Source: Pseudocercospora fijiensis CIRAD86
Taxonomy: Eukaryota; Ascomycota; Dothideomycetes; Mycosphaerellales; Mycosphaerellaceae
Direction of reading: 5' to 3'
NCBI RefSeq assembly: GCF_000340215.1
Contig: NW_006921537.1
Location: forward strand, 4,171,646-4,235,645
Length of the DNA stretch: 64,000 nt
Shown here: positions 1-64,000 of the stretch, in pieces
Layout of the letters: each line of letters starts with the position of its first letter
Numbering within the stretch: the first letter of the stretch is position 1
Notes under the pieces: generated by a model
What the model was told of the DNA's origin: nothing
The model's input: only the letters and a program-made list of their open reading frames with translations
The model's database searches: none
Translations under genes and position numbers: made by a program

Positions 1-600
1 TTAGTTATGTCTTTAAAAGAGGCTTTAGCTTCCTATAAGTCCTATTTAGGTAAATAGCCTTACTATCTTAATAGGTACTCCTTCTTGCCCTACCTAGTCC
101 GATGCTTTAGGATACGTTCTATAGACTATAGCTCTTTACTATTAGCTAAGACTTCTTCTGACTTAGCAGGCGCTTTATCGCCTTCGCGCTAGTAGTATAG
201 TTTAAGGAGGGAGATATAGAAGGTGTTATAGATAGTATAATAGGGTAGAAGCTATAACTAGTAGGCCTAGCTATTGCCCTTCGGTTCTCGGATACGAAAT
301 AGGCTAATGTATCTTAGTGCGAGCTTAGGCCTTGTTTTACTATTAGGCGATAGGTATTTGCGGATGCGGAGGTTCTTAGTACTAAGTATAACTATGTCGC
401 CTTGTTTAAAGGTTATTAGTATATAACGCTTATCGTAGTAGGCCTTTTGATATTCTTAAGCCTTTGTTAACTTCTTAGCTATCTTAGCATAGATTTCTCG
501 CATCTTCTAGACACGTTCTATTGCCGCTAGTATCTCTAGTACTTGACGCGCTTCCCTTTCCTTACGCTCGGCCTCGAGCGAGGTAAATAGATCTTATAGC
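1..600 (-). pseudogene. End of chromovirus pol: GPY/F module and chromodomain remnant
   Basis: The minus strand at about 230-380 reads a GPY/F-like end of integrase (R-P-K-L-A-L-R-Y-I-S-L-F-R-I, followed by an NTFYISLLK block). At 1-170 it reads a chromodomain-like stretch: ERILKHR, then KKEYLLR**GYL, where the two stops sit in the slot normally occupied by the chromodomain W-K pair. In this family the chromodomain is thought to steer integration to histone-marked chromatin. The pseudogene is disabled by multiple in-frame stops. The chromodomain call is by motif order and a few conserved residues only. Confidence 0.7.
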
Positions 601-1650
601 AACGCGGCGTTTTAACCTATTATAGCTATATATAGTAAAACCTTAGTTAATAAGTGTATACTATTATTGTACACGAATTCTGTAGGCTATAGGAGATTAA
701 CCTAATCCTTAGGATTCTCGTTAATGTAACTGCGTAGGTACTGCTATAGGGTAGCATTCTATCTCTCTGTTTAACCGTTAGTCTATAGATAGAAGGCTGT
801 TAATAGCCGATGCTTTAGTCTTAGCTATAGGTATATTTCGCTCTAGTAGTGCGATATAAATGTCGAGCCCCTATCGGAGACTATCCTCTTAGGGGTTCCC
901 TAATAGGTATAGAAGATGTTAGTCTATAGCGCCTCTACTATATTAATAGCAGTCTAATCCTTACGCGCCGGGATATATCGAGCGCTATTAGTAAATCGAT
1001 CTACTATAACAAGGATAGCATTATATACGTCCTTGCTACCCCTACGCTTAGTAGGCGGAAGTCCTATAATAAAGTCTATTATAAGCTCTATAAATAGCTT
1101 CTTTAGAATAGGGAGTAAAGACAACTCGCCGAATAGTAAGTACTTCGGTGCTTTAACTCGTTAATATGCGGCATACGTGTCTACGTAGTCCTTTATATCC
1201 CGCTTACTATTTAGCTAGTAGTATATACGAGATACTAGCTCGTGCGACCTCTCTATACTATAGTAACCGGCAAGCTTACTATTATAGTATCGCTTAAGAA
1301 GTTCTTATCGGATCGAATGTTTAGCGGGGACATAGTATCTACCCTTAAACTTTAAATAACCTTTATTATCGATCGACTAATTGTTACTCTTACTAGATCG
1401 AGTCTCTCGCCTACTTATAAGCCTATCGATACGTTTAGTAGCAAAGGCGTCCCTCTACTAAGCACGTAATAGCTCGTCTATAAACGATCGACTATCCCTA
1501 TTTATAAGGTTATTTAATAGCACCCTCGCTATTAAACGAGGTACGCATTATATGTATCTAATAGCACTAGTAGCCGGATTAACTACATTAGTGCTTTAAT
1601 CGCTGTTACTATATATAGCGATATCGACTAGGGAGTTATTATAACTTCTC
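600..1650 (-). pseudogene. Integrase core remnant of the chromovirus
   Basis: At about 730-890 the minus strand reads DRGSTFISHY*SEIY, then LKHRLLTAFYL*TNG*TER*NATL*QYLRSY. This is the integrase block around the second catalytic Asp (DRGS) and the following T-A-F-H-P-Q-T-x-G-Q family motif. Each stop replaces a Trp or Gln expected in the family, the CpA/TpG change made by RIP. The zinc-binding N-terminus would lie further right, at about 1,300-1,600, and was not resolved. The gene is not functional. Confidence 0.85.
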
Positions 1651-2339
1651 CTATCTGTGTCCTTAGCCCTTGCCTTAACACGCACTATTAATATAGCAAG
1701 AGCATTAATATGCTTTAAGCTGTCGCGGAGTCCGGTAAGCCGCTTATCCTACGCGTACTTATTAATAACACGGGCTATAGCAATCTTATACTATAGGGTT
1801 AGAAACAAAGAATTAATAGATTGCTAAGTCTCGCTATTGTAATTAGGTCGCCTCGATAGGCTATTAGTAGGGTTACTTACGCCTAGCCGATATAATATAT
1901 TAAAATCGAACCTAGCAAGGTAGACGGCCTATCTAGCCTATCGACCTATAACCCTAGTAACCTTAGTAATGCTACGGAGGTTGTTATAGTCTATATAGAC
2001 CTGTATTGTATATTAAGCTCTATCGAGGTAGTGCCTCTAATACTTAAAGGCCTCGACAATAGCTAGTAGCTCTTGCTCGTAGGTCTCGTAGCGACGCTTA
2101 GTATTAATTATCTTCCTCGAGAAGAAGGCAATCGGGTACTAATAGTAGTCCTTGTCCGATTGTTGTAATATAATAGCTAATATAGCAAACTGTAAGGCGT
2201 TAGTCTTAATACGGATCTACCTATTTAGTACGAAATAGTGCAATAAGGGGACTTTAGTAAAGCGCTACTTCAAACCGTTAAAAGCGGCTTATGCTCTATT
2301 AGTCTATCTAAACTCTCTAGTTAGATTGGCCTTAGTTTT

Positions 2340-3203
2340 AGTAAGCTCGGTTAGGGGCATTACATACCGTAAATAGCCCTTAATAAAGCGACGATAGAAA
2401 TTAGCGAAGCCGAGGAACGACTACAGCTCCTTAATTAACGTAGGGACAGGCTATTTAGTAATAGTTTTAATCCGATTAGGATTAGCCTTAACACCCTTAG
2501 TTAATATAAGGAAGCCGAGGAATAATACCTCTTTAGTAGCAAAGGTGCATTTAGAAGGCTTGTAATACAAGCTATAGGTTCTTAGACGATCGAGCACCTT
2601 GCGGACTATAGCCTAGTACTCCGCAATATTAGGTAAGTATATATAAACTAGGATGTTATCTAGGTAAACTATACAGAGGTAATCTAATAGGCCTAATAGG
2701 GCCCGATTGATATAGGACTAGAATATAGTAGAGGCATTAGCTAGCCTAAATAGTATAACTAAGTACTTAAAATAGCTATAACGAGTGCGAAAGGCTGTCT
2801 TCTATTTATCGCCCTTACGAATACAGATGCGGTAATAGGCGTCCTTAATGTCTAATATAGTGTAGTAGTAGGCACTAGAAAGGCGATCGAGAGTCTTATT
2901 AATAAGCGGAAGTAGATAGCGGTCTTTAATAGTAATAGCATTAAGTCTACGGTAATTAATATATAGGCGTAGGCTACTATCCTTCTTTAGTACGAATAGG
3001 ATAGGGGCGCTAGTAGGGCTATTACTATACCGTATCCGGCTATTAGCTAGGTTTTCCTCTAGATACTTACGCAATATAGTAAGCTCTCGTTTACTAAGGT
3101 TGTAGAGGGGGCTAAAAGGAACCTCTTTGCCCTCTATAATGTTAATCTTATAATCCGTCTCTTTAAATATAGGCAATGTCGATGCTAAGTAGTGTTTAAA
3201 CAC
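2340..3203 (-). pseudogene. Reverse transcriptase remnant (chromovirus copy 1)
   Basis: This is the longest surviving frame of the element: 133 codons from 3,203 to 2,802. It carries the gypsy RT N-terminal blocks: a GKEVPFSPLYNLS segment, SAPILFVLKKDSSLRLYINYRRLN, then ITIKDRYLLPLINKTLDRL and LDIKDAYYRICIRKGDK. After 2,802 the frame meets stops. The downstream palm and RNase H sequence (to about 1,800) is recognisable only in pieces. The open frame survives by chance, because Trp and Gln codons are sparse in this part. No start codon relevance is implied for the ATG at 3,203. Confidence 0.9.
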
Positions 3204-3599
3204 ATCGATATAGGTCTCTCGAATAGGCTCTAGTATACGAGAGAGCTAATTAGGGTCTATGCTATTAGGGGGTATAGGTTTATCGTTATCTCTACCGAGA
3301 AGATTAGCTATCGGATTAGCTAAGGCAGGTATTAGATTGCCAATAAATAGGACCCTAATATCGTTAGGGTACTCGCTAATATTAATGTGTTTAATGTCCT
3401 CTTTCCTAGCGATCCTAAATCGCTACTATTAAAGGCCTAGGTCTATAACTATAGCGTAGTACTTAAGAACAGGGTTACTAATAACAATATCGGAGGGGAG
3501 GCTATCTATATCTACCGTATAGGCAGTAAAGTCTAGTAGGCGTTCATTTCCGAGGTCGTCCTTTAGAACTATAGGAATATAGTAGGCCCTATAGGTCAA

Positions 3600-3830
3600 G
3601 TGCCGAGCGTTATTAAACTAAGCAAGGGTTAGTAGGTTAGTCCTAGGCAATTGTCGAAGGTCTAATTACTTAGCTAGGCGATAGCTAATAAGGGCACTAA
3701 CTGAATTTCCTAGATCTAGTATAACCTTAGTCTTATAGTTAGTTCTATACGTGTCCGATACGAGACAGGTACGTATAATAGCTAGTATAATATCGATAGT
3801 CTTACGCCGTACAAGGCTAATAGTTAGTGC
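3600..3830 (-). pseudogene. Retroviral-type aspartic protease remnant
   Basis: The minus strand near 3,730-3,640 reads LDLGNSVSALISYRLAK*LDL, in which DLG sits at the position of the catalytic D-S/T-G triad of gypsy proteases. It is followed by the usual hydrophobic 'ALISYRLA' strand. It lies between the gag zinc knuckle and RT as expected. The same segment recurs in copy 2 at about 6,690-6,800. The active-site Ser/Thr is not visible and the frame has stops, so this is a relic. Confidence 0.6.
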
Positions 3831-3943
3831 GGCGCTTATTCTTTTTTCGAAGGTTAGCCTATAGGGGTAGCGTTAGCGGCTAAGAGGTGCTTTCGGTACT
3901 TAGCGGTAGTATAGTCGACTCGGGCCTAGTCTCGAGGTCTATT

Positions 3944-3985
3944 ATATTAGCCTAGTAAATAAGTAGTGCTGTTACAATTGAAGCA
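3944..3985 (-). pseudogene. Gag CCHC zinc knuckle with RIP changes
   Basis: The minus strand reads C-F-N-C-N-S-T-T-Y-L-L-G-*-Y. The spacing fits CX2CX4HX4C exactly if the first Tyr was the His and the last Tyr the final Cys. Both changes (CAT to TAT, TGT to TAT) are CpA/TpG transitions. In copy 2 (about 7,030-7,065) the second Cys is also Tyr. This fixes the gag/pol boundary and the minus orientation of both copies. Confidence 0.75.
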
Positions 3986-4966
3986 CTTGTATCTAGTTAA
4001 GGCACCGCTAGGTCCGCTCGAATTAGTGCTAGAATTAGATAAACGATTAGGGGTATATAGAAATAAGCCCCTTCCTTATCCTCTTCCTCGCTAGGGGTTT
4101 CTACTATAGTATCGGCCCCTACCCCTTCTACGTTAGTCGTTACTGTTTCTATTATTAGCAGTATTAGTTTAGAGAGTACCTCCTTAGTTTCTACCGCGGC
4201 TACGGTTAGTAGATAGTCGTATCTTAGATTCTAACCGTTGCTATAGCTGTACTATACGCTCTATAGTTTCCACTTCGATTATAAATTGAATTCGTATAAG
4301 ATTAGCCTATTCGAATACACGGCGGCGGTCTAATTCAAGGATAAGCTCCTACCTTAATTTAGGGCGTATTTCGGAGATCTATATAGAGTCGGTCTTAGCC
4401 GGGAGGTCGTCTTCGAGGGTCTTTAAATAGGCTTTAAATAAGCGAGCCGATTGATTAGTTTTTTGTTTAGCTCGAAGGTACTAGTCCTAAGCATATTGTT
4501 GCCTTAGTATAGGGTTTCTAAGGGTGTTTAGTATAACGGTCTTGTAGTCTTGCTATTAAATAGCGGTCTAGTCGTAAAGGGAATCAAAATAGTTATCCTA
4601 TATACGCTTAGGGTCGCTATTAATATACTGTATAGCGTATACGACTAAGGAATAGTCGTCTAGTAGCGCTCTTAGTACGTTGCGCTAGTTAAGCTTACAG
4701 TTACGAATGTAGTCGTTGTACTACTTTCGGCTAGAGCTATTAAATATAGTGCAGTCCTTAAGTTTAGCATCCTTCTTCTAGACTAGGACTAGTAGTAAGG
4801 ATTCTAAGGAAGGCCCTACTATCGGCTTAGTGTTAGTTGTTAGGGCCTCCTAAAGGCGGCGAATTTCGAGGAGGTTGTCCTTTAGCTATTGTTCTTAACG
4901 TAGAGCAGCGAGCCTGTTTTAGGTAGCTTCTTAAAGTCTCGCTACTAGCTAGGGGCTAAAGGCTAG

Positions 4967-5215
4967 TTAGCTATATCGTCGATTGATAATATTGTTAAGT
5001 ATATCGTTAATAGGCAACTCTAGGTCGTCGCCTAGAATTACAGGTTCTTCGGCAGGCCTAGTAGTAGGCTCTTTAGTAGGAGGCACTTTAGTAGGTACTT
5101 TAGTAGGCACTTTAGTAGGTACTGTGCTACTAGCGTTGTCGTTACTAGCGCTACTAGCGGCAGCACGGTTGTTATTGCTTCGTAATAAGCCGGCTATTAT
5201 AATAGGGGGTAACAC
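4967..5215 (-). pseudogene. Gag N-terminal fragment with a tandem VPTK repeat
   Basis: An 82-codon open stretch contains a run of (V-P-T-K) units, encoded by a 12-bp tandem repeat at about 5,079-5,132, then an acidic segment (ILGDDLELPINDIL). Copy 2 has the acidic segment (8,050-8,110) but lacks most of the VPTK units, so the array expanded or contracted between copies. It lies upstream of the zinc knuckle in the element's own orientation, which fits gag. It could also be non-coding leader sequence. Confidence 0.4.
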
Positions 5216-5668
5216 TAATAATGTATTATAGGCCCCTAAGATACGGATATAGCGGAATTAGTAGATATCGGCTTAGTGCGATTGATTTAGTATAATAGGC
5301 CGTATAGAAGGCCTTGCTTAATAATTAGTACGGTTGTTTCGATAGAATAGTACGTATAGGTCCCGTTCTTCGGGCGTAATATAGTTAGATTAACGATTTT
5401 CGTAGCTATACCGCTAAAAGCTTAAAATAAGGACTATCTAGCTACTGCCCTTAAAGGGTAGATCGAATACTATATAAGAAGGGTTACGTTAGCAGGTAGA
5501 TAGGGTAATAGTAGGTATAGGTAGTATTCGATAGAGATCTAAGAGGAGAGGGAGGAAGGCAGGCTAGTTAGCCTAACGCTAAGCGCTAAGCCCTGCCTAA
5601 GGCACTAAGACCCTAGCTTTACTAGGCCTAATTACATACTAATTACGTATAGCCTCTTTAGCTCTAAC

Positions 5669-8660
5669 ACTAGTACTCCGCAATATTAGGTAAATAGGTG
5701 TAAACTAGGATGTTATCTAGGTAAACTATATAGAGATAGTCTAATAGGCCTAATAGGGCCCTATTAATATAGGACTAGAAGGTTGTAGAGGTATTAGCTA
5801 GCCTAAATAGCATAACTAAGTACTCGAAATAGCTATAACGAGTGTAGAAGGCCGTCTTCTATTCGTCGCCCTTACGAATACAGATATAGTAATAGGCGTC
5901 CTTAATGTCTAATATAGTATAGTAGTAGGTACTAGAAAGGCGATCGAGGGTCTTATTAATAAGCGGAAGTAGACAGCGGTCTTTAATAGTAACAGTATTA
6001 AGTCTACGATAGTTAATACATAGGCGTAGGCTACTATCCTTCTTTAGAACAAACAGGATTAGTGCACTAGTAGGGCTATTACTATACTAGATTCGACTAT
6101 TAGCTAGGTTCTTATCTAAGTACTTACGTAGCATAGCAAGCTCGCGTTTACTAAGGTTATAAAGCGGCCTAAAAGGGACCTCTTTGCCCTCTATAATATT
6201 AATTTTGTAATCCGTCTCTTTAAATATAGGCAATGTCGATGCTAGGTAGTATTTAAATACGTTAATATAGGTCTCTCGAATAGGCTATAGTATACGAGCA
6301 AGCTAATTAGGGTCTATGCTATTAGGGGGCATAGGTTTATCGTTATCTCTACCGAGAAGATTAGCCGTTAGATTAGCTAAGGCAGGTATTAGGTTGCTAA
6401 TAAACAGGACCCTAATATCGTTAGGGCATTCGCTAGTATTAATATATTTAATGTCCTCTTTCCTAGCGATTCTAAATCGCTACTATTAAAGGCCTAAGTC
6501 TATAGTTATAGCGTAGTGCTTAAGAATAGGGTTGCTAATAACAATAGTAGCTCCCCTATATAGGTTGTCTATGTCTACTACGTAGGCAGTAAAGTCTAGT
6601 AGGCGTTCATTTCCGAGGTCGTCCTTTAGAACTATAGGAATATAGTAGGCCCTATAGGTTAAGTGCCGAGCGTTATTAAACTAAGCAAGGGTTAGTAGGT
6701 TAGCTCTATTTAATTGTCGAAGGTCTAGTTGCTTAGCTAGGCGATAGCTAGCAAGGGCACTAACTGAATTTCCTAGGTCTAGTATAACCTTAGTCTTATA
6801 GTTAGTTCTATACGTGTCCTATATAAGGTAGGTGTATATAATAGCTAGCATAATGTCGATAGTTTTACGCCGTATAAGGCTAATAGTTAGTACGGCGCTT
6901 ATTCTTTTTTCGACTAATTAGAAGGACCGATAGGGGTAGCGTTAGCGGCTAAAAGGTGCTTTCGGTATTTAGTAGTAGTACGGTCGATTCGGGCCTAGTT
7001 CTTAGGTTTGTCGCATTAGCCTAGTAAATAGCTAGTGCTATTATAGTTAAAGCACTTCAATCCGGTTAGGAGATTGCTATAGCCGCTATTGCTGCTATTA
7101 TTAGTTAAGCGATTAGTATTATAGGGATACGAGCCCCTTCTACGGCCCCTATTATAGCCTTCTCTATATAGCCGCCGGCTACGGCCTCTTCTACGGTTAT
7201 TGCTACTATTTCTATTATTAGCATTATTGTTTTAGGTAGAACCTTAGTTTCCTCCTCGGCTACGGTTGCTACGGTTAGTACTAGCTAGTCGGATCCTCGA
7301 TTCTAGTCGTTACTAGAGCTAAATAGCTCGTTTAGCTATTTCTACTTCGACTATAATTAAATACGTATTAGATTAGCCTATTTAAACATACGGCGGCGGT
7401 CTAATTTAAGGACTAGTTCCTATCTTAGTTTAGGTCGTATCTTAGATATCTAGATAGAGTCGGTTTTAGGTAGCAAATCGTCCTTAAGGGTCTTTAGATA
7501 GGCCTCGAAGGATCGAGAGGTTTAGTCGGCCTTTTGTTTAGTACGTAGGTATTAGTCTTAGGCGTGCTACTAGCGCAATATAGGGTTACTAAGGGTGTTT
7601 AGCATAATAGTCTTATAGTCTTGCTACTAAATAGCGGTCTAATTATTAAGGGAGTTAAAATAGTTATCCTAGGTACGTTTTAGGTCGCTATTAATGTACT
7701 ATATAGCATAGACGACTAATAAGTAGTTATCTAGCAGTACTCTTAGTATATTGCGCTAGTTAAGCTCGTAGTTACGGATGTAGTCGTTATATTGTTTTCG
7801 ACTAGAGCTATTAAATATAGTATAGTCCTTAAGTTTAGCATCCTTCTTTTAGACTAAAACAGATAGAAAGGAAGGCCCTACTATTAGTTTAGTATTAGTT
7901 GCTAGGGCTTCCTATAGGCGATAAATCTCGAGGAGGTTATCCTTTAGCTATTGTTCTTAACGTAAGGCAGTAAGCCTATTCTAAGTAGCTTCTTAAAGTC
8001 TCGCTATCGGCTAGGGGCTAAAGGCTAGTTAGCTATATCGTCGATTAATAATGTTATTAAAAATGTCGTTAATAGGCAATTCTAGATCGTTACCTAGAAT
8101 TATAGGTTCTTTATTAATAGGCTCTATACTACTAGTGTTGTTATTGCTAGCGCTGCTAGCGGCGCTACGGTTATTATTATTACTTCGTAATAAGCTAGCT
8201 ATTATAATAAAAGGTAATACTAATAATATATTATAGGCCCCTATAGTGCGGATATAGCGGAATTAGCGAGTATCGGTCTAGTACGGTTGACTTAGTATAA
8301 TAGGCCGTATAGAAGACCTTGCTTAATAATTAGTATAGTTATTCTAATAGAATAGTACGTATAGATCCCGCCTCGGGCGTAATATAGTTAGATTAACGGT
8401 TTTCGTAGCTATACCGCTAAAAGCTTGAAATAAGGACTATCTAGCTACTACCCTTAAAGGGTAGATCGAATACTATATAAGAAGGGTTATATTAGTAGGT
8501 AGATAGGGTAGTAGTAGGTATAAGTAGTATTCGATAAGGATCTAGGAGGAGAGAAAGGAAGGTAGGAGAGTTAGCCTAACGCTAAGCGCCAAGCCCTGCC
8601 TAAGGCATTAAGACCCTAGCTTTACTCGGCCTAGTTATATACTAATTACGTATAGCCTCT
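5669..8660 (-). mobile_element. RIP-degraded Ty3/gypsy chromovirus, copy 2 (truncated in RT)
   Basis: The block is collinear with copy 1 (5,672-8,658 matches about 2,618-5,668) and has the same orientation. It covers part of RT (about 5,670-6,260), the protease region, the zinc knuckle and gag. Integrase and chromodomain are missing: the join with copy 1 at about 5,670 falls inside RT. The copies differ mostly by C/T and G/A changes, so RIP damaged them largely after duplication. No LTR was resolved at the right end. Confidence 0.85.
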
Positions 8661-9110
8661 TTAGCCCTAATAAAGAGCCTCCTTATCGTAGATATCGGTA
8701 GGTATATAGTCTTATAGTCTCCTAGCCTCCGAGCCGCTAAAATCCGGGATTTTATTCGACTTTATATAGATAACTAGCCTTAGTATATAGAAGATTAATA
8801 CTATAGTTCTTAAATTAGCGAATGCTTTATATAGGGATATATTATCTTCTTATTAAGGCGTAGGACCCTTTTTCTAGGTTTGTCTTTCTAGAATATAGTC
8901 GTAATACTATAGAGGTAAATATCTAAATCTAATATAGGTAATTATATAGGATACGCCTAGTTTAGTTTTAGGCGCTCTACTATAGGCTTTATATAGACCG
9001 CTAATACACATACAGAATAGTCTACTTAGCAAAGAATAATGTAAGAGCTACGTAATGAGAATAGTAGTCACTCAATGATATAGAAGGAAGTTTATAGTAC
9101 GAGTTAGAAG
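8661..9110. other. TA-rich RIP-affected transition zone
   Basis: No coding signal is seen. The composition shifts from the TAG/CTA-rich repeat to normal GC-rich sequence between about 9,000 and 9,110, where CA and TG dinucleotides reappear. It would hold the 5' leader and LTR of chromovirus copy 2, but I could not find a matching second LTR in the window. Confidence 0.4.
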
Positions 9111-9472
9111 GTCCAAGCAGTCTACAAAGCGGGGCGCCTGAAAGGAGGTAGGCCCAGCCTTCATAAGCCGCACAAGCTTCCGACATCCTGCCCGACCCCG
9201 ACCCCTCGCCCCACTTTCAAATTGTTGCAATGCCTGCCACCTTCCCAAACATGCAACGAAACATCTTCACTGCTATTCGTAAGATCCTTTGACGTGGCCG
9301 AAACACTCTGCCACGCCGCCGACACACTCGCATGCCCGCCTTTGTCCGGGAGATCGGCAATGCTGTGATATGGTCCTACGCGGAGGAGAGATGGCGCGTA
9401 GTGCCATTATGGTCGCCTCTATTTCCTTTCCACCACGCTCTCCCTCAAAATTTCCTATGCCCGTCTGCGGCC

Positions 9473-10026
9473 ATGAGCTCCGTACCCGAAAAAGGCAATG
9501 GCGGTAACTGCAACCTAGACCCAGAGCTGGAGAAGAAGGTACCAGCGCCGCTGGCAGATGCCATACGATCTCCAGCTCCGGTCTCCTCGGAATTTTAGGA
9601 ATGGCCCTAATAATCGGTCTCCCCCTCGACAACAACACAGGTCGTCTCGCAGGCTACTCCTTCACCCAAGCCACCGCAACCCCCTTCGTCGCCTTCCTCT
9701 CCCTAATCTCCACCAACGTTGCCGGCTACACGAAAAAGACCACCGTCGCGGCCATGTATTTGATCGCGTATTGTGTTGGGAATATCATTGGACCGCAAAC
9801 TTTCAGACCGAAACATGCGCCGAGATATGTTCCGGCTGAGATTGTGATTCTTTGGTGTTATGGGGTGGGGCTGGGGATTATGTTGTTTATTTATCTTTGG
9901 TGTAGGAAAGAGAATAGCAGGAAGGCGGAGATTACAGCGCGGCCTGCGTATCAGAAATTAGAGAATCAGGAGTTTTCGGATTTGACTGATAATGAGAATC
10001 CGGAGTTTGTTTATAGTTGGAGATAG
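9473..10026 (+). pseudogene. Truncated allantoate permease-like MFS transporter (Dal5 / anion:cation symporter family)
   Basis: The open frame from 9,601 (and in frame from about 9,575) reads the C-terminal third of a Dal5-family transporter: a GRLAGYSFTQA loop, then SLISTNVAGYTKKTTVAAMYLIAYCVGNIIGPQTF, a last membrane segment (ILWCYGVGLGIMLFIYLWC) and a charged tail ending E-N-P-E-F. Family members have about 500 residues and 12 membrane segments, so some 350 residues are missing. A separate short frame starting at 9,473 (MSSVPEKG...LEKKVPAPLADAIRS) resembles a hydrophilic permease N-terminus and may be the real start, which would imply an internal deletion. It converges on allantoicase, which acts on the same substrate. 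Probably non-functional. Confidence 0.8.
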
Positions 10027-10146
10027 TAGTACTTGTGATGAATGATGAGACTTTCATGCATTACACGCCTTCTTGATTTGCCCTCGAATACCATGATGCC
10101 CGACACAATCTTCCCATTACTCGCTCTCGCTGAGATGCCTACTCTC

Positions 10147-11294
10147 TTACGCCCTCTTACCAAAAACCCTTATCCTCTTCACCCCACCATCCGGAATAAT
10201 AACCAATTTCGCAAACCCATACTTCCTCCCCTCCACCTCCTTCAACTCCTTTCCAGCAACATACTCATGTTCCCGATCCGGTCCCGGCTTAACCGGACTC
10301 AAAACCTCCACCCACCCCTTATCCTCATGTCCCGGCACGCGACTCCCATCCCTCTCCGCAGCAAAAACCTGCACCTTCTGCGGAAAATTCCCTCGAAAAT
10401 GCGCCGTATCAACCACAACCTTCACAATCTGACCCGGAGTCCCTAATTTTATGATCGTCCAATCGATATGTTCGCCTCGGCTTCTCTTCGTCTCCCATCC
10501 ATCACCCATATCCACACCCCGTCCGGGGAGGAGTAAATTATCTTTTGTTCCGAAATGTTGGTCGCTGCAGGAAACTGCTACGCCGCCGTTGACTGTAGCT
10601 GCCAAATCGAAAATTGCATTCACGTCTTGGGGCAAGACTGGAACTACGTCTCCAAAGAGTCGGAACCTGGCGATGCCGCCGTCTGGGTACATCAGTAAAC
10701 GGACGTGAGTGTAGGGATTTTCCGTGATGCTGGGGAGTTTCCAGGCTTGTCTACGACTGGGACCACAGGGTTGTTTTTCTAGGATCGTTTCCCATTTTCT
10801 GTATTCCTTTTTCGAGACTTCTGAGTCGGCGACATCTTCTGTGTTGAAGGTTCCTTGGACCGCGATCTCGGGTGCATGGTTTCCGTCGAAGAATGCTGTG
10901 TCGATTTCTACGCCTCTTACTTTTCCACTCGCGACGCCGAGTTTGATTACCACCCAATCGTATTCTTCTGTGTTATGGCGTCGGGTCTCCCAGCCGTCGT
11001 ACCAGGCTCCGGCGTAGGTGAAGACGCCTGGTTTGCGGATTGGCGGGGTGGGTGTGGTGAGGTTCTCGGCCGCGGCGAACCATTCGTCGGAGAAGGAAAG
11101 GATTTTGGAGCCAAGTGCTTTGTTTACGAGGTCTGTAGAGTCAGTAATCAGAGGGATTGGAACTTGACGTGTGATTGTGATATACCAATGCTGCTGGATT
11201 TGAACGTTGAATCGATTTCTTGTGCGGGAATAGCTTTGATCGCAGCATTGAGTGCATCTTGAGCGGCGTCTGGAGTAAAGACTTGGGCTTCCAT
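10147..11294 (-). CDS. Allantoicase (EC 3.5.3.4), two exons
   Basis: The enzyme hydrolyses allantoate to ureidoglycolate and urea in purine breakdown. Exon 1 is 11,294-11,186 and exon 2 is 11,132-10,147. The 53-bp intron has GTATAT, an ACTGACT branch site and CTACAG, and joins ...FKSSSI to DLVNKALGSKILSFSDEWFA. The product is 364 aa, the usual length. The two tandem allantoicase domains are clear: IRKPGVFTYAGAWYDGWETRR...DWVVIKLG, and later the paralogous VDMGDGWETKRSRGEHIDWTIIKLG. I chose the ATG at 11,294 because it gives the family's N-terminus. An in-frame ATG at 11,384 would add 30 unrelated residues. It lies tail to tail with the broken allantoate permease, which suggests a former uptake-plus-catabolism pair, usually under nitrogen control. 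A second, partial copy lies at 14,691-15,318. Confidence 0.93.
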
Positions 11295-11756
11295 TCCGAC
11301 AGATTCTGCACTTAGATGGGTGAGCAGTACGTATGAAGCAGCTGGAGGGATGTTCGTGTTTTGGTGGGATGTGTTACGATGCATCTAGCTTATCGATAGC
11401 AGTAGTTTCCTCGGCCTTTGAAGGCAATGTCGGCCGGCTGCGACAGGCAGAGGGATAGGGTCTCGTGTCGTGTTAAGCTGTGCTGTGCAATCATGGTGGC
11501 GCCAGTCTATAAGATGAGACTAACCTACTCGATATGATCGAGTAAAGGTATGCCAAGTAGCCCGGAAAACTTTTGTGACATGGCATTTTGAAGCACGGCA
11601 TCGCAGACTTGGGTATAATCGAACGGCAGAGTCGAGCCGATGGGCAATTCGAACGAGATAGCAAGGCTGTCGTTGCGGTGCACATGACACGAATGAAGTC
11701 GTCGAATGGATGGACGACTGCGTACGAAATTGAGGTACATTGAGCGATTGCTTTCA
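11295..11756. other. Intergenic between allantoicase and the ankyrin-DIL gene
   Basis: Both neighbours run on the minus strand, so this holds the allantoicase promoter and the 3' UTR of the ankyrin-DIL gene. Short frames present here have no recognisable domain. No RNA gene or repeat was seen. Confidence 0.5.
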
Positions 11757-14503
11757 TCAAGAGCTGTCGTCTAGACTAGCATTTGCGTAGACGCTATGCC
11801 TTGTCCTGCCAGGATCCAACTTGTCGAAGAAATCCGGCGGCACCGTGGGAATGTATTTTCGTTCTTGCGTCTTGTTCATACCTCCGATTCCCGAGCCGTA
11901 GCTCACAAGCATGTCTGTCGAAGTTGGCAGGTGAAATGGCAGCAATAATGCTGGGTTCATAAGATTGCTCTCTGGCTGGTCGTCTTCGTCAAGAGAGGGA
12001 GTACCCGGTGGCACAGGTGTCGATTTGCCGTTGGGGTTCTGAGCTCCAGGCGCGGTCGGCGTTGAAGGTAGGTCCTTGTTGTTGCCAGACTGAGGCTGTG
12101 TACTAAGCGCTCTCGGCCTGCTTTTGACCTCTTGTATAAATCGCAAAGTCGGTCTGCTCAAGCCTTTCTCGCCGACTTCTGCACGATAGTGCTTCACCGC
12201 GTGTAACAGCTGCATAGAGGAAAGCGAGGGCAGTTGCTGTATTGTAGTTTCCATTGCTTCACGATCTTCCCCGATTGACGAGAAACACTGCAACCATTGT
12301 AGAAGTTGCACAACAGGCGCCAAGTGTCGTCGTGCTGCGTCGATCGTCGACTCGCCGCTCGAGGTTGTGTGACCGTTCTCATGGTGCTCTGGCTGCTTAT
12401 TGTTCGTGCGTGCCCAATCCTCCAGCATTGATATATTCATGCGAATCTGCATAGCTTTGGTGCGTGCCAAGTACCTCTTGTTGGACATTATTCGATTGAA
12501 GATCTCGGCGCCCAGCCAGTAGTACAACTGTGATAGTATCTGCGAGACGATGACTGAATGGACGTCGTAGAGATCTAGTACGAAGAGCGTTGATGCGAGC
12601 AGAGATGTGATATTCCGCGGCGAGATCTGTGCTTTTCGTTTGGGTGATGGAGGCCCGAATCGCTTCTCCATCGGCTCTGGTTTGACGGTTGACTTCTTCT
12701 TGAGGAATTTCCACTCGTTTTGAAACGAGACATCTTCGAAGCCAGGAATGGTTTCATGATCGAGCATGGCGGAGTCGAGGACTTTATCTGCGAAAATGGT
12801 CAGCATAGCTTCAACTCACGTCAAATCATCGCTTCCTGACACGGCTATCGAGTTGGAAGTGAGTGTATAGCACTCATCGCAACAAGCCAACAATGTGCCA
12901 GGCGGATAAGCACATGCCCCACTTACCCATGCGACGCTCCGCATCTCGGATGATGAGGATGTAGATTTCATGGACGAGTTCCGCCATCTGGGCTGGGAAT
13001 TGTGTCGTCACTTCAGTGAGACCAGTATCTTTCTTCAGGTAGTACAAAAGCAACGTGGCGTTCGACAGCCAGAATGCCAAGATAGTCATGTCCCATGGAT
13101 TTCGATCAACGACGGCATAAATCTTGTCTTGAGCAGACTCAAGCCAATCCGTGAGCAATTCGCAGCTAGAGTGGTAATGTGCGTATCGAGCGCCGAGAAA
13201 GACGATGTTCGCGGGGACGGGTTTCTGGGAAGCTGATCGTTGCGGTGTCATCTGTGTGATTAGGAAATCCTGTATTCGCTCGATGTCGCTTTCCATAAAG
13301 ACGAACATTTGGTCGTTCAAACATCGGTCCCAGATGAATTCCTGGGCGTCGTCGTCAAAGTCATCTGGCGAATCTGGCGCCTCGTCCAAGCCCAGGTTGC
13401 CAAGATCGACTTCCAGATTAATTGCGCTCTCCATCATCATGCGTCTTCGCTGCTCGCTCTCTGCCAGTTCCTCTTCAAATCGATCTTGAGAGAATCCAGC
13501 ACTATAGAAGTCATCTGTGACGCCGGCATTGCCTGCAGGAAGAGCAGAGTTAGCGCTTGTCAACATGCGAGCATGCATGCGAACATCTTCTCTGAGGAAG
13601 TGGTGATGTTTACAATGCTGCTGGAATCAACTCACCAATGCTGTAGCCATTGTGCTTCAGAAATTCCGACATGACGGTGCCCGGCGGCACGAAATCAAGA
13701 GCAGTCCTACCACTTGAAGATTTCAGCTCTGTCGAAGCGCCATGATCCAACAGTAGCTGCGCAATACCCTGGTGCCTGTTCGTGATGGCCCACATCAAAG
13801 CCGTCCATTGATTCTTGTCCTGATTATCAACGCTCGCGCCTGCATTCAATAGTGATACGACCACGTCCTTGTGACCGAAGCAGGCTGCATAAATCAGAGG
13901 TGGCGTGCCTTCGGCATCGGCAGCGTCAATGTCTAGCAAGTCTGATGCTTCGCCTCGTACCAAGCGCCTGACTCTCTCCACATCGCCATTGCTTGCTGCG
14001 AGAAACAGAAAGTCCTGCAGGGCTTGTGCTTTCTGCTGGCGTGACAGACTCTCGTCTGCTAACACCTCATCCTCCTCGGTCTCTGCTATGTTGTTGCCTG
14101 AACTCAGTGCCGAAGCAGACAGCATTTGCGCGACTCGTACGTCATCGTGGCCAAAGTTTCGATCAAAATCGTCGTCGGGCTCGTTCAGTGAGAGGTTGAA
14201 GTTGAGGGGTTTTGCGACTGTAGGTGCGCTCAGGAATTGCGATTGACCTGGACTCTGTCAGCATCCGGTTCGGCAGCATGGAGCTTCGTCTGGCTTCGAA
14301 TGCGAACCGTGCCTACCTTGCCATGCATCATAGTATTCGGTCTCTTGGCCTACATACTCGTCGCGCTGATGCCTTCGATCGTCGAGGGACGTGGGAAGGT
14401 CGGCGGGCAATCGGCGCGGCTTCTTCACCTCCGGCACGCGCTCGGCTTCCTCACCACTGTCATGGCCATGGTGTGGTGACTCGGGATGCCTCTCCGGGTC
14501 CAT
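11757..14503 (-). CDS. Ankyrin-repeat and DIL (dilute) domain protein, four exons
   Basis: The exons are 14,503-14,317, 14,247-13,636, 13,532-12,927 and 12,787-11,757, giving 811 aa. The introns are 69, 103 and 139 bp, and the last two have GTGAGT/GTAAGT donors and TGCAG/CGCAG acceptors. The N-terminus has the fungal family signature DLPTSLDDRR and TEYYDAWQG. Ankyrin repeats fill about residues 140-262 (EGTPPLIYAACFGHKDVVVSLL, NQWTALMWAITNRHQGIAQLLL). The DIL domain, known from the myosin V cargo tail, spans about 380-670 (FLGARYAHYH, HEIYILIIRDAERRMDKVLDSAMLDHETIPGF, LYYWLGAEIFNRIM). The C-terminal 140 residues are Pro/Ser-rich. A role in membrane traffic or polarity is inferred from the DIL domain only. 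The first intron's acceptor (CCAG at 14,248) is less certain than CTACAG about 28 bp downstream, which also keeps frame. The N gap starts 88 bp upstream of the start. Confidence 0.9.
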
Positions 14504-14590
14504 GCCCGCCCACTATGAAGTGCTCGAGCTGCCTCTGTCCGGCTTCGATCGCGTCATTGAGTCTGGTAGCCGTATTCGTGGTCGTGGTCT

Positions 14591-14690
14591 NNNNNNNNNN
14601 NNNNNNNNNNNNNNNNNNNNNNNNNNNNNNNNNNNNNNNNNNNNNNNNNNNNNNNNNNNNNNNNNNNNNNNNNNNNNNNNNNNNNNNNNN
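14591..14690. other. Assembly gap, exactly 100 N
   Basis: A run of exactly 100 N is the usual placeholder for a scaffold gap of unknown size. It separates the ankyrin-DIL promoter from the interior of a second allantoicase fragment. Confidence 0.98.
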
Positions 14691-15318
14691 ATATGTTCGC
14701 CTCGGCTTCTTTTCGTTTCCCATCCATCACCCATATCCACACCCCGTCCGGGGAGGAGTAAATTATCTTTTGTTCCGAAATGTTGGTCGCTGCAGGAAAC
14801 TGCTACGCCGCCGTTGACTGTAGCTGCCAAATCGAAAATTGCATTCACGTCTTGGGGCAAGACTGGAACTACGTCTCCAAAGAGTCGGAACCTGGCGATG
14901 CCGCCGTCTGGGTACATCAGTAAACGGACGTGAGTGTAGGGATTTTCCGTGATGCTGGGGAGTTTCCAGGCTTGTCTACGACTGGGACCACAGGGTTGTT
15001 TTTCTAGGATCGTTTCCCATTTTCTGTATTCCTTTTTCGAGACTTCTGAGTCGGCGACATCTTCTGTGTTGAAGGTTCCTTGGACCGCGATCTCGGGTGC
15101 ATGGTTTCCGTCGAAGAATGCTGTGTCGATTTCTACGCCTCTTACTTTTCCACTCGCGACGCCGAGTTTGATTACCACCCAATCGTATTCTTCTGTGTTA
15201 TGGCGTCGGGTCTCCCAGCCGTCGTACCAGGCTCCGGCGTAGGTGAAGACGCCTGGTTTGCGGATTGGCGGGGTGGGTGTGGTGAGGTTCTCGGCCGCGG
15301 CGAACCATTCTTCGGAGA
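14691..15318 (-). pseudogene. Partial second copy of allantoicase, cut at both ends
   Basis: Bases 14,691-15,318 repeat 10,466-11,093 almost exactly. I see two C-to-T differences near the gap (14,711-14,718) and two at the other end. The copy lacks the enzyme's C-terminus (cut by the N gap). It also lacks its N-terminus: after the codons for EEWFAAAENL on the coding strand, the sequence becomes a 14-base G run and then unrelated DNA. A 303-codon frame crosses the Ns, but its first 36 residues are translated G-run and promoter sequence and are not allantoicase. RIP damage is absent although this is a >600-bp duplicate in a RIP-competent genome. Assembly artefact is the likelier explanation; a very recent duplication is the alternative. 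Confidence 0.85.
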
Positions 15319-15332
15319 GGGGGGGGGGGGGG
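15319..15332. repeat. 14-base G homopolymer at the end of the duplicated block
   Basis: An uninterrupted run of 14 G marks the exact point where similarity to the intact allantoicase locus stops. Such a run beside a gap-flanked duplicate fits a read-end or contig-end artefact. Confidence 0.8.
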
Positions 15333-16119
15333 CTGCGACGTGGACGGAGTGGCGGCTTGTTCGTCACTGATTCTGGAGTGGCCGGGTGCAAGTTGAGTGG
15401 AAGTGGAAATGCAGTGCTGGGCAAGCTGTCTCACGCTGCATACCTAAACCACCAGTACAGCATACCTTGCTGTAGGTATCCAGCGTGCCAGGTGGGCTCC
15501 CTAAACATTTGAACAGAAGCAAATCAAATATTAGGTCGCACACACGCACCCGCGCGCTTTCCCGCCGAGTCGTGGCGGAGACCCTGCAGCAAGATCCCGG
15601 CACACTGCTGTGGATAAGCTCCAAGAAGCGCTCGCATACCGTACTTCTAGCGCGGATGTCGTGTTTGCGTTTGCGCCGAGGACAACTGTACAAGCATTCG
15701 TCGTCTCGGTCTTCAGTGACACAGGTCTGCGCAATCAATTATGCAGGCTGAGACAGGTCAAAGACAACAGAAGCTGGGAGCGGATAGTACGCTTACAAAC
15801 GTGTAGTAGCGGCAATAGTGGAAGCTTATTCCTTATACGCGAGCGAGTGGAGCTGCCGTCTCGCGTGGACTGCCTGACTGCTATCGATTACACTGCTGCG
15901 TGAACTCCTCTCCCACCTACGCCGGCGTCCATCGCCTGTGTGCGCAGCCTCACCTCACCTCACCTCACTTCCGCCGCCACCACACATTCCCGCACGCACC
16001 TTACGGGCTCGCCCATCGACATCCCCGACCGCGGCATGGAGACGGAATAGATTCCCGCACGTCGACAAACAAGCATGAGCGCGGCAGAGGCGTCTTGTGG
16101 AAGCTAGAGGGCAGCTGCT
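15333..16119. promoter_or_regulatory. Upstream region of the hybrid histidine kinase
   Basis: The sequence is unique, has normal base composition and no gene that I recognise. It includes a short CACCT tandem array (about 15,947-15,970) and pyrimidine-rich stretches typical of fungal 5' UTRs. The promoter and leader of the kinase gene must lie here, but no specific factor site can be named. Confidence 0.4.
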
Positions 16120-19100
16120 ATGGAGCTCGGCAAAGAGCAGGACGGCGAGGAGGGAGTCGCGCCCTTCCGCCGCATGTTCGAGAGGCTGAAGGAGGAGGTG
16201 CCGGGCTATGAGTTCAACGACCGCATCCCTCCCTTCCACTCCAGCTACGACAACTGGCACTTTTTTGGCAAGCGCAAGCCCTCACCCACCGGCCACCGCA
16301 AGACAAGTGCCTCTTCCACCTCTGCTTCCTCCCGACCATCGTCCATCCGAACGCGATCCGACTACGATGCTGCGACTCTCGATGGACAGGAAGAAAAGCA
16401 GGTATGGGTCATTGGTCGTGTGGGCAAGCAGATTCTGCGTCTGGAGCGCGAGTTCAAGCTGTGTGAGGCCTTGTTCCAGCAGTCTTCTGAATCTGCGCCA
16501 GAAAGGAAACACTTTGTGAGGCCACTCGACTTCTTCCGACTCCCCGCTAGACATCCCGGCGAGCCGCCGTTATGCTGTTCCGTCGTCGAAGCCCCGGGAC
16601 GCAACTATCTCCGGGAGCTGGTCGAGTTCGGGCCAAACTTTTATGCCGGAGCGCCAGACAGCCCTCAGGAGCAGAGCCATGAGCAAGTCGCACTGTTGAC
16701 TTTCCTGGACTTTGGCATAGGAGCCAGCGAGTGCTTGGAAATCCTTCATCATGGCAACGAGCTGGTCCATGGAGAGCTTCGGGCCGACGCTTTCCACTTC
16801 AACAAGGAGACTGGTGTTGTGCGCATGATCAGCTTCGGCTCAGGCTCGCGGAGCTTCGAACATGGCCTGACCTCTGCCAACTGGTCCACGTTGATGTCTC
16901 AGCGTGGTGTGGAGCATCGATTGCAATTCATTGCGCCCGAGCAAACAGGTCGTCTGCCTGCCGAGCCTGACGCAAGGACTGACGTCTACTCACTCGGCAT
17001 ACTCTTGTGGACCATGCTGACCGGTCAGGCGCCCTTCGAAGGGAAAACTCCCCTTGACATTATGCAAAACATTCTTTCCAAGAGAATACCTCCGCCTTCT
17101 TCCCTTCGATCCGATGTACCGGATGCGCTTAATAAAGTCATACAAAAAATGACTGCGCGCAATATGGACGATCGCTACAACTCGACGTCCGGCATCAAGT
17201 ACGACTTGCAGCAATTGAAGAAGATTCTCATCGAAGGCGACCAACAGGCCCTCAGCTCTTTCAAAATCGCTACCAAGGATGTCTCATGCTTCTTTGTCCT
17301 TCCCAATCATCTCGTCGGCCGAGAAAAGCAGCGCCAAGCCATCATTAGCGTGATCGAACGAGCTGCACAGCGGTCCGCGAGGGCTCCACTCATCAGTCGA
17401 AAGGGCCTGTACAGTCTCAGCTCAAACTCCTCCATCATGTCTGGAGAGATCACTCTTCCTCTGGAAGACATATTGAGCGACACCACATCGTCGACCGATC
17501 GCGAGCGCAGTCGTGATGATCAGCGACTCATATCGATACCTGAAACGGCGCCGTATGAACCTCAATCCCAATACAGCAGAAAGGTAGCACAAGACCGACT
17601 GGAACGTAATACTGATCGGTCTGGAAGTGTAGCTTCTACGGCCACCTCGGTCAATGGTGAAGCTATCGCAGACAGGGCCGAACAGGATCTTTCGGTCGAC
17701 GGTCGCGCGTCACCCAACAATACCGACAGCTTGCACAGGACACTGTCGTCAAGTGTGCACATGAATAGTCTAAACAACAGCGAGCCTAGCTCTCTCCTCC
17801 GTACTGCACAAAAGCTGAAGAAGAAAGGCAGGACTGAGCTGATCGGAGTTTGTGGCGCTGCTGGATTTGGCAAGTCGGTGCTGATTAGGAGCATCCAAAC
17901 GCAAGCACGAAAACATGGCTACTTCACGAGCGCGAAGTTCGATCAAATCAGAACCACGCCATTTGACCCAGTGATCAGAGTCATGTCTTCGCTATTTCGA
18001 CAGATCTTCTCCGAGAACGATGTCAACACGCCTTTTCATGAAAACATCCGGGCCTTTGTCAAGCCATTTTGGGGAATTCTGCATGCCTACTTAGAACTAC
18101 CTCTTTGGCTTCTGGCGCCGACTGTCAATGGGAAAGTGTCGAACAAGGCCGCAGAGCATCAAAATGGATCGATTGGTGCAATGCCGGAACGGAAGATGTG
18201 CAACGCCGCCAGCACACAAGAGTGGCTTCGTTCTGGTGGATCGAACAAAACCTCGCGCTTTATGAACATCTTTCTGGACGTCCTCCGATTGCTAGCGGTC
18301 CAGAAATTTGTTTGCTTCTGCCTCGATGATCTTCAATTTGCAGATCCGGAGAGCTTGGAGCTGATACAAGTCATCTGCAGAGCACACATCCCGATCGTGC
18401 TGATTGTCACGTATCGTGGAGAGGATATGCTTGCACCTGCGATGAAGCGGCTGCTCGAACGATCAACGACGGTCGAAGTCGGAGCTTTCACAGACGAGGA
18501 CACCATGAAATACGTTGCCGATACCTTGCACCGTCCCGAGGACTACTGTACGCCTCTAGTAGGCATTGTACAGGAGAAGACACAGGGCAATCCTTTCTTC
18601 GTTCGCGAGATGCTGGATTCTGCTTATCGAAAGAAATGCATCTACTACTGCTGGAAATGCAGCCAGTGGGAGTATAGCATTGACAAGCTGTTTGAGGAGT
18701 TTTCCAATCCGGATGGCAGCCGCTTCTCAACTAATGACTTTATCCTGCGACGCATGAAGGAATTACCTATCGATGCTCAGACAATGCTTGCGTGGGCCGC
18801 TATCATCGGCAACAATTTCAGATTTGAGACGATCAAAAGGGTCATGAGCTGTGCGTGCTCACGATTAGTGCCCCAACCGCTTATTCCACCCGAGAGCAAG
18901 GACGCTGTTTCTGGGCTGCAGATTGCGCTCTCGTCTTTCGTCGTAATGCCGACCAGTGATGAAGACCTCTTTAAATTCAGCCACGACAGATACATTGCTG
19001 CAGCAGAGTCGCTATGCGAGAGCTTCGTGCGAGAAGAGATGCACTACGTTGTTGCCTGCTCTATGATGAAGCATGAGCCCTACGACCCGATCACACAACC

Positions 19101-22100
19101 AAACAACGTTCTGTTCGAACAAGCCAGACACATATGTAAAGGCATTGCTTGCATCAAACGTCGTGAGAAGAAGAAGTTCGCATTCAGGGATCTATTGTAT
19201 CAAGCAGCCGAGACAGCACGAGAATCGGGTGCACGCAGATCTGGTCTCTTCTACTTCAAGCATTGCCTGGATTTGCTTCCTCCAAACCATTGGAACGACC
19301 CCACAGGCGATGCAAATTATGCAGAAGTGTTGACACTAAAGACGCGCGCGGCGGAAGCGTTCTGGTATAACGGGCAGTACGACGAAGCAGAGCAACTCTT
19401 GAACGACGTATCAAACAACACTCGGTCCAAAGAGGACCGAACTCCTGCTGCTATAATATTGTCTCGCATGCATGTTCAGAGAGGAGACAGCAATACCGCC
19501 TACAATGGCCTCAAAAACGCCCTGGCTCAGCTCAACCTCCCCATCACAGACATGACCTGGGAGCAATGCGACGAAGAGTTCCAACGCATGATTCCTCTGC
19601 TGCAGGCGAACCCTCCCGACTTCGAACACACCAGCAAGAGTGTTGATCGGACATTGAGCACACTAGGAGCTCTCTTGACCGAACTACAGTCCTCGGCATA
19701 CTGGACCGACCATCTGCTCTTTTATCGATCCACATTAGCAATCCTATCCTTGTATCTCGAGCGTGGGCTCTATGCTCAGGCTGGGCTAGGCTATGTGAAC
19801 ATCGCAGCGCTCACAATTTGGCGATTTCACATGGTTCAGCTAGCCATGGAATTTGGGGACACCGCACTCCGGATCTTTGACTTCTTCGACCAGGAACTAT
19901 ACACAGCTGGGAGAGGACTGACTCTACACTCGCTGTTTCTTGGCCATATTCGCTACGAGATGCGAGACAACTTCAATGCTCTCAATAGGGGCTTGGAGGC
20001 GGCATCCGCAGCCGGCGACAAGATTCTTCACCTTCTGAATGTTGGTATCATGGCGGCTTACAAGTTGTGGTCAGCTGAGAATCTGGCCGAGACCGAGGCT
20101 TTCATTGCTTCAGTGAGCGATGAATTTCCAGAGTGGCAGGAGAATCTCCGAGGCGGTGTGATTGTCATGGGCACGCGTCAGTTGGTCAGAGCACTCGCTG
20201 GCAAGACGAACTACAAGTCTGCGCATGACGTCTTGAGCGACCCAAGCCATAACAGCGACGACTATATACAATTTGTCAAGAACGCCGCATCCAGCCCCGA
20301 GCGGCCACTCAGTCTTTACCTGGTCTCCAAGCTGATGGCACTCTACAGGTTCGGGCACTACAAAGAGGCAATGGAATTCGGACAAAGGTTGCTCCCAATG
20401 ACGGAGGGACTGCTGTCCATGCCTCATCGCTACGCCAATCTATTCTACTACGCCATGGCCATTCTCGCCATTCTCAGGGAAGAGCCTGACAGGAAAGATC
20501 GAGACGCTCTTCTCAAGAAAGTGGTTGAATGTAGGACGGCGTGCGAAATCGTGGGCAGTGTGAGTGCCGCCTCCAGCTACTTGACTTATATCAACCTTCT
20601 TGACGGAGAGCTCGCGGACGTGCAGCAACAATACGGACAAGTCCTCAAATTTTTCGAAGATGCCGTTAATCAATGCGTCTTGACTGGCAACGGACTCGAC
20701 GAAGGCTTCAGTCTCGAGCTGTACGCTGATTGGCTTGCAAGAAGAGGTGCTGCTCGTCCTGCGAGGGGCATACTTCTCGATGCCATCTCGTCATATCGAA
20801 GCGTCGGAGCGTTCGGCAAGGCAGAGCATGTCAGCGAGAAGTATGAATTCTTGCTCTATGGCACTCGAAGCCTTTCCACAGTGGACGCCGGGACACAAAC
20901 GACCATGGACCAAGCCAGTGGCCCTTCATATGCCTACAAGCTGGAAAAGATTGCTAGTCATCAAGCGTTACACCATACTTCAACTGATAGGACAGCGGAG
21001 TGGCTGGATCCGCAGACGGCAGCAAGCGCAAATGTTCGAGAACCTCCAGCCGCGCTTTCTTCAGCGGTCGGATTAGATATGATCGATCTGGCCGGCATTT
21101 TGGAGAGCTCTCAACTGCTTTCATCAGAATTGGACGTGGATCGACTGCTAAAGAAGCTGACGACCATAATAGTCGATTCTACAGGAGCAGAACTGGTTGG
21201 TCTTGTGGTCGAGAGCGACGACGGAACGTGGTGTGTGGCGTCAGTGGGCACGCCCGAAGGTATTGAGGCGCCAGAGCAAGGGATCCCATTGGAGGAAGTG
21301 GACGACATGGTGGCGAAACAGGTCACAAAATACGTTCTGCGATTCAAGGAACAGGTCTTCCTTCGTCAGGTACTGGAAGACGAGCGGTTCTCGAATGTTC
21401 CCGAATCCTGGCTGGAGAAATTCCCCGAAGGCGCATCAATGATCTCCATACCAATACTGCATGGCGACAATGTCTTGCTCGGCAGCTTGTATTGTCAAGC
21501 GCCACCCAACACATTCACAGAGCGCACCGTGACGCTGCTTAAGCTGCTCGTCAATCAGATTGCAATCTCCATTGCCAATGCACTGCTATTCAAGCGGTCG
21601 GAGAAAGTGCAAGCAAGCAACACATCTATGCTGGAAGTGCAAAAGCAGGCTCTTGCCCAGGCAAAAGAAGCTGAAAAGAAGGCCAAGGCTGCCGAAGCGA
21701 AAGCGATGGAGATGGTTCGGCTCAAAGACGAGGCCGCCAAAGCTAAGAGCATGTTCCTTGCCAACGTGTCTCACGAATTGAGAACGCCGCTGAACGGTGT
21801 GATCGGCATGAGCGAGATGTTGAAGGCGACACCATTGAATAAGGAGCAGGAAGAACATGCCGACAGCATCAGGGTATGCGCCGATACGCTGCTTAGTGTC
21901 ATCAACGATATTCTGGACTTCTCTAAGCTGGAAGCTGGCAAGATGCGTAAGAGTACACCCTTTCCCATAGTAATGAATGTTGTGCTAACAGGTATACAGA
22001 GGTTTTCAGCGTGCCGCTCTCTCTCACCGAGACCATCAGCGAAGTCGTCAGAGCACTTTCGTATACGAATATCGAGCGCAACTTGAAGACGATACAAGAC

Positions 22101-23273
22101 CTGGACGGACTTGACAAGAATCTCGTAGTCATGGGTGATCCAGTTCGGCTGCACCAGATTCTGATGAACCTCATGTCAAATGCGTACAAATTCACAGCCA
22201 AAGGCAGCGTCACAGTCAAGGCGAAGGTAGACTGGGAAGATGCCGACAGCATCAAGGTGACAGTCTCCGTCACCGATACCGGAATCGGCATCTCTCAGGA
22301 ACAGCAGAAGAAGCTCTTCTTGCCATTCTCGCAGGCAGATTCCAGCACAGCTCGAAGCTATGGTGGAACGGGTCTAGGCTTGTCAATCTGCAAAGCCATC
22401 CTCGAAAACGTCATGCATGGACAGATTTGGCTCGAGAGTGAGCCTGGCGTTGGTACAACAGTGTCTTTCAGTCTGCCGTTCAAGAAGGTCAAATCATTGG
22501 ATTCGGAGAGCAACGGCACGACTCTACACGGCAGAGAAGCAGATCCTATGGCAATATTCACGCCGCCCGCGGAGGATGACGGACCTGGAGCTCGAGCGAT
22601 CATGAGCTTACAGGGCATACCTCGCGATCAGCTTAAGGTGTGCATTGCTGAAGACAACCCAATCAACCAGAAGATCGCCATCAACTTCGTGAAGAAGCTC
22701 GGCTTCAATTGCGAAGCCTACGGCGATGGACAGCAGGCTGTGGACGCGCTCGGCCGGGCAAGTGAAGATGGCCATCCTTTCCATCTTGTCCTGATGGACG
22801 TGCAAATGCCTGTTCTCGATGGCTATAACGCGACGCGCGAGATTCGCAAACATTCCGACCCACGAGTACGCGACATCCTGGTCATCGCAATGACGGCATC
22901 GGCCATTCGCGGTGATCGCGAGAAGTGTCTCGAAGCAGGCATGAACAACTACCTCGCCAAACCTGTGCGTGCCGACACCCTCAAGCAAATGCTAGAATCC
23001 TACCTCCACCAACCCGCCAAAGCGATTCCGAATTTGCAACATGAAGCCAACCAACTCGTCAGCAATGTGGTGACTCAAGAGGAAGGCGGCAGTCAAGAGA
23101 ACAACCTCACACCGAAAATGCCTTCACCTGAGCGGCCCAAGTCAGCACAGAGAAAGACTGAGATCCATCTTACTCCTGAGGAAATGGCGAAGAAACCTCA
23201 GGCTCAAGCACAAATGGCTGCGCAATTGCAGGCTGTGGAGCAGCAAATCAAGGAATTGCAGAGTCGACCTTGA
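16120..23273 (+). CDS. Group X-type hybrid histidine kinase with an N-terminal protein kinase-like domain, two exons
   Basis: The exons are 16,120-21,946 and 22,000-23,273, giving 2,366 aa. The 53-bp intron (GTAAGA, GCTAAC branch, TACAG) falls just after the HisKA helix. Domains in order: a Ser/Thr kinase-like domain at about 94-370, a predicted AAA-type ATPase with P-loop GAAGFGKS (about 580-590) and Walker B FCLDDLQ (about 735), an alpha-solenoid middle, GAF (about 1,660-1,825), a short coiled coil, HisKA with His1885 in [10 protein letters not shown], HATPase ([14 protein letters not shown]) and a receiver with Asp2209 in LVLMDVQMP. This matches the fungal Mak2/Mak3/Chk1 type, which feeds the HPt-Skn7/Ssk1 phosphorelay in oxidative stress and cell-cycle control. 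The kinase-like domain lacks the catalytic motifs (HGELR for HRDLK, SFG for DFG) but keeps APE, so it is probably a pseudokinase. Confidence 0.95.
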
Positions 23274-24361
23274 TTGAGTCGGAGTGGAACGGCCAGTTCT
23301 GAGGACGACGTTGTGGGAAAAGGTTAGAGACAATAGCACTACAAGAAGCAGTGAATCCAGACACTAGAGAAGAAATGAAAACGGGAAGGGAACTGGGGAG
23401 GGATTCTGTTAATGAGATATGATGATGGATGAGATGCGACAGTGTACATAAGACGAAAGAAAGCGCATTTGCTTAGCAGGCAGTGCATTGGGACTGCTAC
23501 AGCAGCTTTCTTGCATCTTGAGCGCTTGGTGCTTTGTGAGGTAGAAAGGTTTCTTGATACGGAAAGATTGGTTTATTATGTTCATGCAGTGTGGTATGAA
23601 TTTCTTCTTCTTCTTTTCGTGTACACGGCCCTTCCCAGAAGAACAAAAAAAGATTCTGGATTGCTTGCCTGCCTGCCTGCCTATATCTGAGGGTTATATA
23701 CTAACTACTACTATAGCAGCTATATGTTGTTGTTGGTTCCATGCAAGACATTATATCGATTTTGTCCTGATTCAGTCAGTATCTGTGCGACATATAATAT
23801 CACGGACGTTGTCGGTAAGATGGATGCTTTATCGATATAGAAAGGGAAGTGAAGTGAGGCGTCAAGGTTCGTGCCAGGTGATGTGTGTTTTGCAGCGGTC
23901 AGTGTGCTTCAAGGTGCACACGCTTGGTTCAGATCGGTGTGATACGGTTCCTTGGTTCGGTGATGGTCGGGATAGCATGGGTTATATATACATGTTTCTG
24001 ATGTTGTACAAAGTATAGTATAGTATGCCTGCCATGCAATTAACTCTCATCTATATTTGCTTCCAATTTTCCATTTTCGTTCATGGCCAGACCTTTCTCG
24101 CATGGCCGCTTGCTGAACATGACACTCATTAACTGCCGTTTCGTACGACTTAGCCGCAAAGCACTATCAAGGCAAAGATGCGCCAATCGCTCGAGCGCCG
24201 CATCCTTCTATGACCATGCCCGTCTATAGAAGATGCTTCGAAACTTCTGGCCTGCCGGAGGAACGCTCCCCACAATGCAAGTGGATGCACGCGCGTTAAC
24301 AGCTGCCCAATCTCGATCTCCCACGAACCTGACACCTGCAGGAGAATGACTCGTGTCGACT
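23274..24361. other. Intergenic between convergent genes
   Basis: This holds the 3' UTRs of the histidine kinase (plus) and the F-box-like gene (minus). It includes a small TGCC microsatellite at about 23,663-23,684 and TA-rich patches. Several short frames exist, but none has a conserved motif or codon pattern to support a gene. Confidence 0.5.
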
Positions 24362-25624
24362 TCAAACGTCGAATTTCTTGCGCTTCCTCGTACAGTGCTG
24401 GAGAAGCGCGGTCTTTACGCTGTCATCCTGTTTGCTCTGTCGAGGATACCTGCTTCCAGGAGGCCAGTCCACGAATCGTACCGTGTCCGCTTTAATGCGC
24501 TTCATGTAGTCGAGGAATCGGTCATCGGTGCGATCGACACGTCGGCGTCCATGGAAATGGAGGTCCAAGGTTTGTAATTGAGAGTGATCGCCCAGATGTC
24601 GAAGTACCGACATTAGATGGTCGTCGTGAACGAAGCGACGCTCCTCATTAGTGCGCATGGCTGGATTGAGGCACGGAACGGCATCTTCCAGCATGAATGA
24701 GAGCTTGCGGATGAAGGCCATGTTGGTGGAGCCAACGGACTTCATGAAATAGCGCACGTTGAGAAAGCCGACTTCCCGCCATTCGCTTTCCCAGAAGGAT
24801 CCGTAGCGCTGCGTGCGGCGCTCAATGGCAAAGCTGTTCTCGGAGTAAAGTATGCTACGGCCTTCCTCCTATTGGAAAGTTAGCAGACGATCTCAATGCG
24901 TGTGATATATGTGCCGAATGTCGAGACGTACGTAGACTTGTCGGCAAGTTCTCAACAGTGCAGCAGAGCGGGAGAAATTGTCGGCCTGGGCGAAATTTAC
25001 TGATCGGGCGGTGACGAAAACGGTGCGATAGATGTCGTTCCTCAGCTCGGCTGGCAAATCCAGGAAGCCAGCATATCTATTCGTTTTCGATGCTGATCGG
25101 GCATTGAGTCTCGCCCATGTAGCTTGGGCCAGCTCATCACGCTTTGAAGGCGCAGTGGGAGCGCGCGGCAAACGGGCAAAGTTGTTCGGATCCAGATTGA
25201 TGGTCAATGGACCTTGGTGGTTCGGAGGCACATTGATGGTCAGGTGGATGGTCGTGCCTGCCGACGGCGGTAAGGGTGTCTGAGGGGTGTCGTCATCTGA
25301 CAGCGAGGAGTCGGAGAAGGATTCCAGGTGGCGGGACGGCAATGGGGCGGGTGGTGATGGGGACCTCTTCCGCTTTCGAGTGGGTGCGATGTGAATGCAG
25401 TCGTCGATTTCTTCTTCCTCAAAGTCGTCGTCGTCGTCGCTGATGGCGACTGCCGAATCCTCGAATGGCGACTGTCGGCGAATGCTGCGGCATTTGCGAA
25501 TTGCCCTGCCTTGGGCACTGCAGTCGAGGTTGAAGTCGCCGTCGCCGTCGCCCAGCTCAGAACTCGCGGCTCGGGGTGGCGGGATTGTGGTTCGCTTGGC
25601 CTTCTTGAAACTTCTGGGCGGCAT
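24362..25624 (-). CDS. F-box-like protein of unknown function, two exons
   Basis: The exons are 25,624-24,932 and 24,868-24,362 (399 aa). The 63-bp intron has GTACGT, a TGCTAAC branch and AATAG. The N-terminal half is low-complexity and charged: a basic start (MPPRSFKKAKR), an acidic DDDDDFEEEE run and a KRKRS cluster that could act as a nuclear signal. From about residue 180 it reads GFLDLPAELRNDIY, then LLRTCRQVYEEGRSILYSEN across the splice, the pattern of a large dothideomycete family with an F-box-like 'LPxELRxxIY' start. The C-terminal part (FIRKLSFML, LQTLDLHFHG) fits that family. Target and partners are unknown. It is the last unique gene before the transposon stack. Confidence 0.82.
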
Positions 25625-25849
25625 GGTGGAAGTGGTGTCGTGTGGTGTGGGTGTGGGTGTGGGGGACGAATTGGGGAAGAGGGAGAAGCTGGGAGGATGA
25701 GGGATTTATTCGATGCGGCGCCGGTTGCCAGGCAAGTCCTGTAGTGACAAGCTTTGCCTGACAGGAGCGGAAAGCACGGGTCATTCAGCGCGACGCGAAG
25801 TTGTGTGAAGTCACTTTGGGAACCATGCCACCTTGTGCTCTAGAGTCTA
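25625..25849. promoter_or_regulatory. Upstream region of the F-box-like gene, ending at the transposon edge
   Basis: This is 225 bp of normal composition with a GTGGGTGTG-rich tract (about 25,620-25,665). The TIR of the Harbinger-like element begins at 25,850, so any more distal promoter elements are now 33 kb away. Confidence 0.4.
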
Positions 25850-25892
25850 GACACCTTTTGCCGGCGGAAGAGGTGTTATAGACTGCTTACTA
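25850..25892 (+). repeat. Left terminal inverted repeat of the Harbinger-like element
   Basis: The first 28 bp match the other end exactly, and the rest (AGACTGCTTACTA) matches after a TGCA/TATA difference of the RIP kind. The outer 26 bp are themselves semi-palindromic (ACACCT...AGGTGT around GCCGGC), so each tip could form a hairpin. Confidence 0.9.
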
Positions 25893-26250
25893 TACGCTCG
25901 AAGAGGCAACCCCTAGACCTAATTTAGCTAGTTGTAAGCACTCTGCTTACTACAGTAGTACGCTATACACTATATATAGTATATAGCGCACTAGTCTAAT
26001 AAATAGTTAAATATAGTATAGCGGTAGTTATAGTTTACTAAATAAGAAGGTTATTAAGACCTCGTCTAAGGCTAAACTACGTCTTCTATAGCGCGTATAA
26101 TTAGGCTATTATTCTATCGCTTCTTTATAGCCTTCTTATAGCCTTCTTTTATAGTAGATAATACCGCTAAAATAGGCCTCTTTAGCGCTATTAACTATAT
26201 CTAACTTCTCGTAGTAAATACCGAGTTTCCGAGCTCCTATAGCTCCCTTA

Positions 26251-27180
26251 GAGGTACCGAGGCCATTAGTAGAAGATAAGAGTAGAACTAGGTAGACTAA
26301 TAACTCGGAGTAGTATATAGCGGTAGTAAAGGCTATTCTTTATACTCGTATAACCGATATAGGTAGAGCGATCGATATATTAGAAGTAGCGATTAAGGCG
26401 GCGATAACTTGAAAGCGACAGAAGCGTAGTCAAAGTAAGAAGAATAAGATCGCCTTAGTAAGGATAGCGGCTAACTTCGAGGCCTTATATAGTACTACTA
26501 GCTAGTAGAACTTAATAACGGCAAAATACTATTTAAACGTAAAAATATAGTATATATCGCTCGACCGTATAATAAAGAAGCTAGAAGATAAGTAGTAGCC
26601 TATATTTAACGTTAAAGAGAGCGATAATAGTACTAGTAAGGAAGAAGATAAATCTAGTTCTATATAGGCGGAGATATATACCTAGTACGAGATACGAGTT
26701 ACTTAAGAGGCTATAAAGGCAGAGGCAATAGATATCGCGCGCTAGGTAGAAATAGACGCTGCTACGAGCTATTATAATAAGTATAATATACTAAGTTTAT
26801 AGTCGAAGAAGTAGTATATAGCGGAGTCTAGACGCTAATTAGTACTTTATTAAGTAGTAGGAGATGTCTAATAGTCTAGTAATTAGTAAAGATAAGGGCC
26901 CGGAGTAGAACAATAGTAATAATAAGATTAGTACTAGTAATAGTATAACTAGTAAGGATAGAAATAATAATAAAGATACGCCTAGTTACGAAGAAAAAGA
27001 GCTAGAGGTTAATAAAGAAATAGAACGAGAGCGCTAACGTATATAAGACCTTATAGCTATACTACCGCTACGTAATAGAAGTAGAAGACCGTTAACTAAA
27101 GGTCTAAGCTTTAATAATAGTACTACTAATAGTACTAGTCGAAGTGCTATATTAGTAGTATTATATACGGTCTCTCGGCG
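26251..27180 (+). pseudogene. Degraded left-arm gene of the Harbinger-like element (function unknown)
   Basis: In one plus frame the sequence from 26,251 stays readable for about 200 codons, interrupted almost only by TAG or TAA where Gln would fit. It reads VKAILYTRITDIGRAIDILE, then a basic K-R-x-K-R-S-x-S-K-K-N-K patch and LVRIAANFEALY. A second readable frame (from about 26,869) is Asn/Ser-rich and ends in a charged helix (KELEVNKEIERER). In PIF/Harbinger elements the second gene encodes a Myb/SANT-like DNA-binding protein, and this position and the basic patch would suit it, but I cannot see the Myb motif. The original start is not identifiable. Confidence 0.4.
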
Positions 27181-27451
27181 GTTATTAACTCTAGTAATAC
27201 TAGGTTCTTATAGCTCTATAACTCTATCTAGCGGTCGTAAATAACGAGACTTAGCCTTATAAAGTAGACGTACTTAAGGCAAGTCTCGCGGTAGAGCTTT
27301 TAACGATACCTTAAGATAATAAGACTATAATATACGCTTATAAGCTAGCGAGTTGTTTACTATAATAATATAGAAGTTAGAGCGAGATATAGTACGAGAA
27401 GACGCTACTTCTAATAGACTAGAAGTAGATATAGAAAATAGGGTAGTAATA

Positions 27452-30400
27452 GATAGATAGATAGATAGATATTTCATTTGCCTATTGTAGTGCCTTTCGG
27501 CCTATACAGGTCTGTTTCTATGTATTATTTTAGGTAGGAAACCAACTTAGTTAGTAAAAACCTCCCTCCTATCCTATTTATAAGTATTAATCTTCCTCGT
27601 TTCCTTGTTTTCCTTCCTCTAGGGTATACTAGTGTTATAGTTGTTACCCTCTAACTACCTTGCCTACTACCCTGCCCTTCTTTCCCCCTCTTCTTCCCTC
27701 CTTCTTATCTACTCCTTAGTTTCCCTTGCTAGTGCGAATTGTTATACGAATCCCTATTTAATAATCTACTTTACTATCCTCTTTAGGTCTTCCTTACTCT
27801 AGATTAGCTTGTCGTATTCCCTTTCTATTGCTTTTAGTCTCTAATCGCTTCTGCCTTCTAACTATTAAGGGCAGACTAGTAGCATATACTTAGGGTTCTA
27901 AGATTAGTAGCTATATTAGTAAGCTCTGCTTTCAATTCCTAGGACGTTTCTTCTAAATAGGTAAGATCTAAGTCTAATATATTTAGATCTGATTTAGATA
28001 GCTAGGCTTGCCTCGGCCCTATTTAGGTCCTTATAGAGCTAGTAGTTGTGTTAACTAAATTTGATTAGTGCCTTTAGGGTTCCTAGTCTGATTTGTGTTT
28101 TGTTCTATTCCTACTCCTATAGGTATCTAGCAATTGATTCTGCTAGGCTTTGTTTCTCTCCCTTTAGCTTGTCTTCCTTTAGCCTTATATTTAATCCCTA
28201 AAGCTCTTTCTCTAGCATTTCTCTTATTAAGACTCTATATTGCTCTAGGTCTTTGACTTTCTAAGGAGTTATTTATAGTCTATCTCGCCTCCTAGTCCTA
28301 ATACACTAGGCTTTTATCTTGTCTAGTGCCTTTTGGATAGTCTGTTAGGCTAAGTATTCTATTATCTTTGCTGTATATTAGTGTCTTAGTCCCTTAAAGT
28401 ATTGTTTGACTAGTAGGATCCCTAATTCTATTTCTACTACCCTTATTAGTATAGTTTTATATGCTCCTAGGATTTTCTTTAGGCTTTAGGTTTAGGACCT
28501 GCTAACTAGTTGCTTAATCCTCTTTAGTGTTTTCTCCTAGGCTGTCTATATCTATGCTCTATATAGCATTGCTAGCTTAACAATTGCTTTATATATAACT
28601 TTAGCTTTCTCGAATATAGCCCCCTATATAGAGGCTATAAGCCTATTAATAGATTGTATATTAGCATCTACCCTCTGCTTTACCTTCTTTACTTATAGTC
28701 CCTAATTCAGTTTTGGATCTAGCTAGATCCCTAGTACCCTAAGCTCTGCTAATAGTTAGGTTTTAAAGCCTTAGATAGTGATTGATTGCTTTATATTATA
28801 GGTTGATTTAGCCTTGCTAAAGTAGATAAGCTAGTACTTTTCTAGGGCGAATTTTGCTCTATACCTCCTTATCTATTTTTTATACTCCTAGTGCTTCTCT
28901 TCTAGGATCTTATAGTTAGTTTCTATTGTCTTAGACTAGGCTAGGATATTTGTATTATCTACAAATCCTAATGCTAATGTGTTTTTTGATTCTAGGAGTA
29001 GGAGTAGGTCTACTATAAAGATAAGGAAGAGGATTAGGGAGAGTATTAATCCTTAGGGGATTCCCTTTTTAGTTAGTATTAGGTCTGATTTGAATTTGCC
29101 TAGAATAAGCTATATTAATCTTTCCTATAGGAAGGACTAGACAAATTAGACTATCTAGTTTAGTATAGCTTTCTGTTTAAGTATATATAGGAGCCTTTTA
29201 TAGGAGATATTGTTAAAGGCTCCTAAGATATTAAGGGAGAGGAGGGTTGCTACCTAGTTTTAACTATAGTGCTAGATATGCTTAATCTGTTCTATAATTA
29301 GTTCTATAGCTATTAGTGTTAACCTCTTCTTTCTTCCTCCTATTTAGCCTTTAGGAAGGATGTTCCTTTCCTCGGTAAAGGTTGTTAGCCTTTTAGCGAC
29401 AATTTTTTCTAGCACCTTGCCTATTATATTAAGTAGGGCTATTAGTCTATAGGCCTTAAGCTATATATAGTCTTCCTTCTAGGGCTTCCTTAGCACTACT
29501 GTTAAGGACTTCCTAAATAGTCTTAGGTAGTGTCCTAGTGCTAGGCTTTATAAAAAGATATTAGCTAGTACTAGGGCTAGCCCCTTCCTATATGCTTTTA
29601 GAAGTTTATTATAGATCTTGTCTTCTCTTAGTGCCTTATTGCCTAGAATTTTCTTTAGGATCCTTTTAATAGTTTCGGGTTTGACCTAGGTATCTCTTAG
29701 TATACCTAGTAGTAGAGTCTCTTATTCTTTCTCCTTTATATCTAATAGGTCTACTTATACTTTTCTATAGAAGAAGTGTTAGCCTAGGGCTTTTGCTTTC
29801 CCTTCTATTATAGTCTATATTTGTCCTTGTTAGTCTATAATATCCGGGAATTGTAGTAGTATATCCTTGTCTTATTTAGGTCTCCTTGCCTATTTAGCTA
29901 TCCTCTATATCTCCTCTAGTTTCTTTGTAATTATTCCTATTGTAGATCTCTATTCTTATATCTTATCTTTCTTAATCTAGATCTTCTTTTCCTAGTAGGC
30001 TTTGTTATAGTTGTCCTATACTTCCTAGGTATAGGTTTATGTCTACTACCTCCTAGCCTTCCTTACTACTTTAACCTTCCTTATATACTTACTAGTCTAG
30101 TATAGTTGCTAGTATAGTAAATGTTTCTTTACTAGGGTATGCTTTCTAGCTACCTGTTTTAGGATTCCTATTAGTTCTTCTACTGCCTTATTAATATCCT
30201 CTAGCCTTAGTAGGTGTTTTGTTAAGAGTTCCTCTAGTTTTAGGTCCCTTTCTAGTTCCTCCTTAATCCTACCCTATTAGGCACCTTTCTAGTTAAGCTT
30301 CTCCTCTAGTTCCCTTTCCTAATTAGCTTAGACATTTAGCTCAATCTGTACCGGGAAGTAGTCTAATAATTCTTCTAGTTCCTAGTTGACCCTGTATCTT

Positions 30401-32327
30401 ATAATCCTGTTCCTAATCTAATATAATATAAAGTATAGGTCTAGTATGCTACTGCTTCCTCTTACCTCCTAAGTAATTAGTCCCTTTAGGGTAACAATTT
30501 CTATTCCTTCCCTCTCTAATATATTAATCAGTCTTCCTACTAGGAAGTAGTAAGCTAGGGTAAAGTCTAAGCCCTAGAGGGGGTAGTAGAGGTTGAAATC
30601 CCTAAGTAGGATTTAGTAGGTGTTCCCCTAGATAACTCTAGGTAGTCTTTCTAGGGTTTTCAGTTAGGTACTACTTCTTAAGTCTAGTAGTAGGTTATAT
30701 ATATAGTAGACTTAGAGTGTACCTTAGGATGTCTCTACTTAAACTAATGTTAGGTCCCTATCCTCCTATAGTATAGCCTACTAGGTTTCTGTATCTATCT
30801 CCTTACTAATATAGATATATGTCCTTAGGGCTCTCTAGTTATAGATAATTAGGTAGTATCTTAGGTCTTTAACTGTTACTAGTCTCTTTATATATAGGTT
30901 AAGCTAGGGCTCTTAGATTGCAATAATGTAATATTCTTTTAGGTTTAGTGCTTAAAGGAAGCTCCTCTATACCTTGTCTTTACTCTTGTTGACATTATAC
31001 TATATAATATTTAGTAATATTGCAATGTTTATTAGGTTTTATCTATATTATTTCCCTATAAGTTTTCCTTTAGTCTTCCCTTACTTTAGACTAACATTTA
31101 ACTAAGCTTTGTCTGCCCTGCTTCCTTTCCTACAATATTAAGGTATCTTAGTCTCCCTAGTTGCTAGTAACTCTCTTATGCTAGTAAGGCCCTAAATATG
31201 AACCTATTATCTTACCTAGACCTCTTTTATAGCACTTAGCTAGGTTGCTTCTGCACCTAGCTACCCTAGCTTATTGTGTATCTTTTTAGTATATTGATTC
31301 TAGCTTCCTTTGCCTTCCTAGCTACCTATATTCTTACTAGGCATTCCTTCGCCTAAGAGGGGTGTCTTTTAGTATAGTATATATATCTTGCTTCTCCCTT
31401 ATATGCTTTGCATTCTTTAACCTAGTAATCCCCTATATAATAGGAGCAGGTATTAGTTGTCTTTATACACTTAGCTGCTAAGTGTCTATAGTATTAATAT
31501 TTAAAGCACTGCATTATCCTATAGTTGCTTCTATATATCTCTGTTTCTAATCTTTCAAAGTCCTAGAACAACCCTTAGTCTAGTACTATATTAGCTTGCT
31601 CTGTACTCCCTACCTAGATAATTAGGGACGACTGCTTCTTAGTCTCTTCGATTTTCCTTTTAATCTATGCTACTTTTGTAATACATTGCGTATAGCTATA
31701 GCTTGGTTTTGTCTCTATAGGCTCTTAATATCCTGTTCTTCCTTAAAGCTTCTTATTATACTATAGGCTATAATTATAAATTGCTGTTAGGAGACCTTTG
31801 CTGTTTTCCCTATCTTAGTTGTCTATTCTTTTTATGTTTCTAGCTTCTTTTTGTCCTGCTCTTATACTATAAACAGCTTAATTACCCCTTTACCTTCGTT
31901 CCTAGCCCTAATTACCTCTTTAACTGCAATTCTTTCTATAATCTCTTTCCCTATAAGTCCTTAGATTTCCTTTTGCTCCTATAGGTCCGTAATATAGACT
32001 CTAACTACTGTCCTTAGGGGTTTTAGCGCCTCCTAACTAGCTACTACTACCTAGGTACGGTAGTTTAGGCTTGTCTCCTATTGTTTCTTCGTAATCTTTG
32101 CTGCGACTATATTAGCTACCTTTGTAATTACGTAGCTTGCCTAGTTGTAGATTGCTTTTAGTCCTCTAAGGAGTTCTAAGATTATTATCCTATATGCCCT
32201 CTTAGGGGTTCTTCTATCTTCCGCCTTTAGCACCTCCTCTGCCCTAGCATATAGTGCTTTCTATTCGTCCTCCCTTCCCTCTTAACTGTCTTCCCTTCGT
32301 CTCTAATTGTTCGCTGCCATTTTTCCT
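27452..32327 (-). mobile_element. Non-LTR retrotransposon (Tad/I-like LINE), copy L1
   Basis: A 15-bp target duplication, AATAGGGTAGTAATA, flanks it (27,437-27,451 and 32,328-32,342). The minus strand runs from an ATGGCAGCGAACAA start region at 32,317 to a 3' tail of TAGA/TATC tetranucleotide units (27,452-27,474) instead of poly(A). It encodes the same two genes as copy L2. The RT catalytic box reads F-V-D-N near 28,955, one TpG-to-TpA step from FVDD. RIP stops run throughout. It sits in the left arm of the Harbinger-like element. Confidence 0.92.
28200..30900 (-). pseudogene. LINE L1 endonuclease/reverse transcriptase remnant
   Basis: The reverse complement is collinear with the ORF2 region of copy L2 (about 51,900-54,900), including the RT block with G-F-V-D-N-T-N at about 28,950-28,972 and the preceding GIP-G-S-T-L block near 29,050-29,080. 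Stops appear at the same Gln and Trp positions in both copies, plus others private to each. It is inactive. Confidence 0.75.
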
Positions 32328-32858
32328 AATAGGGTAGTAATACTAGTAAAGCGACGAAGGCTCGTAATAGAAGAAGATATTAATAGGATATAAGAGGACT
32401 TTAAGGCCTTTAAGAAGGAGGTATAGGTAGAGCTAAATATAGTTAAGAACGAGGTCTCTTTATTGTCTATAACTATGTCTTCGGTCCGGAGTACTAGCGA
32501 TAATACTAATAGTATACTAAAGACGCTTTTATTAGCGTAAGGCATATAATTTAATCCTTTCGTAGCCCTAGCGATACCGGGTATTCTTACGGATAGAGGT
32601 ACTAATAATATAGCGGTAGACTCGGAGTTTCCGGATCTAGAAATAGCGTTCTTCGATTAGCCTAATTAGTAACTTTAAGTAAGATTTAGGTTATAGCGTC
32701 GGCGCCTATTATAATACTAATTCTTAGACCCCGTAGTAGTTCGGTTTCCGAACTACTAAACGTATATAGTTTGGTTTCTTAGCGGCGAACTAGCTCCCTA
32801 GTTCCGGTTTAGTTTTTTCGAACTATATAGATTCCTAGTTTGAACTAGAGACTATATT

Positions 32859-33135
32859 AGTTTTACTATAAGGACACTCTTATTCGACTACCGGCTACGA
32901 TTGCCGGCTATAATAGTAACTATATTATATTTACTACGCTCTTTTGCCGTTGCTAGGGCGTAGTTTTACTATAAGGACACTCCTATTCGACTACCGGCTA
33001 CGATTGCCGGCTATAATAGTTACTAGGTTATATTTACTACGCTCTATTGCCGTTACTAGGGTATAGTTGCCGTTGCCGGGGCGTAGTTGCCGTTACTAGG
33101 GCGCAGTTACCGTTGCTAGGGCGTAGTTGCCGTAG
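32859..33135. repeat. 5' minisatellites of the hAT element
   Basis: A ~101-bp unit beginning TTTTACTATAAGGACACTC occurs twice (32,859 and 32,960). It is followed by several ~18-bp units of the type GCCGTTGCTAGGGCGTAGTT. The inner copy has the same arrays at about 47,755-48,065 in reverse. Subterminal arrays of this kind are often transposase-binding regions in hAT elements; that role here is inference. Confidence 0.75.
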
Positions 33136-33289
33136 TTGCGAAAGCTTACCTATATAACGTTACGTAGGCGGCAACAATTAGGGCTTCGCGATATTCTTAT
33201 ACCTTTTAAATTCTTCCTTTATATCTATACCGATAACAACTACTATACGCTACGCCCCCGCCCCTTTTCCTTATAATAGTAAGAGAGAA

Positions 33290-33700
33290 GCGCGCTACGC
33301 GCTAAATAGAAGATAGAACTAAAGACCGCGAGTTTATTTTGCCTAAACGTCTAACTAAAAAGCGTAAGACTAAAGAGGAGTACTCTACGAAGAAGAATTC
33401 CGTACGAGACCGCGAGAGAAAGGATAAGATAGATAAGGATAAAAGAGCTAAGGATAAGAGAAGAAAGGCGCGGAATAAGGCATTCTATCGATAGCTAGCG
33501 CCTATAGAAAAAAGTAAAGGTTAGAATAAGAAGACAACCTAAGAGAAGGCTAAGAGGAGGAAAGAATTGCGGCTAGTTTTCGAGCGTAAAGTTCTAGTAG
33601 CGTAAGTTAATCTAGCTAGCGGCCGTAGCTAGCAGCCGTAGCCGGTAGCTATAGCCGGTATATTTTTCTTTAAGACGTTAACTAATAGCATTTAGACCTA
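33290..33700 (+). pseudogene. Lys/Arg-rich frame near the 5' end of the outer hAT copy
   Basis: One plus frame reads a strongly basic stretch with few interruptions: FILPKRLTKKRKTKEEYSTK, then RKDKIDKDKRAKDKRRKARN. The inner copy has the matching sequence at about 47,280-47,600 on the minus strand. It could be a nuclear-localised N-terminus of the hAT transposase or a separate small protein. No domain is recognised. It lies after the 5' minisatellites and ends near a cluster of GCCGG repeats. Confidence 0.4.
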
Positions 33701-34899
33701 TAGCCGCTACCTCTATCGATACGACCGATAGTAACAGAGATATTTAGATAGCCGAGAACAATAATACTAAAGTTTAGGATGCCGCGATAGAGCTTAATAC
33801 TAAGAATAAAGGAACTAAAAAAAGCGAGGAGATACCCTACGTCGATCTAGTAATAGGTATAGTTTTAGGGCCTAACGCTATAGACGATAAGCGCTAGGAG
33901 TAGATCGAGTATAGTTAAAGAGACGAGATACTAATAAAGGGCTAAGGTATAAGTCCTATTAATCTAGAAAATTATAGTTAAAGCTACTACGCAAAGCTAG
34001 TAAGGATTAGAATCGAGACTAGTCGTCTTTATATCCTCGATATAGAGTAGAAGTTTCTTTATTAGTATTAGAGCGAAGCCTTTATATCTATAAAGACAAA
34101 GTAGCTTACGATTAATACGATCGGGGCTAGGTATCTAGGGACGGTAGAAGTATTACTATAGGAGGAAGGGATATAGGTAATTATTCTATACTCGGTATAT
34201 ATAGCCGGCGTTCGTAGCCGGTAGATACTAATAGTTAAATAGAAAGCGTTTCTCGAAGGCAGAGTGCTACTACTATATAAAATCTTTACTAAGGTAGAGA
34301 GGGCTTATATCCGGAATCTAAGCTACTAGTAGGATAGGTTAGCGTTAGAATTCTCTAAATCTCTATATAAGCCTCCGAAGGATTACCTATTTTAGCGATA
34401 TAGCTTTATATCGACTACTCCGTAGGTACCCGAAGAAGCTCGAGCGCTCTTTAAGGTCTTTACTAAGAAGCGGAAGGAGTTCGAGGATTAGGATTAGTTA
34501 ATAGAGCTATTAGTTAGTCTTAGGTTTCGTAGTTAGACTCGGCCTAAGCATTTGCTTATCGAGTATCTTATACCGAAAGAGGATAGATTAAGACTAAAAA
34601 CGAGCTTAGATTCGTTAGGTATAGTAGCTCGGTTCTATTAGTAGGAGAGAGCCGCCGTATAGAAGGCAAAATTTAGGTAGTTAGAGTAGCTAGGAAAGAA
34701 ATTCTAGTAGTTAGGCTAGCTAGGGTAGCTAGGAAAAAAAATCTAGCAGTTAGGTAGCTAGGAAACAAAAAAAAGGTAGCTAGCTATTTACTACCTAGCT
34801 ATTCCTAACGATACGATACTATAAAAGAAAGGGTGTATCCCTATAGCTACTAGTATACATCTACTACTCCTAAGTCCTTACCTTACCGTACGAAACCCT

Positions 34900-37830
34900 A
34901 AAACATACCGACCGATATTATATATATACTAGGAGCTATACTAGGAAGGGTAATAACGAGACGATAGTCGAAACGGTTTAGTATACGAGCGAGATTGCGA
35001 TAACGTCGAGAGGAGGTCGTATACTTACCTTCGAGCCTATCGAGTCCTAGACGACGATTAGGGCTAGATTTATCCTCTCCGAATCCTAGTAGTAGGAATT
35101 TATTATAGGGTACTACTACCTAGTCCTTATCTTTACGGAGTCTAAGTAGAAGGTTGTTCGGAGATATAAGAATATCGAGTATTAACCCGGAAATCTTCGA
35201 AAAGGCTAGCTAGGCGTATCTTTAAAAACCCGAGTATATAGAGCAGTTTAATTAATAGGTCTATAAGATATAGTTCCCTTTATACTTACGTTTAAAGGAG
35301 TGTAAACTCCGGAAGTACTCGATGCGATAGGGGAGTAAGGAGCGAACGGATATATTCTAGAAGTTCTTTATAGAGGGGGCATTATACCGTTATACGACTT
35401 CTCGACTTAAAGGTTAACTAGTAGTTATCTATAACTTCTACTGTTTAATCTTAAAATACCCGAAACTAGGGGATAGGAACTTATCGCCTACGAACTATCT
35501 CTATTCTAAACAGTATCGGGAATCTTAAGGAGAGAGGAGAGTTAATACAGATATAGCGTTCTAGAAAGAGGTACGTCTTCTAAAATGCCGGCTATAGCTG
35601 CCGGCTACAGATTCCGGCTACAGATTCCGGCTACTTTAATTAACCGTAGAGGTCTAGCTAATTATTATAGGCTACGCTTAAGGAAGCTCTAGGATTAAAG
35701 GCTACCGATTTCTCCCCCGAAGACTTTAAGCAACTAGTAAACGAAATGCTAGCTATAAACGGTCTTTCGGAAGACTTCTACAAAAGGGAGTCTATATAGA
35801 AGATATACCTATATCTTATAAACTACCTTTCCCTATTTCTCGGCGCGACAACCTAGTATATTATATTCGAAAAGAATAAAGAGGCTACGTTAGACGATAT
35901 TCGGGAGATCCTCCGTAATACTCGCCGAGTAGCTATTACTATCGATAGCTAGTTAAGCCGGACTATAAGAGCCTCCTTCCTCTCGATTATACTATACTTT
36001 ATTAATTCGGATTAGAAACTCTAGGAACTTATAATCGGATTCCCTAAAATTCTAGGTTCCTATACTAGTAAGGATATAGCGAAGCTTATCTATACGGTAA
36101 TAGATAGGGTTAGCGTAATAACGAAACTAATCTCGATTACTACGGATAACGCTAGTAATAATCGAATATTATATAAGGCGTTATATATACAATTTACTCG
36201 TATATGTCTTTAAAATTACTAATTGTATCGATAGGGTCGAGTATATAGAGGAGATTATAAGGTCTATAATCTAGCTTAATCTTCCGAATATTAAGCTCGC
36301 TACGATTCCGGATACGTACAATAATACGTACGATAATAACGATAAAGAGGAGCCTAGTAATAGCCCTAGCCCTATTAAATCGGAGCCGACGTCGTTGCTA
36401 GTTATATCTCTATAGAAGTTTCCCTACCTCGCTTATATAGTTTAAATCGCGATCCGAGCCCTCTTTAAGACGCTTAAAATTGTACTATTAAACGACGACT
36501 AATAGAAGATCCTAGATAAGGATAAAGTAAAGTCGAAAGTCGAGAAACTCGTTATAGTAATAAGACGGGATAAGGTAGAGAGCCTCGCTCTCGTTTTATA
36601 TAAGGTATAACTTTTGTCCGTAGCCGGTACCTATAGCCGGCAACCTAGTATAGTTCTAACTCTTTTTCTCTAGCTTCGTTGTCTAGTAATATATATAAAC
36701 TCGAGCTTATAGAGATATAACCGATTCGAGGCTATTTAAAAGAACCTAATCGAGCGCCCTAAAACCGATGCCTAGAATATCGTATAGAATAAGCGATAGT
36801 AAAAGCGGCCTCCTTAGCGCCTACTCCGTTTTACCTAAGATATTAAGACCCGGTTCGATTCGACTTTCTATATAGTTACGAGGGGATATACTTTACGTAT
36901 CGCTCTCGAGATCTATTAGAGTTCCGAGGATATTAAGTAGCTCGGCCTTACCGCCGCCGAATAGCGCTAAGTAGAGTATCTCGTCGATATTAGTAAGTAT
37001 TACGTAAAGGTTACTACTACGATTAGAAGAACCCGAGGACCGACGATCTATCTTATCTTTATATACTATAACTAGCTCTTTAACGAGCTCGAGGAAACCG
37101 TAGCTAAGCTAGCTAAGAAGAGCGTTCCCTAGAAAGTAGCTATAACGAAAGCTATAGATACCTCCTATACTAAGTTATATAAATATTATAGTACTACCTT
37201 TAAGTCGTTCGGGGATATCTATAGCGTTACGTACTTACTTAACCCGGTAGAAAAGGATATATACTAGTAGAGGCCGGAATAGAAGGCAGACGAGGTATAG
37301 CCGAAGTATTACTAGACTATTCTAGAAAAAATATTCTACGAGCGTTAGAAAGAAACTAGTCTAAATATAGCTCCTATAAAGAAAAAGAAGATTTAGAAGG
37401 CTCCGATATTATATCTATTTCGTAAATAGGAAGTAGAAGTAGAAGAGGAAGCAACTACTAAAGTAAATAAAGAAGAGTTCGATCTCTATCGGCGCGCGAG
37501 TAAGTATAAACCCGTAGGCTCGGAAAGAGGGCTAATAATCTCTAGATCTTACCGGTTTTCTAGACGAATTCGGAGACGATATTCTCGCTATATAGTAGCG
37601 GTTAGAGCCTAAGTTTCTAACGATAGCGTCGGTCGCTCGGAACGTCCTCGCTATCCCGAGCGTAGGTATAGGCTATAAAAGGTCTTTTAGTATTACTCGT
37701 TACTAGGGCCGCTTTAATCGAATATACTCGCCTACTACCTTCGAATCTATTATAGTATTCCGATACTATCTCCTCTACTAGAATCGCTAAGGTAGGTTAC
37801 TAAAGATTATACTAAAGGAGTTAATCGAGG
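34900..37830 (+). pseudogene. hAT transposase remnant (outer copy)
   Basis: The RNase H-like core is readable at about 35,920-36,165: VAITIDS*LSRTIRASFLSI, then ILYFINSD*KL*ELIIGF and ISITTDNASNN, the blocks around the first and second catalytic Asp of fungal hAT transposases. The C-terminal hAT dimerisation region follows at about 37,590-37,790 (FLTIASVARNVLAIPSVG), where the family's W-W and S-A/V-G-x-E-R motifs are blurred by stops. Other blocks between have drifted and I did not find a clear BED zinc finger. The stops are those expected from RIP at Trp and Gln. Confidence 0.88.
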
Positions 37831-38210
37831 AATTAGAAAACCTTAAGATCGAAGAAACCTAGGAGCGCGAAGAGAATACGAAATTTAGTCTAAGCGAAAC
37901 CCTAATTAGCGATAACGAAGAAAAGGAGGGTAGAGGTAGAAGGCGATACCGGGTCGAGAAGCAGAAATATATACAGGCTTAGAGCAGCTTTAAGGAGACG
38001 AAGCGTTTATATATAAGGTAATATAGCCGGCGTATATAGCCGGTATATATCCGAAATATATTTCGAATTCCTAGGACCTAATAGACCCCGTAGTAGTTCG
38101 GTTTGGTTTAGTTTAGTTTGCTAAGCCGAAGATCTAGTTTAGTTTAGGTTAGTTTGCTAAGCAACTGCAAGAGTAGCTAGTTCGAACTATAGAATTTATC
38201 GGTTTCTAAG

Positions 38211-38620
38211 AAGTATAAGAATATCTACGTAACTCGAAGCAAGCCCTTTATAAGATACGAGAGTATAGCCGGTAGCGTAGCCGGCGTTTTTTAGTTGTAG
38301 GAAGGTACTTATATAACCCTGAATCTGTAGGCAATTGGCTAAAGGCACTAACCAATCAAAAGTATACACACAGACAAGCCACTACAGTTCAGTTTGGAAA
38401 CTGCACTTATTAGAAGTGTAAGAATGTCTACGTAACTCGAAGCAAGCCCTTTATAAGATACGAGAGTATAGCCGGCAGCGTAGCCGGCATTTTTTAGTTA
38501 CAGGAAGGTACTTATGTAACCCTAAATCTATAGACAATTAGCTAAGGGCACTAACTAACTAAAAGCATACATATATATAAGCTATTATAGTTTAGTTCAG
38601 AAACTGTACTTATTAGGTAT
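38211..38620. repeat. 205-bp tandem duplication private to the inner hAT copy
   Basis: The unit starting CTACGTAACTCGAAGCAAGC occurs twice here and only once in the outer copy (about 57,270-57,480, reversed). The first unit is rich in CA (for example ACACACAGACAAGCCACTAC) while the second has those sites as TA. The two halves of one duplication therefore carry very different RIP loads. Confidence 0.8.
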
Positions 38621-39548
38621 AAATTTCATCCTTTCGCTCGCTGTTTAATTCCCTAACTGCTCGGTAGAATGTTATTATCTAGATCTAGGCAGAACTTATC
38701 GATTTCCCTAGAAGTCCTCCTCCTTAAGAAGTTCTAACACTTTCCTACCGAACTATTCGATAATATTAAGTACTAGGATAGCTCCTCCCTCGGTATCGGT
38801 ATAGTATATAAAAGAGCCACAAGGCAGCTCTATAGAACGTTCTACTAGTTACTCGCTATACTAAGGCCGAATGCTAGTTCGTTCCTTAGAACTCTTAGTT
38901 ATTTAGGAGATATAAAGGATAGGGTAGGTAGTAACTTCGTATTATATAAGGAGGTAGAGGCTGCTATAGAAGAGGCCTTTAACCTATAGAAGATAGTAAA
39001 AGATATAGAGGCAGCTACAAGTCTAGGTACCTAGTTGAATTTCTAGTAGGTAGAGTATAAGGATATTTAGAGGGAGTATTAGGTAGAGTTGCGAAGGCAG
39101 GTATATAATATGCTCTAGAAAACAGGGATAGTGCCTATAACTATAACTATTAGGCTCTTCAACCTTCCTTATTTTTCCCTGTTTTCTTTTTATAAAAATC
39201 TAAACTAATACAAATCAACCGGAATGTCTATCTTCTTTTAGTTCTTTGAAAAACCTAGTAGCGTAGCTAGTAGCGTAGCCGGCAGCGTAGCCGGCCTTTT
39301 TACTCCTTAGTACTAACGGGATTTTAGGAGACTTCTATTCCGTACGGCTAATAAAGCATACTATACTATATATATATACTTAGAGAGTATTTAGAGCGCG
39401 GTATATAGCGCCGTATAACAGCGGCTTATTTCGTATATAGAAAAGCTTATAGATAACACTACGAATATCCTTCCTACTAGAATATCTATCCTACCTAGTA
39501 CCGTCCCGAATATAGACATTCTAGCCTTTTAGAATCTAATCGAGTGCT

Positions 39549-40200
39549 TTGAAATCCTTATCTATAATCGTTATATGCTTCGCGTAGATAGCTATAAGGT
39601 TAACCGCTAAAATAGTATTAGTATAGTCCGAAAAGAGGTAGAAGAGAAATATATATTCGAAGATACGAACTAGGTAGGCTTCTATAGCCTCTTAAAGGGC
39701 GCCTATCGCGGAGGCTTAGAAGCGAAGGTCCGTTCTATAATCCTAGGCAATTTCGCGAATAAGTCGTTAGAAAGGAGCTTTACGGATTAGGAGCTAAGAA
39801 ATCTTCTAATACTACCGAATCTTACGGAGGGCTACGGCTAAAGAAGGATTAGTAAAAAGATAGTAAGAATGCCGGCTACGCTACCGGCTATACTACCGGC
39901 TACGCTACCGGCTATAAATAGGACTTACTTCCTAGGCGCTATCGACGCTTCGTACGATTGCTACTAGTAGCAGAAGCGCTAGTTATCGTCTTACGTAAAG
40001 CCTTACCCGCCGTTATCTTACGCGGAGCCTTACTCGCGACGCCCTTTCTAGTACCGGAGCTAGCGGCAGTAGTAGTAGCCCTCTTACGTTAATGTACTAT
40101 ACTCGTTCTACTATTTCCGGTCTTATTACGACCCGTAGAAGCACTAGGTCCCTTCTTGCGAGGCGTCGTAACTTAGTTAAGTAGACTCGCTATTATAAAA
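39549..40200 (-). pseudogene. Histone H3-like gene 1 in the inner hAT copy
   Basis: This is the better preserved copy. The minus strand gives a basic tail (about 40,200-39,940), then a GCCGG-repeat spacer, then the fold from 39,835: LRKIR*Y*KIS*LLIRKAPF, RLIREIA*DYRTDLRF, ASAIGAL*EAIEAYLVRIFE. About 60 bp with a TACTAAT branch-like site and a TTTTAG acceptor come next, followed by NLIAIYAKHITIIDKDFQ. The last block is the H3 alpha3 segment NLCAIHAKRVTIMPKDIQ, so the 60 bp are most simply an intron whose GT donor was lost. Loop 1 has no insertion, so it resembles canonical H3 more than CenH3. Confidence 0.88.
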
Positions 40201-40734
40201 GTCGTCGAATTGAGGAAAAAAGTACGTTACGAAGGTATACGAAGGCGCGCGCGGAGCGAGGGTATTACGGAGGTAGTAGATATAGAGCGTAGAGGTATAG
40301 GTATCGATGCGAAGGTTGAATATAGCGGTAGTGTCGCGGTATCGCTAGGTAATAGAGTAAGCTTCGCGTAAGCCTATATTATAGTAACGTTAGAGCAAGG
40401 AAAGAAGGCAGGCACGGCTAAAAAAGGCAGGTACGGCTAAAAAAGGCAGGTACGGCAGACTTTGAAATATAGCCGGCATATATAGCCGGTATAGTAATAG
40501 GCGAAAGCCTCCTTTTAATAAATAGCCGGCGTAATAATAGTATCCTACTATAGTATAGATATTCTTTAGTAATGCCTTTACTAGCTATAGTAATCTTATA
40601 AGTAACCTAGGCCTATTGCTAGTAAATATAAGAAATATTAGATAGGCTATACTAAACAAGCTAGTTATTTAGTAAGAAAAGGCCTACTACGGTCTCTATA
40701 TACCGGCTACGAGTACCGGCTATTGCTCTAAATT

Positions 40735-41459
40735 CAACTCCGCCCTATCTCGGAGGCTAAGGTACCGAGCGGAAACCCTATAGCTTATATTTACTCGGTT
40801 GTCGCGGAGCGCTTATAGGTAAGGTATTAGAAAAGAGTATAAAAAGTACGAGAAGAGTATCCTAGGATATAGGTCGTAAGTGAATAAGAGTAGTACGCCT
40901 AGTTATTTATATAGTACGTTACTCTATACGACTAAGAGCCTATATTATCTTATACTTCGCTTATAAGACCTCGACTCTACTAGTATACTATCGATCTCCT
41001 CCTCGGTCGCTAATACGCTATCTTAATTCTTCTTCGAGTTGCCGGACTTAGTACGCATCTATAGCTATATAATAGCGCTACGTATTATAGAGAATTAACT
41101 CCGCCGTATCTCGAAGGCTAAGGTACCGAGCGGAAATCCTATAGCTTATATTTACTCGGTTATCGCGGAGCGATTATAGGTAAGGTATTAGAAAAGAGTA
41201 TAAAAAGTACGAGAAGAGCATCCTAGGATATAGGTCGTAAGTAAATAAGAGTAGTACGCCTAGTTATTTATATAGTACGTTACTCTATACGACTAAGAGC
41301 CTATATTATCTTATACTTCGCTTATAAGACCTCGACTCTACTAGTATACTATCGATCTCTTCCTCGGTCGCTAATACGCTATCTTAATTCTTCTTCGAGT
41401 TGCCGGACTTAGTACGCATCTATAGCTATATAATAACGCTACGTATTATAGAGAATTTC
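40735..41459. repeat. Tandem ~360-bp duplication in the hAT element (inner copy)
   Basis: Direct units at about 40,735-41,097 and 41,098-41,459 are nearly identical to each other and, in reverse complement, to the pair at 49,494-50,222. Confidence 0.85.
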
Positions 41460-41851
41460 TCGTTAAAGTTTCTCTCTCGTAGGCTTGCTATCTGCCTCGT
41501 AGTATAGAGGATCAAAGTGCTAATACTAAAGAATCTCCTTATAGTTAGGATACTAGGGCTCCTTAGGACCTTTATATTTTAGGTCTAAATAGAAACGTAT
41601 TATAAACGTTCTATCGCCCTTTCGCTTACTATCCGCTAGGTCGCGATATACGAAGAAACTAATCTAAATATAGCTCGTCTCTATAATAGCCGGGTAAATA
41701 TAGAGCGCTAGGTTTCTACTTCGTACCTTAGATTTAGGGACGGCGCGGAGATAAAATTAGAAATATAGCCGGCACCTATAGCCGGCAAAAGGATACGAAA
41801 ATAGGCCTCCTCCTAGATTAATCTAACGACTAAATACAATTTCTAACTAAT

Positions 41852-42330
41852 CCGCTATAAACCGACGCCGAATTTTAGCTAGAAGCTATATATCTTTATT
41901 TTAAAGAGTAACCCGCTTTATATAGATAGTAAGAAGGTTTAAAAGCTTAAGCTCGGTTACGAGAAATGCCTCCGTAGCTTCCTAAAGAGTACTAATCGCC
42001 TTAGCCGTAAATCGTATACTAGACCGAAAATCTAATATAATTTCTCGGACGAGTCGCTAGAAGGGAGTCTTAGGGATTAAAAGCTCGGTCCCTCTTTTAT
42101 TTTAGAAAAGCCGGATCTAGCGAAGGGTAATAGTACCTAGTTTAAAGCGCCGCTTCTTTATCGTCGAATCCTACCTTATTCCCTTTTTTTTAATAGAAAG
42201 ATAACTTTTCTTCGCGATAGCCTTCGTCCGTCTACTCTTTTTAGCCTTCTTCTATCTACCTAAAGCCTTCTTATTTTTCGGTACTATTTTCCGAGGAATC
42301 CCCTTCCTTCGTATATACTATAGAGAGCCT
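41852..42330 (-). pseudogene. Histone H3-like gene 2 in the inner hAT copy
   Basis: This is the minus-strand counterpart of the gene at 48,590-49,110, with the fold at about 42,146-41,852. It keeps the same blocks (F-K-L, RLVREI, IRFTAKAI, the K-R/RVTL region) and the same Lys/Arg-rich N-terminal tail. Because the two copies were mutated separately, agreement between them shows that the histone reading is not a chance frame. Confidence 0.82.
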
Positions 42331-42979
42331 TAGTCTTCCGATATCTCGTTCTCGCTACGGTCTCCTTATACTTAGCTTACTTTACCTTTGCCCTTTAGCC
42401 TCTAAAGATATTTATCTACGCGTTTAGGCGACGAGGGTATATCGGTAGGACCTAGAAAATTAATAAGTATATAATCGTAAAGAGATATTAATACTTCTTG
42501 CCTTCTAGAACAAATAGTCTTCTATTAAACCGCCTTAGTAGGTTATCGTTAGATTCGTATAAAGGATAGTAGCTTAAGGAAGGGGAGGTAACCGGCTTAG
42601 GAAGGCCCGAAGAGCCGAATCCTTAAGGTATATTTGTCTTTAAGAATATAGGGAAAGGGAAGAAGGAGAGGAAGAGCGAATAGAGAATTAGAAATAGTCC
42701 GTAGATAAGCGGGGTCGGTTGCTATAGCAACTAGTCTGTTTAGGTCCTAGGAATTCGAAACACATTTCGGATATATACCGGCTATATACGCCGGCTATAT
42801 TAGCTTATATATAAACGCTTCGTCTCCTTAAAGCTACTCTAAGTCTATATACGTTTCCGCTTCTCGATCCGGTATCGCCTTCTACCTCCGCCCTCTTCCT
42901 CTTCGTTATCGCTAATTAGGGTTTCGCTTAGACTAAATTTCGTATTCTCTTCGCGCTCCTAGGTTTCTTCGATCTTAAG

Positions 42980-45920
42980 GTTTTCTAATTCCTCGATTAA
43001 CTCCTTTAGTATAATCTTTAGTAACCTACCTTAGCGATTCTAGTAGAGGAGATAGTATCGGAATACTATAATAGATTCGAAGGTAGTAGGCGAGTATATT
43101 CGATTAAAGCGGCCCTAGTAACGAGCGATACTAAAAGACCTCTTATAGCCTATACCTATACTCGGGATAGCGAGGACGTCCCGAGCGACCGACGCTATCG
43201 TTAGAAACTTAGGCTCTAACCGCTACTATATAGCGAGAATATCGTCTCCGAATTCGTCTAGAAGACCGGTAAGATTTAGAGATTATTAGCCCTCTTTCTA
43301 AGCCTACGGGTTTATACTTACTCGCGCGCCAATAGAGATCGAACTCTTCTTTATTTACTTTAGTAGTTACTTCCTCTTCTACTTCTACTTCCTATTTACG
43401 AAATAGATATAATATCGGAGCCTTCTAAATCTTCTTTTTCTTTATAGGAGCTATATTTAGACTAGTTTCTTTCTAACGCTCGTAGAATATTTTTTCTAGA
43501 ATAGTCTAATAATGCTTCGGCTATACCTCGTCTGCCTTCTATTCCGGCCTCTACTAGTATATATCCTTTTCTACCGGATTAAGTAAGTACGTAACGCTAT
43601 AGATATCCCCGAACGACTTAAAGGTAGCACTATAATATTTATATAACTTAGTATAGGAAGTGTCTATAGCTTTCGTTATAGCTACTTTCTAGGGAACGCT
43701 CTTCTTAGCTAGCTTAGCTACGGTTTCCTCGAGCTCGTTAAAGAGCTAGTTATAGTACGTAAAGATAAGGTAGATCGTCGGTCCTCGGGTTCTTCTAATC
43801 GTAGTAGTAACCTTCGCGTAATACTTACTAATATCGACGAGATACTCTACTTAGCGCTATTCGGCGGCGGTAAGGCCGAGCTATTTAATATCCTCGGAAC
43901 TCTAATAGATCTCGAGAGCGGTACGTAAAGTATATCCCCTCGTAACTATATAGAAAGTCGAATCGAACCGGGTCTTAACGTTTTAGGTAAAACGGAGTAG
44001 GCGCTAAGGAGGCCGCTTTTACTATCGCTTATTCTATACGATATTCTAGGTATCGGTTTTAGGGCGCTCGATTAGGTTCTTTTAAATAGCCTCGAATCGG
44101 TTATATCTCTAGAAGCTCGAGTTCGTATATATTACTAGACGACGAAGCTAGAGAAAAAGAGTTAGAACTATACTAGGTTGCCGGCTATAGGTACTAGCTA
44201 CGGACAAAAGTTATACCTTATATAAAACGAAAGCGAGGCTCTCTACCTTATCCCGTCTTATTACTATAACGAGTTTCTCGACTTTCGACTTTACTTTATC
44301 CTTATCTAGGATCTTCTATTAGTCGTCGGTTAATAGTATAATTTTAAGCGTCTTAAAGAGGGCTCGGATCGCGATTTAAACTATATAAGCGAGGTAGGGA
44401 AACTTCTATAGGGATATAACTAGTATCGACGTCGGCTCCGATTTAATAGGGCTAGGGCTATTACTAGGCTCCTCTTTATCGTTATTATCGTACGTATTAT
44501 CGTACGTATCCGAATCGTAGCGAGCTTAATATTCGGAAGATTAAGCTAGATTATAGACCTTATAATCTCCTCTACGTACTCGACCCTATCGATACAATTA
44601 GTAATTTTAAAGATATATACGAGTAAATTGTATATACAACGCCTTATATAATATTCGATTATTACTAGCGTTGTCCGTAGTAATCGAGATCAGTTTCGTT
44701 ATTACGCTAACCCTATCTATTACCGTATAGACAAGCTTCGCTATATCCTTACTAGTATAGGAACCTAGAATTTTAGGGAATCCGATTATAAGTTCCTAGA
44801 GTTTCTAATCCGAATTAATAAAGTATAGTATAATCGAGAGGAAGGAGGCTCTTATAGTCCGGCTTAACTAGCTATCGATAGTAATAGCTACTCGGCGAGT
44901 ATTACGGAGGATCTCCCGAATGTCGTCTAACGTAGCCTCTTTATTCTTTTCGAATATAATACGCTAGATTATCGCGCCGAGAAATAGGGGAGGGTAGTTT
45001 ATAAGATATAGGTATATCTTCTATATAGACTCCCTTTTATAGAAGTCTTCCGGAAGACCGTTTATAGCTAGCATTTCGTTTGCTAGTTACTTAAAGTCTT
45101 CGAGGGAGAAATCGGTAGCCTTTAATCCTAGAGCTTCCTTAAGCGTAGCCTATAATAATTAGCTAGACCTCTACGGTTAATTTAAGTAGCCGGAATCTAT
45201 AGCCGGAATCTGTAGCCGGTAGCTATAGCCGGCAGCTATAGCCGGTAGCTATAGCCGGCAGCTATAGCCGGTAGCTATAGCCGGCATTTTAGAAGACGTA
45301 CCTCTTTCTAGAACGCTATATCTATATTAACTTTCCTCTATCTTTAAGATTCCCGATACTGTTTAGAATAGAGATAGTTCGTAGGCGATAAGTTCCTATT
45401 CCCTAGTTTCGGGCATTTTAAGATTAAACCGTAGAAGTTGTAGATAATTACTAGTTAACCTTTAAGTCGAGAAGTCGTATAACGGTATAATGCCCCCTCT
45501 ATAAAGAACTTCTAGAATATATCCGTTCGCTCCTTATTCCCCTATCGCATCGAGTACTTCCGGAGTTTATACTCCTTTAAACGTAAGTATAAAGGGAACT
45601 ATATCTTATAGACCTATTAATTAAACTGCTCTATATACTCGGGTTTTTAAAGATACGCCTAGCTAGCCTTTTCGAAGATTTCCGGGTTAATACTCGATAT
45701 TCTTATATCTCCGAACAACCTTCTGCTTAGACTCCGTAAAGGTAAGGACTAGGTAGTAGTACCCTATAATAAATTCCTACTACTAGGATTCGGAGAGGAT
45801 AAATCTAGCCCTAATCGTCGTCTAGGACTCGATAGGCTCGAAGGTAAGTATACGACCTCCTCTCGACGTTATCGCAATCTCGCTCGTATACTAGACCGTT
45901 TCGACTATCGTCTCGTTATT
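42980..45920 (-). pseudogene. hAT transposase remnant (inner copy)
   Basis: The reverse complement is collinear with the outer transposase. The T-T-D-N-A-S-N-N block lies near 44,650-44,680, the first-Asp block near 44,870-44,900 and the dimerisation block near 43,090-43,240. The two copies differ mainly by transitions, so they could be compared to date and polarise RIP. Confidence 0.85.
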
Positions 45921-48589
45921 ACCCTTCCTAGTATAGCTCCTAGTATATATATAATGTCGGTCGGTATATTTTAAGGTTTCGTACGGTAAGGTAAGGACTT
46001 AGGAGTAGTAGATGTATACTAGTAGCTATAGGGATATACCCTTTCTTTTATAGTATCGTATCGTTAGGAATAGCTAGGTAGTAAATAGCTAGCTACCTTC
46101 TTTTTTGTTTCCTAGCTGCCTAACTACTAGATTTTTTTTTCCTAGCTACCCTAGCTAGCCTAACTACTAGAATTTCTTTCCTAGCTACCCTAACTACCTG
46201 AATTTCGCCTTCTATACGGCGGCTCTTTCCTACTAACGGAACCGAGCTACTATACCTAACGAATCTAAGCTCGTTTTTAGTCTTAATCTATTATCTTTCG
46301 GTATAAGACACTCGATAAACAAATACTTAGGCCGAGTCTAACTACGAAACCTAAGACTAACTAATAGCTCTATTAACTAATCCTAATCCTCGAACTCCTT
46401 CCGCTTCCTAGTAAAGACCTTAAAGAGCGCTCGAGCTTCTTCGGATACCTACGGAGTAGTCGAGATAAAGCCGTATCGCTAAAATAGGTAATCCTTCGGA
46501 GGCTTATATAGAGATTTAGAGAATTCTAACGCTAACCTATCCTACTAGTAGCTTAGATTCCGGATATAAGCCCTCTCTATCTTAGTAAAGATTTTATATA
46601 GTAGTAGTACTCTGCCTTCGAGAAACGCTTTCTATTTAACTATTAGTATCTACCGGCTACGAACGCCGGCTATATATGCCGAGTATAGAATAATTACCTG
46701 TACCCCTTCCTCCTATAGTAATACTTCTACCGTCCCTAGATACCTAGCCCCGATCGTATTAATCGTAAGCTACTTTGCCTTTATAGACGTAAAGGCTTCG
46801 CTCTAATACTAATAAAGAAACTTCTACTCTATATCGAGGATATAAAGACGACTAGTCTCAATTCTAATCCTTACTAGCTTTTCGTAGTAGCTTTAACTAT
46901 AATTTTCTAGATTGATAGGACTTATACCTTAGCCCTTTACTAGTATCTCGTCTCTTTAACTATACTCGATCTACTCCTAGCGCTTATCGTCTATAGCGTT
47001 AGGCCCTAAGACTATACCTGTTACTAGATCGATATATAGTATCTCCTCGCTTTTTTCAGTTCCTTTATTCGTAGTATTAAGCTCTATCGCGGCATCCTAA
47101 ACTCTAGTATTATTGTTCTCGACTATCTAAATATCTCCGTTACTATCGGTCGTATCGATAGAGGTAGCGGCTATAGGTCTAAATGCTATTAGTTAACGTA
47201 TTAAAGAAAAATATACCGGCTACAGCTACCGGCTACGGCTGCCGGCTACAGCTACTAGCTACGGCCGCTAGCTAGATTGACTTACGCTACTAGAACTTTA
47301 CGCTCGAAAACTAGCCGCAATTCTTTCCTCCTCTTAGCCTTCTCTTAGGTTGTCTTCTTATTCTAACCTTTACTTTTTTCTATAGGCGCTAGCTATCGAT
47401 AGAATGCCTTATTCCGCGCCTTTCTTCTCTTATCCTTAGCTCTTTTATCCTTATCTATCTTATCCTTTCTCTCGCGGTCTCGTACGGAATTCTTCTTCGT
47501 AGAGTACTCCTCTTTAGTCTTACGCTTTTTGGTTAGACGCTTAGGTAAAACAAACTCGCGGTCTTTAGTTCTATCTTCTATTTAGCGCGCGGCGCGCTTC
47601 TCTCTTGCTATTATAAGGGAAAGGGGCGGGGGCGTAGCGTATAGTAGTTATTATCGGTATAGATATAGAGGAAGAAGTTAAAAGTATAAGAATATCGCGA
47701 AGCCCTAATTGTTGCCGCCTACGTAACGTTATATAGGTAAGCTTTCGTAACTATAGTAACTACGCCCCGGCAATAGCAACTACGCCCTAGCAACGGTAAC
47801 TGCGCCCTAGCAACGGCAACCACGCCCTAGCAACGGTAATAAAGCGTAGTAAATACAACTTAGTAACTATTATAGCCGGCAATCGTAGCCGGCAGTCGAA
47901 TAAGAGTGTCTTTATAGCAAAACTACGCCCTAGCAACGGTAACTACGCCCTAGCAACGGCAACTACGCCCTAGTAACGGCAAAAGAGCGTAGTAAATGTA
48001 ATAGAGTTACTATTATAGCCGGCAATCGTAGCCGGTAGTCGAATAAGAGTGTCCTTATAGTAAAACTAATATAGTCTCTAGTTTAAACTAGGAATCTATA
48101 TAGTTCGAAAAAACTAAACTAGAACTAGGGAGCTAGTTCGCCGCTAAGAAACTAAACTATATACGTTTAGTAGTTCGGAAACCGAACTACTACGGGGTCT
48201 AGGACCTAAATAGACTAGTTGCTATAGCAACCGACCCCGCTTACCTACGGACTATTTCTAATTCTCTATTCGCTCTTCCTCTCCTTCTTTCCTTTCCCTA
48301 TATTCTTAAAGATAAATATACCTTAAGGATTCGGCTCTTCGGGCCTTCCTAAGCCGGCTACCTCCCCTTCCTTAAGCTACTATCCTTTATACGAATCTAA
48401 CGATAACCTACTAAGGCGATTTAATAGAAGACTATTTATTCTAGAAGGTAAGAAGTATTAATATCTCTTTACGATTATATACTTATTAATTTTCTAGGTC
48501 CTACCGATATACCCTCGTCGCCTAAACGCGTAGATAAATATCTTTAGAGGCTAAAGGGCAAAGGTAAAGTAAGCTAAGTATAAGGAGAC

Positions 48590-49110
48590 CGTAGCGAGAA
48601 CGAGATATCGGAAGACTAAGGCTCTCTATAGTATATACGAAGGAAGGGGATTCCTCGGAAAATAGTACCGAAAAATAAGAAGGCTTTAGGTAGATAGAAG
48701 AAGGCTAAAAAGAGTAGACGGACGAAGGCTATCGCGAAGAAAAGTTATCTTTCTATTAAAAAAAAGGGAATAAGGTAGGACTCGATAATAAAGAAGCGGC
48801 GCTTTAAACTAGATACTATTACCCTTCGCTAGATCCGGCTTTTCTAAAACAAAAGAGGGACCGAGCTTTTAATCCCTAAGACTCCCTTCTAGCGACTCGT
48901 CCGAGAAATTATATTAGATTTTCGGTCTAGTATACGATTTACGGCTAAGGCGATTAGTACTCTTTAGGAAGCTATAGAGGCATTTCTCGTAACCGAGCTT
49001 AAGCTTTTAAACCTCCTTACTATCTATACGAAGCGGGTTACTCTTTAAAATAAAGATATATAGCTTCTAGCTAAAATTCGGCGTCGGTTTATAGCGGATT
49101 AGTTAGAAAT
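48590..49110 (+). pseudogene. Histone H3-like gene 2 in the outer hAT copy
   Basis: After a Lys/Arg-rich tail (PRKIVPKNKKALGR*KKAKKS, then RRTKAIAKKS), the plus frame from about 48,797 reads KKRRFKLDTITLR*IRLF, then TELLIPKTPF*RLVREI, FRSSIRFTAKAISTL*EAIE, AFLV, and finally IYTKRVTL*NKDI*LLAKIR. These are the H3 blocks RYRPGTVALREIRRYQ, the alpha1 LPFQRLVREI, the alpha2 [20 protein letters not shown] and the alpha3 HAKRVTIMPKDIQLARRIR, in order and at the right spacing. Each stop in these blocks replaces a Gln. No intron is needed within the fold. The frame continues past the fold for roughly 100 codons with no domain I can name. The inner copy has the same gene at 41,852-42,330. Confidence 0.85.
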
Positions 49111-49493
49111 TGTATTTAGTCGTTAGATTAACCTAGGAGGAGGCCTATTTTCGTATCCTTTTGCCGGCTGTAGGTACCGGCTATATTTCTGATTTTATCT
49201 CCGCGCCGTCCCTAAATCTAAGGTACGAAGTAGAAACCTAGCGCTCTATATTTATCCGGCTATTATAGAGACGAGCTATATTTAGATTAGTTTCTTCGTA
49301 TATCGCGACCTAGCGGGCAGTAAGCGAAAGGGCGATAGAACGTTTATAATACGTCTCTATTTAGACCTAAAATATAAAGGTCCTAAGGAGCCCTAGTATC
49401 CTAACTATAAGGAGATTCTTTAGTATTAGTACTTTAATCCTCTATACTACGAGGTAGATAGTAAGCCTACGAGAGAGAAACTTTAACGAGAAA

Positions 49494-50222
49494 TTCTCTA
49501 TAATACGTAGCGCTATTATATAGCTATAGATACGTACTAAGTCCGGCAACTCGAAGAAGAATTAAGATAGCGTATTAGCGACCGAGGAAGAGATCGATAG
49601 TATACTAGTAGAGTCGAGGTCTTATAAGCGAAGTATAAGATAATATAGGCTCTTAGTCGTATAGAGTAACGTACTATATAAATAACTAGGCGTACTACTC
49701 TTATTTACTTACGACCTATATCCTAGGATACTCTTCTCGTACTTTTTATACTCTTTTCTAATACCTTACCTATAATCGCGCCGCGACAACCGAGTAAATA
49801 TGAGCTATAGGATTTCCGCTTAGTACCTTAGCCTTCGAGATACGGCGGAGTTAATTCTCTATAATACGTGGCGTAGCTAGCGCTATTGTATAGCTACAGA
49901 TACGTACTAAGTCCGGCAACTCGAAGAAGAATCAAGACAGCGTATTAGCGACCGAGGAGGAGATCGATAGTATACTAGTAGAGTCGAGGTCTTATAAGCG
50001 AAGTACGAGATAATATAGGCTCTTAGTCGTATAGAGTAACGTACTATATAAATAACTAGGCGTACTACTCTTATTTACTTACGACCTATATCCTAGGATA
50101 CTCTTCTCGTACTTTTTATACTCTTTTCTAATACCTTACCTATAAGCGCTCCGCGATAACCGAGTAAATATAAGCTATAGAGTTTCCGCTCGGTACCTTA
50201 GCCTCTAAGATAGGGCGGAGTT
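49494..50222. repeat. Tandem ~360-bp duplication in the hAT element (outer copy)
   Basis: Two direct units (about 49,494-49,855 and 49,856-50,222) each contain TACGTACTAAGTCCGGCAAC and a readable E/R-rich stretch (RQLEEEL then R-I-S-D-R-G-R-D-R, with stops shown as Q). The inner copy has the same pair at 40,735-41,459, so the duplication predates the two insertions. It begins about 380 bp after H3-like gene 2. Confidence 0.85.
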
Positions 50223-50529
50223 AAATTTAGAGCTATAGCCGGCACTCGTAGCCGGTATATAGAGACGGTAGCAGGCCTTTTCCTACTAAATAACTAGCTT
50301 GTTTAGTATAGCCTACCTAATATTTCTTACATTTACTAGCAATAGGCCTAGGTTACTTATAAGATTACTATAGCTAGTAAAGGCATTACTAAAGAATATC
50401 TATACTATAGTAGGATACTATTATTACGCCGGCTATTTATTAAAAGGAGGCTTTCGCCTATTACTATACCGGCTATATATACCGGCTATATATAACGATA
50501 TCAAAAAGCGTGATAGTAGCGAACAATTA

Positions 50530-51700
50530 GAGACGAAGGGAAGATAGTTAAGAAGGAAGGGAGGACGAATAGAAAGCACTATATATTAGGGCAGAGGAGG
50601 TACTAAAGGTAGAAGATAGAAGAACCCCTAAGAGGGCATATAGGATAATGATTTCAGAACTCCTTAGAGGACTGAAAGCAATCTATAACTAGGCAAGCCA
50701 CGTAATTATAAAGGTAGCTAATATAGTCGTAGCAAAGATTACGAGGAAACAATAGGAGACAAGCCTAAACTACTACACCTAGGTAGTAGTAGCTAGTTAG
50801 GAGGCGCTAAAACCTCCGAGGACAGTAGTTCGAGTCTATATTACGGACCTATAGGAGCAAAAGGAAATCTAAGGACTTATAGGGAAAGAGATTATAGAAA
50901 GAATTATAGTTAAAGAGGTAATTAGGGCTAGGAACGAAGGTAAAGGGGTAATCAAGCTGTTTATAGCACAAGAGTAGGACAAAAAGAAGCTAGAAATATA
51001 AAAAGAATAGATAACTAAGATAGGGAAAACAGCAAAGGTCTCCTAATAGCAATTTATAATTATAGCCTATAGTATAATAAGAAGCTTTAAGGAAGAACGG
51101 GATATTAAGAGCCTATAGAGATAAAACCAAGCTATATACCTAGGCCTAAAGATTACAAAAGTGGTATAGATTAAAAGGAAAATCGAAGAGACTAAGAAGC
51201 AGTCTTCCCTAATTATCTAGGTAGGGAGTATAGAGTAGGCTAATATAGTGCTAGACTAGGGGTTGTTCTAGGACTTTAAAAGATTAGAAACAGAGATACA
51301 CAGAAGCAACTATAGGATAATGCAGTGCTTTAAATGTTAACACTATAGATACTTAGCAGCTAAATATATAAAGACAACCAACACCTACTCCTATTGTATA
51401 GGGGAGTACTAGGTCAAAGAATGCAAAGCATATAAGGGAGAAGTAAGATATATATACTATACTAAAAGATACCCCTCTTAGGCGAAGGAATGCCTAGTAA
51501 GAATATAGGCAGCTAGGAAAGCAAAGGAAGCTAGAATCAACATACTAAAAAGATACACAACAAGCTAGGGTAGCTAGGTACAGAAGTAACCTAGCTAAGT
51601 GCTATAAAAGAGGTCTAGGCAAGATAATAGGTTCACATTCAGGGCCTTACTAGCATAAGAGAGTTACTAGCAACTAGGGAGACTAAGATACCTTAATATT
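50530..51700 (+). pseudogene. LINE L2 ORF1 remnant with CCHC zinc knuckles
   Basis: At 51,326-51,367 the frame reads C-F-K-C-*-H-Y-R-Y-L-A-A-K-Y, spacing CX2CX4HX4C with the His and the last Cys changed to Tyr by CpA/TpG transitions. A second knuckle follows (Y-C-I-G-E-Y-*-V-K-E-C-K, about 51,390-51,425). Such nucleic-acid-binding ORF1 proteins are standard in Tad/I-clade LINEs. The stretch from 50,580 to 51,300 is a charged, coiled-coil-like region in pieces. Confidence 0.75.
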
Positions 51701-51839
51701 GCAGGAAAGGAAGCAGGGTAGACAAAGCTTAGTCAAATGTTAGTCTAAAGTAAGGGAAGACTAAAGGAAAACTTATAGGGAAATGATATAGATAAAACCT
51801 AATAAACATTGCAATATTACTAAACATTATACAGTACAA

Positions 51840-54800
51840 TATTAATAAGAGCAAAGACAAGGTATAGAGGAGCTTCCTTTAAGTACTGAACCTAAAAGAA
51901 CATTACATTATTGCAATCTAAGAGCCCTAGCTTAACCTATATATAAAGAGACTAGCAACAGTTAAAGACCTAAGATACTACCTAATTATCTATAACTAGG
52001 GAGCCCTAAGGACATACATCTATATTAGTAAGGAGATAGATATAGAAACCTAGTAGGCTATACTATAGGAGGATAGGGACCTAATATTAGTTTAAGTAGA
52101 GACATCCTAAGGTACACTCTAAGTCTACTATATATATAACCTACTACTAGACTTAAGAAGCAGTACCTAACTGAAAACCCTAGAAAGACTACCTAGAGTT
52201 ATCTAGGGGAACACCTACTAAATCCTAATTAGGGATTTCAACCTCTACTACCCCCTCTAAGGCTTAGACTTTACCCTAGCTTACTACTTCCTAGTAGGAA
52301 GACTAATTAACATATTAGAGAGGGAAGGAATAGAAATTGTTACCCTAAAGGGACTAATTATATAGGAGGTAAGAGGAAGCAGTAGTATACTAGACCTATA
52401 CTTTATATTATATCAGATTAGGAATAGGATTATAAGATATAGGGTCAACTAGGAACTAGAAGAATCATTAGACCACTTCCCGGTATAGATTGAGCTGAAT
52501 ATCTAAGCTAATTAGGAAAGGGAACTAGAGGAGAAGCTTAACTAGAAAGGTACCTAATAGGGCAGGATTAGGGAGGAACTAGAAAGGGACCCAAAACTAG
52601 AGGAACTCTTAACAAAGTACCTACTAAGGCTAGAGGACATTAATAAGGCAGTAGAAGAACTAATAGGAATCCTAAAATAGGTAGCTAGAAAGTATACCCT
52701 AGTAAAGAAACATTCACTATACTAGCAACTATACTAGACTAGTAAGTATATAAGGAAGGTTAAAGTAGTAAGGAAGGCTAGGAGACAGTAGATACAAACC
52801 TATACCTAGGAAGTATAGGACAACTATAATAAAGCCTACTAGGAAAAGAAGATCTAGATTAAGAAAGACAAGATATAGGAATAGAGATCTATAATAGGAA
52901 TAATTACAAAGAAACTAGAGGAGATATAGAGGATAGCTAAATAGGTAAGGAGACCTAAATAGGAGAAGGATATACTACTATAATTCCCGGATATTATAGA
53001 CCAATAAGGACAAATATAGACTATAATAGAAGGGAAAGCAAGAGCCCTAGGCTACTACTTCTTCTATAGAGAAGTATAAGCAGACCTATTAGATATAAAG
53101 GAGAAAGAACAAGAGACTCTACTACTAGGTACACTAAGAGATACCTAGGTTAAACCCGAAACCATTAAAAGGATCCTAAAGAAAATTCTAGGCAATAAGG
53201 TACTAGGAGAAGACAAGATCTACAACAAACTCCTAAAAGCATATAGGAAGGGGCTAGCCCTAGTACTAGCTAATATCTTTTTACAAAGCCTAGCACTAGG
53301 ATACTACCTAAGACTATTTAGGAAGTCCCTAATAGTAGTGCTAAGGAAGCCCTAGAAGGAAGACTATATATAGCTTAAGGCCTATAGACTAATAGCCCTA
53401 CTTAATATAATAGGCAAGGTGCTAGAAAAAATTATCGCTAAAAGGCTAACAACCTTTACCGAGGAAAGGAATATCCTTCTTAAAGACTAGATAGGAGGAA
53501 GAAAGAAGAGGTCAACACTAACAGCTATAGAACTAATTATAGAACAGATTAAGCATATCTAGCACTATAGTCAAAACTAGGTAGTAACCCTCCTCTCCCT
53601 TAACATCTTAGGAGCCTTTAACAATATCTCCTATAAAAGGCTCCTATATATACTTAAATAGAAAGCTATACTAAACTAGATAGTCCAATTTATCTAGTCC
53701 TTCCTATAGGAAAGATTAATACAGCTTATTCTAGGCAAATTCAAATCAGACCTAATACTAACTAAAAAGGGAATCCCTTAAGGATCAACACTCTCCCTAA
53801 TCCTCTTCCTTATCTTTATAGTAGACCTACTCCTACTCCTAGAATCAAAAAACACATTAGCATTAGGGTTTATAGATAATACAAACATCCTAGCCTAGTC
53901 TAAGACAATAGAAACCAACTATAAGATCCTAGAAGAAAAGCACTAAGAGTATAAAAAATAGGTAAGGAGGTATAGAGCAAAATTCGCCCTAGAAAAGTAC
54001 TAGCTTATCTACTTTAGCAAGGCTAAATCAACCTATAATATAAAGCAATCAATTACTATCTAAGGCTTTAAAACCTAACTATTAGTAGAGCTTAGGGTAC
54101 TAGGGATCTAGCTAGATCTAAAACTAAATTAGGGACTATAAGTAAAGAAGGCAAAGCAGAGGGTAGATGCTAATATGCAATCTATTAATAGGCTTATAGC
54201 CTCTATATAGGGGGCTATATTCGAGAAAGCTAAAGTTATATACAAAGCAATTATTAAGCTAGTAATGCTATATAGAGCATAGATATAGACAGCTTAGGAG
54301 AAAACACTAAAGAGGATTAAGCAACTAGTTAGCAGGTCCTAAACCTAAAGCCTAAAGAAAATCCTAGGAGCATATAAAACTATACTAATAAGGGTAGTAG
54401 AAATAGAATTAGGGATCCCACTAGTTAAACAATACTTTAAGGGACTAAGACACTAATATATAGCAAAGATAATGGAATACCTAGCCTAATAGACTATTTA
54501 AAAGGCACTAGACAAGATAAAAGCCTAGTGCATTAGGACTAGGAGGCGAGACAGACTATAAATAACTCCCTAGAAAGTTAAAGACCTAGAGTAATATAGA
54601 GTCTTAATAAGAGAAATACTAGAGAAAGAGCTTTAGGGACTAAATATAAGGCTAAAGGAAGACAAGCTAAAGGGAGAGAAACAAAGCCTAGTAGAATCAA
54701 TTACTAGACACCTATAAGAGCAGGAATAGAACAAAACACAAGTCAGACTAGGAACCCTAAAGGCACTAATCAAATTCGGTTAATATAACTACTAGCTCTA

Positions 54801-54950
54801 TAAGGACCTAAATAGGGCCGAGGCAAGCCTAGCTATCTAAATTAGATCTAAATATATTAGACTCAGATCTTACCTATTTAGAAGAAACGTCCTAGGAATT
54901 AAAAGCAGAGCTTACTAATATAGCTACTAATCTTAGAACCCTAAGTATAT
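51840..54950 (+). pseudogene. LINE L2 ORF2 remnant: APE endonuclease and reverse transcriptase
   Basis: Near 52,230 the frame reads IRDFNLYYPL, the G-D-F-N-x-H-H-P endonuclease block with RIP changes. Near 53,768 it reads KKGIP*GSTLSLILFL, and at 53,869-53,880 F-I-D-N, the RT catalytic F-x-D-D with both changes explained by TpG to TpA. A C-terminal Cys-containing block (LVCP at about 54,958) fits the family tail. Stops are frequent. Copy L1 is the same gene in reverse. Confidence 0.85.
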
Positions 54951-55649
54951 ACTACTAGTCTGCCCTTAATAGTTAGAAGGCAGAAGTAATTAGAGACTAA
55001 AAGCAATAGAAAGGGAATACGACAAGCTAATCTAGAGCAAAGAAGACCTAAAGAGGATAGTAAAGTAGATTATTAAATAGGGATTTATATAACAATTCGC
55101 ACTAATAAGGGAAACTAAGGAGTAGATAAGAAGGAGGGAAGAAGAGGGGGAAAGAAGGGCAGGGTAGTAGGCAAGGTAGTTAAAGGGTAACAACTATAAT
55201 ACTAGTACACCCTAGAGGAAGGAAAACAAGGAAACGAGGAAGAACAACACTTATAAATAGGATAGGAGGGAGGTTTTTACCAACTAAGTTAGTTTCCTAC
55301 CTAAAACAATACATAGAAACAGACCTACATAGGCCGAAAGGCACTACAACAGGCAAATGAAATATCTATCTATCTATCTATATATACCGGCTATATTTCA
55401 AAGTTTGCCGTATCTGCCTTTTTTAGCCGTGCCTGCCTTTTTTAGCCGCACCTGCCTTCTTTCCTTACTCTAACGTTACTATAATATAGGCTTGCGCGAC
55501 GCTTACTCTATTGCCTAGCGATACCGCGATACTACCTCTCTCGCTATATTTAACCTTCGTATCGATACCTATACCTCTACGCTCTATATCTACTACCTCC
55601 GTAATACCCTCGCTCCGTACGCGCCTTCGTATACCTTCGTAACGTACTT

Positions 55650-56340
55650 TTTTCCTTAATTCGACTACTTTCGTAATACCGAGTCTACTTAACTAAGTTA
55701 CGACGCCTCGTAAGAAGGGACCTACTACTTCTACGGGTTATAATAAGACCGGAAATAGTAGAACGAGTATAGTGTATTAACGTAAGAAGGCTACTACTAC
55801 TACCGCTAGCTCTAGTACTAGAAAGGGCGTCGCGAGTAAGGCTCCGCGTAAGACAACGGCGGGCAAGGCTCTACGTAAGACGATAACTAGCGCTTCTACT
55901 ACTAGTAGCAATAATCGTACAAAGCGTCGATAGCGCCTAGGAAGTAAGTCCTATTTATAGCCGGTAGCGTAGCCGGTAGCGTAGCCGGTAGCGTAGCCGG
56001 TATTCTTACTATCTTTTTACTAATCCTTCTTTAGCCGTAGCCCTCCGTAAGATTCGGAAGTATTAGAAGAGTTCTAACCTCCTAATCTATAAAGCTCCTT
56101 TCTAACGACTTATTCGCGAAATTGCCTAGGATTATAGAACGGACCTTCGCTTCTAAGCCTCCGTAATAGGCGCCCTTTAACAGGCTATAGAAGCCTACCT
56201 AGTTCGTATAAACGAATATATATTTCTCTTCTACCTCTTTTCGGACTATACTAATACTATTTTAGCGGATTAACCTTATAGTTATCTACGCTAAGTATAT
56301 ATCCATCATAGGCAAGGCTTTTAAAGCACTCGATTAGATT
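55650..56340 (+). pseudogene. Histone H3-like gene 1 in the outer hAT copy
   Basis: A basic Ser/Thr-rich tail is open from about 55,688 to 55,935 and includes KGVASKAPRKTTAGKALRKT, close in style to the H3 tail. A spacer with four GTAGCCG-type repeats follows. The fold from 56,037 then reads VALRKIRKY*KSSNLLIYKA, PF*RLIREIA*DYRTDLRF, ASVIGAL**AIEAYLV, all diagnostic H3 sequence with stops at Gln positions. The alpha3 part lies after an intron-like insertion. It is shifted by one inserted base relative to the inner copy and reads N-L-I-V-I-Y-A-K. The tail, spacer and fold order matches an intron-containing H3 gene. Confidence 0.87.
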
Positions 56341-57989
56341 CTAAAAGGCTAGAATATCTATATTCGAGATAGTACTAGATAGGATAGATATTCTAGTAGG
56401 AAGGATATTCGTAGTATCGTCTATAAGCTTTTCTATATACGAAATAAGCCGCTATTATACGGCGCTATATACCGCGCTCTAAATACTCTCTAAGTATATA
56501 TATATAGTATAGTATACTTTATTAGCCGTACGGAATAGAAGTCTTCGAAAATCCCGTTAGTACTAAGGAGTTAAAAGGCCGGCTACGCTACCGGCTACGC
56601 TACCGGCTACGCTACCGGCTACGCTACCGGCTACGCTGCTAGGTTTTTTAAAGAACTAAAAGAAGATAGACATTCCGGTTAATTTGTATTAGTTTAGATT
56701 TTTATAAAAAGAAAATAGGGAAAAATAAGGAAGGTTAAAGAGCCTAATGCTTATAGTTATAGGCATTATCCCTGTTTTCTAGACTATATTATATACCTAC
56801 CTTCGCAACTCTACCTAATACTCCCTCTAAATATCCTTATACTCTACCTACTAGAAATTCAACTAGGTACCTAGACCTATAGCTACCTCTATATCTTTTA
56901 CTATCTTCTATAGGTTAAAGGACTCCTCTATAGCAGCCTCTACCTCCTTATATAATACGAAGTTACTGCCTGCCCTATCCTTAATATCTCCTAAATAACT
57001 AAGAGTTCTAAGGAACGAACTAGTATTTAGCCTTAGTATAGCGAGTAACTAGTAGAACGTTCTATAGAGCTACCTTATAGCTCTTTTATATACTATACCG
57101 ATACCGAGGGAGGAGCTATCCTAGTACTTAATATTAGAGAATAGTTTAGTTAGAAAGTGTTAGAACTTCTTAAAGAGGGCTTCTAGGGAAATCGATAAGT
57201 TCTGCCTAGATCTAGATAATAATATTCTACCGAGTAGTTAGGGAATTAAACAGCGAGCGAAAGGATAAAATTCATACCTAATAAGTATAGTTTCTAAACT
57301 AAACTATAATAGCTTATATATATATATGCTTTTAATTAGTTAGTGCCCTTAGCTAATTATCTATAGATTTAGGGTTATATAAGTACCTTCCTATAACTAA
57401 AAAATGCCGGCTACGCTACCGGCTATACTCTCGTATCTTATAAAGGGCTTGCTTCGAGTTACGTAGACATTCTTACACTTCTTAGAAACCGATAAATTCT
57501 ATAGTTCGAACTAGCTAATCCTATAGTTGCTTAGCAAACCAACCTAAACCAAACTAGATCTTCGGCTTAGCAAACTAAACTAAACTAACCCGAACTACTA
57601 CGGGGTCTACTAATTCTTATCTAAATTACAAACTTTCTATATACTATTATAGCTGTTAATTAGGCAAACAACCTTATATAATATCTTTATATATAGTAGG
57701 TATATAGTAGTATTATTAGAGGGGGTAGGGTTATAGGTAAATCTAGCTCGAAGTATATATAGGGACTTAGCGGAGAACGCTAAACCTCCGAGATATAGCC
57801 GTTCTCTCTCTATCGGCTACTACCTCTATTACTAGTACTCGGACTACTTCGGAAATAGTCGATTAAGCTTAGAAGCCGTCTATTCTATACTATACTAATT
57901 TAAGCCCTCCGAGCTCTTACTATTATCGTCCGAGTAGTCCGGTTCCGGCCGCTAGAGGTACTCCTATAAATTTAGAGGGGCTAAATCGC

Positions 57990-59200
57990 TTACTTATCTA
58001 GTTATATCTATAAAGATAGATATAATAGTTAGTTAGTAGTACTACTACTATAAAGTAGGCTCTAATAGGCTGTTACCTTAACCTTAATTGCTTTAAGAAC
58101 ACGTTATAGGACTATAGCTTTATTATATAGCTAAATAAGTGCTTAACCTTAATCCGGATACCAGATAGCTTCTTATTAAACGCCTATTACTAAAGTATTA
58201 AATAAGACTATCTAAGGTAGTGCTTATAAGGAGCTATAATGCCGAAGTTGCTATAGTATACTAGGTTACTATAGAGATATAGAATACGCCTATTTCTTAT
58301 AATCTTTTATAAGCGACGTTTAATATCTAATAATTACTAACGACTCGTTATCTCGTCTATTAAATAGTCTAACTAGTAAAGATATTAGGCTATCTAGTAT
58401 AATAATAGCCTAGAATTTATATCTGTATTTACTATAGTAACTACTATATAACCTCTACTAGTTCTTCTACGGTCGATAGAAGCCTAAGAAGTATCTATCG
58501 ATAAATCCCTATATAAAACCGTAGGTTCTACGCTTCCGAGTAGCTAGTACGAATATCTTTAACCTCTAGTAGCTATTAAGTCGTAGATACTAGGCAATAA
58601 GGCTAGCAAACTGCTTATAAATCTATAGAATAAGACTATTAAATACGAGGCTTAGTATAGTAGCTCTTATGTTTACCGAATTTAGTAGAAGTATTAAACT
58701 AGCGAGTCGCGACTTAGAGACGATATCCGCTATAGAACGAGTCCTAATACTAGCTAAGCCTAGCTCCGGGTTAGGTTTATTACTATTTCGCTATTTATAA
58801 CCCTTAATATCTAAAGCGACTACTAGTTAGCGTATTTCTACCTTCGTAAACCTAGGAAATAGTTAGTACTATACTAGAAGCCGATATACGGGTATACCTA
58901 GTAGTAGTAGTATTAAGACGGCAACCTCGCTTTAATAATTTAACTTCCTATACTAATATCTACTAGCTATACGACTTACTTTATATACTACTCTATCTAC
59001 TTATTCGGCTATATATTAAGCGTTTATATAAGCGGCCTAAATAGAATAGGTAGCGGCTTTAACCTAGTACGCTCGAGAAGCCCTATTTCCTCGCAAATAG
59101 CGAGTACGAGTCTAGTAACTAACTTTATATTATCTAGTAGGTTACCCGCTATACTAACGACTATATATCGCGATAATAATACGAGAAAGAGACGAAAACA
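57990..59200 (-). pseudogene. PIF/Harbinger (DDE_Tnp_4) transposase remnant
   Basis: The minus strand at about 58,385-58,540 reads TYGFI*GFIDRYFLGFYRP, then YSKYRYKF*AIIILDSLIS, the family blocks around W-G-F-I-D-G-T and Y-S-G-H-K-x-x-H-x-x-K-F-Q-A-I-x-x-P-D-G. Further on, at about 58,090-58,260, it reads LVYYSNFGIIAPYKHYLR, FNKKLSGIRIKVKHLFSYI and FLKQLRLR, the third catalytic region (F-N-K-x-M-S-x-V-R-I-x-V-E-H-x-F-G). The catalytic Glu is read as Lys and other positions are stopped, so it is inactive. It sits in the right arm of the 33.5-kb element. Confidence 0.85.
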
Positions 59201-59299
59201 CCTCTACGCGCTACGTACGGGCGATTCCGAAGATTTGATAACTTAGCAAGAGCCTAAGGCAAGAGCGCTATACCATATTAAGAGTAGTAAGCAGGGTAG

Positions 59300-59342
59300 T
59301 AGTAAGCAGTCTGCAACACCTCTTCCGCCGGCAAAAGGTGTC
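59300..59342 (-). repeat. Right terminal inverted repeat of the Harbinger-like element
   Basis: This is the reverse complement of 25,850-25,892 with two mismatches. This copy keeps the TGCAG form and the left copy has TATAG, so the left end took RIP mutations here and the right end did not. Confidence 0.9.
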
Positions 59343-59848
59343 TACTCATGTATCTCAGAGCACTACATGTACGCACGACTACGCAATGCAATCATTGATG
59401 TACCCCAGCTGTCTCAATGCGCGGCATACGTTTGGAACTGAATAGAAGCACACGCAGCGGGAAAGCGAACACTTTCCCGCACCCTACGCGTGACTGACAT
59501 ACACAACTTCGTCCATCAGAACGTCTCAAATTGCTCCTCAATCAGTGGTGATGTTGGGCCCGGAGCATGTCAGCAGCATCCACAACGCAGCTCGAAGCCG
59601 CGGTGAAGCATGTGCCGTGCAGGCCAGCTCATCATCTGGATTTTAGTTGTGTGAAGAGGAAAGGAGCTCGTGGGCGCGGCGCGGCGGCAGAAAGTTGAAA
59701 CGTGAATGCGGATGCTTAGTCAGCGCCCGTGAACCCCTGCTTATTCTAGCGCGAAGCAAAGCACGGCGAAAGCTGCCAAAACATCGCCAGCTTCTTCCCA
59801 CTCTGGCCGGAAGCGCGCAAGTCTCACTGAACCACGCCGCGACTGACC
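59343..59848. promoter_or_regulatory. Upstream region of GPN3, starting at the transposon edge
   Basis: The sequence returns to normal composition immediately after the TIR, with no RIP tail. No gene is recognised. The GPN3 promoter lies here. Confidence 0.45.
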
Positions 59849-60739
59849 ATGGGCTCCAAATATGGCACCATGGTCATGGGCCCCGCCGGCGCTGGCAAGA
59901 CCACCTTCTGCTCCGCCATCATCCAGCATCTCAAGAACAACCGCCGTTCGTGCTTCTATATCAACCTGGACCCCGCTGCAGAAGACTTCATGTACGAGCC
60001 CGATGTTGATATCAAGGACTTGATCACGCTCGAGGATGTCATGGAGGAGCTGCACCTGGGTCCAAACGGCGGTCTGATCTACTGCTTCGACTTTCTGATG
60101 GAGAATCTCGATTTCATCACCGATCCGCTCGAAGACGTAGGCGAAGAGTCTCTGATCATCATCGACATGCCTGGCCAGATCGAGTTGTACACCCACGTCC
60201 CTATAGTCCCGCAGTTGATCAAGCATTTGACGCGCGGAAGCTTGAACGTGAGCATGTGCGTCGCATACCTGCTCGAAAGCTCTTTCATCGTCGACCGTGC
60301 CAAATTCTTCTCCGGCACCCTAAGCGCCATGAGTGCTATGCTCATGATGCAGCTGCCTCATGTGAATATCCTCAGCAAGATGGATCAAGTCAAGGGACAG
60401 ATTGCGCGGAAAGAACTCAAGCGCTTCATCGATCCTGACACCAGTCTGCTACAAGATGCGCCGGAGAGCGGCCTGGTCTACGAGTACAAGGAGGGCGTGG
60501 ACAATGGTGACCCAGAAGATCCTAAGAGCATCATGACGGGCACTTCGTTTGCGAGACTCAACCGCGCAGTTGCTCAACTCATCGACGATTTCAGTCTAGT
60601 GTCCTTCCTCAAACTCGACGCCCAAGATGAAGACAGCGTGGGAGCTGTTCTGAGCTACATCGACGACGCCATCCAATTCCACGAGGCGCAAGAGCCGCGA
60701 GAACCGAAAGACGAGTTGGTGGACACTGATATGGATTGA
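59849..60739 (+). CDS. GPN3: GPN-loop GTPase 3
   Basis: This is a single exon of 296 aa, the usual length. GPN-loop GTPases act as dimers in the cytoplasm and are needed for assembly and nuclear import of RNA polymerase II. Visible motifs are the P-loop GPAGAGKTT (residues 11-19), the diagnostic G-P-N insertion at 71-73, switch II DMPGQ (106-110) and the S-K-M-D guanine-specificity motif (176-179) in place of N-K-x-D, as is common in GPN3. The C-terminus is acidic. The start at 59,849 places the P-loop ten residues in, as in the family. It is intact although only 506 bp from the transposon stack. Confidence 0.95.
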   Translation: MGSKYGTMVMGPAGAGKTTFCSAIIQHLKNNRRSCFYINLDPAAEDFMYEPDVDIKDLITLEDVMEELHLGPNGGLIYCFDFLMENLDFITDPLEDVGEESLIIIDMPGQIELYTHVPIVPQLIKHLTRGSLNVSMCVAYLLESSFIVDRAKFFSGTLSAMSAMLMMQLPHVNILSKMDQVKGQIARKELKRFIDPDTSLLQDAPESGLVYEYKEGVDNGDPEDPKSIMTGTSFARLNRAVAQLIDDFSLVSFLKLDAQDEDSVGAVLSYIDDAIQFHEAQEPREPKDELVDTDMD

Positions 60740-61427
60740 GAATTGGCACTTGCAGCTGGCTTGCCAAACACAAACACCATAAACCAGACAGGCGAGATGC
60801 AGAAACAGCTGCCGGAGCTATAATGATCGCAGAAGGAGGTGACACCGATATGAAAGACAGCGATGGCCTTGTAGGAGCTTCGTGTGCGGGTAGCGGGATG
60901 CGTCATCGTCGCGTTGCCGCAGACTCATACGGGGCTTCCAAAGTGCTGCAAGCGTGATGAGCTAAATCATATCTTACCCTTGCTTTACTTGTCCATCATG
61001 AGCTCCGTGGCCGAGTGAAGCGCTTCGGATGGAAGACCAAGGCCGCGCGAAATCAACTGACGAGGCCTGTGTTCATTCAAGAGGGGACGACGACCTGTGC
61101 AGGAGCACAGAGGCGGAAATTTGCAAACCTGGACCACACTCGCGCTCAAGAATGGTCTGGTAGTCGCTATTCATCCACGCGCTGCTATCTTCAAACACTC
61201 GACATTATGCTTTTACCCAAGAGCTAGCTGCCGCTGCAAGATGACGACGATCAAATCAAATCGCCGGAAGTGTGACTTAATAAATTGCTGAAGGTGGAAT
61301 CGGCATGTCACAACAAGCAATGTTGCAAGGCTGGTAGCAATTCATCAAGACATCAACTTCGCTTGCGCGCTGCCAAAGTAATAGACGAGTCCAGCAACGT
61401 CCACCACCTCAGCCATCGTATCCAAGA
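60740..61427. other. Intergenic, no gene recognised
   Basis: It contains two short plus-strand frames (60,736-60,957 and 61,015-61,227) with no conserved motif. Composition is normal. It holds the GPN3 3' UTR and the upstream region of the PGAM-family gene. Confidence 0.45.
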
Positions 61428-62279
61428 ATGCCACCACTTTTGCATGTGATGCGCCATGGGCAAGGCTTTCATTCTGCTGAAGTCAACAAGAATGGCCACT
61501 TGATCAGAGATCCACACCTCACAGACAAGGGCAAAGAACAGTGCAGGCAGGCATGCCGCGCTTTCGAGCGACACCAACAGGTTCGGAACGCCATTTTCCA
61601 GTGGCCATTGACCAAGCAGAGATTTTGACAAGCGTAGGTCGAACTGCTTCTCGCCTCTCCGATGCGCCGAGCTATTCAAACCTGTCAAATCGCTTTCGAG
61701 CCGTGCATACAACGAGGGGTCAAAATTCTCGCCCTGCCATATGCAGAAGAAGTCTCCGAGGCACCTTCGGACACAGGCAGTAATGTTGAAGTCCTAGAGG
61801 AAGAATTCGGGCATGGAGTAGATTTTCACTTCGTCAATGATGGCTGGTGGAAGCATGAAGGTGACTACGCAACGGATCCTAAGGCCGTGAATGCGAGAGC
61901 TGCGAAACTTCGAGGCTGGATTAAAGCGCGGCCGGAGAAAGAGATTGCGTTGGTCAGTCATGGTTTTTTCAATCATTTCTTGACTGGAGACGTCGATGAC
62001 AAAGGGCAGCAGACGACACCATGGTAAGTGCCCATCCGCGTGTAGAGGCTTCGGGCAGCTGACTCATGAATTTCCAGGTGGAATGAAGCAGAAATGCGAT
62101 CGTACACCTTTTCCGAGCAGGACGATGAGTTGGCCATGATCCATGAGACCCAAGGCAGTTTGATCGGGCGAGGAGGTCACGTCGAAGATGGCAAGCACGC
62201 ATGTGTAAAGCTCAATCTGCCTGCAGAAAGAAGCAAGCAGCCGAATCAGCCCTACACGACTGTTGAGTCCCCGAGCTGA
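61428..62279 (+). CDS. Histidine phosphatase (phosphoglycerate mutase) superfamily protein, three exons
   Basis: The exons are 61,428-61,580, 61,638-62,023 and 62,078-62,279 (246 aa). The introns are 57 bp (GTTCGG...CGTAG) and 54 bp (GTAAGT...TCCAG). The splices rebuild family sequence: RHQQ|VELLLASPMRRAIQTC and TTPW|WNEAEMRSYTF. The catalytic RHG motif is at residues 9-11 (VMRHGQGFH), the second Arg in the SPMRRA block, and the late catalytic His in LVSHGFFNHF. This clade of fungal PGAM-like proteins acts on unknown small phosphates, not necessarily glycolytic ones. The GTTCGG donor is weak, but no other choice keeps the frame. The protein is cytosolic by appearance, with no signal peptide. 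Confidence 0.9.
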
Positions 62280-62743
62280 AGTAGGTCGATTCGGGCATAT
62301 ATGGTGTTCCGAGAGGGAGTAAAAGAGCGAGCCAACGATTGCGCCTGGCGTAGCTCTCGCGGTAAGGTGGTCGTCAGAGCATCAGACGATATGGACATCT
62401 CAGAACGCATTGTCACGTGAAAGTCGCTCTGCAGTTTGCAACATATATACTGCCGGTAGAATGTCGTGTGATCTCCGCCGTCGATCGGACCTGCCTCCTG
62501 CACCCCACATTGCTTCGACCATGCCGAACAACCTTAAAATGCATCCCCGAATGACGTGAACAAACATCGTCACTAAAGGCCCCCGACGCCTTCATCAAGC
62601 CTTGACCCGAAGCATCGGCAACCCACCAGACTTCTCTCCGTCAATGCACGAATCCTCACAGCACGCGAATATGGAACATCGATAGCGTCAGCGCCATACC
62701 AACAACGATATAAACACCCACTCCCAGGACTACGCCACCAACC
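62280..62743. promoter_or_regulatory. Upstream region of the TDT transporter
   Basis: No coding signal is seen on the plus strand. Minus-strand frames here are antisense to the transporter start and lack conserved motifs. It holds the promoter of the next gene and the 3' end of the PGAM gene. Confidence 0.45.
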
Positions 62744-64000
62744 ATGTCCTCTGACAAGGGCATGGACTCCTCTCCCCTGGAGAATGGACATCCACCCGGC
62801 ACTGCACCTCGAGATGACCGCCACCGCCTCCCCTTCCGCACCTGGATCGAACAACACTTCTCCTGCTCCTGGTTCACATGCACCCAATCCACCGGCGGAA
62901 TCGCAATCGTGATATCCGAATGCCCCAAACACTTCTCCGGACAACAAACCCTTGGAACAATCGTCTTCATCTTCAATCTTGTCCTTTACGTCCTCTTTAC
63001 GATCTTCATGATCCTGCGCTGGACGGGGAATACGGCGAAGATAAGAGAGTGTTTCACGAAAGCTCCGGAATGTTATTTTTGGGGGAGCTTTTGGTTGAGT
63101 GCTGCTACTTTGATTATTAATATGCAGAGGTATGCGGTGCCTCACACGGGGCAGTGGATGGTGGTTGGTATAAGGGTGTTGTTTTGGTGCGTAGCGTCTT
63201 TTTGGTGCTGCGGAAATGGATGGCTGATTCTGATTCGACGATAGGCTCTACGCTGCCATCACCATCACGAATACAACGCTACACATCGTGTCTCTGGCAC
63301 ATACGACGCCTATGAAAGTCGTCGAATTCCAACCCCCGATGTTCTTATGTGTTCTCAACGCCATGCTCACAGGCACAATTGCCGGAGCCATTGCTGCCGA
63401 TCAACCTCCAGCTCAGCGTGTTCCAATTTTGGTGGCAGGTGTCGGGTTTCAGGGACTGGGCTGGATTGTTTGCATGATTTTCCTGACCTTTACGATTGGA
63501 AATATTTTGGAGAAAGGCTGGCCTGCGAGGGATCTGAGACCAGGACTTTTCATCATGACTGGAACAACGGGTTTCACCATCGTTGCTTTAATCACTTGTG
63601 CCAGGGCTTGTCCGCAAGGTTATGGATTCTTCGCGACACATCCTACCGCTCCAGAAGTCTTGTTGATTGTTGCAGTATGGGCTGGAGTGTTCATGTGGGT
63701 CTTCTCACTCTGGGTCTTTGGTTTGGCATTCTTTATCACAGTGCTCGGCGTTTTCGGAAAGGATCCAGACCGCGGAAAATGGGTCATCAATATGAGATTC
63801 GGTAACGTTTGTTGGAGTATGCTGGCTGCTCTCTTTCCCCACCAGGCCATTGCTAACGTCCGTCTTCTAGGCATGATTTTCCCCAATGTAGGCTGGACCC
63901 TCAGCACAGTCTACCTTGGGCAGGAGTTGGAAAGCGATGGAGTGATCTGGGTGAGTGTAGCCATGATTCTGGCACTGATCTCAGTCTGGCTACTAGATCT
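62744..64000 (+). CDS. TDT-family transporter (SSU1 sulfite / Mae1 C4-dicarboxylate type), partial at the window end
   Basis: The exons are 62,744-63,186, 63,245-63,801 and 63,871 to beyond the window (about 376 aa visible). The introns are 58 bp (GTGCGT...GATAG) and 69 bp (GTAACG, TGCTAAC branch, TCTAG), joining LFW|LYAAIT and NMRFG|MIFPNVGW. The family begins FTCTQSTGGIAIVISECP, with further landmarks TIVFIFNLVL, ECYFWGSFWLSAATLI, PPMFLCVLNAMLTGTIA, GVGFQGLGWIVCMIF and GYGFFATHPTAPE. About nine hydrophobic segments are visible. TDT proteins export sulfite or move malate across the plasma membrane; the sequence alone does not separate these. An alternative start exists at Met7. Codons and composition are normal. 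Confidence 0.88.

What the first reader, a model, noticed from the sequence alone, without database searches (positions are those of the whole stretch)
38082..57609. A ~10-kb hAT transposon carrying two distinct histone H3-like genes
Seen: downstream of a hAT transposase, both copies of the element contain two separate frames with H3 histone-fold blocks in the right order and spacing. Gene 1 is at 39,549-40,200 (-) and 55,650-56,340 (+). It has LRKIR, RLIREIA, DYRTDLRF, ASAIGAL, EAIEAYLV and NLIAIYAKHITIIDKDFQ. Gene 2 is at 41,852-42,330 (-) and 48,590-49,110 (+). It has the FKLDTITLR and IRLF blocks, RLVREI, FRSSIRFTAKAISTL, KRVTL, KDI and LLAKIR. Both have Lys/Arg-rich tails, and the stops fall at Gln codons as RIP predicts. 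Known: hAT elements normally carry only a transposase. Inference: the element captured or evolved H3 paralogues that may have altered local chromatin (escape from silencing, target choice or packaging). I know of no described transposon with H3 cargo.
Basis: partly seen in the sequence, partly recalled or inferred. Interest (0 to 1): 0.96.

Follow-up and report, generated by a model that had tools for sequence, protein, structure and literature searches.

The report
Jumping gene carrying two histones
Two nested, mutation-riddled copies of a jumping gene each carry two different histone H3-like genes; this transposon family is already published for what is likely the same fungus, but one of its histone genes holds two predicted introns, which argues that this gene was likely not copied from spliced messenger RNA as had been proposed.

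Summary
Two hAT-like elements are nested in opposite orientation (inner 38082-48201, outer 32725-57609), each with matching 20-bp termini and perfect 8-bp target duplications. Each carries two H3 histone folds, all four over the Pfam cut-off with stops masked. Dhillon et al. 2019 (PMC6710886) report this family in Pseudocercospora fijiensis, very likely this genome; PMC3538342 (2013) reports an H3-like gene with ESTs on another hAT. What I add: the two H3 genes are separate lineages, both present in all four subfamilies sampled. Gene 1 has two predicted introns, one very likely the published 16-residue insertion, so transcript capture fits gene 1 badly. Indels shared between copies are multiples of three in 8 of 8 coding cases and 3 of 9 outside; 10 of 13 fold stops in the window's inner copy lie where host H3 has Gln. 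Gene 1 exons carry about 2-4 times the background transversions. Transversion dN/dS shows purifying selection only in a 17-codon exon, so a function for the element is unproven. No scored copy of either gene was free of stops.

The parts
38082..48201 (.). Inner hAT-like element, 10,120 bp; transposase region, gene 2 and gene 1 all on the minus strand
   Evidence: Identical 20-bp termini at 38082-38101 (+) and 48182-48201 (-)
38074..38081 (+). Left 8-bp target duplication of the inner element
   Evidence: Same 8 bases at 48202-48209
48202..48209 (+). Right 8-bp target duplication of the inner element
32725..57609 (.). Outer hAT-like element in opposite orientation, split by the inner element and by a 4.9-kb repeat
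   Evidence: Termini 32725-32744 (+) and 57590-57609 (-), 8-bp duplications 32717-32724 and 57610-57617
50518..55385 (.). 4.87-kb repeat nested in the outer element (second copy 27449-32315)
   Evidence: 95% identical inverted pair
43079..43255 (-). hAT dimerisation-like stretch of the inner transposase region
   Evidence: Dimer_Tnp_hAT 15.3 bits, E 0.017, below its 21.4-bit cut-off
41850..42395 (-). Gene 2 (inner): long Lys/Arg-rich tail plus H3 fold, one frame, predicted intronless; start codon not identified
   Evidence: PF00125 74.5 bits
48554..49099 (+). Gene 2 (outer)
   Evidence: PF00125 74.1 bits
39929..40136 (-). Gene 1 (inner), tail exon with KAPRK-type repeats; start codon not identified
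   Evidence: 7 of 7 distinct indels in this exon across 22 rows are multiples of three
39838..39928 (-). Gene 1 (inner), predicted intron A, 91 nt, with a minisatellite inside
   Evidence: GTAAGT donor in 22 of 22 rows, branch-like motif, TAG acceptor; it resolves the frame change between tail and fold
39655..39837 (-). Gene 1 (inner), fold exon A
   Evidence: PF00125 60.2 bits
39607..39654 (-). Gene 1 (inner), predicted intron B, 48 nt, very likely the published 16-residue insertion
   Evidence: Donor intact in 6 of 22 rows, altered in 16 (this copy included); branch-like motif and acceptor
39551..39606 (-). Gene 1 (inner), fold exon B
   Evidence: NLIAIYAK...IIDKDF
55733..56322 (+). Gene 1 (outer): tail exon, predicted intron A 55944-56034, fold exon A, predicted intron B 56218-56265, fold exon B with a 1-bp insertion
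   Evidence: PF00125 54.1 bits

Best explanation
These are two nested copies of the published, high-copy H3-carrying hAT-type transposon of what is likely Pseudocercospora fijiensis, each with two different H3-like genes that were likely translated once and would have put altered H3 into chromatin to weaken silencing of the element, until mutations, likely repeat-induced (RIP), left stop codons in every scored copy. Shown: structure, family size, the two H3 folds, their separate lineages, and both genes in the four subfamilies sampled. Predicted from sequence: two introns in gene 1. Inferred: that the frames were translated before RIP. Untested: that the proteins entered nucleosomes and that this helped the element (my probability for that last step about 0.35; for former translation about 0.7; for the identity of the element about 0.97).
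For: Termini, 8-bp target duplications and nesting. Four PF00125 hits. Every gene 1 match listed (150 scored of 787 candidates) holds at least four stops; of the PF00125 matches listed (150 scored of 772) only two hold none, the host H3 exon and an exon that I read as the host CenH3. Gene 2 rows from all four subfamilies form one clade, 100/99, apart from gene 1 and host H3 (60 columns, bootstrap not settled). 20 of 20 fetched ~10-kb loci carry both genes. Indels shared by two or more rows: 8 of 8 in coding parts are multiples of three, 3 of 9 in intron A and the gene 2 3' flank (hypergeometric by hand about 0.007). Stops at host Gln positions 5 of 6 and 5 of 7. Fold exon B of gene 1 (17 codons): non-synonymous transversions 0 to 0.5 against 1 to 3 synonymous ones, ratio 0 to 0.07 in 12 pairs, while both off-frame controls show none synonymous. 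Host H3 against gene 1 fold A: transversions 7, 3, 13 by codon position, p 0.017. Another hAT, in P. tritici-repentis, carries an H3-like gene with ESTs (PMC3538342); PMC6710886 finds no similarity between the two elements.
Against: Elsewhere the transversion-based dN/dS between subfamilies is about 1 and noisy (gene 2 fold 0.17-2.23, gene 2 tail 0.31-1.15, gene 1 fold A 0.44-1.76, gene 1 tail 0.71-2.06; off-frame controls 0.48-2.63 where defined). Host H3 against gene 2 gives 19, 14, 22, p 0.26. Of 9 distinct gene 2 indels 5 are not multiples of three, each in a single row. Two single-row frame-breaking indels lie at the edges of the gene 1 fold exons: 11 bp in L019 and 1 bp in the outer window copy. 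In-frame TGA is absent but also rare in the other frames, so that test is uninformative. Gene 1 tail indels are partly repeat-unit changes, which favours multiples of three, and some intron A indels are alignment effects of its minisatellite. No expression data.
Confidence: 0.5

Rival explanations
1. Passive passengers: host H3 sequence was caught once as a transcript and multiplied by the transposon without any role, then decayed (the published reading).
For: PMC6710886 Results and Discussion. Transversion dN/dS near 1 between subfamilies outside fold exon B. All scored element copies are dead.
Against: Two separate H3 lineages instead of one; two predicted introns in gene 1; shared coding indels 8 of 8 in frame; both genes kept in the four subfamilies sampled.
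Confidence: 0.4
2. Diversifying H3 decoy: gene 1 evolved fast under selection to escape or compete with a host silencing factor.
For: Gene 1 exons have more transversions than background in six of six comparisons, from 25/411 v 107/5467 to 44/442 v 244/4664 (p 5e-11 to 0.0016), while 7 of 7 tail indels keep the frame.
Against: Synonymous transversions are raised too, so gene conversion with divergent copies fits as well. The six comparisons share sequences. The stretch downstream of gene 1 is as fast in L009 and L011 (18/180 each), and intron A is 5/69 in L015. Fold exon B is conserved in amino acids.
Confidence: 0.2
3. The two H3 genes are a duplication inside the element of one captured H3.
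For: Same strand, same element, and a 64-67% local cross-match of gene 1 to the gene 2 place in two loci, L010 and L013.
Against: Gene 1 (40/60 identical) is closer to host H3 than to gene 2 (32/60); gene 2 clade split 100/99; different predicted intron content.
Confidence: 0.15

Closest known systems
H3-carrying hAT family of Pseudocercospora fijiensis and five other Mycosphaerellaceae (Dhillon et al. 2019, PMC6710886; abstract, Results and Discussion read)
   Same: 8-bp target duplication, 20-bp termini, one or two H3-like copies per element with a 16-residue length difference, RIP damage, host H3 on scaffold 6 (contig 6 here), 784 H3-like copies (772 and 787 first-look candidates)
   Different: They infer one captured, intronless transcript and a 16-residue insertion, and treat the two H3 stretches as copies; here they are two lineages, gene 1 has two predicted introns, and the insertion is very likely a 48-nt intron. 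Length given as 9.5-9.9 kb against 10,120 bp here
H3L-bearing hAT of Pyrenophora tritici-repentis (G3 2013, PMC3538342; passages and part 1 of 2 of one section read)
   Same: hAT element with an H3-like gene with a variant tail and fold that is neither H3 nor CenH3
DNA transposons of fungi that carry TET/JBP dioxygenases (PMC12730594; passages only)
   Same: Transposons, hAT included, carrying a gene that could counter silencing
   Different: An enzyme acting on DNA methylation, not a histone; no histone cargo in the passages seen

Membership tests
hAT superfamily | 8-bp target site duplication | tested here: met
   Perfect for both elements
hAT superfamily | Short terminal inverted repeats | tested here: met
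   20 bp, both elements; 195 + 191 exact matches to a 23-base terminal pattern in the genome, 0 control
hAT superfamily | Transposase with hAT dimerisation domain | tested here: inconclusive
   15.3 bits against a cut-off of 21.4; 47 matches elsewhere in the genome, none in the window; no PDB relative of a 606-residue masked stretch at E 1
P. fijiensis H3-hAT family | Element of about 9.5-9.9 kb with one or two H3-like stretches, one longer by 16 residues | tested here: met
   10,120 bp (slightly longer), two H3 stretches, gene 1 with 48 extra nt
P. fijiensis H3-hAT family | DUF659 in the transposase | tested here: inconclusive
   No Pfam match in the two masked transposase stretches given (E up to 1); 21 DUF659 matches elsewhere in the genome, none in the window
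P. fijiensis H3-hAT family | Terminal sequence identical to the published one | not tested
   The published letters are in a figure that is not held
Histone H3 | H3 histone fold | tested here: met
   PF00125 and PDB H3 matches
CenH3 | Groups with the host CenH3 | tested here: inconclusive
   An exon pair that I read as the host CenH3 (L029) shows no supported grouping with gene 1; gene 2 is split from it by the 100/99 branch

The most novel reading that the evidence does not exclude
A transposon lineage carried two H3 variants of its own as working proteins, one long-tailed (gene 2) and one with fast-evolving tail and fold (gene 1), that entered host chromatin and blunted silencing of the element in an arms race, until RIP ended it.
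Probability: 0.3. Interest if true: 0.85.

Novelty: already known. Interest (0 to 1): 0.38.

Why it matters
The element and its H3 cargo are published, so the headline is not new. The refinement matters for one open point: whether transposon-borne histones are dead passengers or former tools of the element. Predicted introns, two lineages and frame-keeping indels weigh against a single transcript capture, and the fast change of gene 1 is a testable lead in the Pyrenophora element, where intact H3L copies are reported.

Tried and rejected
Homologue searches: a masked gene 2 copy gave 2 matches among 6 candidates; profiles of masked copies gave thousands of H3s (4268 of 7989 scored, 7902 of 7998 scored; one listed each). 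By name and identity I saw no listed protein that is clearly an intact relative specific to gene 1 or gene 2; P0142 (Peltula) is the one lead. Selection by transversion dN/dS: inconclusive except in fold exon B. TGA count as a sign of non-RIP stops: uninformative. DUF659 and Dimer_Tnp_hAT in the own genome: 21 and 47 matches, none in the window. PDB search for the transposase: nothing at E 1. The idea that the 16-residue insertion is coding was set aside because donor, branch-like and acceptor motifs frame exactly 48 nt and the donor survives in 6 of 22 rows. No structure was predicted: the stretches contain stops and the fold is clear from sequence. Rows: the gene 2 alignment has 29 rows but 26 distinct places (L002/L021, L003/L009 and L004/L022 overlap); gene 1 has 22 distinct rows; matches under 400 aligned bases were dropped before alignment.
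Full report
What is there. The window lies on contig 6 of a 73.9-Mb, 30-contig genome. AT-rich, RIP-like stretches (about 34-40% G+C, TpA/ApT 1.8-2.0) alternate with gene-rich DNA. Between 32.7 and 57.6 kb, self-comparison shows two elements nested in opposite orientation. The inner one spans 38082-48201 (10,120 bp), the outer 32725-57609; both end in the same 20-bp inverted repeats and have perfect 8-bp target duplications. A 4.87-kb repeat interrupts the outer copy.

The H3 genes. On the coding strand the order is transposase region, gene 2, a tandem-repeat stretch, gene 1. With X at stops, PF00125 scores 74.5/74.1 bits for gene 2 and 60.2/54.1 bits for gene 1, and the nearest solved structures are H3s. 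Gene 2 reads in one frame, with a tail (RTKAIAKKS in the window, RTKTIAKKS in several other copies) that resembles ARTKQTARKS of H3, and a 2-residue insertion before the first long helix. Gene 1 has a tail with SKAPRK...TAGKALRK repeats that recalls the K9-K27 stretch of H3, in a different frame from its fold. These tail likenesses are my reading; no call scored them.

Introns. In gene 1 the frame change falls on a 91-nt stretch (in the window copies) with a GTAAGT donor in 22 of 22 rows, a branch-like CTAAT or CTAGT motif and a TAG acceptor. It begins one codon 3' of the second intron of the host H3 gene as I read it. A second stretch of exactly 48 nt lies where host H3 has no intron; its donor is intact in 6 of 22 rows and altered in 16, with a branch-like motif and a TTTTAG acceptor. 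Its length and place correspond to the 16-residue insertion reported by Dhillon et al.. Both introns are predictions; no transcript was available.

Family and subfamilies. PF00125 gave 772 first-look candidates, 150 scored; of the matches listed only two lack stops, the host H3 exon (L001) and an exon that I read as the host CenH3. A gene 1 query gave 787 candidates, 150 scored, and each listed match has at least four stops. By identity to the window gene 2, fetched copies fall into four groups: I 94-98%, II 89% (L015, L016), III 89% (L024 alone), IV 79-80% (L009-L013). Of 20 fetched ~10-kb loci, chosen because they hold a PF00125 hit, 20 hold both genes.

Lineages. Gene 2 rows of all four groups form one clade (100/99) apart from gene 1 and host H3s on 60 columns; 13 of 17 inner branches are drawn open and the bootstrap had not settled. 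Identities: gene 1 to host H3 40/60, gene 2 to host H3 43/87, gene 1 to gene 2 32/60, stops counted as differences. So gene 2 is not a recent copy of gene 1, and both were present before the groups split.

Were they coding before RIP? For: stops at host Gln positions 5/6 and 5/7; indels shared by at least two rows 8 of 8 multiples of three in coding parts against 3 of 9 in intron A and the gene 2 3' flank; no shared indel in the gene 1 fold exons in 22 rows; fold exon B with hardly any non-synonymous transversion (17 codons); third-position excess between host H3 and gene 1 fold A (p 0.017). Against or neutral: transversion dN/dS between groups near 1 with wide scatter in the other parts and off-frame controls in the same range; no third-position excess for gene 2 (p 0.26); five single-row frame-breaking indels in gene 2 and two at the edges of gene 1 fold exons (11 bp in L019, 1 bp in the outer window copy), which fit decay after death but do not prove it; TGA test uninformative. 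I put former translation at about 0.7.

Fast change of gene 1. Its exons carry more transversions than the rest of the element in six of six comparisons (L015 25/411 v 107/5467; L016 36/412 v 116/5391; L024 35/411 v 26/682, without transposase region; L009 46/443 v 228/4658; L011 42/443 v 151/2969; L013 44/442 v 244/4664), while the gene 2 fold does not differ from background in any of the six. The stretch downstream of gene 1 is as fast in L009 and L011 (18/180 each). Synonymous transversions are raised as well, so diversifying selection and gene conversion from divergent copies are both open.

What is known. Dhillon et al. 2019 (PMC6710886; abstract, Results and Discussion read) report in P. 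fijiensis 784 H3-like copies in 471 hAT elements, 99 complete ones with 20-bp termini and 8-bp duplications, the original H3 on scaffold 6, RIP of all copies but the original, and the same in five related species; they infer capture of a transcript. PMC3538342 (passages and part 1 of 2 of one section) reports an H3-like gene on a hAT in P. tritici-repentis with ESTs. In the listings of five paper searches and the sections read I saw no report of two H3 lineages or of introns in these elements; the library lacks most subscription journals.

Verdict. The added points (two lineages, predicted introns, in-frame shared indels, fast gene 1) refine the published model and favour former coding function without proving it.

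Noticed in passing
27449-32315 and 50518-55385: A 4.87-kb repeat pair, 95% alike, with strong CpG depletion (0.2) while the other repeat stretches measured have CpG above 1.2; longest stop-to-stop frame wholly inside the first copy is 61 aa. A different mutation history or a CpG-targeting process.
   Followed up: partly
39551-40136 (gene 1 exons): Gene 1 exons change faster between subfamilies than the transposase region and the gene 2 fold.
   Followed up: partly
40736-41396 and 49508-50177: 300-nt tandem duplication between the two H3 genes, 96-97% alike within a copy.
   Followed up: no
10466-11096 and 14691-15321: 631-bp, 99.4% identical duplication abutting a 100-base N run (14591-14690); possibly an assembly artefact.
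   Followed up: no
2613-8670: Two tandem 3-kb repeats, 82% alike, with a frame at 2802-3245 that looks like a reverse transcriptase; that label is recalled, not tested.
   Followed up: no
P0142 (Peltula sp., returned; sequence): A lichen-fungus H3 with an insertion at the same place as intron B and some residues shared with gene 1 but not host H3 (KAPF, ASAIGAL); may be an unspliced intron or a relative. No supported grouping in the tree.
   Followed up: partly
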